Shown one piece after another: positions 1 to 54,427 of a stretch of DNA of 54,427 nt. Positions within the stretch are counted from its first letter, which is position 1; the number at the start of each line of letters is the position of its first letter. The stretch lies in IMG/VR virus record IMGVR_UViG_3300002138_000052, positions 1 through 54,427 of that record; one strand, given 5' to 3'. The notes beneath the pieces are model-generated. The model ran no database searches, was not told where the DNA came from, and worked only from the letters and a program-made list of their open reading frames with translations. The translations under genes and the position numbers were made by a program. The stretch comes from a virus.

Positions 1-1
1 T

Positions 2-796
2 TCAACGTCGGCCAGCTATTCAGTAAATTCGTCAACCTCCGATAGTTCGACATCGGCAAGTTATTCGGGTAATGCTTTAAGTGCGAGTTATAGTCAAATA
101 TCCACACTTTCACGAAATGCTGATACGGCAAGTTATATTGTTGCATCGAGTGTATTTGGGACGGTGGCAAGTTCATCTATAAGTTTGACCGCTAGTTATG
201 TAACTGCAAGTAACGTGGTGGGTGTCGTAACGAGTGCCAGTTACGCATCAACCGCAAGTTATTCTAACAACTCGACAACGGCTTTAAATGCAACCTCTGC
301 AAGTTATACAGTTACATCTAGTTATTCCAATAACTCGACAAGTGCAAGTTACGCAAATACGTCTCAAACATCTAATTTAACAACAAACGTCAGTGGTTCA
401 TATGTCACCTCAAGTGCAGTGTTGGTAACCGGGGATATAACCATCAATGGTGTTCTACGAGCTGGGGTTATAAGTGCAAGTCATTTACAAATTACGGCAA
501 GTAGTGTGGAAATTGGTGATAATATCATCACGTTGAATGCTTATACACCATATCAACAAATGGCTGGTATCGAAGTTAAAGACTATTCTGATAATAGTAC
601 GAAACAAATGGTTTTTAATGGTGGAAATGATACTTGGCAACACGATGGAAATATAGAATTCCGCGTGACATCAAGTGCTTACCCAACTAGTTCATTGGGG
701 TCTGTAACATTTGAGTTGACAAATGACACAACTCTGAAACTCTATGTAAGAGGTTATGATGACGTTGTGAGAACAGGCACCATAACATTAGAATAA
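2..796 (+). CDS. Tail-fibre-like repeat protein, C-terminal part (5' truncated by window edge)
   Basis: The frame is open from the left edge, so the gene starts outside the window. The visible N-terminal part is low-complexity Ser/Thr/Ala/Tyr with a recurring SASY-type motif (SASYS, TASY, SSYS) every 10-20 residues, typical of phage fibre or baseplate-associated proteins in large marine-type phages. The last ~110 residues are non-repetitive and beta-rich (GDITINGVLRAG, then an EIGDNIITLN segment), resembling a fibre head domain. Inference: virion surface protein. No catalytic motif is seen. A stop TAA at 794-796 is followed 3 nt later by the next gene. Confidence 0.7.
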   Translation, partial: STSASYSVNSSTSDSSTSASYSGNALSASYSQISTLSRNADTASYIVASSVFGTVASSSISLTASYVTASNVVGVVTSASYASTASYSNNSTTALNATSASYTVTSSYSNNSTSASYANTSQTSNLTTNVSGSYVTSSAVLVTGDITINGVLRAGVISASHLQITASSVEIGDNIITLNAYTPYQQMAGIEVKDYSDNSTKQMVFNGGNDTWQHDGNIEFRVTSSAYPTSSLGSVTFELTNDTTLKLYVRGYDDVVRTGTITLE

Positions 797-799
797 AAT

Positions 800-985
800 A
801 TGAGAATAAATATAGGTGGAGTTATACCGTTACAACCGATTGGTGGGATTATAACAAATAATCCAGCAACCACAACACAAGCACAGATTGATGCTGCACA
901 AAAACGTCGTGAATCCGAAGAGGCACAAAAAGACGCAATGCGAGAAAGATTGGCCCAAGAGTATAATGCACGAAAGGGTAAGTAA
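800..985 (+). CDS. Small hypothetical protein, 61 aa, charged C-terminus
   Basis: The first half is apolar and Ile/Pro/Gly rich; the second half is an Ala/Gln/Arg/Glu-rich probable coiled-coil helix. It sits 3 nt after the fibre gene and ends flush against the next ATG (985/986), so it is probably co-expressed with both. Position suggests a tail accessory or chaperone-like protein, but no family is recognised. Confidence 0.6.
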   Translation: MRINIGGVIPLQPIGGIITNNPATTTQAQIDAAQKRRESEEAQKDAMRERLAQEYNARKGK

Positions 986-1492
986 ATGAGTCACAAAAAC
1001 GAATTTGGTTGTTTGATGGCTTTTATTGCACCATCGGTCAGTCAAAACATAATTAAATATGGAAAAACAATGGTTCCAGACGATAATTTGTATATTGTTC
1101 CCGATGATGATTATGGTCGTGAGGTAGAGCCACATGTGACTCTCAAATATGGATTTACAAAAGATTTAACCGATGACCAAATTGCGGAAATAATAAATGG
1201 TATTGGTAAGTTTTCGGTTGTAGCAGAAGGAGTCAGTTGTTTTAAAAACGAATTATTCGATGTAGTTAAATTTGATATTAAAAAAACTGAACCACTTTTG
1301 ACAATGCGGGACAGATGTAATAAATTTCCAAATCAAGATTCATTTCCAAGCTTTCATCCACACACAACTATTGCTTATGTGAAGAAAGACACGTTTCCAC
1401 ATACTATAAAAAACAAAAATATTGAATTTAATGTGGATAGAATGAAATATAGTGGAATTGATGGTAAATCTAGGTGGTATGATTTAAAATAG
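986..1492 (+). CDS. 2H phosphoesterase-superfamily protein
   Basis: The 168-aa protein carries two H-x-T-[LI] motifs, HVTLKYG near residue 50 and HTTIAYV near residue 126, spaced as in the 2H superfamily (LigT/2'-5' RNA ligase, cyclic phosphodiesterases, and the T4 57B/Acb1 anti-CBASS nuclease). Members hydrolyse cyclic or 2'-5' linked nucleotide phosphodiesters with the two His as general acid and base. Substrate cannot be assigned here; RNA-end processing or degradation of cyclic-nucleotide immune signals are both plausible. It ends in TAG with a TAA two codons later. Confidence 0.75.
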   Translation: MSHKNEFGCLMAFIAPSVSQNIIKYGKTMVPDDNLYIVPDDDYGREVEPHVTLKYGFTKDLTDDQIAEIINGIGKFSVVAEGVSCFKNELFDVVKFDIKKTEPLLTMRDRCNKFPNQDSFPSFHPHTTIAYVKKDTFPHTIKNKNIEFNVDRMKYSGIDGKSRWYDLK

Positions 1493-1548
1493 GACAACTA
1501 AAATAATAACTTTACGTTTAGTTTTGTTAATGGTTAACTAGATTCAAA

Positions 1549-2094
1549 ATGTCAAAACAAAATAAAAAAACTGAATTTGTAGTGGAGACTGGAAATTGGA
1601 AGGCATATGTAAATCATGCTTGTGAAAATACCGAAGTTGAAAATTATGACTTCATTGAAGCCGCGACCATTGCTTTAGAATGTTTATTTTCTCCAAATGG
1701 TGAGTTGGGGGAACATTGTGAATTGTTTAGTTTGATAGATGAAAATGGAGAGGATTATTTTTTAACTACTTATAGTGGTAAGTTGAGTGAAGTGCCGGAA
1801 GTATTGTTTGGAGTATTGACTGCTTGTTATCTAAAATCGGATATAGATAAACCGGAGAAAAAATGGTTTTTGTTGACTAGTTCATTGTTTGCCAATGCAA
1901 GTCAACCATATAATGTGGAAACCGCATTGGAAATTGAAAAAAATTGGTCCAAAGAAGTTGCGGATTTCAAAAGTAAAGAAGCACAGTTGAGAAAAATTTT
2001 GGATAAGATTGAACCCGATGATGTTCCTAAAAAACCTAAAAAGGTGACAAAGAAAATTAAGAAGAAGGGTAAGAAGAAACCAGATAAAGAATAA
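1549..2094 (+). CDS. Hypothetical protein with Lys-rich C-terminal tail
   Basis: 181 aa, acidic N-terminal two-thirds followed by a strongly basic tail in the last ~25 residues built of KK/KP repeats. The tail suggests nucleic-acid binding or an interaction peptide. No family recognised. It is 5 nt upstream of the Dps-like gene. Confidence 0.6.
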   Translation: MSKQNKKTEFVVETGNWKAYVNHACENTEVENYDFIEAATIALECLFSPNGELGEHCELFSLIDENGEDYFLTTYSGKLSEVPEVLFGVLTACYLKSDIDKPEKKWFLLTSSLFANASQPYNVETALEIEKNWSKEVADFKSKEAQLRKILDKIEPDDVPKKPKKVTKKIKKKGKKKPDKE

Positions 2095-2098
2095 ATTT

Positions 2099-2452
2099 AT
2101 GATAACTGAATTTTTAACACTTCAAAACCAATTACGAGTATTTCATTGGCAAACCACCAGTTATGCACAACACGAAGCATTCGGTAAAACGTATCAAACA
2201 TTGGACGTATTAATTGACGAATATATCGAAGTATTTGCGGGAAAATATGGTCGTCCAAAGTTGGATGGTATGACGGTTTCTCTTCAAGACATTGGTGAAG
2301 ATTCGATTAATAATTCAATTGACACAATGTTGCAATACCTCCAAAATGGATTGTTGAAGAATTTGGAAGAAACGGACACAGACTTGTTGAATATCAGAGA
2401 TGAAATGGTTGCTGCATTGAATAAGTTAAAGTATCTCTTGACTCTCAAGTAA
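2099..2452 (+). CDS. Dps/ferritin-like protein (phage family)
   Basis: 117 aa. Near the N-terminus it has the helix pattern QLRVFHWQT followed by YAQHEAFGKTYQTLDVLIDE, characteristic of the ferritin-like four-helix superfamily related to Dps, where the His, Asp and Glu residues contribute to the iron site. It is shorter than bacterial Dps (~165 aa), as in the small phage versions. Possible roles are DNA protection or a structural/scaffold function. It lies among fibre-proximal genes. Confidence 0.7.
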   Translation: MITEFLTLQNQLRVFHWQTTSYAQHEAFGKTYQTLDVLIDEYIEVFAGKYGRPKLDGMTVSLQDIGEDSINNSIDTMLQYLQNGLLKNLEETDTDLLNIRDEMVAALNKLKYLLTLK

Positions 2453-2472
2453 CAAGATTCTTTAAAAACAAG

Positions 2473-2500
2473 TTGACTTTTAAAAAAACTGGATTAGAGT
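2473..2500 (+). promoter_or_regulatory. Sigma70-like promoter
   Basis: TTGACT, 16-nt spacer, TAGAGT. The predicted start point ~7 nt downstream coincides with the ATG at 2507, so the transcript would be leaderless. Confidence 0.6.
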
Positions 2501-2506
2501 GTGGGT

Positions 2507-2704
2507 ATGAATAAACAGATTATACAGAAATTCGCTGGTCCGATTATCGGGACAATCACTACGCAACCAAATGGTGACGCAGTTGCACAGAAATTTGCTG
2601 GACCTATCGTTGGAACATACGATGTAAAGACGGATACAGTTCGTAAGTTCGGTGGTCCAATTATAGGTAAGGGAAGAGCTTTACTCGGTTCGTTGTTTGA
2701 CTGA
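2507..2704 (+). CDS. Small protein with three KF[AG]GPI[IV]G repeats
   Basis: 65 aa consisting largely of three copies of KFAGPIIGT/KFAGPIVGT/KFGGPIIGK at about residues 6, 28 and 47, separated by short variable linkers, with a basic/apolar end. I chose the ATG at 2507 over the in-frame GTG at 2501 because the promoter -10 box ends at 2500 and its predicted start point is at the ATG. No known family. A strong terminator follows, so it is monocistronic. Function unknown; the repeats could be short adhesive or binding modules. Confidence 0.65.
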   Translation: MNKQIIQKFAGPIIGTITTQPNGDAVAQKFAGPIVGTYDVKTDTVRKFGGPIIGKGRALLGSLFD

Positions 2705-2726
2705 GTTTGTCGGTTGTTTGTTGTTG

Positions 2727-2762
2727 AAAAGCCGACTGTGGAAATCATGGTCGGCTTTTTTC
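2727..2762 (+). terminator. Rho-independent terminator
   Basis: AAAAGCCGAC and GTCGGCTTTTTT form a perfect stem around a ~13-nt loop, ending in a T-run. It closes the repeat-protein unit. Confidence 0.8.
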
Positions 2763-2773
2763 TTCAAATTTTG

Positions 2774-2802
2774 TTGACGTTTTTTAAATTCGGTGATATA
2801 TA
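2774..2802 (+). promoter_or_regulatory. Sigma70-like promoter of a small RNA
   Basis: TTGACG, 17-nt spacer, TATATA. It follows a terminator and precedes a non-coding stretch that ends in a second terminator. Confidence 0.6.
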
Positions 2803-2808
2803 TAGACG

Positions 2809-2958
2809 TATGAGACAAAGTGTACAACCAATATTATCAGTGTGGGCACCCGAAGGGTTGCTCCTAGACGCATATGCGTCTGGAATCTGACCAATGGTTG
2901 AATAGTGTAGGGTAGTTTAACAACCGTTGGAAAATTTCTCCAACGGATTTTTTTTGGA
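2809..2958 (+). ncRNA. Candidate phage small RNA (~150 nt)
   Basis: No ORF fits here, yet the segment has its own promoter (2774-2802) and its own terminator: CCGTTGGA, loop AAATTTC, TCCAACGG, then T-run at ~2925-2957. Internally there are two consecutive hairpins: GGGCACCC-GAA-GGGTTGCTCC near 2842-2862 and a near-perfect palindrome AGACGCATATGCGTCT near 2866-2882. I do not recognise the family. Confidence 0.5.
2925..2958 (+). terminator. Rho-independent terminator
   Basis: An 8-bp perfect stem CCGTTGGA/TCCAACGG is followed by ATTTTTTTT. It terminates the small RNA just before the next Shine-Dalgarno sequence. Confidence 0.75.
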
Positions 2959-2966
2959 GAAATTTT

Positions 2967-3053
2967 ATGATAATTGGAATTTTAGTTAGTATCGTGTTTG
3001 TCGGAATAATCGGATTTGTAGTGTGGAAGTGGAAGAATGCAAAAACATTCTAA
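2967..3053 (+). CDS. 28-aa single-pass membrane peptide
   Basis: An ATG with a good Shine-Dalgarno (GGAGA, 6 nt upstream) opens a 28-aa ORF that is almost entirely one hydrophobic helix (MIIGILVSIVFVGIIGFVV) followed by a short basic tail (WKWKNAKTF). It looks like a small inner-membrane protein. Its start region lies immediately after a terminator hairpin, so expression may depend on readthrough. Family unknown. Confidence 0.55.
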   Translation: MIIGILVSIVFVGIIGFVVWKWKNAKTF

Positions 3054-3070
3054 GAATAGTGAAAAGACTA

Positions 3071-3098
3071 TTGACAAATCCGAAAGTTAGTATAAAGT
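3071..3098 (+). promoter_or_regulatory. Sigma70-like promoter of the tRNA region
   Basis: TTGACA, 16-nt spacer, TAAAGT (alternatively TATAAA at spacing 14). It opens the first tRNA/structured-RNA block. Confidence 0.55.
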
Positions 3099-3104
3099 GA
3101 TTTT

Positions 3105-3377
3105 AAATAGATGAAGTTGGTCGAAAATCCAACCGTAGAGGCAGGGTCTAATAGAGACGGAGCCGGGATTCGAAAGAGTCTCACCAACGAAAGGTCAAGC
3201 GTGAGAGTCCCCACGATATAGGGACGTAAAATTCGGAGAATATGTCGTAATGACTTTTTAATTCGACACTAAACGCCTGTAATTTACCTTCTAGGTGAAG
3301 ACCTATGTGATGTATTCTAACGAGTTATCACGCAAAAATACTAATCCTATCGTAGATTCGAACTACTTTAGGTTTAT
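3105..3377 (+). other. Non-coding structured leader of the tRNA region
   Basis: No credible ORF. Visible stems include GTTGGT/ACCAAC closing ~3114-3195, GAGAC/GTCTC inside it, GTCCC/GGGAC, and TAGGT-GAAG-ACCTA near 3292-3305. A similar TAGGT-GATG-ACCTA hairpin recurs near 10535-10552. A degenerate tRNA cannot be excluded at 3114-3195 (it has a TTCGAAA loop) but does not fold as a cloverleaf. Confidence 0.4.
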
Positions 3378-3452
3378 GCGAGTGTAGCTCAGAGGCAGAG
3401 CAGGGCTTTTACACAGCCAAGGCCGGGGTTTCAAAATCCTCCATTCGCACCA
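3378..3452 (+). tRNA. tRNA-Val(TAC)
   Basis: Acceptor GCGAGTG/CATTCGC, D-arm GCTC/GAGC and anticodon loop TTTACAC (anticodon TAC). T-stem has one mismatch and T-loop TTCAAAA. A complete CCA is encoded. Confidence 0.85.
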
Positions 3453-3708
3453 GTTTGAAAGGAAGTGGGGTTAGTGGAGCCCATCTTTTAAAGAGTGGAG
3501 TCTGACTTAATTATGAAATTAAGTGCGGGGAGTGGTTAACATTCCATACGTTCGAGATACGATTAAAAGCTTCGTACTGTGGTAGACCTTTCAGTATGTT
3601 CTGATTAGGACGTTCCTTTGGCACAACAGCACACTTTCAAATAATTTACGAGACATATAACCATAGCTCGTTTAGGCTACGTTAAGGTAATTAAATCGTA
3701 GCACTTTT
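3453..3708 (+). other. Non-coding structured spacer between tRNAs
   Basis: No ORF or canonical tRNA. Stems visible: ACTTAATT-ATGA-AATTAAGT (8 bp, ~3507-3526), ACGAG/CTCGT (~3647-3671) and GCTACG/CGTAGC (~3676-3702). Confidence 0.4.
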
Positions 3709-3782
3709 GGGCCAGTATCATCAATGGTAATGCACCTCACTTGCAATGAGATTATTATGGGTTCAAGTCCCATCTGTGTCCA
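3709..3782 (+). tRNA. tRNA-Ala(TGC), imperfect acceptor
   Basis: Anticodon loop CTTGCAA (TGC) on a CTCA/TGAG stem and T-arm ATGGG-TTCAAGT-CCCAT. The acceptor GGGCCAG pairs with CTGTGTCC only with a bulge but keeps a G3-U70 pair, the Ala identity element. CCA is not fully encoded. Confidence 0.65.
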
Positions 3783-3784
3783 CC

Positions 3785-4175
3785 TCGACAGCCTCCGGTA
3801 GTCATGAACCGGAGTTACGCATGAAGTAACGTGCTCTGAAATAAAGTCATCGCAGAAAGGCGAAAACGCCTAGGCCAGTGAGTAGTTGAGTAACCGATGA
3901 TGGTAACGTAAGAGAGGCTGTGACCATTTCTGAATATATGGAGAATAAAGGCGTAAGGATGTCGGCCATGAAAATGGCTTCTCAAGTGTATGTATCAAAC
4001 CATACTATATTCACCCTAGCGATTACATAATCGAGACTTACCACGGATGGTCAATCCACAGGTGAGATGTTGACGGTGGGAAAGAACACACCAATTTAAG
4101 CCGACGTAATTTAAAAACCTGAAAAGGACAGAAAAAATACGCCGATAGAAACTCAGCATCCCTTAGAACAAGGGT
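3785..4175 (+). ncRNA. Candidate large structured RNA
   Basis: About 390 nt without an ORF, dense in nested complementarity. ACAGCC (3788-3793) pairs with GGCTGT (3916-3921), enclosing TCCGGT/ACCGGA, GTTAC/GTAAC, and CATCG/CGATG around a GGCG-AAAA-CGCC hairpin (3859-3870). A second domain is closed by ATGTCGGC (3959-3966) with GCCGACGT (4100-4107) and contains GCCAT-GAAA-ATGGC. GGCGTA near 3950 can pair with TACGCC near 4137. The family is unknown; phage-borne, tRNA-adjacent ornate RNAs (GOLLD, ROOL) are the nearest analogy. Confidence 0.5.
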
Positions 4176-4268
4176 CATTAATGGATTATTAGATCTGTGA
4201 TTTCCTGCTGTGTCGATGAATTGTTGGTGCCAAATCCAACCGTCGGCTCCTTTATGAGAAGAAGTATA

Positions 4269-4403
4269 ATGAAAATGACGAGTAAAGTTAAATGTTTACT
4301 CGGATTTCATCGTTTTAAACCAAAACGATGGGTTTATGGGTCGGTTGTGATAACCGGAAGAGTTTGTAAGAAGTGTCAATATTCTCCAACTCTCGAAAGA
4401 TAA
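4269..4403 (+). CDS. Small zinc-binding protein, DUF1660-like
   Basis: 44 aa: a CLLGFHRFKPKRW segment, then RVCKKCQY, giving a Cys/His set (C..H and CxxC) like the small phage proteins of the DUF1660 type. I chose the ATG at 4269 because AGAAGAAG lies just upstream and because the upstream extension falls in structured non-coding sequence. Function unknown. Confidence 0.6.
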   Translation: MKMTSKVKCLLGFHRFKPKRWVYGSVVITGRVCKKCQYSPTLER

Positions 4404-4406
4404 TCA

Positions 4407-4435
4407 TTGACAAAACAACTGTTTAGATTTAGGGT
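4407..4435 (+). promoter_or_regulatory. Possible promoter upstream of tRNA-Tyr
   Basis: TTGACA, 17-nt spacer, TAGGGT; the -10 box is weak. tRNA-Tyr starts 12 nt downstream. Confidence 0.4.
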
Positions 4436-4446
4436 CTAAACATATC

Positions 4447-4535
4447 GGGCAGGTATCCAAATGGTTGAAGGAGACGCGCTGTAAACGCGTTGCCACGTGC
4501 TAAACATATAGGTTCGACTCCTATCCTGCCTACCA
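4447..4535 (+). tRNA. tRNA-Tyr(GTA)
   Basis: Class II tRNA. Acceptor GGGCAGG/CCTGCCT with a G1-U72 wobble, anticodon loop CTGTAAA (GTA) on ACGCG/CGCGT, long variable arm, T-arm ATAGG-TTCGACT-CCTAT. CCA encoded. Confidence 0.9.
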
Positions 4536-4547
4536 TAGTAATAAAAT

Positions 4548-4619
4548 GGGGATATAGTGATAATGGTAGCACGGGAAGCTTGCACCTTCTTGGTTTCAGT
4601 TCGATTCTGAATATCTCCA
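4548..4619 (+). tRNA. tRNA-Ala(TGC)
   Basis: Acceptor GGGGATA/TATCTCC with G3-U70 (Ala identity), anticodon loop CTTGCAC (TGC) on GGAAG/CTTCT, T-arm TTCAG-TTCGATT-CTGAA. The 3' end reads ACCCA, so CCA is not exactly encoded. Confidence 0.8.
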
Positions 4620-4873
4620 CCCAATCAGGTCTGCAAACCTGATAAGGTTACTGGAAATATCCGAAGAATTAAAATTCCAGAGTATAAGGGTTATTGATGG
4701 TTTCCTAAGAATTAAAACATCAACAAGAGTAAATTATTTGTATATTCTTTCAACTTGTTAAAAACCAACGAATATATCCCTATGACTCTATTGCCGGGTC
4801 ACGATATAGAGCGGTAATTCACAGACCGATGTGTGACAGTTTTGATGTTTCCTGCCAAAAAACACAACTGTTT
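4620..4873 (+). other. Non-coding structured spacer
   Basis: No ORF. Hairpins visible: ATCAGGT-CTGCAA-ACCTGAT (4624-4643), CTGGAAAT/ATTCCAG (~4650-4680), TTGATG/CATCAA (~4693-4722), TATATTC/GAATATA (~4740-4776), GTCAC/GTGAC (~4798-4838). Confidence 0.4.
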
Positions 4874-4942
4874 GGGTAGTTTAGTAGCAAAACGCCATGA
4901 GACGATTCGTGGAAAACAAAGGTGCAAATCCTTTCCCACTCA
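4874..4942 (+). tRNA. Degenerate tRNA-like sequence
   Basis: A T-arm AAAGG-TGCAAAT-CCTTT and an anticodon-type stem CCATG/CGTGG are present. The anticodon loop is 8 nt without U33, and the acceptor GGGTAGT/CCCACTC has two mismatches. Probably a decayed tRNA; identity not assignable. Confidence 0.4.
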
Positions 4943-5037
4943 CCTTAGATTACGAAAAGTTCGGGTTCAAGGTCCGTGGGTTTGTTTGTAGGACAAACAC
5001 TTAATGTAAGTGGAAGCATATTTGTAATTTAAAATAC

Positions 5038-5109
5038 CGGCATGTAGCCTAAAAGTGAGGCACTCCGTTTGGGGCGGAGGTCAAGTGCGAGCGTTACGCA
5101 TCATGCCGA
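5038..5109 (+). tRNA. tRNA-Pro(TGG)
   Basis: Perfect acceptor CGGCATG/CATGCCG, D-arm GCCT/AGGC, anticodon loop TTTGGGG (TGG) on CTCCG/CGGAG. The T-arm GTGCG-AGCGTTA-CGCAT has an atypical T-loop lacking TTC. CCA not encoded. A homing endonuclease gene follows directly. Confidence 0.85.
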
Positions 5110-5150
5110 CAGAGTTCAAGTTATAGATTTCCGACATTTTCAATTTTTTC

Positions 5151-6056
5151 ATGATATGTATGTGCATGAAGTTAAAAAATAAAATTGAAAATGATTTGGA
5201 AAAATTTAAACAAACCATCAATTCTTCAAATAATTATGAAGATTTATGTCGAGAATACCAAGTTGGGTCTAATGGAAGACATATAAGAGTATTTAAAGAA
5301 TTGATCGAATCGAATAAAATAGACATTTCTTTTTGGATTAAAAACTCAAAAAATATAAAATATCCAAAAATTGAAAAAATTTGTTCTATATGTAACAAAA
5401 AATTTACCACAAGCAGTGGTCATAATAAAGAAAAACAAACGTGTTCAAGACAATGTGCCAATATAAGATTCGCTGTTCCAAAAACAGATGAAATAAAAAA
5501 GAAAATTTCAGAATCAATTAAAAAATTTAATATATCGATTGGTAATGTTGTAAAACAAAACGTTTTATGTAAAAAATGTCATAAAGAATTTTTACCAAAT
5601 AATAAATATACAAAATTTTGCTCTAAAGAATGTGCTTCCAAATCAAGAATTGCAAGTCAAGAACAACGTGATAAGTTAAGTGCTATAATGAAAAATAGAG
5701 TAGCATTAGGAATCCATAAAGGATGGCAATCACGGTCGATAATTTCTTATCCAGAAAAATTCTTTATGACTGTATTGAAAAACAATAACATTCAATATAT
5801 TCATAATAAAAAAGAAGGAAAGTATTTTATTGACTTTGCTTTAGAATCGAAGATGATTGCTCTTGAAATAGATGGAAAACAACATTTGAGAGATGATAGA
5901 AAATCAAATGATTTATTAAAAGATGAATTCTTAAAGAATATTGGGTGGTTAGTATATCGAATCCCGTGGAATTCGATTAATACGGAAGATGGTAAATCTA
6001 CGATGAAATTAAAAATAGATAAATTTATTGAATTCTATAATTTAATCGGAATATAA
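5151..6056 (+). CDS. Vsr-fold (EDxHD-type) homing endonuclease with Cys-rich zinc modules
   Basis: 301 aa (in-frame ATGs at 5151, 5160 and 5166; start uncertain). The N-terminal half has CSICNKKF...CSRQC and CKKCHKEF...CSKEC modules, zinc-finger DNA-binding elements common in phage homing enzymes. The C-terminal ~100 aa carry IDFALES...ALEIDGKQHLRDD...WLVYRIPW, the E-x-D-G-x-x-H signature of Vsr-related endonucleases. It is very AT-rich compared with its neighbours, as expected for a mobile gene. It lies between two tRNA-Pro(TGG) genes, and its last ~10 nt are the acceptor strand of the second. Confidence 0.8.
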   Translation: MICMCMKLKNKIENDLEKFKQTINSSNNYEDLCREYQVGSNGRHIRVFKELIESNKIDISFWIKNSKNIKYPKIEKICSICNKKFTTSSGHNKEKQTCSRQCANIRFAVPKTDEIKKKISESIKKFNISIGNVVKQNVLCKKCHKEFLPNNKYTKFCSKECASKSRIASQEQRDKLSAIMKNRVALGIHKGWQSRSIISYPEKFFMTVLKNNNIQYIHNKKEGKYFIDFALESKMIALEIDGKQHLRDDRKSNDLLKDEFLKNIGWLVYRIPWNSINTEDGKSTMKLKIDKFIEFYNLIGI

Positions 6057-6119
6057 TGTCAAAAGTAGACGGCTTCCCTTGGAAGGAAGAGGTTGAGATT
6101 GCGAAATTCTCTATTCCGA
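6047..6119 (+). tRNA. tRNA-Pro(TGG)
   Basis: Perfect acceptor CGGAATA/TATTCCG, D-stem GTC/GAC, anticodon loop CTTGGAA (TGG) on CTTCC/GGAAG, T-arm GAGAT-TGCGAAA-TTCTC (atypical loop). The 5' acceptor strand is inside the end of the preceding endonuclease ORF. No CCA encoded. Confidence 0.8.
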
Positions 6120-6121
6120 CC

Positions 6122-6440
6122 TTTAGTAGCCGCGCTGGATATTGCTTCAGACTTAGTTGTTAGTGTTAACGAGCGGTGAATGATTTAACGATGACACCGA
6201 AACTGTAAAATCAGTTCTTTGTTCATACTCGTTAGAAATGAGCGAGACGATTATATGAAAGTATGCATTCAGTAAGTAATCGTGAAAATTTAATGCAAGG
6301 TTATGTTCCCACCATACGGGAACAAATTTTAAAGACATTGCGGAGACACCTTAACCGTGATACGGTTGCAAACGTGGACAAACTCACGGGGAAGCAATGG
6401 TCGTAGGTGTCACTCTCCCTTCAATGGGAGTTTAATTTTG
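6122..6440 (+). ncRNA. Candidate structured RNA ending in a terminator-like hairpin
   Basis: No ORF. Ordered stems: TAACGA/TCGTTA (~6168-6234) enclosing CGGTG/CACCG and AACTG-TAAAAT-CAGTT. ACGATTA/TAATCGT (~6248-6287) has TGCATT in its loop that can pair with downstream AATGCA, a possible pseudoknot. Then GTTCCC/GGGAAC (~6308-6324), then GACACCT/AGGTGTC (~6344-6410) enclosing ACCGT/ACGGT. It ends in CTCCC-TTCAAT-GGGAG followed by TTTAATTTT. Family unknown. Confidence 0.5.
6409..6438 (+). terminator. Terminator-like hairpin
   Basis: CTCCC/GGGAG stem with a short loop followed by TTTAATTTT. Moderate strength because the T-run is interrupted. Confidence 0.5.
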
Positions 6441-6584
6441 GTCATCTTAGCGGGTGACCGTGGTTCCAGATGGCGAGTAAATTGAGAGAGTAACGTCAGT
6501 ATTGTATCAATTGAAAGCTATGGGTGAGGCTGACTACAAAACCCACGTTCCCAATAGGAATGAATTTGAACCTAAATTTTAAAT

Positions 6585-6677
6585 GGTCATGTGATGTAAT
6601 GTAAGCATCGCTAGTTTTATAAACTAGGAGCACTAGATTGGTGCCGAGTCTCGGTTCAAGTCCGAGCATGACTACCA
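6585..6677 (+). tRNA. Class II tRNA with TAT anticodon (identity uncertain)
   Basis: Acceptor GGTCATG/CATGACT with G1-U72, D-stem GATG/CATC, anticodon loop TTTATAA (TAT) on CTAGT/ACTAG, long variable arm with stem GCAC/GTGC, T-arm CTCGG-TTCAAGT-CCGAG. CCA encoded. A long variable arm is normal for Leu/Ser/Tyr but not Ile, so the amino acid cannot be assigned with confidence. Confidence 0.75.
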
Positions 6678-6725
6678 TCTGTCGTGACAAACATAGGTAA
6701 TTCCTACCCAACGTTTGTTATACGG

Positions 6726-6753
6726 TTGACATGAAACAAAAACGTGTTAATTT
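6726..6753 (+). promoter_or_regulatory. Sigma70-like promoter inside the tRNA array
   Basis: TTGACA, 16-nt spacer, TAATTT; ~43 nt before the next tRNA. Confidence 0.5.
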
Positions 6754-6796
6754 GTCGTAAGAGTATAAAGGAGTTGAACGATAACAGATATTTAAT

Positions 6797-6873
6797 GGTC
6801 ATGTAGCCCAATGGCAGGAGGCAGTGGTTTCAAAAAACGCACAGTGTCAGTTCGAATCTGACCATGACTACCA
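6797..6873 (+). tRNA. tRNA with CAA anticodon (class I, identity uncertain)
   Basis: The acceptor is identical to the previous tRNA (GGTCATG/CATGACT, G1-U72). D-arm GCC/GGC, T-arm GTCAG-TTCGAAT-CTGAC, CCA encoded. The best anticodon register gives GTGGT-TTCAAAA-AACGC with one mismatch (CAA). The short variable loop is unlike the other Leu tRNAs here. Confidence 0.65.
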
Positions 6874-6890
6874 TCAGAATGTTATAGAAT

Positions 6891-6972
6891 GCCGTCGTGG
6901 ATAAGCGAAGTTGGAACAAGCATCAATTTCAAAAATTGACATCCTCTGTGAGTTCGAATCTCACCGCCGGTA
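6891..6972 (+). tRNA. tRNA-Leu(CAA)
   Basis: Anticodon loop TTCAAAA (CAA) on TCAAT/ATTGA, extended D-region and 8-nt variable region shared with the other Leu tRNAs of this array, T-arm GTGAG-TTCGAAT-CTCAC. Acceptor GCCGTCG/CGCCGGT has G1-U72 and one mismatch. CCA not complete. Confidence 0.8.
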
Positions 6973-6974
6973 CC

Positions 6975-7050
6975 TTCGAGGAAAGTTATTAAAAGTGGTA
7001 TAAAACTGTTCGTGCAGAACAATTGTTGGGTTCGATTCCCGACTCCGAGA
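6975..7050 (+). tRNA. tRNA-like gene, anticodon uncertain
   Basis: T-arm TTGGG-TTCGATT-CCCGA and acceptor TTCGAGG/CTCCGAG (one mismatch) are clear. The anticodon arm folds best as TGTTC-GTGCA-GAACA with a 5-nt loop, or as a 7-nt loop containing TGC but lacking U33. Either an unusual tRNA or a decaying one. Confidence 0.5.
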
Positions 7051-7060
7051 GACAATTTAT

Positions 7061-7181
7061 GGGTGAGTGACGGAATAAGACGTAGTGGTAAACAGAGTAT
7101 CCTAGAACAAGCGGGACTACTGAATTGGGCATCGCGTCAGTTGCGGACTCTAGTGTAGAGTGAAATTCTCTATCTCATCCA
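7061..7181 (+). tRNA. Oversized tRNA, probably Leu(CAG), with expanded D-region
   Basis: Acceptor GGGTGAG/CTCATCC, T-arm TAGAG-TGAAATT-CTCTA, anticodon loop GTCAGTT (CAG) on TCGC/GCGG, then the 8-nt variable region typical of the Leu tRNAs here. Total length is ~121 nt; the surplus ~40 nt lies between acceptor and anticodon arm. CC but not CCA encoded. Confidence 0.5.
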
Positions 7182-7185
7182 CCAA

Positions 7186-7314
7186 TTTCGGTAGTGTTAG
7201 CTGATTGATAATACATATAAGCTAGTTTGGGTGTCAAACGAAGCGTAGTTACGTGAATCATCGGTCCACAGAGTTGAGTGGGTATAACACAGGGTTCGAG
7301 TCCCAAGCTGAAAA
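7186..7314 (+). tRNA. Oversized tRNA-like gene, possibly Asp(GTC)
   Basis: Acceptor TTTCGGT/GCTGAAA (with wobbles), D-stem TAGCT/AGCTA, T-loop TTCGAGT on a GGG/CCC stem. A GTGTCAA loop (GTC) sits on TTTGG/ACGAA with one mismatch; an alternative stem GTTTG/CAAAC competes. About 45 extra nt lie in the variable region, including CGTA/TACG. Assignment is tentative. Confidence 0.35.
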
Positions 7315-7325
7315 AATTTCAAAAT

Positions 7326-7410
7326 GGGTGAGTGTATCGTAAGGGAAATTAGAAGAACCGATGTACTTAAAATGCATTGATACTTGAGGGTGCAAGTCCG
7401 TCCTCACCTA
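7326..7410 (+). tRNA. tRNA-Leu(TAA)
   Basis: Acceptor GGGTGAG/CTCACCT with G1-U72, anticodon loop CTTAAAA (TAA) on ATGTA/TGCAT, 8-nt variable region, T-loop TGCAAGT with one stem mismatch. Ends ACC without the final A. Confidence 0.75.
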
Positions 7411-7412
7411 CC

Positions 7413-7505
7413 TGTGTGTATATTATGATAAGTTTGCGCAGACGAGTCATAAGAATGGAAATGGATAAGGCACGAAACTCCGAATTGCACTGACTTATCA
7501 CACAC
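7413..7505 (+). other. Structured non-coding element of tRNA size
   Basis: TGTGT...GATAAGT at the 5' side pairs with ACTTATC-ACACA at the 3' side (7-bp core stem plus an outer stem). No tRNA T-arm or anticodon arm is recognisable inside. It could be a decayed tRNA or a small structured RNA. Confidence 0.35.
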
Positions 7506-7517
7506 TAATTTTAATAT

Positions 7518-7592
7518 AGGGATGGAGCTCGACGGTAGAGCAATGCACTGACACTGCAAAGGTAGCTGGTCCGATTCCAGTCATCCCTACCA
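7518..7592 (+). tRNA. tRNA-Val(GAC)
   Basis: Perfect acceptor AGGGATG/CATCCCT, D-arm GCTC/GAGC, anticodon loop CTGACAC (GAC) on TGCA/TGCA, T-arm GCTGG-TCCGATT-CCAGT, CCA encoded. The next CDS starts 4 nt after the CCA. Confidence 0.85.
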
Positions 7593-7595
7593 TTT

Positions 7596-8147
7596 ATGAA
7601 TGATTATATTTGTCATAGTGGTGGTGCAGAAGGTGCGGATATGGCGTGGGAATTGGTTGGTGCAGAATATGGTGTAAAAACCATCGCATATTCGTTCAAA
7701 GGTCATACTCAACATGGAAAGAATCAGAAAATTCTCAATGAAGCTGAGTTGATAGAAGGATTTGAACACGTTTTGGAAGCCAATAAAACAACCAAACGAA
7801 ATCCTGAAAGAACACCCGCATATGTCAAAAAGTTATTATCAAGAAATTGGTTTCAGGTGAAAAATTCCGAATCAATTTACGCGGTTGGAACCCTATTGAA
7901 TAAATCACAAGTGTCTGGTGGAACTGGTTGGGCCGTTCAAATGGCCATAGACAACAATAAACCAGTTTATTTATACGAACAGATGCAGGATACGTGGTGT
8001 ATGTTCAATTACGACTTGAAAACGTTTGTTGGAATTAACTACGTTCCCATTTTGACTAAGAATTTCGCTGGTATTGGAACAAGAGAACTAAATGATAGTG
8101 GTTTAAACGCCATTCAAAAAGTTTTCGAGGTTAACGTATCTAAATGA
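7596..8147 (+). CDS. SLOG-superfamily nucleotide-binding protein
   Basis: 183 aa. The N-terminus reads HSGGAEGADMAWE, the glycine-rich signature of SLOG/LOG-like Rossmannoid domains (DprA, YspA/YpsA-like), followed by the KVSGGTGWAVQMA-type second glycine loop (SGGTGWAV near residue 108) and a C-terminal GIGTRE. SLOG proteins bind nucleotides, NAD-derived or nucleic-acid ligands, and several act in phage-host immune signalling. The ATG lies 4 nt after the tRNA-Val CCA and has no Shine-Dalgarno, so RNase processing of the tRNA would leave an almost leaderless mRNA. Confidence 0.75.
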   Translation: MNDYICHSGGAEGADMAWELVGAEYGVKTIAYSFKGHTQHGKNQKILNEAELIEGFEHVLEANKTTKRNPERTPAYVKKLLSRNWFQVKNSESIYAVGTLLNKSQVSGGTGWAVQMAIDNNKPVYLYEQMQDTWCMFNYDLKTFVGINYVPILTKNFAGIGTRELNDSGLNAIQKVFEVNVSK

Positions 8148-8155
8148 TATTTATT
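8148..8155 (+). promoter_or_regulatory. TATTTATA-like motif before the ATG (candidate late promoter)
   Basis: TATTTATT ends 3 nt before the ATG at 8159. Similar octamers stand 3-8 nt before the starts at 18290, 22015, 42409 and 52881. Confidence 0.3.
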
Positions 8156-8158
8156 ATC

Positions 8159-8602
8159 ATGATTAAACTGATTGATTTATTGCCGGAAGCATGTTGGAAG
8201 GGATATGAAATGGTGGGAATGAAAGAAAAGGAAGGAAAACAGGTTCCAAACTGTGTTCCTGTCAAGGAAACATACAATGATGAACATAATATAGATTCTC
8301 CAGAAGAACTCAATGAATTTTTGGAATATTTTATAGACCAACGTTCACAAAACCTCGGAGAAGCAACTTACCATGGTAAATCTGTTAAATTAAATTCTCC
8401 TAGTCGTGGTGATGTGAAAAAATTCAAAGTGTTTGTTAAAGACCCACAGACGGGAAATGTGAAAAAAGTCAATTTCGGTGATCCAAACATGCGAATTAAG
8501 AAAAGCAATCCAAAACGACGTAAATCTTTTAGAGCTAGACATAATTGTGACAATCCGGGGCCAAAAACAAAAGCTCGTTATTGGTCTTGTAGAAAGTGGT
8601 AA
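8159..8602 (+). CDS. Virion-associated candidate with N-terminal MIKLIDLLPE peptide
   Basis: 147 aa from the ATG at 8159; an upstream in-frame ATG at 8144 is less likely because the N-terminal peptide family begins at MIKL. After MIKLIDLLPEACWKGYEMVG comes a short Lys-rich KVPNCVP segment, an acidic linker, and a basic C-terminal domain (NFGDPNMRIKK...KRRKSFRARHNCD...KARYWSCRKW). I recognise the last block as recurrent in phage proteins but cannot name the family. Cys/His content suggests metal or nucleic-acid binding. The candidate late motif TATTTATT is 3 nt upstream. Confidence 0.7.
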   Translation: MIKLIDLLPEACWKGYEMVGMKEKEGKQVPNCVPVKETYNDEHNIDSPEELNEFLEYFIDQRSQNLGEATYHGKSVKLNSPSRGDVKKFKVFVKDPQTGNVKKVNFGDPNMRIKKSNPKRRKSFRARHNCDNPGPKTKARYWSCRKW

Positions 8603-8606
8603 TAAA

Positions 8607-8798
8607 ATGAAAACATCAATTGTAGATTTATTTCTAAAAGAAGTGTCGTTAAATGACAAACCACCCAAAGATTATTCCTCATATTTTATGAAACAATTTA
8701 TATTCGACATAGTGTTTTATGTGTTTTTCTACACATTTGTTTCGTGTGTTTGGTTGTGTTCGTTACCAATCCGATTGTTGGTGTGGTTGGTAAAGTAA
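8607..8798 (+). CDS. Small membrane protein
   Basis: 63 aa from the ATG at 8607. Soluble N-terminal ~28 residues, then a long hydrophobic stretch (FDIVFYVFFYTFVSCVWLCS and beyond) likely forming one or two membrane helices. Four nt after the previous stop. Family unknown. Confidence 0.6.
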   Translation: MKTSIVDLFLKEVSLNDKPPKDYSSYFMKQFIFDIVFYVFFYTFVSCVWLCSLPIRLLVWLVK

Positions 8799-8801
8799 AG
8801 T

Positions 8802-8969
8802 ATGAAACCTTACGGTCTAATTAAAAAGATTTTGGCAAATCATCCAGACAATCATCCTCCAAAGGGATATGTTAACTGGTGGGAAGCTGAAAGATGTCCA
8901 ATCAATAAAAAGTCCGAAAGACAGTTGACAAAGAAAGAAATTGAGATACAGTTAAGAGAGTTGAGTTAA
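8802..8969 (+). CDS. Hypothetical protein, 55 aa
   Basis: Small basic protein (starts MKPYGLIKKILANH, has a GYVNWWEAERC segment) starting 3 nt after the membrane-protein stop. It ends 5 nt before a tRNA-Pro acceptor. No family recognised. Confidence 0.55.
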   Translation: MKPYGLIKKILANHPDNHPPKGYVNWWEAERCPINKKSERQLTKKEIEIQLRELS

Positions 8970-8974
8970 ACAAT

Positions 8975-9049
8975 CTATCCGTCGCCTAACTTGGTATGGC
9001 ACTTCATTTGGGGTGAAGAATAATTTCGGTTCAAATCCGAACGGATAGA
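8975..9049 (+). tRNA. tRNA-Pro(TGG)
   Basis: Perfect acceptor CTATCCG/CGGATAG, D-arm GCC/GGC, anticodon loop TTTGGGG (TGG) on CTTCA/TGAAG, T-arm TTCGG-TTCAAAT-CCGAA. Third Pro(TGG) in the window. Ends ACC. Confidence 0.9.
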
Positions 9050-9054
9050 CCCTT

Positions 9055-9425
9055 TAAATTTTGTATTGAAGACGTAGGCTTAGAAGCAGCCATCCTTAAT
9101 GAGTAGGTCGAAACGTCGGACTGGCCGCACTAGAAAAGTAATCAGATACATCGTCCGACAGTTCCAATCGCACATTTTAATGATATTTTAAATAGAATTA
9201 GACGCTGAATTGGGTCAAGTCTCAATTTAGAGGAAGTTCAAGACTACTAAACCTAATGTGGGAGATTTAATAAATCATTATTACCACAGAAGTAGCAATC
9301 CTAAAGGTCCGAGGGTGTCGGTTTCCCTATGACGACAGGTTGGAGCAGTAGCTATTAACACGCTACCACAGAAATGTGAGATAAATGTCTATAATAAACA
9401 AAATCTTGGCTAACTATTTAATTTT
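9055..9425 (+). ncRNA. Non-coding region containing a 23S rRNA helix-43 look-alike
   Basis: About 370 nt with no ORF. Positions 9074-9094 match the 23S rRNA GTPase-associated-centre stem-loop (helix 43; E. coli ~1059-1079) at 20 of 21 positions, with GGCT/AGCC closing the TAGAAGC loop; 9082 corresponds to A1067. Around it GTCGGAC/GTCCGAC forms a perfect 7-bp stem (~9113-9163). Further downstream are other short stems. The rRNA comparison rests on recalled sequence. Confidence 0.55.
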
Positions 9426-9429
9426 AAAT

Positions 9430-9511
9430 GGGCGTGTGGATAAGCGAAGCTGGAACAAGCAACAGTTTTAGAAACTGTCATCCTCTATCCGTTCGAATCG
9501 GTTCACGCCTA
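9430..9511 (+). tRNA. tRNA-Leu(TAG)
   Basis: Acceptor GGGCGTG/CACGCCT (G1-U72), extended D-region, anticodon loop TTTAGAA (TAG) on ACAGT/ACTGT, 8-nt variable region, T-arm ATCCG-TTCGAAT-CGGTT. Ends ACC. Confidence 0.85.
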
Positions 9512-9518
9512 CCGTAAT

Positions 9519-9602
9519 GGGAATATGACGTAATAGAAGCCGTGTTGGTCTTAGAAGCCAATGGAGCAATCCGTGGGGGTGCAAGTCCCTCTATTCCTAC
9601 CA
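9519..9602 (+). tRNA. tRNA-Leu(TAG), second copy type
   Basis: Acceptor GGGAATA/TATTCCT (G1-U72), anticodon loop CTTAGAA (TAG) on TTGGT/GCCAA, variable arm GGA-GCAA-TCC, T-arm GGGGG-TGCAAGT-CCCTC, CCA encoded. A CDS starts 5 nt after the CCA. Confidence 0.75.
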
Positions 9603-9606
9603 TTTA

Positions 9607-9780
9607 ATGAAAACAGTTAAAGACAAACTAAAACACGAAGAAGAGTATGTCGCTTTCTTGGAAAGACGATTGAAGAGTCAAAACTTTCTCAAGAATTCAA
9701 AACCAGAAGAAGTAGAAAAAACAGAAAAGAAGTTGAAAAAGGCAAAACTTGTGTTAAAGTTGTTGCAGAGTAAGAAATAA
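9607..9780 (+). CDS. Small coiled-coil protein, 57 aa
   Basis: Highly charged Lys/Glu/Leu-rich helix throughout (MKTVKDKLKHEEEYVAFLER, ending LVLKLLQSKK). The ATG is 5 nt after the tRNA-Leu CCA with no Shine-Dalgarno. Function unknown. Confidence 0.55.
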   Translation: MKTVKDKLKHEEEYVAFLERRLKSQNFLKNSKPEEVEKTEKKLKKAKLVLKLLQSKK

Positions 9781-9819
9781 TTTATTACAGGTTTTTATTG
9801 TCTTTAACTATTTATTGAC

Positions 9820-10158
9820 ATGAAGACATGTACAATTTGTAAAATTAGTAAAAAATCGAATGAATTTTATAGTAATCCGGGGACTAAAGATGAGTTAGGT
9901 TCTCAATGTAAATCATGTGATTCGATAGAAAGACGAAAAAAGTGTATAGAAAAAAAGAAAATTTTGGTTGATTTTTTAGGTGGACAGTGTATTGTATGTG
10001 GATATAAAAAATGTCTAAATGCTTTGGATTTTCATCATAAATATGATAAAAATTTTAACATTTCATCAAAGATGAAATATAGATTAGAAATTTTATTGGA
10101 AGAAATTAAAAAATGTGACCTTCTATGTGCAAATTGTCATAGAGAAAAACATTTTTGA
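9820..10158 (+). CDS. HNH homing endonuclease
   Basis: 112 aa. N-terminal zinc module CTICKISKKSNEFY...CKSCDSIERR, then CIVCGYKKC...ALDFHHKYDKNFNIS...CDLLCANCHREKH, a standard HNH (His-Asn-His) fold with two CxxC zinc pairs. AT-rich like the other mobile genes. Its stop codon is 1 nt before the acceptor of tRNA-Tyr, another endonuclease placed exactly at a tRNA. Confidence 0.85.
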   Translation: MKTCTICKISKKSNEFYSNPGTKDELGSQCKSCDSIERRKKCIEKKKILVDFLGGQCIVCGYKKCLNALDFHHKYDKNFNISSKMKYRLEILLEEIKKCDLLCANCHREKHF

Positions 10159-10159
10159 T

Positions 10160-10243
10160 GGACGTTTATACCGTAGAGGTAGCGACTGACTGTAAATCAG
10201 TTGCCTTAGGGATCGGGGTGTTCGACTCACTCAACGCCCACCA
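10160..10243 (+). tRNA. tRNA-Tyr(GTA), second
   Basis: Class II. Acceptor GGACGTT/AACGCCC with an A3-C70 mismatch, anticodon loop CTGTAAA (GTA) on ACTGA/TCAGT, long variable region, T-arm GGGTG-TTCGACT-CACTC, CCA encoded. Confidence 0.8.
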
Positions 10244-10253
10244 GTAGATTTAT

Positions 10254-10353
10254 GGGCGTTTAGTATGAAAGGTGAGAGTCCTACAGCAATACGTTCTTCA
10301 ATGCGAAAGCAGATGCGAAGAAAGACTTGGGTGCAAATCCCAAATGTCCACCA
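10254..10353 (+). tRNA. Oversized tRNA-like gene, anticodon unclear
   Basis: Acceptor GGGCGT/ATGTCC, T-arm TTGGG-TGCAAAT-CCCAA and encoded CCA are clear, but the body is ~100 nt. A TTCTTC/GAAGAA stem enclosing a GCGAAAGC mini-hairpin occupies the anticodon region. Not a canonical cloverleaf. Confidence 0.4.
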
Positions 10354-10359
10354 TTTGAA

Positions 10360-10566
10360 TCGTTAGTTTAACCAAAACCTGTCATGTGACCAATTATACC
10401 GGGGTAGTGTTAAAGACTACGCAGATATGAATATAGAATTATTCACGATTTAAATAATTTTGATGCTAAAATAAAACACTATTAGCTATGTGTATCTGTG
10501 AAGTTACACTAAAAGCGGGAAATCTAATCCCGCTCGTAGGTGATGACCTACGTGGCGTCAAATAAT
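10360..10566 (+). other. Non-coding structured region upstream of tRNA-Gly
   Basis: No ORF. Stems: GTAGT-GTTAAAG-ACTAC (~10404-10420), an alternative TAGTGTT/AACACTA, CAGATA/TATCTG (~10422-10501), AGCGGGA-AATCTAA-TCCCGCT (~10513-10533), CGTAGGT-GATG-ACCTACG (~10534-10552). Confidence 0.45.
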
Positions 10567-10640
10567 GCACTATTGGCATAATGGTTGTGTTTCAGCCTTC
10601 CAAGCTGACCAAGCCGGTTCGATTCCGGCATAGTGCTCCA
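10567..10640 (+). tRNA. tRNA-Gly(TCC)
   Basis: Perfect acceptor GCACTAT/ATAGTGC, anticodon loop CTTCCAA (TCC) on TCAGC/GCTGA, T-arm GCCGG-TTCGATT-CCGGC, discriminator T, CCA encoded. The next ATG is at 10645. Confidence 0.9.
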
Positions 10641-10644
10641 TTTT

Positions 10645-11316
10645 ATGAAAAGATTCTTTCCGGTAATTCACTGTAAGACTTTGGAACAGACGTTGCAAAA
10701 CGTCAGTCTCAATAGAAAGTCTGCGACTGGATTTTTTCTGATTAATCACAATTTTAACCACAAGAAATTTCGTAAGTTGGTTGAGGATGTCGTTAAATCG
10801 TTTCCCGACACCAATTTCGGGATAAACGTCTTGGATTTGTCCTTTGAAGAAGTGTTCAACAACGACATATCCGCAATTCCAGAATTGAAATACATTTGGG
10901 TCGATAATTGTGGTAATGATGGTGATTTTCTGGTTGAAGATTCCGAACGAATTTTGAAAATCAAATCACTTCGTCCAAACTTGGAGTTGTTTGGTGGTTT
11001 TGCGTTCAAATACCAGAATCAACCAACACATATTTCTACGTCTGGGCACTTCGCCTCCCGGTGTTTGGATGTCATTACGACGTCTGGTGACGGAACGGGA
11101 ATTCAAGCCGATGTAGACAAGATTAAACGTATTTGGAATTGGGTTGGTAACGGAAAGAGATTGGCTATTGCTTCAGGTATCAATTCTGAGAATATTTCTC
11201 TCTATCCCAAATATATTGACGACTTTTTGGTTTCGACGGGAATCAGTGATGATTTCTTTAATTTGAATGTGGAGAAAACCAAAGAATTACATGCACTCAT
11301 AGCTCAAATGGATTAA
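10645..11316 (+). CDS. TIM-barrel protein, possibly BtpA-like
   Basis: 223 aa from the ATG at 10645, 4 nt after the tRNA-Gly CCA. The C-terminal half carries alternating strand and loop motifs typical of phosphate-binding (beta/alpha)8 barrels: DVITTSGDGTG, RLAIASGINSENISLYPKY and DDFLVSTGIS, close to the pattern I associate with BtpA-like barrels (VTGSG..PENV...DG.IVGT). Substrate unknown. The last ~24 nt are shared with the 5' end of tRNA-Arg(TCT). Confidence 0.6.
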   Translation: MKRFFPVIHCKTLEQTLQNVSLNRKSATGFFLINHNFNHKKFRKLVEDVVKSFPDTNFGINVLDLSFEEVFNNDISAIPELKYIWVDNCGNDGDFLVEDSERILKIKSLRPNLELFGGFAFKYQNQPTHISTSGHFASRCLDVITTSGDGTGIQADVDKIKRIWNWVGNGKRLAIASGINSENISLYPKYIDDFLVSTGISDDFFNLNVEKTKELHALIAQMD

Positions 11317-11371
11317 GAGCGGACGGTTTCTACCCGTCAGGTTACAGGTTCGAGTCCTGTTGGGTGTACCA
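11293..11371 (+). tRNA. tRNA-Arg(TCT)
   Basis: Acceptor GCACTCA/TGGGTGT (G1-U72), D-arm GCTC/GAGC, anticodon loop TTTCTAC (TCT) on GACGG/CCGTC, T-arm ACAGG-TTCGAGT-CCTGT, CCA encoded. The final A is the first base of the sirtuin ATG, and the 5' half overlaps the previous CDS. Confidence 0.92.
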
Positions 11372-12114
11372 TGACATTAAGTAGTTTAATTAAAGATTCA
11401 AATCGTATAGTTGCTTTTACCGGGGCTGGAATATCTACGGAGTCGGGAATTCCCGATTTTAGGTCTGATCATGGTATGTATATGACAGGGGAGTTTGAAG
11501 GATTGAATCCCCAAGACATTCTATCTCGTAGAATGTTAAACAAAAATCCTCTTCAAGTTTTGAGATTCTATAAACAAAGATTGTCGGGAATTGCCGACAA
11601 ATCCCCAAATCGTTCTCATAAATCGTTAAAAACGTTAGAAGATATGGGTAAATTAAAATCCGTAGTTACACAGAATATTGATAATTTACATCGTAAAACG
11701 GGTAACACTAATATTTTTGAATTGCATGGAAATATAACACGATATAGATGCAATTCTTCATGTCAAAGAGTTTATACTCATATTGAATTTCTAAAAAGAA
11801 TGGAATCGGGAAAATTACCGGATTGTGATTGTGGATTTTCTTTTCTCCGACCAGATGTAGTATTATTTGACGAGTGGTTAAACGATGAAATATTTGATGC
11901 CGCTTTTTTTGATATTAAAGACTGTGACCTTTTAATTGTTATCGGAAGTAGCCTAAGCGTCCAACCCGCATCTGGATTGGTAACCGAGATAAGTAAAAAT
12001 GCAAAGTTAGTTATTATTAACCGTGATGAAACTATCTATGACAAGATTGCGACAATGGTCATTCGTGAAAATTGTGGAGAGGTTTTAGAAAAAACAATCG
12101 AGGAACTAATATGA
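11371..12114 (+). CDS. Sir2-family NAD-dependent deacylase (sirtuin)
   Basis: 247 aa, full length. Motifs in order: AFTGAGISTESGIPDFRS (NAD-binding), TQNIDNLH, ELHGN with the catalytic His, a zinc module C-x3-C (CNSSC) and CDCG, a VLFDEWL segment, then IVIGSSLSVQPASG and IINRDE. Sirtuins consume NAD to deacylate lysines; bacterial Sir2 domains also act as NADases in anti-phage systems. The ATG uses the terminal A of the tRNA-Arg CCA, so processed mRNA would be leaderless. ATGA overlap with the next gene. Confidence 0.9.
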   Translation: MTLSSLIKDSNRIVAFTGAGISTESGIPDFRSDHGMYMTGEFEGLNPQDILSRRMLNKNPLQVLRFYKQRLSGIADKSPNRSHKSLKTLEDMGKLKSVVTQNIDNLHRKTGNTNIFELHGNITRYRCNSSCQRVYTHIEFLKRMESGKLPDCDCGFSFLRPDVVLFDEWLNDEIFDAAFFDIKDCDLLIVIGSSLSVQPASGLVTEISKNAKLVIINRDETIYDKIATMVIRENCGEVLEKTIEELI

Positions 12115-12302
12115 ATGAAGATTTAGAAGAATATTTAAGTAACCTTTCTTTTGAAGAAATTTTGGATTATTATGAGACTTCGATAAGACATAATCATTAT
12201 TGTCCATGCGAATGTCATTGTTTTGATGATTACAAAATTAAAGCATCTCCCGGTGAGATAAAACAATATATTATAGGACAAATAAGAAAAGGTGTTCATT
12301 AA
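12111..12302 (+). CDS. Small Cys-rich protein
   Basis: 63 aa from the ATG overlapping the sirtuin stop (ATGA). An acidic N-terminus is followed by a compact HYCPCECHCFDDY cluster that could bind one zinc. Translationally coupled to the sirtuin. Family unknown. Confidence 0.6.
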   Translation: MNEDLEEYLSNLSFEEILDYYETSIRHNHYCPCECHCFDDYKIKASPGEIKQYIIGQIRKGVH

Positions 12303-12303
12303 T

Positions 12304-12669
12304 ATGAAGTCAAAAACGCAAAATTATTGCCTTACTGTAAAATACTACAATAAACATAATCATTCTATGGTTTCGATGTTCATCATTAAAGCCGTTGATG
12401 TTAACATGGAACAAGCACAAAAAGTTGCAGAGATATTGTTTCCAGATTGTGAAAATGTTATTGTCACTTCCATCGAAAATGATGAAAATACTCTCACTCA
12501 CGATGATTATGAAACACTACGTAATATAGTAAATGATAAATTAGTGGAAAGTATAAAATCAAATCGTGTTCCCTATGATGAAATATCTCATCCGATTGAT
12601 TTGAAGTATAAAAAACTCTTGGAAAAGATGAACAAACGGGTTATTCAGTTTCCACCATCATTCGTATGA
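12304..12669 (+). CDS. Hypothetical protein, 121 aa
   Basis: The ATG at 12304 is 1 nt after the previous stop; an in-frame upstream start inside that gene is less likely. Mixed alpha/beta, acidic; no recognised motif. Confidence 0.55.
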   Translation: MKSKTQNYCLTVKYYNKHNHSMVSMFIIKAVDVNMEQAQKVAEILFPDCENVIVTSIENDENTLTHDDYETLRNIVNDKLVESIKSNRVPYDEISHPIDLKYKKLLEKMNKRVIQFPPSFV

Positions 12670-12675
12670 AATCTA

Positions 12676-12703
12676 TTGAGTAAAGAGATAGTGGAAATAA
12701 TAC
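12676..12703 (+). promoter_or_regulatory. Sigma70-like promoter
   Basis: TTGAGT, 16-nt spacer, TAATAC. The predicted start is ~3 nt before the ATG at 12713. Confidence 0.5.
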
Positions 12704-12712
12704 AAAGAATTT

Positions 12713-13096
12713 ATGCAAAGTGAAGAATCGTTATTAAGAAAGATTTTCGGAGAGAATAAATGGAAAGAAAAATACACAATCGACTACTGTGACCAATGTG
12801 AGACATTTATGGTGAGTTGTCCGGTTTGTAATTTCGGAAGTTGTTCGGGTGGTGGATGTAAAGAGTGTCACGATGACACGATTGAATTTCACAATACCAT
12901 CAAAAAAACAAACATTTCAGATTATTTAACCGAAGAGGAAAAATTGACTTTCACCAAAATTCACGCATTAAAACGTCATATGTGGGATAGTATCTGTTTA
13001 GGTGAGTCGGAAATAGACTTTGACAAACTGAAAGAAGATGGTAAACTTTCCCAAGTGACCGAGGAACTATTTAAAAACCTTTTAAAACATGAATAA
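12713..13096 (+). CDS. Zinc-finger-like hypothetical protein
   Basis: 127 aa with CDQCETFMVSCPVC and CSGGGCKECHD near the middle of the N-terminal half: six or more Cys in CxxC pairs, likely two zinc sites. The rest is helical and acidic. Overlaps the next gene by 8 nt. Confidence 0.6.
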   Translation: MQSEESLLRKIFGENKWKEKYTIDYCDQCETFMVSCPVCNFGSCSGGGCKECHDDTIEFHNTIKKTNISDYLTEEEKLTFTKIHALKRHMWDSICLGESEIDFDKLKEDGKLSQVTEELFKNLLKHE

Positions 13097-13424
13097 CTGG
13101 ACTTGTAGACGATGTGGAGAAGCAGTCAACTATGAATTATTCATTTGTGGTTGTTTGACTGGTCCTAGTCCATGGGAACCAGTGGTAGAAAAGAAAGAAT
13201 CGAGTATGAATATTAAAGATATGGTCAGAGACGGTAAAAAGGTAACATTTGTCCAATACCGTGAAGGTGAGTTTATTTATCGAACCGAATGTGGTTTTGA
13301 ATTTCCGGTTCCATTGAATGATTTGGGAAAAGCGACACTTCTCGCTGAAGATAAAGCAATGTTGTTTATGCGATACATACGTAAACACATTCAGACGATT
13401 GAAGAAATTAGAACGAATATGTAA
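13089..13424 (+). CDS. Small zinc-ribbon protein
   Basis: 111 aa. N-terminal WTCRRCGEAVNYELFICGC ribbon (CxxC...CxC), then a beta-strand domain (KVTFVQYREGEFIYRTECGF). It overlaps the previous gene and faces the minus-strand HNH gene, 8 nt away. Function unknown. Confidence 0.6.
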   Translation: MNNWTCRRCGEAVNYELFICGCLTGPSPWEPVVEKKESSMNIKDMVRDGKKVTFVQYREGEFIYRTECGFEFPVPLNDLGKATLLAEDKAMLFMRYIRKHIQTIEEIRTNM

Positions 13425-13432
13425 TACACAAG

Positions 13433-13801
13433 TCAGTTTTTTTCAAATTCAACTTTTCGATGACAATTTGAACAGAGTAAAACACATTTATCTAATTCTT
13501 TTTGAATTTTATTCCATGACATTTTACGAATACTATCCCAATCTCCTTTAGTTTTTGGGTCAATATGATGAAAATCAAATATATACGCCGGTTCTAATGG
13601 ATATGATATACCACAACGATTACATTTAGAACCTTTATAAATTACCGCTTTTTGTTTCAACTGTAATCTCCGATTGTCGTTATATTTGTTAAAACAATGT
13701 TTACAATAACCATACAATCCAGATTTTCTTCGTGTAGATTTATAAAAATCTGTTGTTGGTTTTTCAAGTTGACATAGAGGACATTTGACATTAATATTCA
13801 T
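13433..13801 (-). CDS. HNH homing endonuclease (minus strand)
   Basis: 122 aa. CPLCQLEKPTTDFY...CKHCFNKYNDNRR zinc module, CNRCGISYPL, then IFDFHHIDPKTKGDW...CVLLCSNCHRKVEF, a clear HNH fold. It runs against all neighbouring genes and is AT-rich, both signs of recent insertion. A tRNA-Arg starts ~40 nt from its 5' end. Confidence 0.85.
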   Translation of the reverse strand: MNINVKCPLCQLEKPTTDFYKSTRRKSGLYGYCKHCFNKYNDNRRLQLKQKAVIYKGSKCNRCGISYPLEPAYIFDFHHIDPKTKGDWDSIRKMSWNKIQKELDKCVLLCSNCHRKVEFEKN

Positions 13802-13842
13802 AGATATACATATAAAGTTTAGGTCTAAAAAGACTAAAATAT

Positions 13843-13919
13843 GTTTACATAGCTTAATTGGATAAAGTTTAATACTCCTAATATTAAAGATGAAGGTTCA
13901 AATCCTTCTGTAAACACCA
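13843..13919 (+). tRNA. tRNA-Arg(CCT)
   Basis: Perfect acceptor GTTTACA/TGTAAAC, anticodon loop CTCCTAA (CCT) on TAATA/TATTA, T-arm GAAGG-TTCAAAT-CCTTC, CCA encoded. The next ORF begins 1 nt later. Confidence 0.88.
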
Positions 13920-13920
13920 A

Positions 13921-14040
13921 ATGATGAAAAATACTAAACAACTGAATAAATGGACAATCGGATTATTGACTGCTGGTGTCATCAGCATATCTTCGGTAAA
14001 AGATGCAGTCAAGGCAGGCACATACAAATACGCTAAATAA
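13921..14040 (+). CDS. Small membrane or secreted peptide, 39 aa
   Basis: Short basic N-terminus, then a hydrophobic segment (WTIGLLTAGVISISSV) and a basic tail. The ATG lies 1 nt after the tRNA-Arg CCA with no Shine-Dalgarno. Family unknown. Confidence 0.5.
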   Translation: MMKNTKQLNKWTIGLLTAGVISISSVKDAVKAGTYKYAK

Positions 14041-14051
14041 CCGTCGATGTT

Positions 14052-14321
14052 ATGAATGACAATATCGGACAAATTGCGGATGGATTACTATCAAATCCAA
14101 CGTGTTATTTGACTGGTCGAGAAATAGACTTATTGAGTCCAAAGACTTATCACTGTGACCACATTGTTCCGGTAAGTAAGGGTGGGTCTGCTAAATTAAA
14201 TAATCTTGGGTTGACATGTAAAGATGCCAATATTGCTAAGGGAAATTTAGAATTGGGACAGTTTCTATCTTTATGTGAAGAAATATTAAAATACAACGGA
14301 TACACAGTTTTTAAAAATTAA
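14052..14321 (+). CDS. Small HNH endonuclease
   Basis: 89 aa with CYLTGREIDLLSPKTYHCDHIVP, VSKGGSAKLNNLGL and ANIAKGN: the DH-x-x-P...N...N pattern of HNH nucleases of the McrA/phage type rather than the zinc-finger-fused homing type elsewhere in the window. It abuts the next gene. Could be a packaging-associated or free-standing nuclease. Confidence 0.75.
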   Translation: MNDNIGQIADGLLSNPTCYLTGREIDLLSPKTYHCDHIVPVSKGGSAKLNNLGLTCKDANIAKGNLELGQFLSLCEEILKYNGYTVFKN

Positions 14322-14825
14322 ATGGAAACTATACCAGAGTATGAAACCATAAAAGAAATACCAATCCATAGTTGGATGTGTAAAATGATTTTGCGTTATG
14401 ATAATTTCATTTGGTATGATGATAAAATTGGTAAAATAAGACAAGATATTCTCAATTGGATGAATCAAGTTTCATCCTCGGTTGGAATAAAACATGGAAG
14501 TAGTTTAATATGGTATTATAGAATACCAGAAGCATCCACGCCAAACTTTAAATGTTTGCATATTGATGTATATTTATCAAAATTTAAGATATTTGATAGA
14601 ATTCCGAGAAGTCATGTGGATTTTGAACATTTTTCCAAATTTGTTAAAAAATCTTGGAATTTGGGAGAATTAACTATTGATAGTAATGTTACAACGGACG
14701 ATGTAATGTCATCTTGTATTAGAATGACAAGAACTGAACAGATATATCACGATGTATATGTTTATTTTTCAAAAGGATTTGTAAATCGAAGAAGTGAATT
14801 GATTACTGATGTAATGGCAGCATGA
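14322..14825 (+). CDS. Hypothetical protein, 167 aa
   Basis: Starts directly at the HNH stop. Mixed alpha/beta with many aromatic residues; no motif recognised. Confidence 0.55.
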   Translation: METIPEYETIKEIPIHSWMCKMILRYDNFIWYDDKIGKIRQDILNWMNQVSSSVGIKHGSSLIWYYRIPEASTPNFKCLHIDVYLSKFKIFDRIPRSHVDFEHFSKFVKKSWNLGELTIDSNVTTDDVMSSCIRMTRTEQIYHDVYVYFSKGFVNRRSELITDVMAA

Positions 14826-14874
14826 AATGCTCTGAATATTTTCGTCCACGTTCAAATCGTGGGTAATCAACCAT

Positions 14875-15126
14875 ATGTTAATGTCAGACGTCAAATTAAA
14901 TATTAATTGGAAAGTGACTTGGTGGAAAAAATCCGAATCACCGACTATAGAACATTATTTGGGAAAAACAGCCGGTCCAGTGTTTACTACGATGGATGAG
15001 TGTCAGGGTGCTATCAACACATTCCCACAGGTGGATAAATTTTTTAATCCATGGGTATATCAAGTAAGTCCGACAGATGAAGAAGTCACTCATAAGTTTG
15101 AAGACAATAAAGTGATTGCGTTTTAA
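14875..15126 (+). CDS. Hypothetical protein, 83 aa
   Basis: In-frame ATGs at 14875 and 14881. Contains WKVTWWKKSESP and an internal beta-like GPVFTTMDEC segment. No family recognised. A promoter and tRNAs follow. Confidence 0.55.
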   Translation: MLMSDVKLNINWKVTWWKKSESPTIEHYLGKTAGPVFTTMDECQGAINTFPQVDKFFNPWVYQVSPTDEEVTHKFEDNKVIAF

Positions 15127-15130
15127 GGTG

Positions 15131-15158
15131 TTGACAAATCAGAAAGACCTGATACAGT
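15131..15158 (+). promoter_or_regulatory. Sigma70-like promoter of the second tRNA cluster
   Basis: TTGACA, 16-nt spacer, TACAGT; tRNA-Cys begins 20 nt downstream. Confidence 0.6.
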
Positions 15159-15178
15159 AAAACCAGATTAGATTTTTT

Positions 15179-15251
15179 GGTGTTGTGGCCGAGTTTAGGC
15201 ATCTGTTCGCAAGACAGATTTACACTGGCTAAGTTCCAGTCGATACCTCCA
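15179..15251 (+). tRNA. tRNA-Cys(GCA)
   Basis: Acceptor GGTGTTG/CGATACC, D-arm GCC/GGC, anticodon loop TCGCAAG (GCA) on TCTGT/ACAGA with C at position 33, T-arm ACTGG-CTAAGTT-CCAGT (atypical loop), discriminator T, CCA encoded. Confidence 0.8.
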
Positions 15252-15260
15252 TTTTATTAT

Positions 15261-15332
15261 GGGTAGGTCGTCTAACTGTTAGGACAGTTCCCATTTCTGG
15301 AACAAATGCTGGTTCAAATCCAGCCCTACCCA
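15261..15332 (+). tRNA. tRNA-Glu-like (TTC or TTT register)
   Basis: Perfect acceptor GGGTAGG/CCTACCC, a D-region (TCGTCTAACTGTTAGGAC) resembling tRNA-Glu, T-arm GCTGG-TTCAAAT-CCAGC. The anticodon loop CATTTCT on GTTCC/GGAAC places TTT at 34-36 without U33; a one-base shift gives TTC (Glu), which the D-arm favours. Confidence 0.7.
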
Positions 15333-15341
15333 CCTTTTAAT

Positions 15342-15541
15342 AGGACGTTAGCTCAATTGGTGTAGATATAGTTCTAATTGAATAGTTAGAAATATTTTAC
15401 AGTATGAACTTGGTAGGTGAGTTGAAATCAACCAAAGTTACCGGTGACGATGGATGTGAGTAACCTTAAATATCATACTTTGTGGAGAGCACTTACTTTC
15501 TAAGTAAGGGGTTGGTGGTTCGAGTCCATCACGGCCTGCCA
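15342..15541 (+). tRNA. tRNA-Arg(TCT) interrupted by a ~124-nt insertion in the D-loop
   Basis: The 5' part (acceptor AGGACGT, TA, D-stem GCTC, loop AATTGGT) and 3' part (D-stem GAGC at 15487, CTTAC-TTTCTAA-GTAAG with anticodon TCT, T-arm GGTGG-TTCGAGT-CCATC, acceptor ACGGCCT, G, CCA) together form one tRNA with a single A4-G69 mismatch. About 124 nt (15362-15485) lie inside the D-loop, bounded by imperfect repeats TTGGTGTAGA and TTTGTGGAGA. Insert stems: TTCTAA/TTAGAA, AGTATG/CATACT, GTTG-AAAT-CAAC, GTTAC/GTAAC. A CDS begins 3 nt after the CCA. Confidence 0.7.
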
Positions 15542-15544
15542 TTT

Positions 15545-15775
15545 ATGGTTTTGACTGAAAATGAAGAGAAGTTTTTGAAACGGTATTTTAACGAATACGC
15601 AATACACCGTGGAGAAGATGTTATTGGTGTGTTGATGTTAAATGGTGCGTTCAAAGAACTTCCCGATGGTCAATTGGTTGAATTTTCTAATAAGTTAGAA
15701 GATAAACGGGTGGAAATTGAGTTAAGAGAACAGATTGAAAAACAAAAACAACGATACAACAAAAATGAAAACTGA
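15545..15775 (+). CDS. Hypothetical protein, 76 aa
   Basis: The ATG is 3 nt after the CCA of the interrupted tRNA-Arg. Helical, acidic N-terminus and Lys/Gln-rich C-terminus. Its last codons overlap the next gene's ATG at 15765. Family unknown. Confidence 0.55.
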   Translation: MVLTENEEKFLKRYFNEYAIHRGEDVIGVLMLNGAFKELPDGQLVEFSNKLEDKRVEIELREQIEKQKQRYNKNEN

Positions 15776-16022
15776 ATTGTAGAATTGCAAAGAAGCCGTG
15801 TTTCACTTTAATAAAGCACATTTAACGAATCCGTCGATTCCTATGTGGGTGATTAAAGCCAAGGGTGAAACATTTTACGTGAATCACGTTACGGCGAATG
15901 TTGGTTGGACAACGAAAGAAACAGTTGACAATCCTCATACTAAGGGTAGTATCAAGTTTAAGAATGTGGATGTAGTAATTGAAAACGGTGACGGACTGAT
16001 TACAAATGCATCAGTAGCTTAA
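15765..16022 (+). CDS. Conserved phage protein with in-frame amber codon at codon 6
   Basis: From the ATG at 15765 the frame reads MKTEL, then TAG (15780-15782), then NCKEAVFHFNKAHL and onward. The recognisable core is IPMWVIKAKG...FYVNHVTANVGW...TKETVDNPHTKGSIKFKN, which I recall as a conserved phage protein of unknown function. Without readthrough the only start would be GTG at 15798 with little upstream signal. The 3' end overlaps the amber-suppressor tRNA(CTA) gene by ~15 nt, linking the amber codon and its suppressor in one unit. Confidence 0.6.
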
Positions 16023-16078
16023 TGGCAAAGCGGGAATCTCTAAAATTCTGCATGTGGGTTCGATCCCCACCTTTTGCA
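16008..16078 (+). tRNA. Amber suppressor tRNA, anticodon CTA
   Basis: D-arm GCTT/AAGC, anticodon loop CTCTAAA on GGAAT/ATTCT (positions 34-36 = CTA, complementary to UAG), T-arm GTGGG-TTCGATC-CCCAC. Acceptor GCATCAG/CTTTTGC has two mismatches at positions 4 and 5. Ends ACC without the final A. Amino-acid identity is not predicted. In-frame TAG codons occur at 15780, 18940 and 23383. Confidence 0.8.
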
Positions 16079-16151
16079 CCTTTGTTGAAAATTAAAATAA
16101 GTCGTTTGGAAAGTTTGATAATACTTATCTGAACAATGAAGTGAAAATCGG

Positions 16152-16179
16152 TTGACAAAAAGAAAAACGGTGATAGAGT
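16152..16179 (+). promoter_or_regulatory. Sigma70-like promoter of tRNA-Cys and the giant RNA
   Basis: TTGACA, 16-nt spacer, TAGAGT; predicted start ~16187, 11 nt before tRNA-Cys, with the ~1 kb RNA region following. Confidence 0.6.
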
Positions 16180-16197
16180 AAGTGAAGTAAGAAAAAC

Positions 16198-16271
16198 GGT
16201 GTTGTGGGAAAGCGGTAATCCACTTGTTCCGCAAGAACAGGAAATCAGTGGTTCAAATCCATCCAGCACCT
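16198..16271 (+). tRNA. tRNA-Cys(GCA), second
   Basis: Acceptor GGTGTTG/CAGCACC, anticodon loop CCGCAAG (GCA) on TTGTT/AACAG with C33 as in the other tRNA-Cys, T-loop TTCAAAT on a partly mismatched stem. No CCA encoded. Confidence 0.75.
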
Positions 16272-16274
16272 CTT

Positions 16275-17286
16275 AGGTTAGTTGAGTGTTATACGTGAAA
16301 CCTTAGATTAAAAACTCAACAGTATGGTCGATAATACTAAAAGTTATCCGTCACCTATTGCCGACAAATAATGGAAACTATCATGAAGGGTGATTCATGA
16401 CATTATTGGATTTATGTGTAAATCCACGTTTTTGTAAATTTGTTCTTTGTAAGTTTAGAATTTGGGGGCTTGACCCCTTTAGATAAGTCATCGAAAGGTG
16501 ACAAAAGAGAATTCCCCCTAACGGGAGCTCGCCATCGCAAGATGGACACTCAAGCAACTGATAGAGTCGTTGTCCTTCACTCAAAAGGTGGAGGTATATC
16601 TGACGCTGGATTGGAAAATTGTTGGTTTAGGGTAACACTGTAAACCGCATACTAACGGTACCGCCGAGCAATACCAATTCCTAACGGAACAGCCAAGAAT
16701 AAGATTCAAGTCAAACATGTAGGTGTGAAACCGCAATTAAATGCTTACATGTAGAATGATAGAGAGTGGTCTGGGTAACCATGAACACAATCTTGAAATT
16801 CCGTTGAGTATCCGCAAGAGAAAGACATGGGTCGTGTCGCATATTGTATCCCAAAAGGATATGAAACGACAAGTAACGCACGACCCTGTTAGGTGCATTA
16901 ATAGCTCAATGGTAGAGCAATAGTATTATACACTATATGATTGGTTCAATTCCAAGAATGAAAACGCAAAGTCGTTACGCTCAGTGAATGAAAGTGACTT
17001 AATTCCGAACTCTTAGGAGAATTCGGACGATAGACTGCTCGCAAGGCATAAATCGTTGATATTAAATCAAACGGTGCTCGCAAAGCTTAACTGTCCGCAA
17101 GACAGACGGGTGTAGAGATATTGAGTAGTTCATTGGTTGACTGGAAAAGCTACCAGTATAAAAAAGCAGTCATGTTAAATACTGATATAGGTTTCGACCA
17201 TATTAGTGGATAAAATTAGGAAGCATTGTCGGCAGACGATGTATAATCTAATCAAAGATTAACGTAATATGGTGTAATCTCAACCA
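16275..17286 (+). ncRNA. Giant ornate structured RNA candidate (~1 kb)
   Basis: No credible ORF across ~1 kb. Numerous GNRA-type hairpins are visible: GTCATC-GAAA-GGTGAC (16487-16502), CCATC-GCAA-GATGG (16532-16545), CTGTC-CGCAA-GACAG (17091-17105), CATTGTC-GGCA-GACGATG (17224-17241). Long-range stems are ACATGTA (16715)/TACATGT (16746), GGTCGTG (16830)/CACGACC (16879), CCGAA/TTCGG (17005-17026), and a perfect 9-bp ACCATATTA (17197)/TAATATGGT (17265) closing the 3' domain. A tRNA-like element sits at 16894-16962. Size, tetraloops, tRNA adjacency and phage context recall GOLLD/ROOL RNAs; not verified. Confidence 0.6.
16894..16962 (+). tRNA. tRNA-like element inside the giant RNA (anticodon TAT)
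   Basis: D-arm GCTC/GAGC, anticodon loop ATTATAC (TAT) on ATAGT/ACTAT, T-arm TTGG-TTCAATT-CCAA. The acceptor is only partly complementary (CATT/AATG) and no CCA follows, so it may be a structural domain rather than a working tRNA. Confidence 0.45.
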
Positions 17287-17287
17287 T

Positions 17288-17833
17288 TTAAACTAAAACC
17301 CACCCAAAATAAGACTTTTTCTTTTTAGAGATTAAACTAGAAATGCAACAATCAGCCGATTTTTTATTTTCCGATTTTAACATCTTGATAAAATCAAATC
17401 GTAACCCTGTAAAATTTCGACCATCATATTTATTTTTAAAATTATAAATGAGATTATCAAACGATGGATTTTTATTTTTTGGTTGACTCCTTTTTTTTCG
17501 TTCCAAATCATTATAAAAAACGGTTAGTGGAGTACATGCTTTATAGTGTATATTATAAGCATTTTCGGTTTTGGCTATATCTAAATAAGTCTGTTCGACA
17601 TTACGTAAATTGTTTATGTCTTCAACTATTTCTATTATTTGAAAATCGAAGTTTTCAATACCATATTTATTCCAAGCATTTTGTAAAGGTGCATTTTTAT
17701 GTTTATTGTTGATTAAATCTTTTTTATGTCGGTTGAATCTTGATGTACATCCATAATTTATATTTTTACTACTACCGACGTAATATCGACTGTTAATTTT
17801 ATTGATTATCTTGTATATTCCCACTTTTTTCAT
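17288..17833 (-). CDS. GIY-YIG homing endonuclease (minus strand)
   Basis: 181 aa. N-terminal GIYKIINKINSRYYVGSS is the GIY...YVG catalytic block, followed by R-x-x-x-H-K and an NAWNKYGIENF segment plus the E-x-x-Y/T-L-D-I helix of T4-type GIY-YIG enzymes. The C-terminal Lys-rich part is probably DNA-binding. It converges with the giant RNA, ending 2 nt from it. A small basic ORF overlaps its 5' end. Confidence 0.85.
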   Translation of the reverse strand: MKKVGIYKIINKINSRYYVGSSKNINYGCTSRFNRHKKDLINNKHKNAPLQNAWNKYGIENFDFQIIEIVEDINNLRNVEQTYLDIAKTENAYNIHYKACTPLTVFYNDLERKKRSQPKNKNPSFDNLIYNFKNKYDGRNFTGLRFDFIKMLKSENKKSADCCISSLISKKKKSYFGWVLV

Positions 17834-17954
17834 AATATCTGTTTAAATTTTTCAACTGTTCCATTTTTTGATTTTTCCAGTAATATTTCATTCTTCGTTT
17901 ATTACGGGCCTCAATTCGATCCGATTCCGTTAAATATTTCTTTTTTCTTCCCAT
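17799..17954 (-). CDS. Small basic protein preceding a GIY-YIG gene
   Basis: 51 aa: MGRKKKYLTESDRIEARNKR then a basic/aromatic RMKYYWKNQK region. Its 3' end overlaps the start of the GIY-YIG gene by ~35 nt in another frame. A close relative stands in the same overlapping position before the second minus-strand GIY-YIG gene (32839-32994). The basic, Arg/Lys/Tyr-rich composition suggests nucleic-acid binding. Confidence 0.55.
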   Translation of the reverse strand: MGRKKKYLTESDRIEARNKRRMKYYWKNQKMEQLKNLNRYYEKSGNIQDNQ

Positions 17955-18009
17955 GTATATACATATGAAACATATAATAAAAACAACAAAAAAGTTACAA
18001 AAGAAAATG

Positions 18010-18037
18010 TTGACGTTTTCAAATCTTGAGTTATATT
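18010..18037 (+). promoter_or_regulatory. Sigma70-like promoter of the Ser tRNA pair
   Basis: TTGACG, 16-nt spacer, TATATT; tRNA-Ser starts 12 nt downstream. Confidence 0.6.
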
Positions 18038-18048
18038 TATTTGGACAT

Positions 18049-18138
18049 GGATGAGTAACCGGACAGGCGTGCCGGAACGGTTTTGAAAACCGATTGGTCC
18101 TTCACGGGATTGGCCTTCGAGTGGTCACTTTTCCGCCA
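18049..18138 (+). tRNA. tRNA-Ser(TGA)
   Basis: Class II. Acceptor GGATGAG/CTTTTCC with one U-U mismatch, anticodon loop TTTGAAA (TGA) on CGGT/ACCG, long variable arm, T-arm TGGCC-TTCGAGT-GGTCA, discriminator G, CCA encoded. Confidence 0.85.
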
Positions 18139-18139
18139 T

Positions 18140-18226
18140 GGTTCTTTGGGTGAGAGGATTAAACCAGAAGTTTGCTAAACTTCCGTAGTGTAAAATCTAC
18201 CATCAGTTCAAATCTGATAGGAACCG
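18140..18226 (+). tRNA. tRNA-Ser(GCT)
   Basis: Class II. Acceptor GGTTCTT/AGGAACC, anticodon loop TTGCTAA (GCT) on GAAGT/ACTTC, long variable arm, T-arm ATCAG-TTCAAAT-CTGAT, discriminator G. CCA not encoded. Confidence 0.88.
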
Positions 18227-18278
18227 CAGAGTCCCCTTCTTTCTTCTAATTCTTCAAACTTCTTCGTCTCATTCCCAC

Positions 18279-18286
18279 TATTTATA
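18279..18286 (+). promoter_or_regulatory. TATTTATA motif before the ATG (candidate late promoter)
   Basis: TATTTATA ends 3 nt before the ATG at 18290; the same octamer precedes the starts at 22015, 42409 and 52881. Confidence 0.35.
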
Positions 18287-18289
18287 CCC

Positions 18290-18664
18290 ATGGACAAACA
18301 ACCGAAATCTGATTTAACGCAAATTGCGAAGGAATTTACTGCATTTATCGTTAAGGAATTGGGAATACAAAAACCCTACAAGATTAAATTGTCTCCAACC
18401 AGAACAGAAGCCTTCACCACCCACGCATACTACAATCCCTCCAATGGTGAAATCGGTGTTTGCATAAATAAGCGTCAAACCGCAGATGTATTACGTAGTT
18501 TAGCCCATGAAATGATTCATCACAAACAAAATCAGGAAGGCCGATTGAAAACCGGTGAAGAAATACCTGATATTGGTGGAGAAATCGAAGATGAGGCCAA
18601 TAGTGTTGCTGGGCAACTAGTTAAGAAGTTCGGTTACACCACAAAACACCAGATTTACGAATAA
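18290..18664 (+). CDS. HExxH zinc metallopeptidase-like protein
   Basis: 124 aa. LRSLAHEMIHHKQNQEGR carries the HExxH zinc/catalytic motif, followed ~25 residues later by an acidic GGEIEDEANSVAG helix that can supply the third ligand. This compact arrangement is seen in phage metallopeptidase-like proteins; SprT-like or virion proteases are possible. Preceded by the TATTTATA motif shared with candidate virion genes. Confidence 0.75.
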   Translation: MDKQPKSDLTQIAKEFTAFIVKELGIQKPYKIKLSPTRTEAFTTHAYYNPSNGEIGVCINKRQTADVLRSLAHEMIHHKQNQEGRLKTGEEIPDIGGEIEDEANSVAGQLVKKFGYTTKHQIYE

Positions 18665-18668
18665 CGAC

Positions 18669-18696
18669 TTGACACAATCGGTGTAGATAGTATCAT
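18669..18696 (+). promoter_or_regulatory. Sigma70-like promoter
   Basis: TTGACA, 16-nt spacer, TATCAT; predicted start ~3 nt before the ATG at 18706, leaderless or nearly so. Confidence 0.65.
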
Positions 18697-18705
18697 TCTC
18701 TATGA

Positions 18706-19332
18706 ATGAGAGAAATTTATACTGACAGTGTTTTGCCCAGTGATTTTCGTTTACGTCACGGTGATAAGGTCATTTTCTTGGCCGGACCAACTCCACGGGA
18801 TGTCACCGTCAAATCTTGGCGACCAGCCGCATTAGAACATTTGAATAGATGTTTATATGATGGTGTCGTGTGTATCCCCGAACGAAAAGATTGGAATGCA
18901 CAGTTTGATTATGTGGACCAAGTTTCGTGGGAAAGAAAATAGTTACAAACCGCTGATGCCATTTTGTTTTGGATTCCTCGTAATCTGGTAGATATGCCAG
19001 CATTCACAACCAACGTGGAATTTGGTTATTATCTCTGTAAGAATCCACGTAAGGTTTATTATGGTCGTCCAGATGATTCTGAAAAGAACAAATATTTGGA
19101 TTGGTTGTTTGAGTTGGAGACTGGTATGAATCGACTATGTGCGGTTATGCCTTATCCAAATATGACGAAAACACCTTTTATTGACCAATTCATTCATAGT
19201 AATACCGTTGACATTTGGTGGAAATTGAAGTATAAACCAGTAGATATAAAAACATTGGATGTGAGTAAGATATTCGCTAAGGCGATTAAGAGCATCCATA
19301 ACAACGAAAGTGTAAGTGAGTTATTTGTATGA
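18706..19332 (+). CDS. Nucleoside 2-deoxyribosyltransferase-like protein with in-frame TAG
   Basis: One continuous frame with a single TAG at 18940-18942. Before it: KVIFLAGPTPR, SWRPAALEHL and DYVDQVSWERK. After it: LQTADAILFWIPR, TTNVEFGYYL and YYGRPDDSEKNKYLDWL. Together these match the order of the nucleoside 2-deoxyribosyltransferase/DUF4406-like fold (AGP motif, catalytic E in the W-E-R helix, D-A-I-L-F-W strand, N-V-E-F-G). Neither half is a complete domain. Readthrough by the tRNA(CTA) would give a 208-aa protein; otherwise it is a nonsense-interrupted pseudogene. Confidence 0.7.
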
Positions 19333-19679
19333 ACACAGTTGATAAATATACATTTGGAAATACTACGTCGGCCATAAATTTGGCCGACATTCTGACCAAA
19401 GAAAATAATCCAAAACTACTTGGAAAGGTAAGTTCGGTGTTGTCACGGGTCAACCGATACATTAATCTGATTGACTGTGGGTTGGAAAAAACTGATGATA
19501 GGAAAGTCATTCTCCAAATGGTCAAGAATGCAATCATATCGGAGATAGATGAAAAAGAGTGGCCGAAGTCGGTTAAAACACATGTCAAATTGATGGTTAC
19601 AACAAATTATCGAAAAGCCTTTCATGGAGAACCTGATAGAAATGATTTAACCAGAAAATTACAAAAGACTAGAAAATGA
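19329..19679 (+). CDS. Hypothetical protein, 116 aa
   Basis: Overlaps the previous stop by ATGA and the next start likewise, so it is part of a coupled operon. Helical and basic C-terminus. No motif recognised. Confidence 0.6.
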   Translation: MNTVDKYTFGNTTSAINLADILTKENNPKLLGKVSSVLSRVNRYINLIDCGLEKTDDRKVILQMVKNAIISEIDEKEWPKSVKTHVKLMVTTNYRKAFHGEPDRNDLTRKLQKTRK

Positions 19680-19972
19680 AATCAAGAGAATATACCGAAG
19701 AGGAAGTAAGAAAAATGTTTTTGAACCACATTCGAGGTCTGGCTGCATATTGGGATAGTGTTGAAGGTAGAACATCACGGGAGAAATTAGATGGGTTGGC
19801 ATTTTCAATTTTGGTTATGTTAGATGGTGGAAGTGCGTTGCCCGGATTTGATGTGTCACCAAGTCCTCATCCAAGTGACAAGGAATTTCACATTGACGAG
19901 GGAACAAATTATTTCCCAAGTGACGGAGAGTGTCAAATTGCCGGTTGTTTACACGAAGAATACCATAAGTAG
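19676..19972 (+). CDS. Conserved hypothetical protein
   Basis: 98 aa, starts with an ATGA overlap. N-terminal helix with EEEVRKMFLNHIRG, middle LAFSILVMLDGG, C-terminal C-x4-C-x-H (CQIAGCLHEEYH). I recognise it as a recurrent phage/bacterial hypothetical. It ends in TAG and the next CDS follows in the same frame 3 nt later; the family normally seems to end here, so this TAG is probably a true stop. Confidence 0.65.
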   Translation: MKSREYTEEEVRKMFLNHIRGLAAYWDSVEGRTSREKLDGLAFSILVMLDGGSALPGFDVSPSPHPSDKEFHIDEGTNYFPSDGECQIAGCLHEEYHK

Positions 19973-19975
19973 ACT

Positions 19976-20284
19976 ATGATAGAGTATCCATCAATTATCA
20001 ATTCAAGTAAAGCTCCACGGGGAAACTGTGTCGCTTTCGTGAAGTATGATGGGTCGAATTTTAGAGCCAAATATACTCAAAAACAGGGATTTAATCTATT
20101 TGGTTCACGTCGAGAATTGATTGACGAATCACACAAATTTTTGGGGGAGTCGGTGACTATATTCAAGAAGAAATATGCCAGTACCCTCACCGACTTCTTC
20201 AAGAAAGATAAAGAACTGCGTAATGAAAGAGAAATCATCGTTTTTGGTGAATTTTTCACCGAAAGATTTACCGAATTATTTTAA
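19976..20284 (+). pseudogene. N-terminal fragment of an RNA ligase (Rnl2-like)
   Basis: 102 aa. AFVKYDGSNFRAKY contains nucleotidyltransferase motif I (K-x-D-G, adenylated Lys), followed by FGSRRELI and EIIVFGEFF (motif III-like). This is the start of a T4 Rnl2-type RNA ligase, but the frame stops after motif III; motifs IV and V and the C-terminal domain are missing and are not found downstream. Likely a truncated remnant. Confidence 0.6.
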
Positions 20285-20288
20285 ATTT

Positions 20289-20774
20289 ATGAAATTACAA
20301 TCAACAGACGAGTGTAAACAGTTTTTGAGTGACCATTATGGGTTAGCCGTTAATGGTTGGAAACGAGTATCGAAATCGGGAGATAAAAAAGAATCGACTC
20401 GAATCTTTACTCACAAAGATTCAAAATTTCGATACCAAGTAATTACCGTGGGAGATTACTTTTTCTCCGTGTCACCAATCGTAGAATTACCAGTATTTAC
20501 TACCGAGGAATTGAAAAAGGCTGCGAAGGGAATTAAACACTGTGGGGATTATTGTCATTTTTACTTCAATCGAAAACTTGGAGAATTGTATATTTCTATG
20601 GGTGATGGAGATTGTGCGGGTGAGGAAGAAAATGGAACCTCGACATATGAAGAAATCGTTGAAATGGTCAAAGATTTGAAAGGTGTCAAAACCATCACTG
20701 TTGAGGCCGAATGTAATCCCGACACAGATAGTGGAGAATGGGTTAGGATTGAGGGTACATTTGGAACCACATAA
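20289..20774 (+). CDS. Hypothetical protein, 161 aa
   Basis: From the ATG at 20289, 4 nt after the ligase fragment. Contains an acidic GDGDCAGEEENG segment and alternating strands. No family recognised. Confidence 0.55.
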   Translation: MKLQSTDECKQFLSDHYGLAVNGWKRVSKSGDKKESTRIFTHKDSKFRYQVITVGDYFFSVSPIVELPVFTTEELKKAAKGIKHCGDYCHFYFNRKLGELYISMGDGDCAGEEENGTSTYEEIVEMVKDLKGVKTITVEAECNPDTDSGEWVRIEGTFGTT

Positions 20775-20886
20775 ACATGGAACGTGGACTTTCTACACCT
20801 TTGACGAAGCTCTAAAGTTACCATTAATGGTTAGTACGGACGATATTTTGAGACATTTGATTAAGAAAAATTATGAGGCCAAGTAA
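20731..20886 (+). CDS. Possible small protein, start uncertain
   Basis: An open frame ends at 20886, overlapping the next ATG. The residues GTWTFYTFDEALKLPLMV and DDILRHLIKKN look protein-like, but only GTG/TTG starts are available. Low confidence. Confidence 0.3.
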   Translation: MENGLGLRVHLEPHKHGTWTFYTFDEALKLPLMVSTDDILRHLIKKNYEAK

Positions 20887-21574
20887 GATATTTATTGTCA
20901 GGCACGGTGAAAGTGAAGGAAACATAGATAAGAGTGTATATGGCACAAAGCCTGATTATGCGGTTAGATTGACACCCAAGGGTATCGAACAGTCGTTTGA
21001 GGCTGGAAAGTCCTTGGTAAGTCGAATGGTTGATAATGGTGAGGGAAAGAAAAACTGCATCATCTACCACAGTCCATATATACGTGCGATTGAGACAACC
21101 AACCACATTATTCGAGGAATGAAGCCGGATGTTGTTCTTACTAGAGACATGGTTATAGAAGAACCACGGTTGAGAGAACAGGAATGGCACTCGACTACTC
21201 CGTTGAGTGACTATACCAAACAAGCCGAGTCGGATAGAGTTGGTTACGGTATATTTCACTATCAGTTTCCATTTGGTGAAAGTTGTGCGCACGTCTTTGA
21301 TAGATTGTGCGGATATGTCACAGATATGGGACTTTCTTTTCAACAGTCGTCGAAATTTCCACCGAATCTCATAATTGTTACTCATGGTATGACTATGAGA
21401 GTGTTGTTAATGAAAATTTTCGGTAAAACTGTGAGTGAGTTTGAAACGTGGAGGAATCCACACAATTGTCAGATTTTGGAATTGACGAAGGAAAAGGTTC
21501 ATTATCACTTTGATTTTGAGACTCTAAGAAAACGTCCGTTGGCTCACGAACATAGTTTACAGATTGAAGTATGA
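20873..21574 (+). CDS. Histidine phosphatase-family protein (PGM-like)
   Basis: 233 aa. IFIVRHGESEGN is the RHG phosphohistidine motif near residue 10. SPYIRAIETT supplies the conserved Arg, LREQEW the acid region, and VTHGMTMRVLL the second catalytic His. Complete for the phosphoglycerate mutase-like superfamily; substrate unknown (nucleotide or sugar phosphates are common). ATGA overlap with the next gene. Confidence 0.85.
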   Translation: MRPSKIFIVRHGESEGNIDKSVYGTKPDYAVRLTPKGIEQSFEAGKSLVSRMVDNGEGKKNCIIYHSPYIRAIETTNHIIRGMKPDVVLTRDMVIEEPRLREQEWHSTTPLSDYTKQAESDRVGYGIFHYQFPFGESCAHVFDRLCGYVTDMGLSFQQSSKFPPNLIIVTHGMTMRVLLMKIFGKTVSEFETWRNPHNCQILELTKEKVHYHFDFETLRKRPLAHEHSLQIEV

Positions 21575-21990
21575 AAACTTGGACACAAATTATAACAAAT
21601 ACCCTTGACCAACAACGAGTCCGTCGTTGGTCAAATGTATTCTGGGCGATTGATTTACATGACAGTGTAATCACCGGTAAGTATAATAGATTCAATCAGG
21701 GGTCTACTCTTTACCCTTATGCCAAGGAGACATTGGACCTATTGTATAATAGTCCAATACACCGAACGACTCTATGGACGTCCAGTTACAAAGACTCGGC
21801 TCAAGAGGTAATTCATCGGTTTGATTTGAAATTTCACTATTTTAACGCAAATCCAGAGTGTCCTAATGATGAATTGTGCGATTTTGGTTCCAAATTCTAC
21901 TTTAACTTCCTAATTGACGATAAAGCAGGGTTTGATGGTAATAGTGATTGGGAAGAAATCTACAACTGTTTAAAAACGTTGTCGGTTTAA
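21571..21990 (+). CDS. HAD-superfamily phosphatase-like protein
   Basis: 139 aa, ATGA-coupled to the histidine phosphatase. FWAIDLHDSVI resembles HAD motif I (D-x-x-D variant), LWTSSYKDSA motif II and FLIDDKAGFD motif IV. Two phosphatases back to back suggest a nucleotide or phosphate-recycling step. Confidence 0.65.
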   Translation: MKTWTQIITNTLDQQRVRRWSNVFWAIDLHDSVITGKYNRFNQGSTLYPYAKETLDLLYNSPIHRTTLWTSSYKDSAQEVIHRFDLKFHYFNANPECPNDELCDFGSKFYFNFLIDDKAGFDGNSDWEEIYNCLKTLSV

Positions 21991-22002
21991 GTATAATTCC
22001 TC

Positions 22003-22010
22003 TATTTATA
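22003..22010 (+). promoter_or_regulatory. TATTTATA motif inside a small hairpin before the ATG
   Basis: TATTTATA lies 4 nt before the ATG at 22015 and forms the loop of CCTCTA/TAGAGG, which also contains the AGAGG Shine-Dalgarno. Confidence 0.35.
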
Positions 22011-22014
22011 GAGG

Positions 22015-22851
22015 ATGATTAGTCTCAAAGAATTACTATCCGAAGTTCCAGTCGATACGTTTCAAACCGTAGGTGACTTTGAAAAGGGTGCATCGTTCCA
22101 AGATAAACGGGACCGTGCATTATTAACCAACCCTATAACTCCGGTAAAAGTTAGGGATTTCTTCAAAAACACCAGTTCGGATTTCGACTTCTATTTCGTA
22201 AATTTAAAAGGTCGTCGTAAATTTGCAGAAAGAGGTAAAGTTGATGAATCCGTCATCTATGCACCCTATCCAGATGGGTTGGGTATTAAACGTGAAACTT
22301 TGGCTGGTGGTGGTATAAATGAAAACAATATCACCGTATTCTTCGTTGGTAATTCCGCAGCTGAAAAAGTTCCCATGACTTCGTGGACCATTGCACATAG
22401 ATTCGGTCATGCAATTCGATTTGAATATGGTTTTAAAGAATATGTCAAATGGTTGGAATCCCAATTCAATGAAATTTTAAAGATGTATAATGTGGGAATA
22501 AACCCACGATATGATCGTTATGGTTATCGTATCGACACTAATGTAGATTCCGCAAAAGCAAAATTATTCAATCAGGTTGGAACCATGAGAAGTGCAAGAC
22601 AAGGTGGAATTGATAGATATGCAGAGTTCTACTATGAATTATTTGCACAATATTTGAAAGATGGTAAGGTTACTCTCAATAGATTGAAAAATACCATTAA
22701 GACGGGAACTGGACCTTATGGACGTGCTGAAACCGCTTATACGAAACAGGTAGAGGTTGTAAATGATATATTGGAGGGTATTGAAAGAGATTTCTACTTC
22801 TATGCCGAAGATGCTTTGAATGGTTGCGTGGGAAATGTTTACATCATGTAA
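22015..22851 (+). CDS. Protein with virion-targeting-like N-terminus and HxxGH motif
   Basis: 278 aa. Begins MISLKELLSEV, a member of the MIKLKDLL.E N-terminal family seen in five other genes here. Near residue 125 it has WTIAHRFGHAIRFEYG, resembling a zinc-peptidase helix but with R-F-G in place of the catalytic Glu triplet, and later YAEFYYELFAQYL, a possible third-ligand helix. It may be an inactive or variant metallopeptidase-fold protein. Inference: virion internal protein. Confidence 0.6.
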   Translation: MISLKELLSEVPVDTFQTVGDFEKGASFQDKRDRALLTNPITPVKVRDFFKNTSSDFDFYFVNLKGRRKFAERGKVDESVIYAPYPDGLGIKRETLAGGGINENNITVFFVGNSAAEKVPMTSWTIAHRFGHAIRFEYGFKEYVKWLESQFNEILKMYNVGINPRYDRYGYRIDTNVDSAKAKLFNQVGTMRSARQGGIDRYAEFYYELFAQYLKDGKVTLNRLKNTIKTGTGPYGRAETAYTKQVEVVNDILEGIERDFYFYAEDALNGCVGNVYIM

Positions 22852-22857
22852 AAGGTT

Positions 22858-23169
22858 ATGATTAAATTGAGTAAATTACTAATTGAAGCTTTATCCCGAT
22901 TGAAGAAAATATCGTTGGGAGAATCCACCGACTCGAATACGGATGGGGATGAAAATTTTGATGAACATCCTGATTGGTCGCCTGGTAAAATTGTAGTTGG
23001 TTATGTTGATGGAAATTTGAACATCATAGGAAGTTCCAAACACCCCGGCCATGCTGAATTATACAACGCGGGATTAACAAAAAGAATCAACTACGCGGGG
23101 AGAATAGCATGGAGATATAATATTCTACATAAAACTTTGTTCATGTGGCAAACGACTTCTACTTCGTAA
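22858..23169 (+). CDS. Protein with MIKLSKLLIE N-terminus and GYVDG domain
   Basis: 103 aa. The N-terminal targeting-like peptide is followed by an acidic linker and KIVVGYVDGNLNIIGSSK...HAELYNAG. It ends in TAA, but the same frame continues through 23194-23622 with a second GYIDNYGK domain, so a longer ancestral protein has probably been broken. Confidence 0.5.
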   Translation: MIKLSKLLIEALSRLKKISLGESTDSNTDGDENFDEHPDWSPGKIVVGYVDGNLNIIGSSKHPGHAELYNAGLTKRINYAGRIAWRYNILHKTLFMWQTTSTS

Positions 23170-23202
23170 CAACGTGATGCAATAAAAAGTTATTTGTTAA
23201 AA

Positions 23203-23622
23203 ATGAACCCATCATATAAAATTGAAGATATACAGTCTTTGGCTAGTTTTGAACCAAATTCTTATGAGAGTCAAGCAGCTCAATATTTGTCGCATGGTGG
23301 ATATTCTGGTTATGAACAAAAACCCGTTAAACCGGAAAAAACCAGAACATATTCCTATGACCCAAATATGGATGCAATTGCATAGTCATTGGTTGATATT
23401 AAGTGGATTTTAGGATATATTGACAATTATGGAAAAGTCCATTATAAGGTTGTCAAGAAACAAGATACGGTGGATAATCACAATGGACTGTGGCCCGGAC
23501 CAAAACAACGTAAGTGGAGATGGTTACCTGAAAAACCAAATCATATCAATGCCTATGGTGATGAATTGGATGTAGAGGATCAAGATGTGATATGGAGAAT
23601 AATAGACCGATATAAAGTATGA
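23203..23622 (+). CDS. Continuation ORF with in-frame TAG and GYID domain
   Basis: From the ATG at 23203 the frame runs to a TAG at 23383-23385 and on to TGA at 23622. After the TAG comes WILGYIDNYGKVHYK...NGLWPGPKQRKWRW, resembling the GYVDG domain of the upstream ORF (same frame). Either amber readthrough links the parts or the gene is decayed. ATGA overlap with the following gene indicates the downstream part is still within the operon. Confidence 0.45.
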
Positions 23623-24425
23623 TTAAACTCAAAGATATTTTAGAGAGTGTGGGAATTGACGATGGTGAAGTCAAATTTGATTTGATGAATGACCATCCGA
23701 ACGACCCACTCAAGACATTCATCAATTCCAAACAGAATAGATTTGAACCAGTCAGTGCATTTCGATTGACAAATGTTTACTATGCGTATCGGTTTACTCC
23801 ATACACCCAACAAGTTAAAATGTATGGTGACAAAAACGCATTAACCAGAGATGAGTGGAATGATAAAATCAATGCAATTAGAACGGATATAAAGGCGTAT
23901 AAGAACCCCAATACGGTTACGAATGTCAATACCATGATTGATACCTCGTTGTTGAGATTTGAGAGAGTTGCTAAATTATCAAGCTTCGATACCATTATCC
24001 CACTCAAATCCTCATCGGTGTTGAACGACGTTATTGCAGAAAAGATAAGCAAGAAAACCAATGCTAAGGTGTTATCAGACATTATCGTAAAAAACACGTT
24101 AAAGAACGTTAAGTTGAGTATTCCAAGTTCCGAAACGAGTGATAAGACGAAAGAATATTTGGCAACAATTGATAAACGATTCGCTAAAATGCCGGATGAG
24201 GAATTCAAGAGTAAGATGATAAAAGCTAGCTTTAGACGATATGTGTCAAACTTCCTAAAGTATAAAAACGACCCGAATTTGGTCAAAGAATATATCGCTG
24301 GTAAAAATATTCTAATTATCGACGATACGTTGGGTGAAGGTGCAACTCTCGCTGAACTACGTCGGTTAATTATGGAATATAACCCAAAATCTATCACATT
24401 CTACGTCTTTTTGAAAGACTATTAA
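23619..24425 (+). CDS. Phosphoribosyltransferase-like protein with MIKLKDILE N-terminus
   Basis: 268 aa. Near the C-terminus ILIIDDTLGEGATLAE is the classical PRPP-binding loop of type I phosphoribosyltransferases (two acidic residues, then T-x-G-x-T-L). N-terminal MIKLKDILESV belongs to the shared peptide family. ATGA-coupled upstream. Substrate base unknown; possible nucleotide salvage enzyme, perhaps packaged. Confidence 0.7.
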   Translation: MIKLKDILESVGIDDGEVKFDLMNDHPNDPLKTFINSKQNRFEPVSAFRLTNVYYAYRFTPYTQQVKMYGDKNALTRDEWNDKINAIRTDIKAYKNPNTVTNVNTMIDTSLLRFERVAKLSSFDTIIPLKSSSVLNDVIAEKISKKTNAKVLSDIIVKNTLKNVKLSIPSSETSDKTKEYLATIDKRFAKMPDEEFKSKMIKASFRRYVSNFLKYKNDPNLVKEYIAGKNILIIDDTLGEGATLAELRRLIMEYNPKSITFYVFLKDY

Positions 24426-24428
24426 ACC

Positions 24429-24827
24429 ATGATTAAATTAAAAGACCTTATACAAGAAGGGTGGATTGATGAGGTATCCACGACCACTCGTAGTTTTCGT
24501 CAAATTCATCAAGATGAAGATCCTTCTGGACAAAGACACGATTTGAGATTAACATGTGTCGAATGTGGAACTACCTCGACATGTAGATGTAGGAAACCAA
24601 AGAGAGAATTTAAGGGTTTATGTGATACGTGTGCTAAGGTCGATGAAAATAACGATTTTCTGGCCAAATTTGGAGTCGGTCCAAAATACAAAGCTCCCGA
24701 ACCAGTAAAACGTAAATGTCCTAAATGTAATAAAGAAAATGCGGTTGTGAGAGAAAGTCATGCCGATACTGACATGAATGAAATGGTATTGGAATGTCCT
24801 GACTGTGGTTGTGAGGTAAGTTTATGA
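24429..24827 (+). CDS. Multi-zinc-ribbon protein with MIKLKDLIQE N-terminus
   Basis: 132 aa. After the MIKLKDLIQE peptide come CVECGTTSTCRCRK, CDTCAK, then RKCPKCNKEN and LECPDCGCEV: about four CxxC pairs, two zinc ribbons. Likely nucleic-acid or protein binding. ATGA overlap with the CCA-adding enzyme gene. Confidence 0.65.
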   Translation: MIKLKDLIQEGWIDEVSTTTRSFRQIHQDEDPSGQRHDLRLTCVECGTTSTCRCRKPKREFKGLCDTCAKVDENNDFLAKFGVGPKYKAPEPVKRKCPKCNKENAVVRESHADTDMNEMVLECPDCGCEVSL

Positions 24828-26275
24828 TTAAGATGAAAGATTTAGTTATGGAAGGTGCGAAGGAAAATGCTGCGTTAGATTACTTGAGTCAGTTGGTCCA
24901 AAGTGGACCATTCAAAAACCGAGTATATCTGGCGGGTGGTGCCGTGCGTGATATGGAATTGGGTAAAGACCCAAAAGACCTAGATGTAGTGGTAACGGGT
25001 GGTATTGACGCAGGCATGGAGTTTGCGAAGTGGGCAACGCAACATATGGGGAATTTCAAGGATGGTAGTAATCCTGTCTTATTTCCGACGTATGGAACGG
25101 CTAAATTTACATTATCTGGTATCACGCACAAGGATATTGATTTGAGTGACGTCGATATTGAGGCGGTTGCAACTCGTAAGGAGAAATACACGGCTGGTAG
25201 TCGTAAACCAGAGGTTAGTGCTGGTGACTTGGAAGATGATGTAAATCGTCGTGATTTCACTGTCAACAGTTTGTTGAAAGATTTGACGACGGGTGAAATC
25301 TTGGATTTGACTGGTAAAGGTAAAGAGGACATTAAACGTGGTGTGGTTCAAACACCACTGAATCCTGATGTCATCTTCTCCGAAGACCCACTGCGTATTT
25401 TGAGAGCGGCACGATTTGCGGTCAAGTATAATTGGGATTTACCAATGTTCATGATTCGGGCAATGAAACGAAATGCACCTCAGTTAAAGAATATCAGTTT
25501 TGAACGTATCCGTGATGAATTGGATAAGATGTTATTGACGACTTCCCCACACCGTGCAATCAAGTTGTTGAAGGTGACGGGTGTTCTTGATTATGTCATT
25601 CCAGAGTTCAAGGATGCGTATAAAATGACGCAGAACAAGTATCATACTGCGACGGTATTCAATCATACGTTGGACGTGTTATCCAACACACAATCGAATA
25701 GTTTGATTTCTCGTATTGGTGCATTATTGCACGATATTGGTAAGACGGCTACACGAACGGTGGTAGATAACGAAGTTCATTTCTATGCACACGAAATGGT
25801 TGGTGCAAAAATGGCTGAGAAGATTCTTACCCGTTTGAAGTATCCACGGGAAATCATTGATGCGGTTGTTTTGGGTGTTCGTAACCACATGCGTTTGAAA
25901 CAGTCGGGTGAAGAAGGAGAGAAAATTTCCGACAAAGCCCTACGTAAAATTACGGTGGAATTACAACCTCATTTACATGACATTTTGAGTATTATCCAAG
26001 CTGATAACTTGGCTCATGCTCCGGGTCATCAAATGCCAAATCAAATTCCGAATATCATCAAACGTATTGAACAGTTGATGAATACCATTCCTGTTAAGGG
26101 TCAGAAATTACCTGTCACGGGTGAGGACTTGAAGGCCATGGGAATTCCTACTGGACCATTATACAAAGAGTTGTTGGACTTGGTGAGAGACAAGAGATTG
26201 GAAACACCAAACGCAACAAAAGAAGAGTATTTAGAGTTGATTAAGAACTACCTGTCAACGAAGAATCCTCAATAA
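24824..26275 (+). CDS. cca: tRNA nucleotidyltransferase (CCA-adding enzyme) with HD domain
   Basis: 483 aa. VYLAGGAVRDMELGKDPKDLDVVV is the class II nucleotidyltransferase head with the catalytic D-x-D; RRDFTVNSLL and DPLRILRAARFA are the conserved nucleobase-recognition and neck motifs. An HD domain follows (ALLHDIGKTAT, then H-E and H-x-R-L). The enzyme adds or repairs the 3' CCA, matching the many tRNAs here that lack an encoded CCA. Unusually, it starts with MIKMKDLVMEGAK, the peptide shared with neighbouring genes, suggesting virion packaging. Confidence 0.92.
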   Translation: MIKMKDLVMEGAKENAALDYLSQLVQSGPFKNRVYLAGGAVRDMELGKDPKDLDVVVTGGIDAGMEFAKWATQHMGNFKDGSNPVLFPTYGTAKFTLSGITHKDIDLSDVDIEAVATRKEKYTAGSRKPEVSAGDLEDDVNRRDFTVNSLLKDLTTGEILDLTGKGKEDIKRGVVQTPLNPDVIFSEDPLRILRAARFAVKYNWDLPMFMIRAMKRNAPQLKNISFERIRDELDKMLLTTSPHRAIKLLKVTGVLDYVIPEFKDAYKMTQNKYHTATVFNHTLDVLSNTQSNSLISRIGALLHDIGKTATRTVVDNEVHFYAHEMVGAKMAEKILTRLKYPREIIDAVVLGVRNHMRLKQSGEEGEKISDKALRKITVELQPHLHDILSIIQADNLAHAPGHQMPNQIPNIIKRIEQLMNTIPVKGQKLPVTGEDLKAMGIPTGPLYKELLDLVRDKRLETPNATKEEYLELIKNYLSTKNPQ

Positions 26276-26279
26276 TAGT

Positions 26280-26417
26280 CTATTTAAAAAGGCTGAAAAG
26301 CCATTTAATAAACTCGACTATTTGAACTAAAATAAACACAATCGCCATAATGAAGAACGTAACTGTTGTCATTATGGCGATAAACGTGCAGTAAAGAAAT
26401 ATCAGTAAATAAATCAT
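26280..26417 (-). CDS. Small membrane protein, 45 aa (minus strand)
   Basis: A hydrophobic ORF (starts MIYLLIFLYCTFIAIMTTVT) translationally coupled by ATGA to the minus-strand gene 26414-26614. Nearly the whole length is membrane-like and it ends WLFSLFK then TAG. The coding sequence contains an 11-bp inverted repeat TCGCCATAATG/CATTATGGCGA (~26342-26382). Confidence 0.5.
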   Translation of the reverse strand: MIYLLIFLYCTFIAIMTTVTFFIMAIVFILVQIVEFIKWLFSLFK

Positions 26418-26614
26418 GGGGATACGATTTCAATTTTGGATTTCTTCTTTTCGATAAATGCTTCATCCATGAGATATTGGACTAATCTATCGGATGTGGA
26501 TTTGAAGTCGTAAAATGGAATATTTTCGTCGTTAAAGATTCTGACCTTACCTTCGTAAATATGAATCTTCACACCCATTAGTGTAATTTCCTCGTAGTTA
26601 TCAGTTTTCTTCAT
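26414..26614 (-). CDS. Hypothetical protein, 66 aa (minus strand)
   Basis: Acidic/basic mixed small protein (GVKIHIYEGKVRIF segment), first of a two-gene minus-strand unit. A Shine-Dalgarno-like GGAG stretch is not obvious. No family recognised. Confidence 0.55.
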   Translation of the reverse strand: MKKTDNYEEITLMGVKIHIYEGKVRIFNDENIPFYDFKSTSDRLVQYLMDEAFIEKKKSKIEIVSP

Positions 26615-26701
26615 ACTTCAAATGTATATACAGGAGAGGTGAGATAGTCAAGGTTATTATGACTCTCTATTTGATAAATAGAAACAGTTAAACCAAATGT
26701 A

Positions 26702-26729
26702 TTGACTTTGTGAAAAAAACTTCTATGAT
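26702..26729 (+). promoter_or_regulatory. Sigma70-like promoter
   Basis: TTGACT, 16-nt spacer, TATGAT; predicted start at 26735-26736, exactly the ATG of the next gene (leaderless). Confidence 0.7.
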
Positions 26730-26735
26730 ACAGAA

Positions 26736-27074
26736 ATGATTTACACGATTACTCGTTTATGTCCAATTGTTAGATGGTATCTCAATGAAGAGGAAGATAG
26801 ATTCTTCAAGAGGGAAAGATATGAACACGACTGCGTTGGTTACTTTAATTACTTCTCGGATGCGATAGAATTTGTAGAGAGTGACGCTGGTAGAGAATTG
26901 GTGGAGTGTCTTTATGACTATTTGGTGATTGAAAGTTGTTTAGAAGGAATTCAACGTTATTCACCATCTGACTACAATCAATGGTGGTATAAATACAACG
27001 ATGTATCTAAAAAGTGGGAGTATGTCGAGGAAACTCCCAAACAATTTTATGGAACGGTTGGATTTGCGATGTGA
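26736..27074 (+). CDS. Hypothetical protein, 112 aa
   Basis: Aromatic-rich acidic protein (YNQWWYKYNDVSKKWEYVEE near the C-terminus). Expressed from its own leaderless promoter. No family recognised. Confidence 0.6.
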   Translation: MIYTITRLCPIVRWYLNEEEDRFFKRERYEHDCVGYFNYFSDAIEFVESDAGRELVECLYDYLVIESCLEGIQRYSPSDYNQWWYKYNDVSKKWEYVEETPKQFYGTVGFAM

Positions 27075-27130
27075 GATAAGGCAACCATATCAGTTTTGAA
27101 AAAGAATACAATCAATGGATACAGTCTGAA

Positions 27131-27706
27131 ATGTATGACCGTATAAAACAGATTTATAAGAAAAATAAATATGCACATTATCATACATTTAAACACATTG
27201 AAAACTGCCTTCATTTGTTAGAGACTCATCCAAAGTTAAAACAACTCGACAGTCCATTAATGCGTTGGGCCATCATATTCCACGACCATGTATATGACCC
27301 AAGAGACAGTGATAACGAAATTAAGAGTGCAATGATGTCCCGAATAAATTTGGAATTTTACTTTCGTGATAATCTGGAAATTCGAGAAATGGCGAAGTAT
27401 CTTGCTAGGTTAATCAGAGTGACGGATCATAAAAAAAGTGAATTCGCATTGGATGACAACATGAAAGCTTTGTTGGATATTGATTTATCCATATTGGGGT
27501 CTGAACCAAGGAAATATCTGACATACAGTAAACAGATTCGGAAAGAGTATGCACACGTTCCCCACAATGCGTATAATGAGGGACGTATCGCAGTTTTAAA
27601 ATCATTTTTGAATCGTGAAAGAATTTATCATTTCCTTCTTGAATTAGAGGGACCAGCTAGAAAGAATATACAAAATGAAATCGTGCGTTTATCCGGGCAG
27701 TTTTGA
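27131..27706 (+). CDS. HD-superfamily phosphohydrolase
   Basis: 191 aa. HYHTFKHIENCL supplies the first His, IIFHDHVYDP the HD pair, DNEIKSA and VTDHKK further metal ligands, LLDIDLSILG and IRKEYAHVP the remaining family motifs: the layout of the HD predicted metal-dependent phosphohydrolases (COG4339-like). Substrate probably a nucleotide. Overlaps the CoA gene by 32 nt. Confidence 0.8.
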   Translation: MYDRIKQIYKKNKYAHYHTFKHIENCLHLLETHPKLKQLDSPLMRWAIIFHDHVYDPRDSDNEIKSAMMSRINLEFYFRDNLEIREMAKYLARLIRVTDHKKSEFALDDNMKALLDIDLSILGSEPRKYLTYSKQIRKEYAHVPHNAYNEGRIAVLKSFLNRERIYHFLLELEGPARKNIQNEIVRLSGQF

Positions 27707-28808
27707 CCCATTTACTTTGGGACACCTTGACGTAGTTGAGAGGGCCGCGTCATTGTTTGACAAAGTTTATGTTTTAATTGGTGTAAATATCGGTAAGAAT
27801 TACACCTTTACGTTGGAAGAACGAATTGCGTTAATTCGTCACAATGTCAAACACCTACCCAACGTCAGTGTTCAATCATTCACAGGTTTATTGGTTGACA
27901 CAGCCTATGAATTGGGTGCTAAAGCGGTTATTAAGGGAGTTCGTAATCTACAAGATTTCGACTATGAAAGACTTCTCCACGAAGTCGGCGCGACTCAACA
28001 ACGAGGCATCGAAACTTTCACTATCTTCTCAAGAAATGAGTTATCACATGTCAGTTCATCCGCAGCCAAGGAGATTTGTAAGAATTATGGTTTGTTGGAC
28101 ACATACGTTCCTCTGAATGTCAAACAGTCGATGGAATTGAAGTTTATGAAAAAGAGGATTGTTGGATTAACTGGTAGTATTGGTATGGGTAAGTCCTACA
28201 TTATGGACCAATTAAAGAATCGTCAATACCGACACAGTTACTTGAATATTCATCATATTGATTTGGATAAAGTTGCACATGACATTCTTCACACTCGTAC
28301 AGAAGAGGTTTACATACAGTTGCGACAGGACATTATTGATGTATTTGATTTGGGTGAAACCAGAGTCATTAATAGAAAGAAATTGGGTGATTTGGTTTTC
28401 AATGACCCGGACGCATTAAATACCCTGAATGCAATGATGCGTATTCCTATTCTGACACGTATTCGTAAAGAAATGGCGTTAGAGGACAACAAACATAAAT
28501 CTACGGTGATATTGGATGGAGCAATTATCGCAGAAGCCAATTTGTTGACGATTGTAAATAATAACGTAATTGTGGTGGATGCCCCTCTAAGTCAACAATT
28601 GGAAAGACTCAAAAGACGTGGATTAGATGACACTCAGATTCAAACGAGATTGAAATCTCAACTGAATACCAAGTGCAAGATTGAATTGATTGAACGTTCA
28701 ATTGCTAAACACAATTATGGTAAATTATTCTACCATTTGAATGATTCCAATGAAACGGACACCACACAGTCTTTTGCAAATTTGGGTAGTTTCGTTAGCT
28801 ATAATTAA
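27675..28808 (+). CDS. Bifunctional CoA synthase: CoaD-CoaE fusion
   Basis: 377 aa. Residues ~1-155 are phosphopantetheine adenylyltransferase: YPGSFDPFTLGHLDVVERA (the HxGH-type T-x-G-H motif), KAVIKGVRNLQDFDYE and ELSHVSSSAAKEI. Residues ~158-377 are dephospho-CoA kinase: RIVGLTGSIGMGKSY P-loop, HHIDLDKVAHDIL, and VVDAPLSQQLERLKRRG. Together they catalyse the last two steps of CoA synthesis, a fusion known from animal CoA synthase but in bacteria encoded by separate genes. Overlaps the HD gene by 32 nt. Confidence 0.88.
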   Translation: MKSCVYPGSFDPFTLGHLDVVERAASLFDKVYVLIGVNIGKNYTFTLEERIALIRHNVKHLPNVSVQSFTGLLVDTAYELGAKAVIKGVRNLQDFDYERLLHEVGATQQRGIETFTIFSRNELSHVSSSAAKEICKNYGLLDTYVPLNVKQSMELKFMKKRIVGLTGSIGMGKSYIMDQLKNRQYRHSYLNIHHIDLDKVAHDILHTRTEEVYIQLRQDIIDVFDLGETRVINRKKLGDLVFNDPDALNTLNAMMRIPILTRIRKEMALEDNKHKSTVILDGAIIAEANLLTIVNNNVIVVDAPLSQQLERLKRRGLDDTQIQTRLKSQLNTKCKIELIERSIAKHNYGKLFYHLNDSNETDTTQSFANLGSFVSYN

Positions 28809-28811
28809 TGT

Positions 28812-29411
28812 ATGAGAACTGTAAATGGTAACAAGACGTTTATTGCGGAAATCAAGACTCAATCACCATTTGGGTATAAATCGACGCATAATTTCAATCA
28901 ATTAATGGATGTCGCATTGGAGTGTGGTGACTGGATTAGTGTCCATACTTGCGCCATGTGGGGTGGAGACTATCAGACTCTTTCATACGTCCGAAAATAC
29001 ACCGACAAACCCATTGTGGCCAAGGGAATACACGGAACAGATGATGATATTGCACGAGCGTTTGACCATGGTGCTAATTATGTTTTGGTGGTCAATAGAT
29101 ATTCTTACAAATATTTGTCAAATTTCGATGTAAGTGATAAAATCCTCAATGAATTGACCACTTTTGAGAGTTTACAAAACTTTAATATATCTGGTTCTTT
29201 TTTTGATTATCGTAACAATAATTACGTCTGGAATAGTCGTGATTTGAGAACTGGAAACGTACAGGAATGTCGAATTAAAGAACTTAAAGACTTACAGTTG
29301 AAAACCGTCGTTCAAGCCTCCAATATCAAGTCTATCGACGACGTTCATGCAAACGCAGATGCGTTTATTGTGGGAACCCACTTGGTCGATTTTTGCGAAA
29401 CATTAAAATAA
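28812..29411 (+). CDS. Indole-3-glycerol-phosphate-synthase-like TIM barrel
   Basis: 199 aa, 3 nt after the CoA synthase. FIAEIKTQSPFGYKS resembles the IGPS strand-1 motif (I-A-E-x-K-x-x-S-P), followed by PIVAKGIH, NYVLVVNRYS, WNSRDLRTG (IGPS: N-N-R-D-L) and DAFIVGTHLV. Shorter than TrpC (~255 aa). Either a degenerate IGPS or a related sugar-phosphate barrel; tryptophan synthesis context is absent. Confidence 0.7.
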   Translation: MRTVNGNKTFIAEIKTQSPFGYKSTHNFNQLMDVALECGDWISVHTCAMWGGDYQTLSYVRKYTDKPIVAKGIHGTDDDIARAFDHGANYVLVVNRYSYKYLSNFDVSDKILNELTTFESLQNFNISGSFFDYRNNNYVWNSRDLRTGNVQECRIKELKDLQLKTVVQASNIKSIDDVHANADAFIVGTHLVDFCETLK

Positions 29412-29414
29412 CCA

Positions 29415-29442
29415 TTGACTTTGTTTAATCTGTTAGTAGAGT
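29415..29442 (+). promoter_or_regulatory. Sigma70-like promoter
   Basis: TTGACT, 16-nt spacer, TAGAGT; predicted start ~29449, next to the ATG at 29450 (leaderless). Confidence 0.65.
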
Positions 29443-29449
29443 GTTTCCT

Positions 29450-29536
29450 ATGAAGATTGTTCGTTTTTTTAAAACTATATTTTTGGATTTTGGGTGGCAT
29501 CTTTGGTCACTCATTAAAACTGGATACTACTATTAA
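29450..29536 (+). CDS. 28-aa aromatic peptide
   Basis: A short ORF (MKIVRFFKTIFLDFGWHLWS and a few more residues), amphipathic and aromatic, directly at the predicted transcription start. Possibly a membrane-active peptide. Only supported by promoter and spacing. Confidence 0.4.
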   Translation: MKIVRFFKTIFLDFGWHLWSLIKTGYYY

Positions 29537-29541
29537 ATCTC

Positions 29542-29733
29542 ATGAGAGTTGTTTTGAAAAAAGCCAGAGAGTTTGATAAGATTTCCTATGAGAAATATGC
29601 GGAATTCACCCTGAAAGGAATTACTTGGGGACCGACAATTGGTGAAAAGTTCACCATTTTATCAACCAAAGGTAAAGAACACTTTGAGGATAGAGATTAC
29701 TTTGATTACGACGTTAGAGACACTAAACGGTGA
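29542..29733 (+). CDS. Hypothetical protein, 63 aa
   Basis: Small basic protein 5 nt after the 28-aa ORF, with a GITWGPTIGEKFTIL core. No family recognised. Confidence 0.55.
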   Translation: MRVVLKKAREFDKISYEKYAEFTLKGITWGPTIGEKFTILSTKGKEHFEDRDYFDYDVRDTKR

Positions 29734-29793
29734 AAACATATTTTCAATAAAACATGACTTTCTATGTTGTAATACATTTGTTAAACGATAATT

Positions 29794-30576
29794 ATGAATT
29801 CAACTATTCACGCGAAAATTTCGGTTAAGAATTATGGTGGGTCTATCGAAGACTACAATCATCTACATGATTGGATGGATTGTAGCAAAGAAGTCGAGTC
29901 GTCAAACAAACACCGATTTCTGACTCACACCATGTTCTTCATCAAACGTGTGATGGTTCCTATCTACGGTTTCACAATCACGAATAGTGATGGTAAGTCG
30001 GTCAATCTCAAGGATTTACTTGAACAAGACCACGTTCTCGCTGATTACCGGGGTAAGTTTATTCCTACTCTCATGGACTTCGCATGTGAAATTGAAAAAG
30101 ACAATAATGACGAAACCATTTTGAATCATTATCACGACGATAATGCACATTTCTACAAAGACAATCCCGATGTCGAGGAAACCATGATGTTACCATATCA
30201 CCTATCAGGTGATTACCGTGCATTATTTGCAACGCATAACAGTTGGTTTGTCGGTTACATCCTTCCCAAAGTATTCAAAAATATGAAGGGTAAATTGGAG
30301 TGTAATATCTCACCATCGCACTTTTTCAACAAGATGGCCTACAAACCGTGGATGCAAAATGGTCAGGGAGTTCCACCAAGTTTTGAGATGATGGAGAAAA
30401 CCAAAAAGACGCGAGTTCTCGAAGAACTTGCACCAAAATCAGTTAAACCTGAAAATGTGGTTATTGATGGTTCACGACAATTTGTGGTTCGGGAGTTGTT
30501 ACAACCTGTAACGGATGATTTTGCTAAAAAACCAGTTGAACCAGAAATACCCTATTTTCCACGTAGATTGGATTGA
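29794..30576 (+). CDS. Conserved phage/bacterial hypothetical (DUF6915-like N-terminus)
   Basis: 260 aa. The N-terminus HAKISVKNYGGSIEDYNHLH and DCSKEV...RFLTHTMFFIKRVM fit a family of short proteins I recall as DUF6915. The rest contains several His/Asp clusters (NHYHDDNAHF) and a Pro-rich C-terminus. Function unknown. Confidence 0.6.
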   Translation: MNSTIHAKISVKNYGGSIEDYNHLHDWMDCSKEVESSNKHRFLTHTMFFIKRVMVPIYGFTITNSDGKSVNLKDLLEQDHVLADYRGKFIPTLMDFACEIEKDNNDETILNHYHDDNAHFYKDNPDVEETMMLPYHLSGDYRALFATHNSWFVGYILPKVFKNMKGKLECNISPSHFFNKMAYKPWMQNGQGVPPSFEMMEKTKKTRVLEELAPKSVKPENVVIDGSRQFVVRELLQPVTDDFAKKPVEPEIPYFPRRLD

Positions 30577-30580
30577 TTTT

Positions 30581-30940
30581 ATGGACAAATATAGAAAACT
30601 TACTAAAGAAGAACTTCGTGTTTACGGATTTGGTTCCAAAGACACGTCATCAGACAATGTATATCGTGATTTTGCACGAAAATACTATCCAAAAGAAGCT
30701 GCGTTGGTTGAAATTGTTATTCATAGTGAATACATCGCCATCCGCGAGAACAGTATTACTTATGTTGCGGTATATGACAAAAATGGTGATGAGTTACTTC
30801 CATTGAAAGAAAGTCGTGTCGAGGCTCGTAGAGCAATGACGGCTTTACCACTCACGTCATACCGCACAAATGATGGTTTGGATTCATTGTTTATCCGAAT
30901 GGAAAAAACGTTGCCAGACTTTTACATTAAAGAGAGTTAA
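30581..30940 (+). CDS. Hypothetical protein, 119 aa
   Basis: From the ATG at 30581, 4 nt after the previous stop. Alpha/beta with a central VEIVIHSEYIAIRENSITYV strand pair. No family recognised. Confidence 0.6.
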   Translation: MDKYRKLTKEELRVYGFGSKDTSSDNVYRDFARKYYPKEAALVEIVIHSEYIAIRENSITYVAVYDKNGDELLPLKESRVEARRAMTALPLTSYRTNDGLDSLFIRMEKTLPDFYIKES

Positions 30941-30949
30941 TCTAGTTGG

Positions 30950-30977
30950 TTGACTTTCAATAAAACTGATTTAGGAT
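30950..30977 (+). promoter_or_regulatory. Sigma70-like promoter of the DNA ligase gene
   Basis: TTGACT, 16-nt spacer, TAGGAT; ~20 nt before the ATG at 30998. Confidence 0.6.
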
Positions 30978-30997
30978 AGAAGTTGAATAGTTTCAAT

Positions 30998-32158
30998 ATG
31001 AAAAAAACTTACGATAATCTCTACACTCTTGACACCACTGGTAAAACCCGTATTTGGCATATGGTCCAGAACGGTAATAAATACCGAACGATTTCGGGTG
31101 TGAAAGACGGCCAGCTCGTAGAATCTGATTGGACCGAGTGTGACGGAAAGAATCTTGGTAAGACGAACGAAACGTCTGGTGCGGACCAAGCAACCAAGGA
31201 AATTGAGGCCAAGTACAAAAAGCAACTCAAGACTGGTTATCACAAAAAAGAGAGTGATATTTCCGAAGGAACGACTTATTTTAAACCAATGTTGGCTAAG
31301 CATTTGGACGATTATATTGAAAAGATTGACTTCAAAAAGGGTGTTCTTGTCCAGAACAAATACAACGGTGTCCGGTGCGTAGCTCGGTTGGAAGATGGTG
31401 AAGTTGTGCTTCGTAGTCGTAAAGGTGAGTTGTGGATTAGTGTTCCCCACATCAACCGAGATTTGGAGTCGTTTTTTAACGAATACCCAAGTGCTATTTT
31501 GGATGGTGAATTGTATAATTATGACCTACGATTCAAATTGAATGAATTGGTCAAGCTGGTCCGTAAAACTAAATCGTCCAGTATCACACCTGACATTCTC
31601 AAACAGAGTGAAGAGATGGTGCGATTCTATGTTTACGATGGTTATGACAATTCGTGGGACCAATATAGTTCGGAGACGTTTTACACCATTCGTAAAACTT
31701 GGATTGATAGTATTGTTCCTAAATACTCCAAATACTATCGTAAGGTAAAGAGTGATTTGGTTCATTCTATGGCCGCAGTGGATAAAATTTATGAATCCTA
31801 TTTGGCCGATGGGGAAGAGGGTGCGATTATTCGTTTGGCCGATTCTCCATATGAACATAAACGTAGTAAATATCTTCTCAAGTATAAACCAGAAGATGAC
31901 GCGGAGTGTGTTATCATCAAATTGATTGAGGGAACGGGTAATTGGTCAGGCACGGCCAAGACGGCCACAATTACATGGAATGGAGAAACCTTCGATGCGA
32001 CGTTCAAAGGAACGTATGAACAAGGTGTGGAACGCCTAAACAATCCTAAAGATTGGGAAGGTAAGACGGTTACTTTTCTTTATACCGGATTAACGGGTAA
32101 GGGCGTGCCTAACTATGCTCGAATTGACCCGGATAATTGTTTTAAAGGGGACCGATAA
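30998..32158 (+). CDS. ATP-dependent DNA ligase with N-terminal WGR-like domain
   Basis: 386 aa. Residues ~1-75 resemble a WGR domain (KTRIWHMVQNGNKYRTISG...VESDWTEC). Ligase core: QNKYNGVRCVAR (motif I; Lys nucleophile, with N where most have D), LRSRKGELW (motif Ia/II region), AILDGELYN (III), RFYVYDGYD (IIIa), EEGAIIRLADSPY (IV) and LLKYKPEDDAEC (V), then an OB-like C-terminus. It seals nicks in phage DNA. The ATG at 30998 follows the promoter; an in-frame TTG at 30983 is an alternative. Confidence 0.85.
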   Translation: MKKTYDNLYTLDTTGKTRIWHMVQNGNKYRTISGVKDGQLVESDWTECDGKNLGKTNETSGADQATKEIEAKYKKQLKTGYHKKESDISEGTTYFKPMLAKHLDDYIEKIDFKKGVLVQNKYNGVRCVARLEDGEVVLRSRKGELWISVPHINRDLESFFNEYPSAILDGELYNYDLRFKLNELVKLVRKTKSSSITPDILKQSEEMVRFYVYDGYDNSWDQYSSETFYTIRKTWIDSIVPKYSKYYRKVKSDLVHSMAAVDKIYESYLADGEEGAIIRLADSPYEHKRSKYLLKYKPEDDAECVIIKLIEGTGNWSGTAKTATITWNGETFDATFKGTYEQGVERLNNPKDWEGKTVTFLYTGLTGKGVPNYARIDPDNCFKGDR

Positions 32159-32999
32159 GTGTCCATCCTTTATGATGAGGACGTTGTTTATAACAAACTA
32201 AAGAAACGTTACTTGGATTTAGAGAATATTTTGTATATAAATCATATCTAGTTCCGGTAAACGTTTCTTGGGAATTTGTATTATAAAATTTATAAATGGT
32301 GTGGTCATAACATGCATTATTACTTCCTTTGGATATATTACTTTTTATTCTTTTATCTCGTAATATTTGCTTCGTCACCTCTGTATGTTTTTTACCATAA
32401 AAAGAATTTTTTTCACCAATATTTAATTCACGTAGTTTATCAATTGTTTCTTTAGAATGTTTTGTTCCCAATTTAATTATTTTTAATTTGTTTTTTGTTT
32501 CGTTGGTGTGTTTACGACCGATATTAGCTTTTCTGAGCTTTTCGATAACTTCCGGGGTCATTTCCACCTTTCCAGCTATAAAACTTAAATTATAACATTT
32601 ATTTGGTTCGAGTTTTGCAATATCTAAATATTTTTGTTCAGTTATTAATAACTCACCGATATTCGTCAGTTCTACTATTTCCCATACAAAATTTTCACTT
32701 CCATATTTATTCCACGCACGTTGTAAACGGATGTTAGGGTGTGTTTTGGAATTAAGCATATATTTATGTGTCACCCATCTACCCTTGTATTTTGAGTTGA
32801 TGTCTTTTGAACTTCCCACATAATACTTTCCGGTCACCTTATTCACTATTTTGTATATCCCGCTGAGTTTCCCAATATCGTTCCATTCTTTTTTTATTAC
32901 ATTTATCTCGGTTTCTTTGATAATATCGTTTGGAACGTTCGTTTGATTGTTTTCGACGATATTCGACTGTTCGGTTAAGTTTTTTTCTTCCCATATCAT
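32142..32999 (-). CDS. GIY-YIG homing endonuclease with NUMOD-type repeats (minus strand)
   Basis: The GIY block SGIYKIVNKVTGKYYVGSS with RAWNKYGSENF and EQKYLDIAKLEPN is clear. The C-terminal half has several short Arg/Lys-rich repeats (LRKANIGRKHTNET, LRELNIGEKNSFYGKKHTE), NUMOD3-like, and ends in ETFTGTRYDL. The frame is open far upstream; the ATG at 32999 is one candidate, but a start nearer the GIY block is possible because a small basic ORF overlaps this region in another frame. It overlaps the ligase 3' end by 17 nt, so ligase and endonuclease converge. Confidence 0.8.
   Translation of the reverse strand: MIWEEKNLTEQSNIVENNQTNVPNDIIKETEINVIKKEWNDIGKLSGIYKIVNKVTGKYYVGSSKDINSKYKGRWVTHKYMLNSKTHPNIRLQRAWNKYGSENFVWEIVELTNIGELLITEQKYLDIAKLEPNKCYNLSFIAGKVEMTPEVIEKLRKANIGRKHTNETKNKLKIIKLGTKHSKETIDKLRELNIGEKNSFYGKKHTEVTKQILRDKRIKSNISKGSNNACYDHTIYKFYNTNSQETFTGTRYDLYTKYSLNPSNVSLVCYKQRPHHKGWTLIGPL
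32839..32994 (-). CDS. Small basic protein preceding a GIY-YIG gene (second copy)
   Basis: 51 aa: MGRKKLNRTVEYRRKQSNER then a KRYYQRNRDKC region and MERYWETQ. It resembles the ORF at 17799-17954 in length, MGRKK start and basic/aromatic composition, and again overlaps the GIY-YIG start in a different frame. Two independent copies of the pairing suggest a real two-gene mobile module. Confidence 0.55.
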   Translation of the reverse strand: MGRKKLNRTVEYRRKQSNERSKRYYQRNRDKCNKKRMERYWETQRDIQNSE

Positions 33000-33087
33000 G
33001 ATTATAAATATAACGTGAAAACATAAAACGTGAAAGAATCTTGACTTTTTGGTGAGAGTAGTCGATACTAGATTCAGATTAATAAAA

Positions 33088-33336
33088 ATGAACACACCTG
33101 AGAGTTTATACGAAGTCTGGCTTAACACTCGGAATATAACCACCGTTTATGATGAAGCGATTGAACGGTATGAAGGTGATATAAAGGGTTATGAATGGTC
33201 CATTCGTGAACAGGAATGGTTGGATATAAGTAAACCGGTTAAAGAACATAATTTAAAAATATTAAAAAAAGAGTTACGTAAAGTTAAATCGAAATTGACT
33301 AAAACTCTAAAAATCAGAAAAGAGATAGTAAAATGA
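33088..33336 (+). CDS. Coiled-coil hypothetical protein, 82 aa
   Basis: The ATG at 33088 was chosen over the GTG at 33049. A highly charged helical protein with heptad-like Lys/Leu pattern in the C-terminal half. A TTGACT box with weak -10 lies upstream at ~33041. ATGA overlap with the next gene. Confidence 0.55.
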   Translation: MNTPESLYEVWLNTRNITTVYDEAIERYEGDIKGYEWSIREQEWLDISKPVKEHNLKILKKELRKVKSKLTKTLKIRKEIVK

Positions 33337-34001
33337 AAATAAAAGTATCAGATTTTAAATGTGACGCCATACTATGTTTGGAGATGTGTAAATTTAGTAG
33401 TACATGTGCAAACCACGACTCAGCTGGTGACTTTCGTAACGAAGGTGGATTTAAACCAGAACTTATAATGGTTGATAATGAAGTACATTGTGAGACGTAT
33501 AACCAAGAAATATCAGATTATGACGATTGTGGTAATCTACCAAAAAATCATGGACAATTGTCGAGTGGTTTGGTTGTTTGGGATGATATCAAATCACCGG
33601 ATTTGAGTGTTTCTTTGGAAAGTATTTTTGGCCCCACATACAGACTTACTATATCTGCTGATGGTAAGGAATTCATGGGAATGAGTGTGAAGGGCACAGC
33701 TCCAAAAAGAAGTGGTGAAATTTTGCCAGTATTAAAAGAGATTGTCCGTATGTTAGAGGCTCCTGATTTGCCCGATGAATGGGTTTTAGGTAAATATTCC
33801 CCAACCGTGTCTACGGTTAAAGGAGTTGGTGAGGGTGCAAAAGCTTTTCTAGAAGCAAATCCAGATTTTTGGCCGGGAGTTTCGGATAAAATACCAGATT
33901 CCGGCGTGGAGATAGACAATAATGTTCCTGTTTCTAAATTAACCAAGGATTTGGAAAGTATTGGTGTCGAGCAGTCAAAACGGATGGATGGATTAATATG
34001 A
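33333..34001 (+). CDS. Hypothetical protein, 222 aa
   Basis: The N-terminal third is Cys-rich (CDAILCLEMCKFSSTC...C), suggesting metal binding; the middle is beta-rich. No family recognised. Overlaps both neighbours by ATGA. Confidence 0.6.
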   Translation: MKIKVSDFKCDAILCLEMCKFSSTCANHDSAGDFRNEGGFKPELIMVDNEVHCETYNQEISDYDDCGNLPKNHGQLSSGLVVWDDIKSPDLSVSLESIFGPTYRLTISADGKEFMGMSVKGTAPKRSGEILPVLKEIVRMLEAPDLPDEWVLGKYSPTVSTVKGVGEGAKAFLEANPDFWPGVSDKIPDSGVEIDNNVPVSKLTKDLESIGVEQSKRMDGLI

Positions 34002-34177
34002 TATTTACTATCTATTTAATTATTGGGATTATTATGGCGATATATGCGTGTATAAACCAATCAAAGTATTTCCCAGATAGAACTTGCTTTTTGGATTATG
34101 CGTTGTGTTTTTCGGCCAATGTTTTGTTGTGGCCAATATCTATATATTTCATCTATGTCAATTATATAAATAAATAA
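33998..34177 (+). CDS. Small two-helix membrane protein, 59 aa
   Basis: ATGA overlap with the previous gene. Two hydrophobic segments: IYLIIGIIMAIYACI and ALCFSANVLLWPISIYFIYV, separated by a short polar loop. A similar-sized membrane protein follows (34183-34362), and both share an N/V-LLWP..S motif, so they may be paralogues. Confidence 0.6.
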   Translation: MIFTIYLIIGIIMAIYACINQSKYFPDRTCFLDYALCFSANVLLWPISIYFIYVNYINK

Positions 34178-34182
34178 TTATA

Positions 34183-34362
34183 ATGATTCTAGTTTACATT
34201 TTAATTGGGATAGTCTGGTCTTTGGTGTTATCATTTCTACAACGTAAAAATTTTAACAATGGTGTAGATTTACTATCAATTGTCTTGTTCTTTTTAATCA
34301 ATATGATACTGTGGCCGGTGTCGATGTTTAGTTTACATTTACAGTCGAATAAGAAATTATGA
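34183..34362 (+). CDS. Small two-helix membrane protein, 59 aa
   Basis: VYILIGIVWSLVLSF and SIVLFFLINMILWPVSMF are two likely membrane helices. Same length and layout as the preceding ORF, including N-x-[LI]-LWPxS in helix 2. ATGA overlap with the NADAR gene. Possible holin-like or membrane-modulating pair; function not shown. Confidence 0.6.
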   Translation: MILVYILIGIVWSLVLSFLQRKNFNNGVDLLSIVLFFLINMILWPVSMFSLHLQSNKKL

Positions 34363-34886
34363 GTGATTTATTGTATAATGAAGTTCCGGTGGTTGGAAAT
34401 GAGTATAAAAAAGGTGATTGGGAAAAAATTGCAATCCACGATGAAAACAGTATCAAGGGTTTCTTCGGAGATTTTAGGTGGTTAAGCAATTTTTACACCA
34501 CTCCAGTATATTATGATGGGCTTTTGTATAAAAGTTCCGAAAACGCATATCAAGCAGCCAAACTACTTCCACACTATCGGGTAGAATTACAAACCGTTAG
34601 TGCATCAACTGCCAAAAGATTGTGGAAGTCTTTTGGTGAGGATAGTCTTTATGACGATACTCCCGATGCTTGGGATGATAGAAAATATGACGTAATGAGT
34701 GTCATTCTATTTGATAAATTTTATCGGAATGTCTTATTGCGTGAGAAGCTATTAGAAACAGATGATAAATTCCTAGAAGAAACTAATTGGTGGAAGGATG
34801 TGTACTGGGGGGTTGACGCCAAATTGGGTGGTGAAAACAATTTGGGTAAAATTCTCATGAAAATTAGGACGTATTGGAAAGTTTAA
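34359..34886 (+). CDS. NADAR-family protein (YbiA-like)
   Basis: 175 aa. GFFGDFRWLSNFYTTPV, YKSSENAYQAAKL, LREKLLET and WWKDVYWGVDAKLGGENNLGKILM are the hallmark motifs of the NADAR/YbiA family (complete fold). NADAR proteins act on ADP-ribose and riboflavin-pathway N-glycosides; some remove ADP-ribose from guanine in DNA, countering DarT-type toxins. With the sirtuin and SLOG genes, this points to NAD/ADP-ribose conflict with the host. Confidence 0.88.
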   Translation: MSDLLYNEVPVVGNEYKKGDWEKIAIHDENSIKGFFGDFRWLSNFYTTPVYYDGLLYKSSENAYQAAKLLPHYRVELQTVSASTAKRLWKSFGEDSLYDDTPDAWDDRKYDVMSVILFDKFYRNVLLREKLLETDDKFLEETNWWKDVYWGVDAKLGGENNLGKILMKIRTYWKV

Positions 34887-34889
34887 TTT

Positions 34890-35181
34890 ATGAAATCAAT
34901 TTTGATTTCAACATTAATATTGTTTTTGGTTGGATGTACAACTGTATATTCACCATCAAGATATGAAGTTGCATATAATGAACTAAAATCCAAATATCCA
35001 TCCAACAAGATATGAAGTTGCATATAATGAATTGAAATCCAAGTATCCATCATGTAACGTCCTATCAACCAACACCCACGTCACGTTTTTGATGGAAAAT
35101 GGTGGAATCCACTATTTTGTTCGATTCGACAATGTTGGTAAAATAACCAGAATCACCAAACACAATTCTCTGGACAAATAA
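34890..35181 (+). pseudogene. Lipoprotein gene disrupted by a 49-bp tandem duplication
   Basis: The intact first ORF (41 aa, 34890-35015) starts MKSILISTLILFLVGCTTVY, a lipobox signal peptide (LVGC), and stops after YELK-type sequence. A 49-bp direct repeat (34957-35005 and 35006-35054, few mismatches) shifts the frame; the second copy leads into a frame open to TAA at 35181 encoding the expected C-terminus (NVLSTNTHVTFLMENGGIHY). Removing one copy would restore an ~80-aa lipoprotein. Confidence 0.65.
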
Positions 35182-35204
35182 AAAAACCATGATAGGGTTT
35201 TTAT

Positions 35205-35531
35205 ATGAAAGAAAAAGCAACTGCACCAGAACAAAAAACTGAACGGTTTGAGGTAAAGAGTGGTGATTGGGACTTCAAAGCTCCTGCAAATTTTCGTGGT
35301 TGGGAAGACCAAATAAAGGGTTTGTTTGGAAACGAATCCTATGTTGGAACTGACCACTGCGTTCTCTTGGTTGAATACTCACCAAAATTAGTTCAACTGT
35401 TACGTCCGTTTCCAGACCCGAATGTTGTTGAAAAGGTCAACTTCAAGTTGTATGATGACGTTTTAAGTGAACGTGCAAAGAGTGGAAAATGGGTTGTGAA
35501 ATCCACGACTCGTAAACTGGTATTGGAGTAA
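35205..35531 (+). CDS. Hypothetical protein, 108 aa
   Basis: A charged N-terminal tail (KEKATAPEQKTE) followed by a compact alpha/beta domain. No family recognised. Confidence 0.55.
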   Translation: MKEKATAPEQKTERFEVKSGDWDFKAPANFRGWEDQIKGLFGNESYVGTDHCVLLVEYSPKLVQLLRPFPDPNVVEKVNFKLYDDVLSERAKSGKWVVKSTTRKLVLE

Positions 35532-35537
35532 AATAAC

Positions 35538-35951
35538 ATGAATAGAGTAATACAAAATGCGGTCAAAATCACCGAGGATGGTGTTGTCACCTATCTGCGG
35601 TCATCACATCGTCACGATTATGTCGTTCACACCTTCAAGAATGGTGGACGATATGCACTCGACGGTGGATTGGATTATTGTAAAGTTGGAACGAGTAACA
35701 TTCCAGACAACGCCACCATTGAACCATTTTCCGTGGTTGATACTGATAATTTCACAACTATTGCGGATAGACTTCTTTGGGGAACAAGGGGACCATCTGG
35801 TAACGACAAAATCCGTATTGTGCCATTTAAAGAATTGACTTTGGACCACCTTCAAGCTATATTGGATTATAACGATACGTTGACAACGAAGTTGAGTGAC
35901 ATTCAAGTTGACGTCATCATTCATTGGATTAACGAAAAAATAACAAATTAA
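35538..35951 (+). CDS. Hypothetical protein, 137 aa
   Basis: Beta-rich with DDGLDYC-like loops, ending in a helix (LDYNDTLTTKLSDIQVDVII). Its 3' ~100 bp are duplicated downstream in a scrambled block at 35956-36113. Confidence 0.6.
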   Translation: MNRVIQNAVKITEDGVVTYLRSSHRHDYVVHTFKNGGRYALDGGLDYCKVGTSNIPDNATIEPFSVVDTDNFTTIADRLLWGTRGPSGNDKIRIVPFKELTLDHLQAILDYNDTLTTKLSDIQVDVIIHWINEKITN

Positions 35952-35955
35952 AATT

Positions 35956-36113
35956 ATGGGACTATTTGATAGAGCACCTTCAATTTCAGGGGATTAATTT
36001 ATGACAGTTGCAAGCTATATTGGATTATAACGATACGTTGACAACGAAGTTGAGTGACATTCAAGTTGACGTTATCAATCATTGGATTAAAGAAAGACTA
36101 ACAAGTAAAAATT
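35956..36113 (+). repeat. Scrambled duplication of flanking gene ends
   Basis: The block contains, in order: a copy of the 5' end of gene 36114 (ATGGGACTATTT), a copy of the junction just before gene 36426 (CAATTTCAGGGGATTAATT), and a copy of the last ~100 bp of gene 35538. A tandem duplication of the 35.85-36.44 kb segment followed by internal deletion explains this. Confidence 0.65.
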
Positions 36114-36422
36114 ATGGGACTATTTAAGAAAGCACCACCGGTTATTGAATCAAAAACTCCTGAGTATCAATCACAATATTTGATTGGTATGGACGCGGAG
36201 AGAGATTCTATCAAATTTTGTTTGACACCACGATTTGTAGATAGCATTGTTGGAGTCGAACGTGTCGATATTGGAACGCCACACGAAAGAACCACAATCA
36301 CGTATATTCGTGACGATGAATCCACAAAGTCATCGGAGTTTTATATGGCAATCAGTCGCAAACAACACAATGCGTTTGTGGATAGAATGGTCAAAGACAA
36401 ACAAGCAATTTCAGGGGATTAA
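36114..36422 (+). CDS. Hypothetical protein, 102 aa
   Basis: Starts MGLFKKAPPVIESK, then an alpha/beta body with ERTTITYIRDDES. No family recognised; its first ~25 bp are also present in the duplicated block upstream. Confidence 0.55.
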   Translation: MGLFKKAPPVIESKTPEYQSQYLIGMDAERDSIKFCLTPRFVDSIVGVERVDIGTPHERTTITYIRDDESTKSSEFYMAISRKQHNAFVDRMVKDKQAISGD

Positions 36423-36425
36423 TTT

Positions 36426-36785
36426 ATGACAGTTGGAATTCTTATTTTTGTGTTAATTGTAATTGCAATTGCAATTTTCAACTACAAAACTTTTTATGGA
36501 GATATGGGAACAACAGTTTTGATGACGTTGTTGTTATCAATGTTTCCATTAATGTTGTTTATGATAGTCACACCGTCATATAAACAATCTGAAATAACAA
36601 CGAACGTCGTTCAGGGTGAACATAATACATTTGTGGAATATTTTGCACAGGGTCAACCTAAACATGTGGTATTTCCAAAAATATCTGAGAATGCAATGAA
36701 ACGTGCTAAGTTTTATAAACGTGATTACTACAATCTTTTCTCTCAAGAATTCAGAAGTGAAGTCGTCGCACTATACGGTGAATAA
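36426..36785 (+). CDS. Membrane protein, 119 aa
   Basis: Two hydrophobic segments near the N-terminus (TVGILIFVLIVIAIAIF and TVLMTLLLSMFPLMLFMIV) and a soluble C-terminal ~60 aa. Inner-membrane protein, possibly exposing the C-terminal domain. Family unknown. Confidence 0.65.
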   Translation: MTVGILIFVLIVIAIAIFNYKTFYGDMGTTVLMTLLLSMFPLMLFMIVTPSYKQSEITTNVVQGEHNTFVEYFAQGQPKHVVFPKISENAMKRAKFYKRDYYNLFSQEFRSEVVALYGE

Positions 36786-36790
36786 ATAAC

Positions 36791-37399
36791 ATGAATCTCC
36801 GAACCCTCATAAACAAATGTCATTTACCAGACGTCTATACATACATCTTTAACAAGGAATCTGATGCGTATAGTCGTGGAGTCAATCTGGACAAAATTAT
36901 TTTGGCATATTCCAAGGTTATTGAGGATTTGAAGTCAAGACCCGAAATGTCGGTAGATACGAAAATATCGGTTGATTATGATATTGATTGGTATTGGGAT
37001 TATTTGAAACAACACCCCGACAAAAAAACTAAGGAGGATAGTGATAATATTGAAGATTACAAGTATATCAACGTATCGTTATTGAATTCCGAATATGAGT
37101 CTGAACCACCTTCCAATCTAGCACCTTGGGGTGGAAGTTCGGATAATAAAAACGATTGTCCAGAAGGTTATTACAATCTCAATTACAAAGGTTATCAGAA
37201 ACGTTACGGAATATCCGGTCAATACTGGACGGAGTTTGTGAATATGGAAATTGTGAATAACGACAATTTGGATGATTCTGATTTGTTGGCTGAGATTCTT
37301 TGGGAATTGACATTCCATGGGTTTACGGAGAAAGTTTCCACCGAATTTTGGGAAGAAATGGGTCGTCGTGTCAAAGAAATTGACGAGAATAATCCTTAA
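36791..37399 (+). CDS. Hypothetical protein, 202 aa
   Basis: Acidic, aromatic-rich protein. It contains DIDWYWDYLKQHPDKK and a C-terminal LLAEILWELTFHGFTEK helix. I recall similar phage hypotheticals with an E-I-L-x-E-x-T-x-x-G core, but cannot name a family. Confidence 0.6.
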   Translation: MNLRTLINKCHLPDVYTYIFNKESDAYSRGVNLDKIILAYSKVIEDLKSRPEMSVDTKISVDYDIDWYWDYLKQHPDKKTKEDSDNIEDYKYINVSLLNSEYESEPPSNLAPWGGSSDNKNDCPEGYYNLNYKGYQKRYGISGQYWTEFVNMEIVNNDNLDDSDLLAEILWELTFHGFTEKVSTEFWEEMGRRVKEIDENNP

Positions 37400-37416
37400 A
37401 TTGATGGAATAGTTGT

Positions 37417-37605
37417 ATGAGTGACTCGAAATTGAATTTTAACTTAGACCGAATTCATATTAATGAGTTTAGTAAAATGACACATGAAAATGTTAGTCGA
37501 GATGACCTACTTAAAGACGTATTTGACCCACTATATGTGGATAAATTTTTTCCCATTCAATTAGACCAAGAGGTTAGATTGGAACATTTTTATGAACGAC
37601 AATAG
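37417..37605 (+). CDS. Hypothetical protein, 62 aa, ends in TAG
   Basis: Small acidic protein overlapping the next gene by 14 nt. The TAG lies inside the next gene's coding sequence in a different frame, consistent with a real stop. Confidence 0.5.
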   Translation: MSDSKLNFNLDRIHINEFSKMTHENVSRDDLLKDVFDPLYVDKFFPIQLDQEVRLEHFYERQ

Positions 37606-37765
37606 ATGTCCAAAGTGCGGTGTGCTATTCTGTATCTACCCAAAACCGGAAGATTCGGATTACTGTTTAATGTGCGCATATAAAGAATTGCAACACATGC
37701 GTCGTGATTACCGAACTGCAAGTGAACAGTGGAATCAATACAGAAAACTTTACACTACAAATTGA
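37592..37765 (+). CDS. Small zinc-ribbon protein, 57 aa
   Basis: CPKCGVLFCIYPKPEDSDYC and LMCAYK give two CxxC-type pairs, one zinc ribbon; the C-terminus is a basic helix. Overlaps the previous gene and ends just before the YopX start. Possibly transcription- or nuclease-associated. Confidence 0.6.
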   Translation: MNDNRCPKCGVLFCIYPKPEDSDYCLMCAYKELQHMRRDYRTASEQWNQYRKLYTTN

Positions 37766-37766
37766 T

Positions 37767-38171
37767 ATGAATAATAGAGAAACACATTTTAGAGTTTGGG
37801 ATACTGATAGTAAAAAATTTTGGAATGGTCCATTTAATAATTATTTAAACGAAATTTTTGAAAAAAAGAGATTTATTTTTCAACAATATACCGGATTAAA
37901 AGACAAAAACGGTGTAAGAATTTATGATGGTGATATTTTAAAAGAAACCCACTATGAAGATTGGACCGATGAAAATGGATTTGAATATTTGGGTGTGGTG
38001 AGACATAAAGTTTACTCTAATAATGATGCTGGTAATCAGTTTTCAGGTTTCGTAACATTTCCTAATTTAAATGAAAATAAAGAATATAGTGGAAATCCAA
38101 TAAAGACAAATTGTGAAATTGTCGGGAATATCTTTGAAAACCCCGATTTAATTAAACAAACCTTGGAATAA
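37767..38171 (+). CDS. YopX-family protein
   Basis: 134 aa from the ATG at 37767. HFRVWDTDSKKFW is the YopX N-terminal signature (R-x-W-D), followed by QYTGLKDKNGVRIYDGDIL and C-terminal EIVGNIFENPDLI. YopX proteins are widespread small phage proteins of unknown function. A truncated relative is at 50323-50496. Confidence 0.88.
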   Translation: MNNRETHFRVWDTDSKKFWNGPFNNYLNEIFEKKRFIFQQYTGLKDKNGVRIYDGDILKETHYEDWTDENGFEYLGVVRHKVYSNNDAGNQFSGFVTFPNLNENKEYSGNPIKTNCEIVGNIFENPDLIKQTLE

Positions 38172-38221
38172 AAACTTCTTCTTTTTTCTTTACCTTTCTT
38201 GTAATACTCTTGAACTGACAT

Positions 38222-38653
38222 ATGAAGATTTTATCGAAGGTAAAGACTATCAAATCAAAGACTGGTGAATTGCATTTTGAGAGATTTGCAATCATTGAGT
38301 TGTCACGATTCGCTATCTACATTCACCGTATTCATAAGGAGGATAAGGATTTACACCTACACAGTCACCCATGGAATTTTTGGTCAATGATTTTGAGTGG
38401 TGAGTATTACGAGAAATACATTGGTCGGGATGTTTTTTACGAACCGCAAGAATTCACACGTATTCGTGATAAATGGTCAGTGTCAAAGGCCGATAGAAGT
38501 TTTTATCATAAGATACTTGCTATTGTGAAGGGACCAGTATATACTCTATTCGTTACGTGGGGAAAACACGAACCGTGGTATTATATGGTCGATGAGGAAA
38601 AAATCGAATCGACAAAATATCGTGAAATGAAGAATACAACCGGATTCAAATAA
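38222..38653 (+). CDS. Cupin-like protein
   Basis: 143 aa. DLHLHSHPWNFWSMILSGEYYE has the H-x-H...G-x-Y pattern of a cupin metal-binding beta barrel. The rest is beta-rich. Related phage cupins are of unknown function; a metal-dependent enzyme or structural fold are options. Confidence 0.65.
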   Translation: MKILSKVKTIKSKTGELHFERFAIIELSRFAIYIHRIHKEDKDLHLHSHPWNFWSMILSGEYYEKYIGRDVFYEPQEFTRIRDKWSVSKADRSFYHKILAIVKGPVYTLFVTWGKHEPWYYMVDEEKIESTKYREMKNTTGFK

Positions 38654-38655
38654 TT

Positions 38656-39225
38656 ATGACTGGATATACTGCAGTATTACAAGAGGGTGACGTATCACTT
38701 AAACAATTTGTGTTGACTTGTGCGCGAGCATTTGGTCCATGTATTGAACAACGTGATGAAAATTCTGACGTTCCTCCACGAAAAGTTGAGTTGGACGTTT
38801 CCTATGAACAATCGGAAATTGAACGATTGAAGAATGAAGAATACACTCTCACAGACTTTGAGGAATACGTTGCAAAACAACGTGAGTATTATGTGACCAC
38901 CAAGAATAAAAAGAAGGTCATTAAGAAAAAATATCAAGAAATGTTGACTCAGGTTAAAAATTGGTCACCACCAACGGAATCCCATACTCCATTGAAGAAT
39001 TTCATGATTTCGCAGATTGAAGATTCTATCGAATTCGATTGTAAAATGAAGTATTATGATGATGAACAACGTCGTCTTGGTGAATTGACGTTTGGAGAAT
39101 GGCAATCCACTATGATTGAATGCCGTGATAAAGCTCTCAGAAACATGAATATTTCGATTGAAGAGAAAACACGAAACGTCAAATTCCAAAACGAATGGAT
39201 TGACAAACTCTACGCTAGCCTATAA
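38656..39225 (+). CDS. Hypothetical helical protein, 189 aa
   Basis: Highly charged, predicted helical over most of its length with long Lys/Glu runs, probably coiled coil. Two nt after the cupin-like gene. No family recognised. Confidence 0.6.
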   Translation: MTGYTAVLQEGDVSLKQFVLTCARAFGPCIEQRDENSDVPPRKVELDVSYEQSEIERLKNEEYTLTDFEEYVAKQREYYVTTKNKKKVIKKKYQEMLTQVKNWSPPTESHTPLKNFMISQIEDSIEFDCKMKYYDDEQRRLGELTFGEWQSTMIECRDKALRNMNISIEEKTRNVKFQNEWIDKLYASL

Positions 39226-39228
39226 AGT

Positions 39229-39441
39229 ATGAAAATAACCAGAGAACGACGTATTGAATTGACAGATGGAAATATGGTCATTACGTGGGACGAAAGATTC
39301 TATTCCGATAGAGTCCAGATAAATGTCAAAAATGATACATATAGAGGTGATAGTCTCATTATTAAAATCAGTGAAATCGACAAACTTATCGAGACATTAA
39401 AATCAATGAAAGAGACGTTGAAAACAGACAAAATTATATGA
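39229..39441 (+). CDS. Hypothetical protein, 70 aa
   Basis: Beta-rich N-terminus (IELTDGNMVITWDERFYS) and a C-terminal helix. A similar layout (short beta half plus LI..L..L helix) appears in the 47003-47185 protein, hinting at a paralogous pair. ATGA-coupled to the next gene. Confidence 0.55.
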   Translation: MKITRERRIELTDGNMVITWDERFYSDRVQINVKNDTYRGDSLIIKISEIDKLIETLKSMKETLKTDKII

Positions 39442-40250
39442 AAACGACAAGACAAGGTGCATTTGAAACCAACAGTAGTTCATCTCACAGCATCACGATT
39501 AATGATAAGAATGTCCTTTTGGACAGCATTACTCCCGATGCGAATGGTGTGATTACTTTGTATGGTGGTGAATTTGGTTGGGAATATGCGAAATATACCG
39601 ACCCTATCACCAAGGCCAATTATTGTGCAATTGATGCGCAACATAATGAAGAAATGATAAATATGCTCCGTGAGGTTATTATGGAACATACCGGAGCCAA
39701 GGATGTCGTCATTAAATTTTCAACTGATTGGAATAGTCCAGACCATTCCTACATTGACCATCAAAGTATGGGAACCAGTAACACCGCATTTGTCAGTAAA
39801 GACCAATTGAAGAATTTCATTTTCAATGTCAAGAGTGTTCTTTACACCGGAAATGATAATGATAGTGGTCCTCCAAATTTCTACGATGAAGATGTAGATT
39901 CGATGACGTATTATGTTTCTCTCGAAGGAACATCTGGTGGTAAATGTTATATTCATGAAAAGGATATTGATAACAAAGAAAAATTGACAAAAATTCTATG
40001 TAATCTCTATAGAGAAAATGTCAACAATGAATATTCATCTTGGAATCAATCTCATAACTTCATGACATATGAAGAAAGAAAAAGTCACTATTATCACATG
40101 GATTATAGGTCTGGTGACGAGGGTATCGACTTTGATAAAAAGACGGTGAGACTTGTTAGAGAATCGTATCTATATGATGGTGAGGGTAATTTAAAAGAAC
40201 GAAAAGTTGACGCTGAAAAATTCATCAAGTTTGAAGTTCTTCCTCGATAA
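39438..40250 (+). CDS. Conserved hypothetical (TRQGAFETNSSSSHSI family)
   Basis: 270 aa. The N-terminal KTTRQGAFETNSSSSHSI motif is a strongly conserved block I recognise from many phage and bacterial hypothetical proteins. Middle and C-terminal parts are acidic with several Tyr/Asp-rich loops. Function not established. Confidence 0.7.
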   Translation: MKTTRQGAFETNSSSSHSITINDKNVLLDSITPDANGVITLYGGEFGWEYAKYTDPITKANYCAIDAQHNEEMINMLREVIMEHTGAKDVVIKFSTDWNSPDHSYIDHQSMGTSNTAFVSKDQLKNFIFNVKSVLYTGNDNDSGPPNFYDEDVDSMTYYVSLEGTSGGKCYIHEKDIDNKEKLTKILCNLYRENVNNEYSSWNQSHNFMTYEERKSHYYHMDYRSGDEGIDFDKKTVRLVRESYLYDGEGNLKERKVDAEKFIKFEVLPR

Positions 40251-40256
40251 AATCGG

Positions 40257-40284
40257 TTGACTTTATCTAAAACCTAGATATAGT
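40257..40284 (+). promoter_or_regulatory. Sigma70-like promoter of the radical-SAM gene
   Basis: TTGACT, 16-nt spacer, TATAGT; predicted start ~40291, the base before the ATG at 40292 (leaderless). Confidence 0.7.
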
Positions 40285-40291
40285 GACGTCA

Positions 40292-40735
40292 ATGAATGTT
40301 TTGAACAAATACATCAATGGTAACTACACAGTAACCATCTTTGATGATGGAACCAAGGAACGGGAGTATGAAGGTATTCCCGTTCCTAAATGGCCCGAAT
40401 CATGTGATGTGAAGGTGACTGATTACTGTGATGCGAATTGTCCGTTTTGTTTTCACCCCGATTCCGAAGTAATGACATTATTAGGAAACAAAAAAATATC
40501 AGAATTGGTGGTTGGTCAATTGATATATTCTTTTGATGAAACTAAAAAACAGATAGAACTATCTACAATAGAACAGGTTATAACTAAAAATGTAGATGAA
40601 AAGTTGATTGTAATTGAATTAGAAAATGGGAAAGTCATCAAATGTACCTATAATCATGAAATTTTTACAAATAATCGTGGTTGGGTAGAAGCATCTAAAC
40701 TTTCAATAGAAGACGATATAAATCACATTTTATAA
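40292..40735 (+). CDS. Radical SAM protein, N-extein fused to N-intein (split intein)
   Basis: 147 aa. Residues 1-52 are the N-extein, ending in VTDYCDANCPF, i.e. the first two Cys of the radical-SAM C-x3-C-x2-C cluster motif. The intein starts at Cys53: CFHPDSEVMTLLG (block A) with KKISELVVGQLIYSFD, then GKVIKCTYNHEIFT (block B, T-x-x-H variant) and a stop. The ~95-aa N-intein matches natural split inteins of the gp41-1 type. The C-intein and C-extein are at 41542-42387. Confidence 0.88.
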   Translation: MNVLNKYINGNYTVTIFDDGTKEREYEGIPVPKWPESCDVKVTDYCDANCPFCFHPDSEVMTLLGNKKISELVVGQLIYSFDETKKQIELSTIEQVITKNVDEKLIVIELENGKVIKCTYNHEIFTNNRGWVEASKLSIEDDINHIL

Positions 40736-40760
40736 TTGGTTTTAGATACTTATATCTATA

Positions 40761-41552
40761 ATGAATAGATATATAACAAATTTAAAATTAAAAACGTGCC
40801 ATATTTGTAATTCCACATTTAATGGAACACGACATAGAAAAACATGTTCTCCAGAATGTACTAGAAAATCAAAATTAAATGGAATGGTTAAGGTATTCCA
40901 TCGTAAATTTTGTAAAGATTGTAATATTTTAATTTCCGAAAAAATTAAATTTGGATCTCTTGCAAAAGAAATAAACAATAACAATAAAAGATGTAAAAAA
41001 TGTTCGGATATAAATCGACACAATTGGTATATCAATAGAAACAAAATTAAATCCGAAGCAAATAAGAAAAGTAATGGTAAAAAAATGGAAACCTTAAAAC
41101 ATCGGATGAAGATTAATAATCCAATGTTTAAATCGGAGACAAGATTAAAAGTTAAAAAAACTTTAGATGAAAAAATAAAATCTGGAATTATAAAATACAA
41201 AACTGGTCCAGAACACCATCTATGGAAAGGAAATCGTCAAAATAACAGTGTAATTAGAACAAGATTGAAAAATTGGAAAAAATCAGTATTGGAGAAATTT
41301 GATTACAAGTGTTATCATTGTGAATCTAATATAAATTTAGAAATACATCACATAGAACCATTAAGAAATATCATAAAAAAATTCACAGATAAACCGTTAA
41401 AAGAATACAATCAAGATTCCAAAGAATTTGAAAATTTAATTTTTATCTTGATTAATTATCATTTCAATAGTAATATTGGCGTATGTTTATGTGATAAGTG
41501 TCATTCGCAAGTGGATAAATTTAGAAAACAAACTTTTATTAATGAAAATTAA
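40761..41552 (+). CDS. HNH homing endonuclease between split-intein halves
   Basis: 263 aa with its own ATG. N-terminal zinc modules (CHICNSTF...CSPEC, CKDCN...CKKCSD), a basic linker, HHLWKGNR, then CYHCESNINLEIHHIEPLR and CLCDKCHSQVDK, an HNH nuclease. It is free-standing, between the N-intein and C-intein ORFs, overlapping the latter by 11 nt. This is the fractured-gene arrangement described for phage split inteins. Confidence 0.85.
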   Translation: MNRYITNLKLKTCHICNSTFNGTRHRKTCSPECTRKSKLNGMVKVFHRKFCKDCNILISEKIKFGSLAKEINNNNKRCKKCSDINRHNWYINRNKIKSEANKKSNGKKMETLKHRMKINNPMFKSETRLKVKKTLDEKIKSGIIKYKTGPEHHLWKGNRQNNSVIRTRLKNWKKSVLEKFDYKCYHCESNINLEIHHIEPLRNIIKKFTDKPLKEYNQDSKEFENLIFILINYHFNSNIGVCLCDKCHSQVDKFRKQTFINEN

Positions 41553-42387
41553 ATCAATTAGTCGAGAAAAATATACTGGTGTTGTCTATGATTTGACCGT
41601 GGTTAAAAATCATAATTATTTTGTTTCTAATTGTTTGGTACACAACTGTCACGAAAAATCAACCGTGGATGGACTTCATGGTGATGAAGAATTGGGATTG
41701 AATCTATTTCGAGACTTGCCAGCCGGTGCAGAACTTGCTATTGGTGGTGGTAATCCTTTGAGTTGGGATGGTTTGTATAGATTTACCGACACCATGAAAG
41801 AACGGGGTGTAATCTGTAACATCACCGTCAATAGTGTTCACGTTCGTAAATTCGATTCTCTAATCGAAAGTATGGTTCAAGACAAAACCATTCACGGTCT
41901 TGGTATCAGTTACTTCCGAGCATTACTGCACAATTGTCTCCCATTCACTAAGATGACTCCAAATGTCGTATTTCACGTCATTATGGGTGTTCATACCATT
42001 GAGGATTTGCGACATATTATCAAGACAGTTCCAAACGCAAAGGTGTTGTTGTTGGGATACAAACAATATGGTCGTGGTGAAAAATATTTCTCACCAACCA
42101 TTGAGAAAAATTTGTATGATTGGTATGTGACTTTGCATGAATTTTTCAAGGTCAAGGATTTGACTCTCAGTTTTGATAACTTGGGAATCAAACAAATGAA
42201 GCTGGAGAGATTCTTTGATAAAGAACAATGGAATCAATTTTACATGGGTGACGATGGAAAGTTCACACTTTTTGTCGATTTAGTTAAACTAGAATATTGT
42301 AAATCTTCAACCACACCAATACGATATAAAATTGAAAAAGACGATAATTCTGAGTCTATTTTTAGAAAAATTAGAGAAATAGGATAA
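41542..42387 (+). CDS. C-intein plus C-extein of the radical SAM protein
   Basis: 281 aa. Residues 1-35 are the C-intein: YTGVVYDLTVVKNHNYFVSN and LVHN with the terminal Asn, then Cys+1. The extein continues CHEKSTVDG and AELAIGGGNPLSW (SAM-binding G-G motif), ending at residue 281. Trans-splicing would join CPF to CHEK, rebuilding C-x3-C-x2-C in a ~298-aa enzyme. Reaction unknown. Confidence 0.88.
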   Translation: MKIKSISREKYTGVVYDLTVVKNHNYFVSNCLVHNCHEKSTVDGLHGDEELGLNLFRDLPAGAELAIGGGNPLSWDGLYRFTDTMKERGVICNITVNSVHVRKFDSLIESMVQDKTIHGLGISYFRALLHNCLPFTKMTPNVVFHVIMGVHTIEDLRHIIKTVPNAKVLLLGYKQYGRGEKYFSPTIEKNLYDWYVTLHEFFKVKDLTLSFDNLGIKQMKLERFFDKEQWNQFYMGDDGKFTLFVDLVKLEYCKSSTTPIRYKIEKDDNSESIFRKIREIG

Positions 42388-42408
42388 TGATATATATTTA
42401 TATGGGTA

Positions 42409-43302
42409 ATGAGTAAAAATTATCACATATATAGAATAAAAAATATTCTCACAAATAAAGTTTATGTCGGAATGACAACATGTTTAACAAATCGTTGGAA
42501 AAGACATCTAAAACTGTTAAAGTGGAATAAACATCATAGTGTAAAATTGCAAAGAAGTTATAATAAATATGGCGTTGAAAATTTTACATTTGAGAAAATA
42601 TCGTCACACATCTGTTCATTATCCGAAATACGGTTGATAGAAATAAAAATCATAAAGATAGAAAATTCTTATCATGATGGGTATAATTGTACAGAAGGTG
42701 GAGATTGTTATACACATAAACTTGGTAAATTACATCCTCTTTCAAAACCTTTACATCAATATGATTTAGATGGAAATTGGATTAAAACTTGGGAATCCCG
42801 TTCTCTCGCAGTTGGTGAATTAAAAAAAGAAATATCGGTGACCAAATCAAAAAAACCAAAAATTTCACACAATCATATATGGTCATACGATTTCTACGGA
42901 CCATTAACACGTCGTTTTCATAAAGTGTTTAAGTATTCTCTCAATGGTCTATTCATATCATCTTATGTCAATTGTCAACATGCGGCTAAGGTAAATAAAT
43001 TAAATTCATCAAATATAGACCGATGCATCCGAGGAAAGACAAAAACTGCATATGGGTATCAGTGGAATTCTAAGTATTGTGATAAAATTTGTGAAGTAAT
43101 TCCCAATAATCATGATAAAATAGTAAAACAGTCGGGAAAACGTATAGTGCAATATGACATTTATGGTAATTTAATTAACTCATTTCCATCATTAGGGAAA
43201 GCCGCTTTATCGGTTTCTGGAAACTACGAAAATATATCAAAATGCTGTAACGGTCACAGTAAAACCGCATATGGGTATATCTGGTCGTTTGAAAAGAGTT
43301 GA
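42409..43302 (+). CDS. GIY-YIG homing endonuclease with three NUMOD1-like repeats
   Basis: 297 aa. HIYRIKNILTNKVYVGMT (GIY-YIG core), RWKRHLKLL, NKYGVENF, then three copies of a Y-D-x-x-G-x-x-I-x-x-(F/W)...A-YGY-x-W module (NUMOD1, DNA-binding helix-turn-helix type) ending in CIRGKTKTAYGYQW and CNGHSKTAYGYIW. Directly after the split-intein gene, so two kinds of mobile element flank the radical-SAM locus. Preceded by TATTTATA. Confidence 0.88.
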   Translation: MSKNYHIYRIKNILTNKVYVGMTTCLTNRWKRHLKLLKWNKHHSVKLQRSYNKYGVENFTFEKISSHICSLSEIRLIEIKIIKIENSYHDGYNCTEGGDCYTHKLGKLHPLSKPLHQYDLDGNWIKTWESRSLAVGELKKEISVTKSKKPKISHNHIWSYDFYGPLTRRFHKVFKYSLNGLFISSYVNCQHAAKVNKLNSSNIDRCIRGKTKTAYGYQWNSKYCDKICEVIPNNHDKIVKQSGKRIVQYDIYGNLINSFPSLGKAALSVSGNYENISKCCNGHSKTAYGYIWSFEKS

Positions 43303-43337
43303 CATTGTATAAACATGTGATAAAAATTAAGAAGTCT

Positions 43338-43484
43338 ATGATTCGTTTTAATAATCTTGTTCATCAATTTAGAGTATTGGATGATATTAAATCGTTGCCA
43401 CCAAGTGGAACGGTGAGGACAAACGTAACTCCCAATCTTCGTGCTGATAAGGTGGCGTTTTTCGACGGAAAAGATGAAGCCTAA
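43338..43484 (+). CDS. Small hypothetical protein, 48 aa
   Basis: From the ATG at 43338; compact soluble sequence (VHQFRVLDDIKSLPPSG). Overlaps the phosphatase gene by 11 nt. No family recognised. Confidence 0.5.
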   Translation: MIRFNNLVHQFRVLDDIKSLPPSGTVRTNVTPNLRADKVAFFDGKDEA

Positions 43485-44004
43485 ACGTATTTTCAAAGTC
43501 ACACGTAATCCAGATGATTATGATGAACTTCGAGATGTGAACTATGTAAAGGAGAACTTTGCAGCGGTAATCAATGTCTCTGATACGGAGTGTCTTACGT
43601 TTAAATATATGGAATCTGGAATACCTAGTTACTGGTTTCCAATCCACGAAACTTGGCATTGGGGTTATGGCCCATTTTACGCAACTGCGAAAATTCACGA
43701 CCAAAACACGACTGGCAAACCAATCCTCATTCACTGTCACGCAGGAGCCAATAGGTCTGTCACGGTTGCTTACTGTGTGTTGAAGTCTCTTGGACGAACC
43801 GATGAAGAATGTAATCGTGAAATTGGTAGAGATGCCAAGTTTCAATATGATATGAATATCTATAAGGGATACATACCTCATGACGTTATCGACTTTTTAT
43901 ATGGTCGTTACGAAAAACCTACATACTCTATTGGTGGATTACTGCAAAATATCGGAAGTCCCAACATTTTTTTAAAGAAAAAAGAAATCACAATCACTAA
44001 ATAA
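43474..44004 (+). CDS. Dual-specificity/tyrosine phosphatase-like protein
   Basis: 176 aa from the ATG at 43474. PILIHCHAGANRSVTVAYCVL is the H-C-x5-R-S catalytic loop of the PTP/DSP superfamily, with AAVINVSDTE and WFPIHET (general-acid region) upstream. A complete small phosphatase domain; substrate could be protein, RNA 5' ends or phosphoinositide-like molecules. Confidence 0.85.
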   Translation: MKPKRIFKVTRNPDDYDELRDVNYVKENFAAVINVSDTECLTFKYMESGIPSYWFPIHETWHWGYGPFYATAKIHDQNTTGKPILIHCHAGANRSVTVAYCVLKSLGRTDEECNREIGRDAKFQYDMNIYKGYIPHDVIDFLYGRYEKPTYSIGGLLQNIGSPNIFLKKKEITITK

Positions 44005-44010
44005 AAACCA

Positions 44011-44039
44011 TTGACAAAATAAACAAACCATAGTAAAAC
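44011..44039 (+). promoter_or_regulatory. Possible promoter
   Basis: TTGACA with TAAAAC at 17-nt spacing; -10 weak. ATG of the next gene at 44053. Confidence 0.4.
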
Positions 44040-44052
44040 TTAAAACCTAGAT

Positions 44053-45147
44053 ATGACAGCTCCAAATACTGAAACACCAAAGTATAAACTAACCGAAGAA
44101 CATCGAGCACAACTTGACCCATGGGCAAAGAGATGGGTTAAAAACGCATTGTCAACCGACGCAATGACGGATGACGACAAGTTGGATTGTGTGAAGTATG
44201 TTCGTGAAATGTATAAAGCAGCTGATGTTGCTGAACCCAAGGATATTTTCTTTGTCAAGAGTCCATTTGCATTGGCTCTCGCGGGTGGATTTTGTTTGGC
44301 GGCTGACCGACTTGGTGCCGCTAGTAAGTTCACGAAGTCTGAAATTGTGAATCACATCAACTCTCTTGAAGGTCCAATCGTTTCCGACGAGAAGTGGTAT
44401 TCAACCAAATACGACAAACGTGCGTTGTCTGAATATTTTGGGTTTGGTCAAAGTGGATTGGACGCAATTAAGGAAGTCCACGACATGTGGAATGGTGGTA
44501 ATCAATGGAGTGGTTGGATTAGTTATATTTCCTTCTTCCGATACGTCGCCAAGTTGGACATCGACTATACCAAGTGGAATCCATATGAAAAACTCGCTGA
44601 GTTGTCTGGACCACGTATTGTTCATGAGAATTTCTGTATTATTTCCGATAAGCCAGAGGTTTTGAAGTTGAATTCGACGGATGCTCCCCACAACGAAACC
44701 GGACCATTCTGTAAGTGGCGGGACGGTTCTGCTCTATACTGTCACAACGGTGTACGAGTTCCTGCTTACGTCATTGAATCGCCACAAACCATTACGGTTG
44801 AGGATATTGAACAAGAAACGAACGCGGAAGTCCGTCGTGTCAAAATCACCAAGTATGGTCAAGAGAAGTTCATTCTTGATAGTAAGTCGGACGTTGTTCA
44901 CACCGACGACTTTGGAACATTGTATAAAAAGTCAATGTCCAACGATGAACCAATGATGATGGTCAAGGTGGTTAATTCGACACCCGAACCAGATGGTTCA
45001 TTCAAAGATTATTTCATCCGAGTTGACCCGAACGCATACGGTGGTTTACAAACCGCCAGAGCCGCTGTGGCCTCCACTTGGAGAAAAGAAGATGGTTCGA
45101 TGTTATTTCCTCGACCAGAAGATTATGTCTTGGAAGTAGAGACTTAA
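44053..45147 (+). CDS. DUF6745-like protein
   Basis: 364 aa. C-terminal half: GPFCKWRDGSALYCHNGVRV, then an IE-P-x-TITVEDIEQETNAEVRRV core, pattern-matching the family I recall as DUF6745 (W-R-D-G-x-x-L-Y...T-V-E-x-I-x-x-E-x-N-A-E-V-R-R). The N-terminal half is helical. Family function is unknown. The gene downstream (cupin-like) is commonly found next to it in my recollection. Confidence 0.7.
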   Translation: MTAPNTETPKYKLTEEHRAQLDPWAKRWVKNALSTDAMTDDDKLDCVKYVREMYKAADVAEPKDIFFVKSPFALALAGGFCLAADRLGAASKFTKSEIVNHINSLEGPIVSDEKWYSTKYDKRALSEYFGFGQSGLDAIKEVHDMWNGGNQWSGWISYISFFRYVAKLDIDYTKWNPYEKLAELSGPRIVHENFCIISDKPEVLKLNSTDAPHNETGPFCKWRDGSALYCHNGVRVPAYVIESPQTITVEDIEQETNAEVRRVKITKYGQEKFILDSKSDVVHTDDFGTLYKKSMSNDEPMMMVKVVNSTPEPDGSFKDYFIRVDPNAYGGLQTARAAVASTWRKEDGSMLFPRPEDYVLEVET

Positions 45148-45181
45148 TTCGGTAAACAAACTAGTTATTAATACAAATATT

Positions 45182-45499
45182 ATGAAAAACAACACATATC
45201 GACAGGGAGATGTTCTATTGGTTCCAACCAATGAAATTCCAACAACACTCAAAGTCACTGAACGTGTCACATTGGCACTCGGTGAAGTAACCGGACATCA
45301 TCACAGCATCCTCGACGGTTCTACCGTTGGTTATGCCGCTGATGCAGAGGGACTATGTGAATACCTCGAAGTCAAGTCCTCCGCTGGTGGACAATTGACT
45401 CACCAAGAACACAGCACCATTGTTTTGCCGAAGGGTAAATACAAGGTTGTGAAGCAAGTGGAATACACTCCTGCTGCCTTGGTCAACGTCCGAGACTAA
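45182..45499 (+). CDS. Conserved small beta-barrel protein
   Basis: 105 aa. RQGDVLLVPTNEIP, LALGEVTGHHHSI and QEHSTIVLPKGKYKV are conserved in a phage/actinobacterial family often next to DUF6745-type genes. His-rich, so a metal-binding cupin-like fold is plausible. A strong hairpin overlaps its stop codon. Confidence 0.65.
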   Translation: MKNNTYRQGDVLLVPTNEIPTTLKVTERVTLALGEVTGHHHSILDGSTVGYAADAEGLCEYLEVKSSAGGQLTHQEHSTIVLPKGKYKVVKQVEYTPAALVNVRD

Positions 45500-45512
45500 G
45501 TTGATTAGTCTC
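45491..45512 (+). other. Inverted repeat overlapping a stop codon
   Basis: GAGACTAA-GTTGA-TTAGTCTC, an 8-bp perfect stem beginning in the last codons. No T-run follows; it may protect the mRNA 3' end or pause transcription before the terminator at 45531. Confidence 0.45.
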
Positions 45513-45530
45513 AATTAAAATTCAGTGTTT

Positions 45531-45568
45531 GTGGGGATATGGTTTATTCCAATCCCCACCAACTTTTT
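45531..45568 (+). terminator. Rho-independent terminator
   Basis: GTGGGGAT and ATCCCCAC pair perfectly (8 bp) around a ~13-nt loop, followed by CAACTTTTT. Confidence 0.7.
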
Positions 45569-45573
45569 GTAAA

Positions 45574-45756
45574 ATGAAAAAGAAAGAGTTTTGGTCAGCA
45601 TCTTTTAAAACGCAAAGAATTTATTCCGATATGGATAGGGTTATTGATACTAAGAAAGATAATACTTTCTGTTTAGTATTTAACTCAACAAATAAATATC
45701 CACAGATCCATACGCATGTGGAGTTATACGAAGGTATTTATGAATTTATTAGTTAA
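45574..45756 (+). CDS. Hypothetical protein, 60 aa
   Basis: From the ATG at 45574 just past the terminator. Small mixed protein with an HTHVELYEGIYEFI end. Overlaps the next ORF by 17 nt. Family unknown. Confidence 0.5.
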   Translation: MKKKEFWSASFKTQRIYSDMDRVIDTKKDNTFCLVFNSTNKYPQIHTHVELYEGIYEFIS

Positions 45757-45955
45757 TAGAAATATTCAATTTCTAAACAAAATTGATTATATCAAACCTT
45801 TTACAAAACTGCGCATTTCATATGCGATAACAGAAAAATATGTTGTAAAGGTAATTGATGAAGCGGATATTTGGTCCGGTTTAAAGATTTTTGGAAATCC
45901 CAAAGATATATTCAGCAATTCATCGAAACCATATAGTGAATTTATTTTTGAGTAA
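45740..45955 (+). CDS. Hypothetical protein, 71 aa
   Basis: From the ATG at 45740, overlapping the previous gene. Contains a VVKVIDEADIW segment. No family recognised. Confidence 0.5.
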   Translation: MNLLVNRNIQFLNKIDYIKPFTKLRISYAITEKYVVKVIDEADIWSGLKIFGNPKDIFSNSSKPYSEFIFE

Positions 45956-45982
45956 CCATGACTTATCGAAGTTGTCAAGAAT

Positions 45983-46336
45983 ATGATGAAAACACCAAAC
46001 GTCTATAATTTAATTGAAGATCGAATTTACAAAACAGTTAATGCACAAATAACTAAAAACTGTGAAGATGGTGCTTGGATGGAATGTTTTTCTACATGTG
46101 AAACGAGTAAAGGTGGGGATGATTACGATTTCGCAACGGTTAGAAATGGTGTATGCGAATTTACGTTGGGGCTGACCACTGGGGCTGCGGATGAGCAGAT
46201 AACGAAATATATCATCGACAAACCGAGATATTGGCTGAAATCGTAGATTCGGATTGTCTATTTATTGTTACTGTATTTTGCATCTCAAGGCATTCCTATC
46301 CAATTTAGAGATAGTGATGATTTTTTGTATGAGTAA
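45983..46336 (+). CDS. Hypothetical protein with amber-extended form
   Basis: Without readthrough the protein stops at TAG 46244-46246 (87 aa, Cys-containing, GAWMECFSTCETSKGGDDY). Continuing in frame gives 29 more residues (IRIVYLLLLYFASQG and onward, ending DSDDFLYE) to TAA at 46334-46336, which overlaps the next ATG (46329) in ATGAGTAA style as many gene pairs here do. The suppressor tRNA could yield both forms. The N-terminal 87 aa are the safe call. Confidence 0.5.
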
Positions 46337-46565
46337 GAAATCAAAGAAATTGAAAAGTTATAACGTTAACACACTAAACGATTTTTCACACCGAACGTCT
46401 AATAGTTTAGAGTGGGGGCATGAAAATGAATCCATTCCCATGTTGATTCACATTGATATAGTCCACACGTTAAACGACATGTCATATGATGTGCGTGAGG
46501 AATTTCGTATTGACAATATAACAATCCATGGTAAATTGAAGTCAGATTATGAAAACCAAAATTGA
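46329..46565 (+). CDS. Hypothetical protein, 78 aa
   Basis: From the ATG at 46329. Basic N-terminus (SKKSKKLKSYN), acidic rest. Overlaps the YqeY-like gene by 17 nt. Family unknown. Confidence 0.5.
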   Translation: MSKKSKKLKSYNVNTLNDFSHRTSNSLEWGHENESIPMLIHIDIVHTLNDMSYDVREEFRIDNITIHGKLKSDYENQN

Positions 46566-46995
46566 CACATTAATTCTCGAAGCACGTAAATCACGTAATA
46601 CCCCTCATTTGGCTGCGTATCAATACGTCAAATCGGCGATTCAAACTACCGAGGGTAGAGATACGGTGTTGCCCGATGGTAAGGTAGTTCCAACAGTGTT
46701 GTCCGATGTGGATGTTTTGAAGGTCATTGAGAAGGAGATTAAGTCTCTCAACGAAATGATTGAAAACAAAATTGCACATAACAACGAATCGGAAATGGTG
46801 ACGGTTTTGTTGAAACTTCTTCCAGCCAAGGTTGAGGTTTCCCAATACGATTCGATTGTCACTACCGCAATTACAACAGTTGGTGCAACCACTCCAAAAG
46901 ATATGGGTAAGGTCATGGCTGAAATCAAGAAGGTCTATGGTTCAACCGTTGACAACAAGGTAATCAGTGACGTGGTTAAATCCAAATTGAAATAA
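46549..46995 (+). CDS. GatB/YqeY-domain protein
   Basis: 148 aa. The LLPAKVEVSQYDSIVTTAIT helix followed by PKDMGKVMAEIKKVYGSTVD and VVKSKLK matches the GatB/YqeY tRNA-binding helical domain (K-x-M-G-x-V-M-x-x-[VI]). YqeY-type proteins resemble the tail domain of tRNA amidotransferase and probably contact tRNA. This fits the tRNA-maintenance theme. Confidence 0.8.
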   Translation: MKTKIDTLILEARKSRNTPHLAAYQYVKSAIQTTEGRDTVLPDGKVVPTVLSDVDVLKVIEKEIKSLNEMIENKIAHNNESEMVTVLLKLLPAKVEVSQYDSIVTTAITTVGATTPKDMGKVMAEIKKVYGSTVDNKVISDVVKSKLK

Positions 46996-47002
46996 CCTCT
47001 AT

Positions 47003-47185
47003 ATGAGTCAAGAAATCAAAATCCAAAAAGATTTGACAGTGAAGTTGGATTGTGGTAATTTCCATATACATGGTGGAAAGGGTATGACGACGGTGCGAAA
47101 TGGGAAGCAAGAGATTGTTTTCTACACTCCCGAAGTTGATACTCTCATAAATATGTTGAATAAACTGAAAGAAGAGTTGAAATGA
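47003..47185 (+). CDS. Hypothetical protein, 60 aa
   Basis: Beta-rich N-terminal half and LI..L..L helix at the end, like the 39229-39441 protein. ATGA overlap with the next gene. Confidence 0.55.
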   Translation: MSQEIKIQKDLTVKLDCGNFHIHGGKGMTTVRNGKQEIVFYTPEVDTLINMLNKLKEELK

Positions 47186-47403
47186 AAAAACAACAACTAT
47201 TTGATGCTATTAATAATCTAGCTAAAGACCTTGGATTATACCATTGGATTGAAATAAATGACTTGGTTCATGTTCCTATGGCTATGAATACTCTTTCATC
47301 TGTGGCTTGGTATAAAAATTTTCCAGAAAATAACAATACTAAACTAATCCGAGAACAATTGGATAATCTTTGGATACGTGGTGGCATGAAATTTTTAGAT
47401 TAA
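47182..47403 (+). CDS. Hypothetical protein, 73 aa
   Basis: Helical small protein, ATGA-coupled to the preceding gene. No motif recognised. Confidence 0.55.
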   Translation: MKKQQLFDAINNLAKDLGLYHWIEINDLVHVPMAMNTLSSVAWYKNFPENNNTKLIREQLDNLWIRGGMKFLD

Positions 47404-47407
47404 AATC

Positions 47408-47608
47408 ATGAAAAAATCTGATTTAAATAAACTAAACGAAATAATCGGTAAGATGACCGATTTAGAAGTTGCTATTGCTCAACATTCTCATTTTTCTGGT
47501 GTCTATGGTGTGGCTACACAAGCAAAGCAATTAGAATGGTTCAATAGTTTAAGCAAAATAACTAGTGAATTGGATACATTTTATAAAGAACAAGCAAAGA
47601 TAAAATAA
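47408..47608 (+). CDS. Hypothetical protein, 66 aa
   Basis: Helical, starts MKKSDLNKLNEIIGKMTD; four nt after the previous stop. No family recognised. Confidence 0.55.
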   Translation: MKKSDLNKLNEIIGKMTDLEVAIAQHSHFSGVYGVATQAKQLEWFNSLSKITSELDTFYKEQAKIK

Positions 47609-47610
47609 AT

Positions 47611-47676
47611 ATGGCACAACCTGAAAAATTGATAGAATTTTATTACACATACTATTGGAAAACCCATGAAATTTAG
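47611..47676 (+). CDS. Possible 21-aa peptide
   Basis: ORF MAQPEKLIEFYYTYYWKTHE ending ~8 nt inside the next gene. Too short to be sure; listed because it fills the gap and overlaps the next start as the neighbours do. Confidence 0.3.
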   Translation: MAQPEKLIEFYYTYYWKTHEI

Positions 47677-47914
47677 AATAATCCAGTCCGAATCCGATGA
47701 TAGATACTATGTCCAAGTTGAAACGAAATTTTTGTTTTGGAAATCTTGGAGATATTATGACAGGGCTGTATATGGATTTACAAATCCTACATCTGGATTT
47801 GTAAATTTATTGTCTGCCGAGTATTTCGTGGCAGCAGTAATTGCTCGTGAACAGAATGAAATCGAGGCAGATAAAAAACGGGGATTTAAGGTGATAAAGG
47901 AAATAGAATTATGA
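47666..47914 (+). CDS. Hypothetical protein, 82 aa
   Basis: FRIIQSESDDRYYVQVETKF then LFWKSWRYYDRAV: a beta-hairpin pattern common in small phage proteins. ATGA overlap with the Thg1 N-terminal remnant. Confidence 0.55.
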   Translation: MKFRIIQSESDDRYYVQVETKFLFWKSWRYYDRAVYGFTNPTSGFVNLLSAEYFVAAVIAREQNEIEADKKRGFKVIKEIEL

Positions 47915-47979
47915 AAGATACACTTGGCGATAGAATGAAAATTTTCATTCTTTATCCCATTCGGTTTAATATATATTAA
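47911..47979 (+). pseudogene. Displaced N-terminus of the Thg1-like gene
   Basis: 22-aa ORF beginning MKDTLGDRMK, the typical first ten residues of Thg1-like proteins, then diverging to a stop where the GIY-YIG gene begins (47981). A second version of the same segment (KKDALGMRIK) is present at the start of the Thg1 ORF downstream, so the endonuclease landed inside codons ~10-11. Confidence 0.65.
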
Positions 47980-47980
47980 T

Positions 47981-48748
47981 ATGAAGAAATTCTATGTATA
48001 TATTTATTTAGACCAGCGAAAACATGGCAAGTGGATTTTTAAAGATAAAGTTTTTAGCTATCAGCCATTCTACGTAGGAAAGGGAACAAATAAAAGAGAT
48101 ATCTCGCATTTATGCCCGTATATGTTGAATAAAAAAACATATAAATCATCAACAATAAAATCAATCATTTCAGAAACTGGTGAATTACCGATACATGAAA
48201 GAATATACGAAAATTTAACAGAAGCAGAAGCTATTTCAATAGAAAAAGATATAATCAAACATTTTAAACGAAAAGATTTATTCACGAGTGGTATTTTATG
48301 TAATCACACAGATGGTGGTGATGGTGTAGTTAATCTCTCAAATGAGATTAGAAATAATATGGGTAAGAAATTCCAAAAACCCGTATATCAATACGATTTA
48401 GATGGTAATTTTATTAAAAAATGGGATTCTTTAACATCTGTTTCAAATATAGTAGAAACTATTTCTAATATATCTACTGCTATAAAAAGAAATGGAACTT
48501 GTGCAGGGTTTCGATGGTCTTATGAAGATAAAGGAAAAAAAATCGAAAAAACAATAAAATATCAGATGCCTATAAAATACAAAAATATTCATCAAATTTC
48601 AATAGATGGCGGGACTACTGTGGCAGTCCATAAAAGTGCATTGGAAGCAGCTACCAGTTTAAACTTGACAAACAGATGCGCCCGTAATAAGATAACAGAG
48701 GCTGTTAAAAAAGGAACAACTGCATATGGATATAAATGGAAAATATAA
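47981..48748 (+). CDS. GIY-YIG homing endonuclease inserted in the Thg1-like gene
   Basis: 255 aa. FYVYIYLDQRKHGKW...QPFYVGKGTNKRDISHL is the GIY-YIG core of the T4 Seg-like branch; ENLTEAEAISIEKDIIKHF follows. C-terminal YQYDLDGNFIKKWDSLTSVS...CAGFRWSY and ITEAVKKGTTAYGYKW are NUMOD1-like. AT-rich. Its end overlaps the Thg1 start by 23 nt. Confidence 0.88.
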   Translation: MKKFYVYIYLDQRKHGKWIFKDKVFSYQPFYVGKGTNKRDISHLCPYMLNKKTYKSSTIKSIISETGELPIHERIYENLTEAEAISIEKDIIKHFKRKDLFTSGILCNHTDGGDGVVNLSNEIRNNMGKKFQKPVYQYDLDGNFIKKWDSLTSVSNIVETISNISTAIKRNGTCAGFRWSYEDKGKKIEKTIKYQMPIKYKNIHQISIDGGTTVAVHKSALEAATSLNLTNRCARNKITEAVKKGTTAYGYKWKI

Positions 48749-49580
48749 AAAAGACGCATTAGGTATGCGTATAAAATCTAGTTACGAGGATAGAACTAGA
48801 TACTCTCTACCTCGTAGAACATATACAATTATTCGTTTAGACGGAAAAGCATTTCATACTTACACAAAAGGGTTGAAAAAACCATTTGATAAAGAATTGA
48901 TTGATGATTTGGACAATACTGTAAAAGCAATCCTTCCTCAAATACAAGGGGCAGTATTCGCATATGTTCAAAGCGATGAAATCTCAATTCTCTTGACTGA
49001 TTTTGAAAAGGATACTACTGATGCGTGGTTTGATGGTAATATTCAGAAAATCTGTTCTGTGTCAGCAAGTTTGATGACTGCTGAGTTTAACCAATATAGG
49101 TTTAAAACTTGGCTTAAAGAGTATTCCAAAGCATTATCTGAATCGGATTTACATACATTTTCAGACGGACAAGTGGTGGGTATCGAAGAATTTCGTCCTG
49201 CGGCATTCGATTCCCGTGTATTCACCATTCCCGATAGAACGGAAGTGATGAACTACTTTATTTGGAGAAATCAAGATTGCACCCGTAACTCTGTTTCTAT
49301 GGTGGCCCAAAGTCTATACAGTCACAAGGAATTGCACGGTAAGAACAGTTCTCAACTCCAAGAAATGATTTTCCAAAAGGGAATCAATTGGGCTGACTAT
49401 GACCCAAGTTTGAAGAATGGTCGTGTCATTATCAAAGAGAAAGTGTTTGATTTGGATGAAATAACTCCTGAGAACATTGCACCACCCGCAAGAACTCGAT
49501 GGACATCACAACCTGCGTGGAAATTCACACAGGACAAGGATAAGTTGTTGACCATGATTCCCGAATACCAATATGATTAA
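48726..49580 (+). CDS. Thg1-like tRNA 3'-5' polymerase
   Basis: 284 aa (first ATG 48726; ATG at 48765 also possible). YTIIRLDGKAFHTYTKGLKK and VQSDEISILLTD are the two metal-binding carboxylate motifs of Thg1/TLP enzymes (R-x-D-G-x-x-F-H and S-D-E-x-S), with CTRNSVSMVAQ and ELHGKNSSQLQEMIF C-terminally. Thg1-like proteins add nucleotides to tRNA 5' ends in a 3'-5' direction, repairing 5'-truncated or mismatched acceptor stems. This suits the phage tRNAs here with G1-U72 or mismatched acceptors. Confidence 0.9.
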   Translation: MDINGKYKKDALGMRIKSSYEDRTRYSLPRRTYTIIRLDGKAFHTYTKGLKKPFDKELIDDLDNTVKAILPQIQGAVFAYVQSDEISILLTDFEKDTTDAWFDGNIQKICSVSASLMTAEFNQYRFKTWLKEYSKALSESDLHTFSDGQVVGIEEFRPAAFDSRVFTIPDRTEVMNYFIWRNQDCTRNSVSMVAQSLYSHKELHGKNSSQLQEMIFQKGINWADYDPSLKNGRVIIKEKVFDLDEITPENIAPPARTRWTSQPAWKFTQDKDKLLTMIPEYQYD

Positions 49581-49779
49581 AATTGAAAATGAGAAACGTG
49601 TTCCGGCTATTTTAGCCAAGGCTGCACGTGATTATTGTGAATCCATCGGTGCGATAGAGATTTACAATATCGCAACTTTATGCGATAGAGACTATCGTAT
49701 TATGTATTATATCATGGAAGGTGAAAAACGAGTGATGCGAGCGGTCATTCTACAAACTCCCGAAGAATACAACCGATGA
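49573..49779 (+). CDS. Hypothetical protein, 68 aa
   Basis: Overlaps the Thg1 end by 8 nt. Mixed small protein with Cys near the middle. ATGA-coupled to the next gene. No family. Confidence 0.55.
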   Translation: MIKIENEKRVPAILAKAARDYCESIGAIEIYNIATLCDRDYRIMYYIMEGEKRVMRAVILQTPEEYNR

Positions 49780-50048
49780 ATCCACTACCACAAATGTATT
49801 GTCTGGTTGCGATGGACGAACTACGTGATTGTAAAAATTTCGGAGAAACGTTTGTGCATTTGAAGATGCACTTTTTCCGAACATATCAATCAGGTGTCAT
49901 CTTCTCTACTCGGTTTGGTGCTGAATTCTTCAATGAGGTTTATTATCGAATTGTCAACAATAAACCCATTGTTGCGGAGAAGGGAAGTCTATTGGGTGAG
50001 TTTGATAAGAATTTTAATGCGTGGTTAAAAACTGTGGTCAATGATTAA
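49776..50048 (+). CDS. Hypothetical protein, 90 aa
   Basis: Aromatic-rich (EFFNEVYYRIVNNKP). Coupled upstream (ATGA) and overlapping the next gene. No family recognised. Confidence 0.55.
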   Translation: MNPLPQMYCLVAMDELRDCKNFGETFVHLKMHFFRTYQSGVIFSTRFGAEFFNEVYYRIVNNKPIVAEKGSLLGEFDKNFNAWLKTVVND

Positions 50049-50322
50049 TATGAAAAAATTGAAATTGTGGTGGGGATGGTTTTTTCATCCAAATGAAACA
50101 ATCCGTGAAGAACGTAAAGTGGTTGTTTGGGAATTTAACCCGGATGAAACCATATCGGCATTTGATTTATACCAATGTCGGAAACGACAAATTGTATTCA
50201 ATACTATAGATGAATATTTAAAACACAATGAGTTGTGGTATAATGGACTCACACCCTCTGCTAAAAAATATCTCAAACCAGTTGAGGTAACATTAACGGA
50301 AACGCGGTTGAAATACGAATAA
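50041..50322 (+). CDS. Hypothetical protein, 93 aa
   Basis: In-frame ATGs at 50041 and 50050. Trp-rich N-terminus (KKLKLWWGWFFHPN). No family recognised. Confidence 0.5.
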   Translation: MINMKKLKLWWGWFFHPNETIREERKVVVWEFNPDETISAFDLYQCRKRQIVFNTIDEYLKHNELWYNGLTPSAKKYLKPVEVTLTETRLKYE

Positions 50323-50496
50323 ATGAATACAAATCTAAAATTTAGAGCGTGGAATGCGTTTACAAAAAGTTTTTATACTAAACCGTTTTTAATTGGTTCG
50401 ACGGGATTACCATTTATTTATAACGAGGAATACCTTCATATACTTCAATTCGGAAGTAAAGGGAAATATCATGGAATCTCCAGAACTATTAACTAA
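50323..50496 (+). CDS. Truncated YopX-like protein, 57 aa
   Basis: LKFRAWNAFTKSF is the YopX N-terminal signature, and LHILQFGSKG resembles the region before the usual QYTGLKD motif, but the protein ends early. Probably a truncated paralogue of 37767-38171. Confidence 0.55.
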   Translation: MNTNLKFRAWNAFTKSFYTKPFLIGSTGLPFIYNEEYLHILQFGSKGKYHGISRTIN

Positions 50497-50498
50497 AT

Positions 50499-50702
50499 AT
50501 GACTAAATATAAATGGATTGAATTGACCGAGGATGATGTGGTACAATTTGAGAAAATTATCAAAGAAACTGAATTGAATGCCAAACATACTTTCAAAGAT
50601 GATGAAGATGGTCCCGATGGGCGTTTTGATGATATGAGTCGTGAGGATGTGATTAAACGAGCCGAACAATCGGCCAAAGATTTATTGAGATATGAAAATT
50701 AA
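50499..50702 (+). CDS. Hypothetical acidic protein, 67 aa
   Basis: Very acidic (DDEDGPDGRFDD segment), helical ends. Overlaps the next gene by 11 nt. Function unknown. Confidence 0.55.
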   Translation: MTKYKWIELTEDDVVQFEKIIKETELNAKHTFKDDEDGPDGRFDDMSREDVIKRAEQSAKDLLRYEN

Positions 50703-50910
50703 TTGTGATAAATGTGGAAAGGTTTTGGATAAACCGGGAGCCTTGGTTTTTTCCCCACCATCTAATAATGCGTTGGTTGGTCAATCAACATTGAAGTTTC
50801 ATTTTTGTGTGGGTTGTTGGGATTTACACTTGAAACCAATGGTATCCACGTTTAGACTTCGTACTATCGAAGAAGATGACGTCGAAGAAGATAATCATAT
50901 TGGAATATAA
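50692..50910 (+). CDS. Small zinc-binding protein, 72 aa
   Basis: NCDKCGKVLDKPG and FCVGCWDLHL give two CxxC pairs, a treble-clef or ribbon zinc site; acidic C-terminus. Function unknown. Confidence 0.6.
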   Translation: MKINCDKCGKVLDKPGALVFSPPSNNALVGQSTLKFHFCVGCWDLHLKPMVSTFRLRTIEEDDVEEDNHIGI

Positions 50911-50913
50911 TAT

Positions 50914-51336
50914 ATGAATACAAATCAAAACGGTAAGGGTGATGCTCCACGGAATTGTTTTAGTGAAGAGTATCGTCAGAATTATGACCTTGTGTTTCGT
51001 AAAGTAAAACCGGTTATTAAACGAAAATCCAAAAAACAAGTGAGTGTTCCAGTAGAGGGTGACGAGGGTCGTTTTGGTAAAACATTCATTGGGAATTCCT
51101 GTGACGTTTGTGAACCAAAAGTAAAAAAGGGATATAGTCTTTGGATTGAATGGGGACGTTGGTTCATCGCACCAACTGTGGATTCTAAACAATTTGGTCG
51201 CCACTCTTATGATGATGAAATGGCGACATATCATGGAATTCATGACTGTTCGTGTGGTTGTTATATGGGTTCTAGTGCGTCATCTGGTCCGGTTGACCCA
51301 TTTGGTCCATGTCCAATGAATCAATTCAAAAAATGA
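50914..51336 (+). CDS. Conserved phage hypothetical protein, 140 aa
   Basis: The N-terminal NGKGDAPRNCFSEEYRQNYD motif is a conserved block in many small phage proteins. The middle is basic; the C-terminal part has CSCGCYMGSSA, a Cys cluster. ATGA overlap with the next gene. Confidence 0.65.
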   Translation: MNTNQNGKGDAPRNCFSEEYRQNYDLVFRKVKPVIKRKSKKQVSVPVEGDEGRFGKTFIGNSCDVCEPKVKKGYSLWIEWGRWFIAPTVDSKQFGRHSYDDEMATYHGIHDCSCGCYMGSSASSGPVDPFGPCPMNQFKK

Positions 51337-51557
51337 ACGAACGAATATACAGTCTCGACGATTACCGAGCATACGACATTATTCGTCGTGCATCTATTAA
51401 ATTGACGAAACTCAAATACAACACGTATGTTGAAGTCACCTTTAACGAAACATATGGATACCAACTGTCCGTTCGGGGAGTCATATTTGCAAATTCCCAC
51501 GATGAACAAGAAGCTTGGAGAATTCTCTTGGATTTATTGATGAAAGAGATACAATGA
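51333..51557 (+). CDS. Hypothetical protein, 74 aa
   Basis: From the ATG at 51333 (ATGA overlap). Beta-rich small protein with a C-terminal helix; ATGA overlap with the following gene too. Confidence 0.55.
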   Translation: MNERIYSLDDYRAYDIIRRASIKLTKLKYNTYVEVTFNETYGYQLSVRGVIFANSHDEQEAWRILLDLLMKEIQ

Positions 51558-51736
51558 TTGTCGAAACGTGTCCATTTTGCGGTGCAGGTAGAGATGTGAC
51601 ATCCGAAAGAATTCGTATCCCACATAAGTCGGATTGTTTCTTTCGAGGTGTCGTCCACCTATTTCCTCTCAATGAGACACAAGAATTTTTGACAAGATGG
51701 AACAAACGGGTTGACAAAAACAAAAAGAAGATATAG
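51554..51736 (+). CDS. Small zinc protein, Lar-like, ends in TAG
   Basis: 60 aa from the ATG at 51554: VETCPFCGAGRDVT...CFFRG, a CPFCG knuckle as in Lar/restriction-alleviation-like phage proteins. The TAG at 51734-51736 is followed in frame by N-L-K-I and a TGA that overlaps the next ATG, so suppression would add four residues and restore an ATGA junction. Confidence 0.55.
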   Translation: MIVETCPFCGAGRDVTSERIRIPHKSDCFFRGVVHLFPLNETQEFLTRWNKRVDKNKKKI

Positions 51737-51739
51737 AAT
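51711..51739 (+). promoter_or_regulatory. Sigma70-like promoter
   Basis: TTGACA, 17-nt spacer, TAGAAT; predicted start ~51746, 2 nt before the ATG at 51748. Confidence 0.6.
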
Positions 51740-51747
51740 CTAAAAAT

Positions 51748-52152
51748 ATGAAAACACTAACAGAAATCAAACAACAAGTCGCTGACCTTCATAAACAAAT
51801 TGAAGCTCTCAAGGAAACACTGCAACTATCTTTTAAGGAAGATTTGAAAGAACTACTACAAAAACATAAAGGTAAGTTTGATGAGATTTCCATGGGCATT
51901 AATAACCACGAATTTAATGATGGAGATTCAACCTATTTTAGTCTCTACTATGATGATTTGACACTCATATACACAAACGCTGATGGAGAATCAGTGGAAT
52001 GTGGTGGTTATGGTGAAGAGTCTGACAATAAAGAAATGGAATCCATTCGTGAAGAGTTTTTTGAACTGTTTTCATCCTACGACGTGGATAATCTTCACGA
52101 AGAGATTTATGGTGGTGAATACGGAACTATTGCCATTCAAGGAGTAAAGTAA
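51748..52152 (+). CDS. Coiled-coil hypothetical protein, 134 aa
   Basis: The N-terminal ~45 residues form a heptad-like coiled coil (KQQVADLHKQIEALKETLQL), followed by an acidic globular part. It has its own near-leaderless promoter. Function unknown. Confidence 0.6.
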   Translation: MKTLTEIKQQVADLHKQIEALKETLQLSFKEDLKELLQKHKGKFDEISMGINNHEFNDGDSTYFSLYYDDLTLIYTNADGESVECGGYGEESDNKEMESIREEFFELFSSYDVDNLHEEIYGGEYGTIAIQGVK

Positions 52153-52153
52153 A

Positions 52154-52381
52154 ATGTTGGAATTTTATAAACACGTAACGAGTGGAATATTTGAATATTT
52201 GATATTCGCATGCTTGATGGTGGGAACACTATTCACCATACAAATTATGGTGGTTGCCGCTATTCGAGTGGTTATCTCAGAATTCTTCACACAGAAGCTC
52301 GTACATAAACATTCGGTAAAAATTATGGCCGACCTTGACGCAGAAGAAAAAGAAGAAGTCAAGGCTATTTTGAAAGATTAA
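52154..52381 (+). CDS. Membrane protein, 75 aa
   Basis: One long hydrophobic helix (YLIFACLMVGTLFTIQIMVV) and a charged C-terminal tail ending in EEKEEVKAILKD. The stop overlaps the convergent gene by 4 nt. Confidence 0.6.
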   Translation: MLEFYKHVTSGIFEYLIFACLMVGTLFTIQIMVVAAIRVVISEFFTQKLVHKHSVKIMADLDAEEKEEVKAILKD

Positions 52382-52830
52382 TTACACTCACCTAATTCAT
52401 AACCGACTGTCACACCAACTCCATCTTTCAGATGGAGTTTCTTTTTGCCCTGATATATCGCAATCAAATGTAGTTCCTTACATTGAAACGTCATATTCAC
52501 ATTAAATAGGTTTGCGATGGCATATTTACTAATAGATGAGAAATCTTCCTCCGATACACGGACACGACCATTGCACTTCAATAACTCTTTATAGGGAATG
52601 GTGAAGTCTTCACCAACTTTACAATCCAAGTTGATTTTCTCTGGAAAGAATAACAAGTCCATTTCTAAGGAATTTTCAATGGTGTCGGTTATGATAGTCA
52701 AATCGACAATCTTACCACTTAAAAATTTGCCAGATGTCGTCACCAAAACCACAGGGTTACATAGGAGTTTGTTTTCCCCATCTATTTCAGTCGGAACAGT
52801 TAAAACCGTAGATACTTCACGTATATCCAT
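52378..52830 (-). CDS. Hypothetical protein, 150 aa (minus strand)
   Basis: Beta-rich with few helices (IREVSTVLTVPTEIDG, then VTTSGKFLSGKIVDL), suggestive of a structural or regulatory beta barrel. Its 3' end contains a hairpin that acts as terminator for the plus-strand operon. No family recognised. Confidence 0.55.
   Translation of the reverse strand: MDIREVSTVLTVPTEIDGENKLLCNPVVLVTTSGKFLSGKIVDLTIITDTIENSLEMDLLFFPEKINLDCKVGEDFTIPYKELLKCNGRVRVSEEDFSSISKYAIANLFNVNMTFQCKELHLIAIYQGKKKLHLKDGVGVTVGYELGECN
52420..52448 (+). terminator. Rho-independent terminator inside a convergent gene
   Basis: AACTCCATC-TTTCA-GATGGAGTT, a 9-bp stem, followed by TCTTTTT. It terminates transcription from 51.7-52.4 kb within the opposing ORF. 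Confidence 0.7.
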
Positions 52831-52865
52831 ATGTTAATATATATCACAAATGAGTCATAATTTGA

Positions 52866-52873
52866 TATTTATA
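52866..52873 (+). promoter_or_regulatory. TATTTATA motif before the ATG (candidate late promoter)
   Basis: TATTTATA lies 7 nt before the ATG at 52881; preceding sequence has no TTGAC box. Confidence 0.35.
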
Positions 52874-52880
52874 TGGTATG

Positions 52881-53606
52881 ATGATACTAAACCCATATTT
52901 TTTTGAACCAGTTTCTTTGGGAGTTGATTTAACTGCCTATTGGAAATTAGATGAAACTACTGGCACACGTGCAGATGTATTTTCTATATCTGACTTAACC
53001 GATTTCAATAGTGTTGGGTTTGCAGCTGGTAAACAAAGTAATGCGGCTGAATTCGTTAGGTCATCTGAACAACGGCTTACAACCCCGTCTAACTCGTCTT
53101 TAACGGTTGGGGATATAGACTTCACATTTTCCATGTGGATTCGTCCTACGGGAACTGTGTCAGATGTACAGGGTGTTATAAACAAGTGGTATGATAACAG
53201 TGAAAGAGAGTATTGTTTATATCTCTCAGTGTTTACTCCAAATCGACTTTCTTTCATTGTTAGAGATGCGGCGAATACTACGGATACAAGTATAGATTCC
53301 ACATTTGATTTAGTTGCGGATACGTGGTATCATGTTGTAATATACCATGACTCGGTGAATAATGAATTGGGTATAATTATAAACGACGGTACACCAGTTA
53401 CAGTGAGTTACAGTTTGGGTGTTTATGATGGTAGTGTCAATCCAAGAGAATTCAGTGTAGGATGTGACCAAGACCCACCAGTAACCGGAAATAACAGCCA
53501 TTTTGATGGTCGTATAGATGAGTTAGCAATGTGGAAACGTATGCTTACACCTGCTGAAATCACATATTTATACAACTCTGGAAACGGACTTACCTATCCA
53601 TTTTAA
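52881..53606 (+). CDS. LamG-domain virion protein (tail/receptor-binding candidate)
   Basis: 241 aa (ATG 52881, or 52878). TAYWKLDETTGTRADV, FTFSMWIRPTG, WYHVVIYHDSVNNELGIIIN and FDGRIDELAMWKRMLTPAEI are typical LamG/concanavalin-A-like jelly-roll strands ending in the conserved DELA-x-(W/Y)-x-R-x-L-T motif. Such single-domain proteins are surface-exposed sugar-binding parts of phage tails or capsids. Confidence 0.8.
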   Translation: MILNPYFFEPVSLGVDLTAYWKLDETTGTRADVFSISDLTDFNSVGFAAGKQSNAAEFVRSSEQRLTTPSNSSLTVGDIDFTFSMWIRPTGTVSDVQGVINKWYDNSEREYCLYLSVFTPNRLSFIVRDAANTTDTSIDSTFDLVADTWYHVVIYHDSVNNELGIIINDGTPVTVSYSLGVYDGSVNPREFSVGCDQDPPVTGNNSHFDGRIDELAMWKRMLTPAEITYLYNSGNGLTYPF

Positions 53607-54409
53607 CGATTTGATTTAGCAAGTTGTGCCAACACGCTATTTGCTTTGTCAATTTCCAACTGCAATCTATCAATAGATGGTAAAGAATTATAATTACCTT
53701 CTTTAAGTTTTTGCACACCAATTGTGGATGCAATAGCACTTTTTGTTTGTGTTTCTTTTAACACCGCATTTAGGATATTTTTAGTAGCTTCGTTGACTTT
53801 TGTCAAAGCCAATACAAATGCTTCTTTATATTTCGTATTGGTTCTTTCATAACCCGCTTTTTTAATGACTACCAAATAATGTTCGGTCATCAAAGTCTTT
53901 TCCTTGGTTTCTTTCAACTCTTCCAACAATGGTCTTAATTCCTCTTCAATGTTTGAATACTTGGTTTTAAGTTCTTGTATTTTAGAACCCAACAAATCGA
54001 TTTGGTCAGATAACAAACCAAATTCCTCAATTTTCTTCTCTAATTCGTGATCGGTTACTTGCATCTCCGATACCACCGATGTTTCATTCATCTCATTGAC
54101 ATGCTTTTGTACAAAATCACGGTTTGAATAATTCAACCAATCTAACTCTTCATGTGTCAGTGGTCTATAATCTTCTGATCCATCGATGTGGAAGTCACCC
54201 GCTGGATAATAAGCCATTGAAATGTATGCATCGGAAAAGTCGGGTGCATCTTGTGGGTCAATACCATCCACTTCAACATCTACAATTTTATTTAAATCCA
54301 GAATTGGTTCTTGGGTTATTTCTCCCAATACTTCTTTGATTATGGATTTTAGTTCGGACACTGTTATTTTATTCATATTGTTTCCTTTTCTGGTTGTTAT
54401 TTTATTCAT
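53603..54409 (-). CDS. Coiled-coil protein with virion-targeting-like N-terminus (minus strand)
   Basis: Open from 54409, but the ATG at 54376 (MNKITVSELKSIIKEVLGE) is the more natural start: a 33-bp tandem duplication of the Shine-Dalgarno (AAAAGGAAAC) plus start created the upstream in-frame copy. The N-terminal helix ELKSIIKEVLGE resembles phage head-targeting peptides. The middle (~residues 110-190) is a long coiled coil (KKIEEFGLLSDQIDLLGSKI). Possible scaffold or internal virion protein. Confidence 0.65.
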   Translation of the reverse strand: MNKITTRKGNNMNKITVSELKSIIKEVLGEITQEPILDLNKIVDVEVDGIDPQDAPDFSDAYISMAYYPAGDFHIDGSEDYRPLTHEELDWLNYSNRDFVQKHVNEMNETSVVSEMQVTDHELEKKIEEFGLLSDQIDLLGSKIQELKTKYSNIEEELRPLLEELKETKEKTLMTEHYLVVIKKAGYERTNTKYKEAFVLALTKVNEATKNILNAVLKETQTKSAIASTIGVQKLKEGNYNSLPSIDRLQLEIDKANSVLAQLAKSNR

Positions 54410-54427
54410 ATTGTTTCCTTTTCTGGT
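54363..54427. repeat. Two copies of a ~33-bp tandem repeat at the right edge
   Basis: The segment including the minus-strand Shine-Dalgarno and first codons (MNKIT) is present twice in succession, in frame, reaching the window edge. Confidence 0.8.

Follow-up and report, generated by a model that had tools for sequence, protein, structure and literature searches.

When the two parts of a phage tRNA gene lie more than a hundred nucleotides apart inside the D-loop, is the gene real, and what does the additional DNA make of it, i.e., a damaged copy, a precursor from which a piece is removed, or a tRNA with an extra domain? The question is raised by a tRNA-Arg(UCU) gene (15342-15541) in the large-phage tRNA island of the IMG/VR record IMGVR_UViG_3300002138_000052, the whole of which (54,427 nt) is the window considered here. 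Bacterial tRNA genes are viewed as uniform and interrupted only by introns at position 37/38 (PMC4033280), while the phage introns known by 2014 were in protein genes only, despite the many tRNAs of phages (PMC3984707). A search of the open-access literature, within its limits, brought up no bacterial or phage tRNA described as having an insert in the D-loop.

The split of this tRNA-Arg(UCU) is real and very rare. Reading both halves together (Table 1), the acceptor stem has six of its seven pairs, all Watson-Crick, with A4/G69 as the sole mismatch, and the D-stem (4/4), the anticodon stem (5/5) and the T-stem (5/5, with one G-U) are complete. All residues of the tertiary contacts are kept, namely U8, A14, A15-U48, G18, G19, A21, U33 and the TTCGA of the T-loop. 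The gene shows the cloverleaf stems and conserved residues of a class I tRNA but with a D-loop of 132 nt, not of normal length, and besides A4/G69 the insert is its only defect. Position 20 is U, versus A20 in the two intact Arg tRNAs of the phage; A20 is an Arg identity base in Escherichia coli. The halves stand in normal order, the 5' half before the 3' half, so that the permuted tRNA suggested in the first-pass annotation does not apply. Neither half could be read as part of a second complete tRNA; for the 3' half alone, the sole acceptor strand upstream is the one at 15342.

Table 1. Coordinates of the split tRNA-Arg(UCU), its insert and related features (in the window unless another record is named).
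Feature	Position	Strand	Remark
5' half, tRNA-Arg(UCU)	15342..15361	+	AGGACGT-TA-GCTC-AATTGGT; from sequence and strict scan
5' half, parts	acceptor 5' strand 15342-15348; D-stem 5' strand 15351-15354	+	U8-A9 between them; D-loop AATTGGT
3' half, tRNA-Arg(UCU)	15484..15541	+	GGA-GAGC-A-CTTAC-TTTCTAA-GTAAG-GGGTT-GGTGG-TTCGAGT-CCATC-ACGGCCT-G-CCA
3' half, D/anticodon side	D-stem 3' strand 15486-15489; anticodon arm 15491-15507	+	anticodon TCT 15498-15500
3' half, T/acceptor side	T-arm 15514-15530; acceptor 3' strand 15531-15537	+	G73; encoded CCA
D-loop insert	15362..15483	+	122 nt; between D-loop positions 19/20 and 21, after G18-G19
Insert hairpin 1 (predicted)	15362..15400	+	39 nt; GUAGA..UUUAC, UUCUAAUU/AGUUAGAA; z -2.25
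Insert domain 2 (predicted)	15401..15479	+	79 nt; AGTATGA/TCATACT closing, two inner hairpins; weakly supported, z -1.0
Intact tRNA-Arg(UCU), same island	11293..11371	+	59.9 bits; makes the interrupted copy redundant
Downstream ORF	15545..15775	+	starts 3 nt after CCA; no family match
CCA-adding enzyme	24824-26275		
Thg1 family (3'-5' polymerase)	48726-49580		
LigT-like 2'-5' RNA ligase superfamily (2H) protein	986-1492		
GOLLD RNA	16829-17286		209.8 bits; encloses tRNA-Ile(TAT)-like sequence 16894-16963
L346 tRNA	7179-7306	minus	IMGVR_UViG_3300017605_000906, 69-kb phage contig; anticodon AAT

Common tools see the gene poorly. The Rfam model RF00005 scored its 3' part only, at 28.3 bits and thus below the gathering threshold of 29, and ARAGORN overlooks it in a default run and, in intron mode, wrongly fuses the 3' half to the neighbouring tRNA-Lys (15261-15334), eight bases beyond which the 5' half begins. 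With a strict tRNA scanner allowing D-loops up to 400 nt, it is the sole long-D-loop tRNA of the window. Dinucleotide-preserving shuffling of the 400-base stretch preceding the 3' half gave 5 completions of that half in 5000 trials, 2 of them with a 4-bp D-stem. Along with the stems, this test confirms the first-pass reading of a tRNA-Arg(UCU) with a D-loop insertion of about 124 nt, the length being 122-124 nt. The same 200 bp are present with 100% identity in a second assembly, IMGVR_UViG_3300002143_000074, which argues against an assembly error; over the 9.5 kb that it shares with the window, that sister record is 99.96% identical and, both being practically the same virus, it affords no evolutionary or selection test.

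The insert itself is AT-rich (32% GC) and has no long open frame. The imperfect direct repeats said to flank it, TTGGTGTAGA/TTTGTGGAGA, are indeed present and match at 8 of 10 positions, and because of this imperfect repeat its boundaries are uncertain by a few nucleotides. Neither the insert nor the 3' half has another copy in the window, and an Rfam search of 15300-15600 at E<=5 gave no group I or II intron, no other ribozyme and no match to the insert. Group I introns of bacterial tRNA genes, located in the anticodon loop (e.g., tRNA-Leu UAA), are likewise noncoding inserts between halves in normal order, but the present insert is 122 nt long, has no ribozyme match and sits in the D-loop, as such bearing out the earlier exclusion of a group I intron and of the position reviewed for bacterial tRNA introns (37/38; PMC4033280). 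The four stems of a strongly structured insert did not fare as well, since the statistics are weak: the folding energy of the whole insert has a z of about -1.8 (8 of 200 shuffles as good) and is equalled by 5.8% of the shuffles in an insert-replacement test (p about 0.06), making the structure a prediction and not a finding. In the split tRNA, the cloverleaf lies 1.6-5 kcal/mol above the minimum-energy fold, and 80% of shuffled inserts are as compatible with it as the real insert or more so; there is hence no sign of an insert shaped to fit the tRNA. In a simple bulge-helix-bulge scan, the window was indistinguishable both from chance and from the Aenigmatarchaeota examples considered below.

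The tRNA-Arg(UCU) isoacceptor is redundant in this phage, and an insertion into a redundant gene, probably not spliced and most likely leaving a disrupted copy in early decay, is the explanation we tentatively favour, at somewhat less than an even chance. Some 122 nt of noncoding DNA, either foreign or produced by recombination, would have interrupted a native phage tRNA-Arg(UCU) between G19 and A21, in the variable pocket of its D-loop. As an insertion there leaves stems and tertiary contacts untouched, the rest of the gene would still look perfect; the insertion would be tolerated because the island holds another, intact tRNA-Arg(UCU), and most likely no dedicated splicing removes it. From the intact gene at 11293, the A4/G69 mismatch together with U20 instead of A20, an insert unfitted to the cloverleaf and its confinement to this virus in the searches made, we infer tolerance, lack of splicing and decay. 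The same redundancy pattern is seen for the hairpin-bearing tRNA copies of Bacteroidales. Three observations speak against decay, namely (i) apart from A4/G69, all class I hallmarks are kept, whereas decay should erode them, (ii) the exact tolerant site has been hit twice in unrelated phages, as would fit selection for a retained function, and (iii) the phage has a set of genes for tRNA maintenance, encoding a CCA-adding enzyme, a Thg1-family protein and a LigT-like 2H protein. AGA accounts for 82 of the 256 Arg codons in 24 ORFs of the phage and is well used, so that a functional tRNA-Arg(UCU) copy would have work.

The second hit emerged from searches of viral sequences. Against 50,697 phage records, the insert gave short chance matches only and no convincing relative, and the search for an empty site, with an anticodon-arm pattern in viral contigs, returned this virus only and no uninterrupted D-loop partner. 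By neighbouring proteins, the closest relative was the 99.96% identical sister (L122) only, and more distant large phages (G006 and others) have tRNA islands without such an insert. A pattern of D-arm, 100-130 nt gap and Arg-UCU anticodon loop matched 35 viral loci, 34 of which are ordinary tandem tRNAs, an explanation that fails for the one exception, this virus itself (L147); a first pattern, GTAGATATAGTTCNNA, was too short and yielded chance matches. A search for D-loops 30-60 nt longer than normal gave 46 viral loci, most of which match by chance or contain a partly duplicated tRNA 5' end; one, L346, is a true case. A wider viral pattern brought no further case among the matches listed, and most long-D-loop matches in viral and cellular contigs arise where the 5' part of a complete tRNA is partly duplicated; counts from two of the wide scans are lower bounds.

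Similar inserts in other phage tRNAs, when searched for, thus come down to one match at the same D-loop place. The L346 gene reads GGCAGGG-TA-GCTC-AATTGGT, insert, then GAGC, and its folded insert directly follows the GGT of the D-loop as here. It differs by a D-loop of 62 nt, the anticodon AAT, an acceptor paired 7/7 (GGCAGGG/CCCTGCC) and both an unrelated phage and an unrelated insert sequence, and its minimum-energy free fold is the cloverleaf plus an extra arm. A large ORF upstream of this tRNA looks like a terminase.

Beyond viruses, a scan of cellular genomes for enlarged D-loops brought up two groups among the matches listed, the Aenigmatarchaeota and the Bacteroidales. D-loop introns are expected in Aenigmatarchaeota, of which three examples were recovered (L513, L521, L596). 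Archaeal noncanonical pre-tRNA introns have the D-loop insertion in common with the present gene but depend for their removal on EndA cleavage at bulge-helix-bulge motifs, whereas this virus has bacterial-phage features, such as its GOLLD RNA. Among 295 Bacteroidales genomes drawn evenly, six gave pattern matches, five of them tRNAs with a hairpin (two Phe, two Lys and one Thr) and the sixth resembling a partial duplication. Seven Bacteroidales genomes with a hairpin-bearing copy (Phe, Phe, Lys, Thr, Gly, Gly, Gly) each have another copy of that tRNA, and in the five cases where this other copy was read completely its D-loop is uninterrupted. In G136, G035, G011, G119 and L497, the intact copy is on the same strand, 1.6-12 kb upstream, its identity with the hairpin copy starts at the D-stem 3' strand, and in three of the five it is directly followed by a tyrosine recombinase that has the domains Arm-DNA-bind_5, Phage_int_SAM_5 and Phage_integrase and that in G035 is divided between two ORFs; G010 and G013 have a further tRNA-Gly(CCC) copy in the genome. 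The hairpin copies would be attachment sites at which the element, on integrating, contributes an end that resembles a D-arm and carries a hairpin, and these cases show that D-loop inserts persist where the tRNA copy is redundant. At L663 (5580-5684), L664 (10118-10232), L666, L668, L497, L595 and L498, integrative elements with Arm-DNA-bind_5 tyrosine recombinases are bounded on one side by a tRNA copy whose D-loop contains a hairpin of some 10 bp and on the other by an intact tRNA, an arrangement that recurs for Phe, Lys, Thr and Gly tRNAs. The attachment-site copies (Parabacteroides, Muribaculaceae) share with the phage gene the D-loop site and the intact partner copy, but their hairpins, roughly 35-55 nt, would come from element integration beside a tyrosine recombinase, for which no match was found here.

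Set against the favoured insertion in a redundant gene, it is possible, if doubtful, that the phage tRNA is functional despite its 122-nt D-loop domain, either as an intervening sequence that is removed or as a five-armed tRNA, with L346 as a second example; a broken spare copy is about as likely as a new kind of intron or a five-armed tRNA. Considering removal, the insert would excise itself from the precursor or be cut out by phage enzymes or, at its hairpins, by host RNases, the halves being then joined or remaining a two-piece tRNA held by the acceptor and D-stems. Everything outside the insert is canonical, the hairpins predicted near both its ends could be RNase III substrates, and the phage encodes an ATP-dependent ligase in addition to its Thg1-family protein, CCA-adding enzyme and LigT-like protein. 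Nevertheless, 122 nt are too short for a group I intron, no Rfam ribozyme was matched at E<=5, and the insert has no relatives and only a marginal structure, making this reading unlikely. The first-pass suggestions of an intron-like or regulatory element gained no positive evidence, as the insert is without relatives and the empty site was not found. Rather unlikely, too, is a functional tRNA in which the insert is retained and forms a fifth arm at the D-loop, be it expanded or regulatory: the insertion lies in a naturally variable part of the D-loop and the independent L346 folds at minimum energy as a cloverleaf with an extra arm, but here the cloverleaf is not the minimum fold, its compatibility with the insert is below average and the isoacceptor is redundant. 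Moreover, a domain of more than 100 nt at the tRNA elbow should disturb the contacts with RNase P, EF-Tu and the ribosome. Least probable is an attachment site or a chimera, with the 3' half as an att-like tRNA fragment, or as part of another tRNA, and the 5' half from a different tRNA: the Bacteroidales copies would be such sites, with direct repeats from near the D-stem and a tyrosine recombinase by the intact copy, and each half holds a nearly full D-loop (AATTGGTGTAGA; ACTTTGTGGA), but no match to Phage_integrase (PF00589), which leaves an attachment site weakly placed, was found in the window and its sister record (G000, G001) or in the L346 record, all possibly fragments, the 3' half has no second copy in the window, an acceptor of 6/7 with a D-stem of 4/4 is expected in about 0.1% of shuffles, and the CCA-TTT-ATG junction behind the gene, also found behind the tRNA at 7518-7592, is native phage context.

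The island has other unusual features. GOLLD RNAs holding tRNAs in their linker are already known (PMC12286853); as in the split gene, a tRNA and a structured RNA are nested in a phage tRNA island, but with the tRNA inside an ornate RNA versus an insert inside a tRNA. A tRNA with the anticodon CTA (16008-16080), labelled tRNA-Pyl by ARAGORN, is a possible amber suppressor; of 24 sampled phage ORFs, only one has TAG as its stop. Four tRNA-like stretches (4098-4252, 7062-7190, 7186-7311 and 15181-15251) have long or odd bodies, matching acceptor strands and weak T-arms, the last reading as a tRNA-Cys with C33, which suggests many aberrant or decaying tRNAs in the island; the first three were suggestive by eye as further long-bodied tRNAs but failed the strict scan. 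The noncoding stretch 9074-9110, GTAGGCTTAGAAGCAGCCATCCT.TAATGAGT, is a copy of the hairpin of the 23S rRNA GTPase-associated centre (helix 43 loop), conserved as GTNGGCTTAGAAGCAGCCATCYTTTAAAGAGT and unannotated in unrelated large phages, namely pf16, UNO-G1W1, Aeromonas 4_4572, CBB, GAP32, XacN1, Astolliot and Paenibacillus Pd_22F, and located within or beside tRNA clusters in several of them; it could be a phage RNA mimic of the ribosomal factor-binding site.

Genes of this type are overlooked by standard tRNA finders. With two phage tRNAs whose D-loops are interrupted at one and the same spot, it becomes testable whether an additional domain can be accommodated at the tRNA elbow or whether phages possess an undescribed means of removing it. 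Should the functional reading be true, this would be either a five-armed tRNA or the first case in which an intervening sequence is removed from a phage tRNA at a position other than the anticodon.

What the first reader, a model, noticed from the sequence alone, without database searches (positions are those of the whole stretch)
16008..16078. Amber suppressor tRNA(CUA) matching in-frame TAG codons in several phage genes
The tRNA has a CTA anticodon in a canonical 7-nt loop (CTCTAAA) with U33. In the same window TAG interrupts otherwise continuous frames at 15780 (conserved phage protein), 18940 (between two halves of one enzyme fold) and 23383. At 46244 and 51734, readthrough would produce the stop/start overlaps typical of this genome. 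TAG is rare as a stop here, while several TAGs look genuine (1490, 19970, 37603), so this looks like partial, perhaps timed, suppression rather than full reassignment.
Basis: partly seen in the sequence, partly recalled or inferred. Interest (0 to 1): 0.9.

Follow-up and report, generated by a model that had tools for sequence, protein, structure and literature searches.

The report
Amber-gated phage gene with own suppressor tRNA
Many large phages carry a small gene that begins with a deliberate stop signal a few letters in, almost always together with a tRNA able to read through that signal, so the protein should be made only once the phage's own tRNA is present: a natural on/off gate that appears not to have been described.

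Summary
The tRNA at 16008-16080 is real: class I, anticodon CUA. Its best-supported target is the gene directly upstream (15765-16022), which has TAG as codon 6 and ends inside the tRNA. That gene belongs to an undescribed phage protein family. In 147 distinct IMG/VR contigs, 144 copies have an in-frame TAG 1-9 codons after the ATG, none has TAA or TGA there, and three have no stop. A tRNA-CUA lies in the same contig for at least 70 of the first 80 relatives. Every locus with exactly one ARAGORN tRNA (32 of 32 and 49 of 49, overlapping sets) has a CUA tRNA. In two of the three TAG-less copies, the peptidyl-tRNA-hydrolase-like gene upstream carries the ATG-x-TAG gate instead. In one relative, a single deletion removes the end of the gene and the tRNA's anticodon arm. 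TAG is not reassigned: it still ends 2-10% of genes, and readthrough elsewhere is no commoner than for TAA or TGA. Best reading: a natural suppressor-tRNA translational gate; residue inserted and protein function unknown.

The parts
16008..16080 (+). tRNA-CUA (amber suppressor). Class I; G1-C72, C2-G71, A73; 4-nt variable loop; 3' end ACC (final A of CCA not encoded here). Two acceptor mismatches (T4-T69, C5-T68) that relatives lack
   Evidence: ARAGORN, Rfam 53.8 bits, relatives aligned
15765..16022 (+). amber-gated gene: M-K-T-E-L-TAG-NCKEAVFHFNK..., 85 aa if read through; its last codons and TAA overlap the tRNA's 5' 15 nt
   Evidence: homologues with conserved TAG; AF2 model pLDDT 86.6
15780..15782 (+). 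programmed TAG (codon 6)
   Evidence: same column in the closest relatives; early TAG in 144 of 147 contigs
18706..19332 (+). nucleoside 2-deoxyribosyltransferase-like ORF with internal TAG at 18940-18942; C-terminal 71 aa come from a PRPP-synthetase gene through an apparent ~6 kb deletion
   Evidence: PF15891 spans the TAG; G002 and G006 have Gly (G002: GGG) there
23203..23622 (+). candidate readthrough ORF with TAG at 23383-23385, unproven
   Evidence: codon bias on both sides; no spanning homologue
19970..19972 (+). genuine TAG stop
   Evidence: upstream and downstream parts match two separate genes in G002
1490..1492 (+). probably genuine TAG stop (2'-5' RNA ligase-like protein)
   Evidence: G002 homologue aligns to residue 167, two before the TAG
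46244..46246 (+). TAG, status undetermined
   Evidence: no homologue found
51734..51736 (+). TAG, status undetermined (readthrough would add 4 aa)
   Evidence: only match is the near-identical contig

Best explanation
The tRNA and the gene next to it form a natural amber gate. The gene has a normal start, usually with a strong Shine-Dalgarno site in relatives, followed within 1-9 codons by UAG. Without the phage tRNA, release factor 1 ends translation after a few residues. When the phage's tRNA-CUA has been made and charged by a host synthetase, a share of ribosomes read UAG as an amino acid and make the full protein. UAG keeps its normal meaning elsewhere, with incidental partial readthrough. 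Shown by comparison: the tRNA, the conserved in-frame TAG, coding after the TAG, linkage, co-loss, and movement of the gate to a neighbouring gene. Inferred: charging, readthrough, the regulatory purpose (a feed-forward delay or threshold during infection) and the identity of the residue. The protein is probably translation-related, because a peptidyl-tRNA hydrolase (PTH2-like) gene lies upstream of it in four phages and is itself amber-gated in the two of those IMG/VR phages whose main gene lacks the TAG.
For: (1) Early in-frame TAG in 144 of 147 distinct contigs, 0 TAA, 0 TGA, 3 without a stop; 121 distinct gene starts. The search patterns lay in the domain, not at the TAG. (2) 1-9 leader codons of varying sequence, so it is not a fixed DNA motif. 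Shine-Dalgarno-like site at 50 of 61 distinct starts. (3) After the TAG, changes concentrate at third codon positions (3836 vs 1640 and 2012), and 8 of 61 leaders have no start-like codon, ATT/ATC/ATA/CTG included, before the invariant FHFNK. (4) tRNA-CUA in at least 70 of the first 80 contigs; all 32 and all 49 single-tRNA loci carry CUA; the tRNA lies just upstream or just downstream of the gene in different groups. (5) L101: one deletion removes the gene's end and the tRNA's anticodon arm, and the gene also has TAA at an invariant Trp. (6) L083 and L156: the main gene lacks TAG, while the PTH2-like gene upstream has SD-ATG-x-TAG. (7) SD-ATG-short-stop-ORF scan of the loci: TAG 145 family hits plus 4 others; TAA 0 plus 2; TGA 0 plus 1.
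Against: No expression, charging or peptide data. L095 keeps a tRNA-CUA but has no gate found in its 136-kb contig. G006 (188 kb) has the TAG gene but no tRNA-CUA found, and four further larger contigs (L062, L069, L073, L125) have none found. The window's own tRNA has two acceptor mismatches. TAG stops are only mildly reduced elsewhere. Relatives of the gene in jumbo phages lack the TAG, and one of them (Phosso) still has a tRNA-CUA.
Confidence: 0.8

Rival explanations
1. ATG-x-TAG is a minimal leader ORF. Ribosomes stop, then re-initiate at a non-canonical start just after the TAG; the tRNA is unrelated.
For: The codon after TAG is often ATT or ATC (38 of 67 distinct leaders), and 35 of 61 leaders have an in-frame ATG/GTG/TTG before the domain.
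Against: 8 of 61 leaders have no start-like codon at all, the others use differing codons, the Shine-Dalgarno site serves the ATG, and only TAG is found, never TAA or TGA. Linkage and co-loss with tRNA-CUA are unexplained.
Confidence: 0.08
2. Retention device: the TAG mainly makes the phage dependent on the tRNA (a selfish or addiction-like tRNA), with no benefit from timing.
For: Tight linkage of gene and tRNA, and joint loss in L101.
Against: A single TAG-to-sense change would escape, yet TAG persists across deep divergence. The gate is also found on a PTH2-like gene where the main gene lacks it, which suggests selection for the gate itself.
Confidence: 0.1
3. Genome-wide reassignment of TAG (code 15-like).
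For: A suppressor tRNA is present and TAG is rare as a stop in the window.
Against: In-frame TAGs are not enriched over TAA or TGA in the homology test. TAG ends 5-8% of ORFs in G002 and RHph_I1_18, which both have tRNA-CUA. The 19970 TAG is genuine.
Confidence: 0.02
4. For 18940 only: nonsense decay of a fused, dispensable gene.
For: The window gene is a deletion fusion of two G002 genes, and the TAG is absent from relatives, which have Gly there.
Against: The frame is otherwise intact and shared by a second assembly, and a suppressor tRNA is present.
Confidence: 0.45

Closest known systems
Code-15 / amber-recoded phages (crAss-like, Lak and jumbo phages)
   Same: Phage-encoded tRNA-CUA reads in-frame TAG (PMC11210395, PMC9523058, PMC13037316).
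   Different: There TAG is spread through many genes. Here TAG remains a stop and one dedicated early TAG per operon is conserved.
prfB (RF2) programmed early stop
   Same: In-frame stop near the start of a gene controls synthesis of the full protein (PMC12421855).
   Different: prfB uses TGA and a +1 frameshift. Here the frame continues, the codon is TAG, and a tRNA is the switch.
Synthetic suppressor-tRNA feed-forward 'leak dampener'
   Same: The same logic: a suppressor tRNA opens a gene carrying TAG codons (PMC7969014).
   Different: Engineered in E. coli. The present case is natural.
Pyrrolysine cassette (pylT with TAG-containing methyltransferase genes; own knowledge)
   Same: A CUA tRNA encoded with the genes whose in-frame TAG it reads.
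   Different: This tRNA has a canonical body, the TAG lies at the N-terminal edge rather than an active site, and no PylRS was sought.
Isolated phages with suppressor tRNAs of unknown target (e.g. Stenotrophomonas phage Summit)
   Same: A suppressor tRNA in a phage (PMC9022506).
   Different: No target was identified there. The present finding supplies one for a large group of phages.

Membership tests
Amber-gated gene family described here | Conserved FHFNK...PMW...TKET...TKGS domain | tested here: met
   HMM and alignments
Amber-gated gene family described here | In-frame TAG 1-9 codons after the ATG | tested here: met
   Window codon 6; 144 of 147 contigs
Amber-gated gene family described here | tRNA-CUA encoded nearby | tested here: met
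   Window 16008; at least 70 of the first 80 relatives in the same contig
Code-15 phages (TAG reassigned) | In-frame TAG widespread and TAG avoided as a terminator | tested here: not met
prfB-type autoregulatory frameshift | Early TGA bypassed by +1 frameshift; product is RF2 | tested here: not met
   Codon is TAG, frame continues; product has no RF homology
Pyrrolysine system | tRNA-Pyl body (6-bp anticodon stem, 3-nt variable loop, one base between acceptor and D stems) | tested here: not met
   Canonical body with a two-base acceptor-D spacer and 4-5 nt variable loop in most members
Pyrrolysine system | Pyrrolysyl-tRNA synthetase | not tested
   No PylRS search was made
Functional suppressor tRNA | Charged by a synthetase and decodes UAG | not testable with these tools
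   Needs aminoacylation or reporter assays
PF15891 Nuc_deoxyri_tr2 (18706 ORF) | Domain above Pfam cut-off when TAG is read through | tested here: met
   49.3 bits against a cut-off of 30
PTH2 (gated neighbour in L083 and L156) | Pfam PTH2 above cut-off | tested here: inconclusive
   19.5 and 15.3 bits, below the cut-off of 23; Phosso and Atu_ph07 neighbours are clear PTH2 at 59-61 bits

The most novel reading that the evidence does not exclude
A widespread natural amber gate in T4-like and other large phages controls a translation-takeover operon (gated protein plus peptidyl-tRNA hydrolase). The gated protein itself shifts the competition at UAG, so the switch reinforces or limits itself.
Probability: 0.2. 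Interest if true: 0.95.

Novelty: new variant of a known kind. Interest (0 to 1): 0.87.

Why it matters
Suppressor tRNAs are often reported in phages that use the standard code, with no known target. Here is a specific, deeply conserved target, in hundreds of viral contigs, in a gene family absent from Pfam, PHROGs and NCBIfam. In the one isolate with a TAG copy the gene is unannotated, apparently because of the stop. It would be a natural counterpart of an engineered genetic circuit, and it makes the question of what phage suppressor tRNAs are for directly testable in an isolated phage (Rhizobium phage RHph_I1_18, MN988519).

Tried and rejected
Genome-wide reassignment: the homology test and stop usage do not support it. 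The raw homology count was swamped by antisense frames; the filtered version is still noisy and is used only as a comparison between stop codons. Assembly error: excluded by a second contig. Chance leader ORFs: TAA and TGA controls. Other early-TAG hits in G002 (7534), G006 (142089) and L209 were judged chance: no coding support, or a better start downstream. A loose first test for the TAG in the second set counted L156 as gated; a strict test corrected this. Fold searches gave no PDB relative; the BFVD hit A0A6J7WMG8 is a 160-aa member of the same family, probably called from an internal Met. Sequence search of the PDB gave nothing. PADLOC gave no useful match. Bacterial and archaeal genome contigs: no relative. 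Amino-acid identity of the tRNA: attempted from acceptor and discriminator bases, not resolved. The key paper on recoding in lytic genes (doi 10.1038/s41564-022-01094-6) was not held, so the novelty claim rests on the held papers only.

Full report
What was checked. The tRNA at 16008-16080 is found by ARAGORN with anticodon CUA and by Rfam's tRNA model at 53.8 bits. The 'Pyl' label is ARAGORN's name for any CUA tRNA. The window is a 54,427-base virus record. A near-identical contig, L002, matches window 14224-29329 at 99.97% without gaps, and it shares the TAGs at 15780 and 18940.

The target. The gene directly upstream (ATG 15765) reads MKTEL-TAG-NCKEAVFHFNK... and ends inside the tRNA. A relative at about 50% protein identity in another gene, L003/G002 (173,817 bases), also has a tRNA-CUA and the same gene with the TAG in the same place, with silent changes on either side. 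Further relatives were found in IMG/VR and in Rhizobium phage RHph_I1_18, where the tRNA is annotated but the gene is not.

The family. Two scans of IMG/VR with alignments whose search words lie inside the domain gave 80 and 79 loci: 147 distinct contigs and 121 distinct gene starts. A strict test (ATG, then 1-9 codons, then TAG, then the domain in frame) is met by 78 of 80 and 78 of 79, that is 144 of 147 distinct contigs; no copy has TAA or TGA there. The exceptions are L083, L095 and L156. The leader between ATG and TAG varies in length and sequence. A Shine-Dalgarno-like site precedes the ATG in 50 of 61 distinct leaders, and 8 of 61 leaders have no possible start codon, even a rare one, between the TAG and the domain. 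After the TAG, third positions change most. The frame is therefore translated through the TAG.

The tRNA. ARAGORN finds a tRNA-CUA within about 6 kb in 52 of the first 80 loci. Every locus with exactly one ARAGORN tRNA has a CUA tRNA: 32 of 32, and 49 of 49 in the second, overlapping set. Patterns and a covariance model add tRNAs that ARAGORN missed or that lie elsewhere in the contig, giving at least 70 of 80. Of the rest, four are fragments with the gene near a contig end, L101 has lost the tRNA, and five (L062, L069, L073, L074/G006, L125) show none. In the window's group the tRNA lies just downstream and overlaps the end of the gene; in other groups it lies upstream, in seven cases about 90-110 bases before the ATG. 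The conserved base pairs G1-C72 and C2-G71 and base A73 (sometimes G73) do not settle which amino acid is attached.

Natural experiments. In L101, a close relative of L059, one deletion removes the end of the gene and two thirds of the tRNA including the anticodon, and the gene also carries TAA at an invariant tryptophan. In L083 and L156 the family gene has no TAG, but the PTH2-like gene upstream in the same orientation starts SD-ATG-x-TAG. In L084 an HNH endonuclease directly upstream is also gated. PTH2 genes also sit upstream of the family gene in the jumbo phages Phosso and Atu_ph07, where the family domain has an N-terminal extension and no TAG. A tree of the family, in which many forks are unresolved, needs few changes for the TAG-less members.

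Not a new genetic code. Across the contigs, homology-supported in-frame TAGs are not commoner than TAA or TGA. TAG ends 1 of 62 window ORFs of 100 aa or more, 5.1% in G002, 8.3% in RHph_I1_18, 7.2% in single-tRNA loci and 17.4% in G006, which lacks the tRNA; these phages differ in GC content, so the comparison is only suggestive. The TAG at 19970 separates two genes that are apart in G002.

Other TAGs in the window. 18940 lies inside a PF15891 domain that relatives carry uninterrupted; G002 and G006 have glycine there. The window gene is also fused, by an apparent deletion, to the end of a PRPP-synthetase gene, so this TAG may be either tolerated readthrough or decay. 23383 has coding bias on both sides but no spanning homologue. 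46244 and 51734 could not be judged.

Structure. AlphaFold2 models (mean pLDDT 86.6 and 86.7) show a small beta-rich domain, followed in long members by a second domain and an acidic tail. The TAG residue is at the start of the first strand. No solved structure matches, and there is no Pfam, PHROGs or NCBIfam match above background.

Mechanism proposed. RF1 and the phage tRNA compete at an early UAG, and full-length protein needs the tRNA. Because the TAG is so near the start, the residue inserted seems to matter less than the gate. Retention of TAG over wide divergence, when one base change would remove it, argues that gating itself is selected. Timing, charging and the function of the protein are inferred or unknown.

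Literature. Among held papers, phage amber recoding concerns whole-genome code changes (PMC11210395, PMC9523058, PMC13037316). Early programmed stops are known for prfB (PMC12421855). The closest logic is a synthetic circuit (PMC7969014). Atu_ph07's reported suppressor is UCA, not CUA (PMC6102473). No held paper describing this gene was found.

Noticed in passing
window 16829-17286; L003 about 6500-7460: A GOLLD RNA (Rfam, 209.8 bits) lies about 750 bases downstream of the tRNA-CUA, with an Ile(UAU) tRNA call inside it. By eye, similar sequence follows the tRNA-CUA in L003, with most of the embedded tRNA missing.
   Followed up: no
window 16008-16080 with 48726-49577 and 24824-26272: The window's tRNA-CUA has two acceptor mismatches, while the phage encodes a tRNA-His guanylyltransferase (Thg1-like) and a CCA-adding enzyme that might repair tRNA ends.
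   Followed up: no
window 18706-19332: Fusion of a nucleoside deoxyribosyltransferase with the last 71 residues of a PRPP-synthetase gene; the two are about 6.5 kb apart in relative G002.
   Followed up: partly
window 19976-20284: RNA-ligase N-terminal fragment with a KYDGSN motif, only 102 aa, ended by TAA: a truncated ligase.
   Followed up: no
window 986-1492: 2'-5' RNA ligase / LigT-like protein with a weak match to the anti-CBASS protein Acb1 (E=0.004, below cut-off).
   Followed up: no
L084 5208-5975: HNH endonuclease with the same ATG-GCA-TAG opening as many family genes, directly upstream of a gated family gene; perhaps a homing element that uses the gate.
   Followed up: partly
L028 13391-13767; L034 14678-15057: Complete tmRNA genes in two relatives of the window phage.
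   Followed up: no
L067, L077, L093 and similar loci (tRNA-CUA): Many tRNA-CUA genes have an A31-C39 mismatch, that is a 4-bp anticodon stem opened at the loop end; a related stem change opened at the other end affects stop reading (PMC13092985).
   Followed up: no
L127, L128 (87-161; 5613-5687): tRNA-CUA with an unusual T arm (GGGATCGTTACCC) that ARAGORN does not call as CUA.
   Followed up: no
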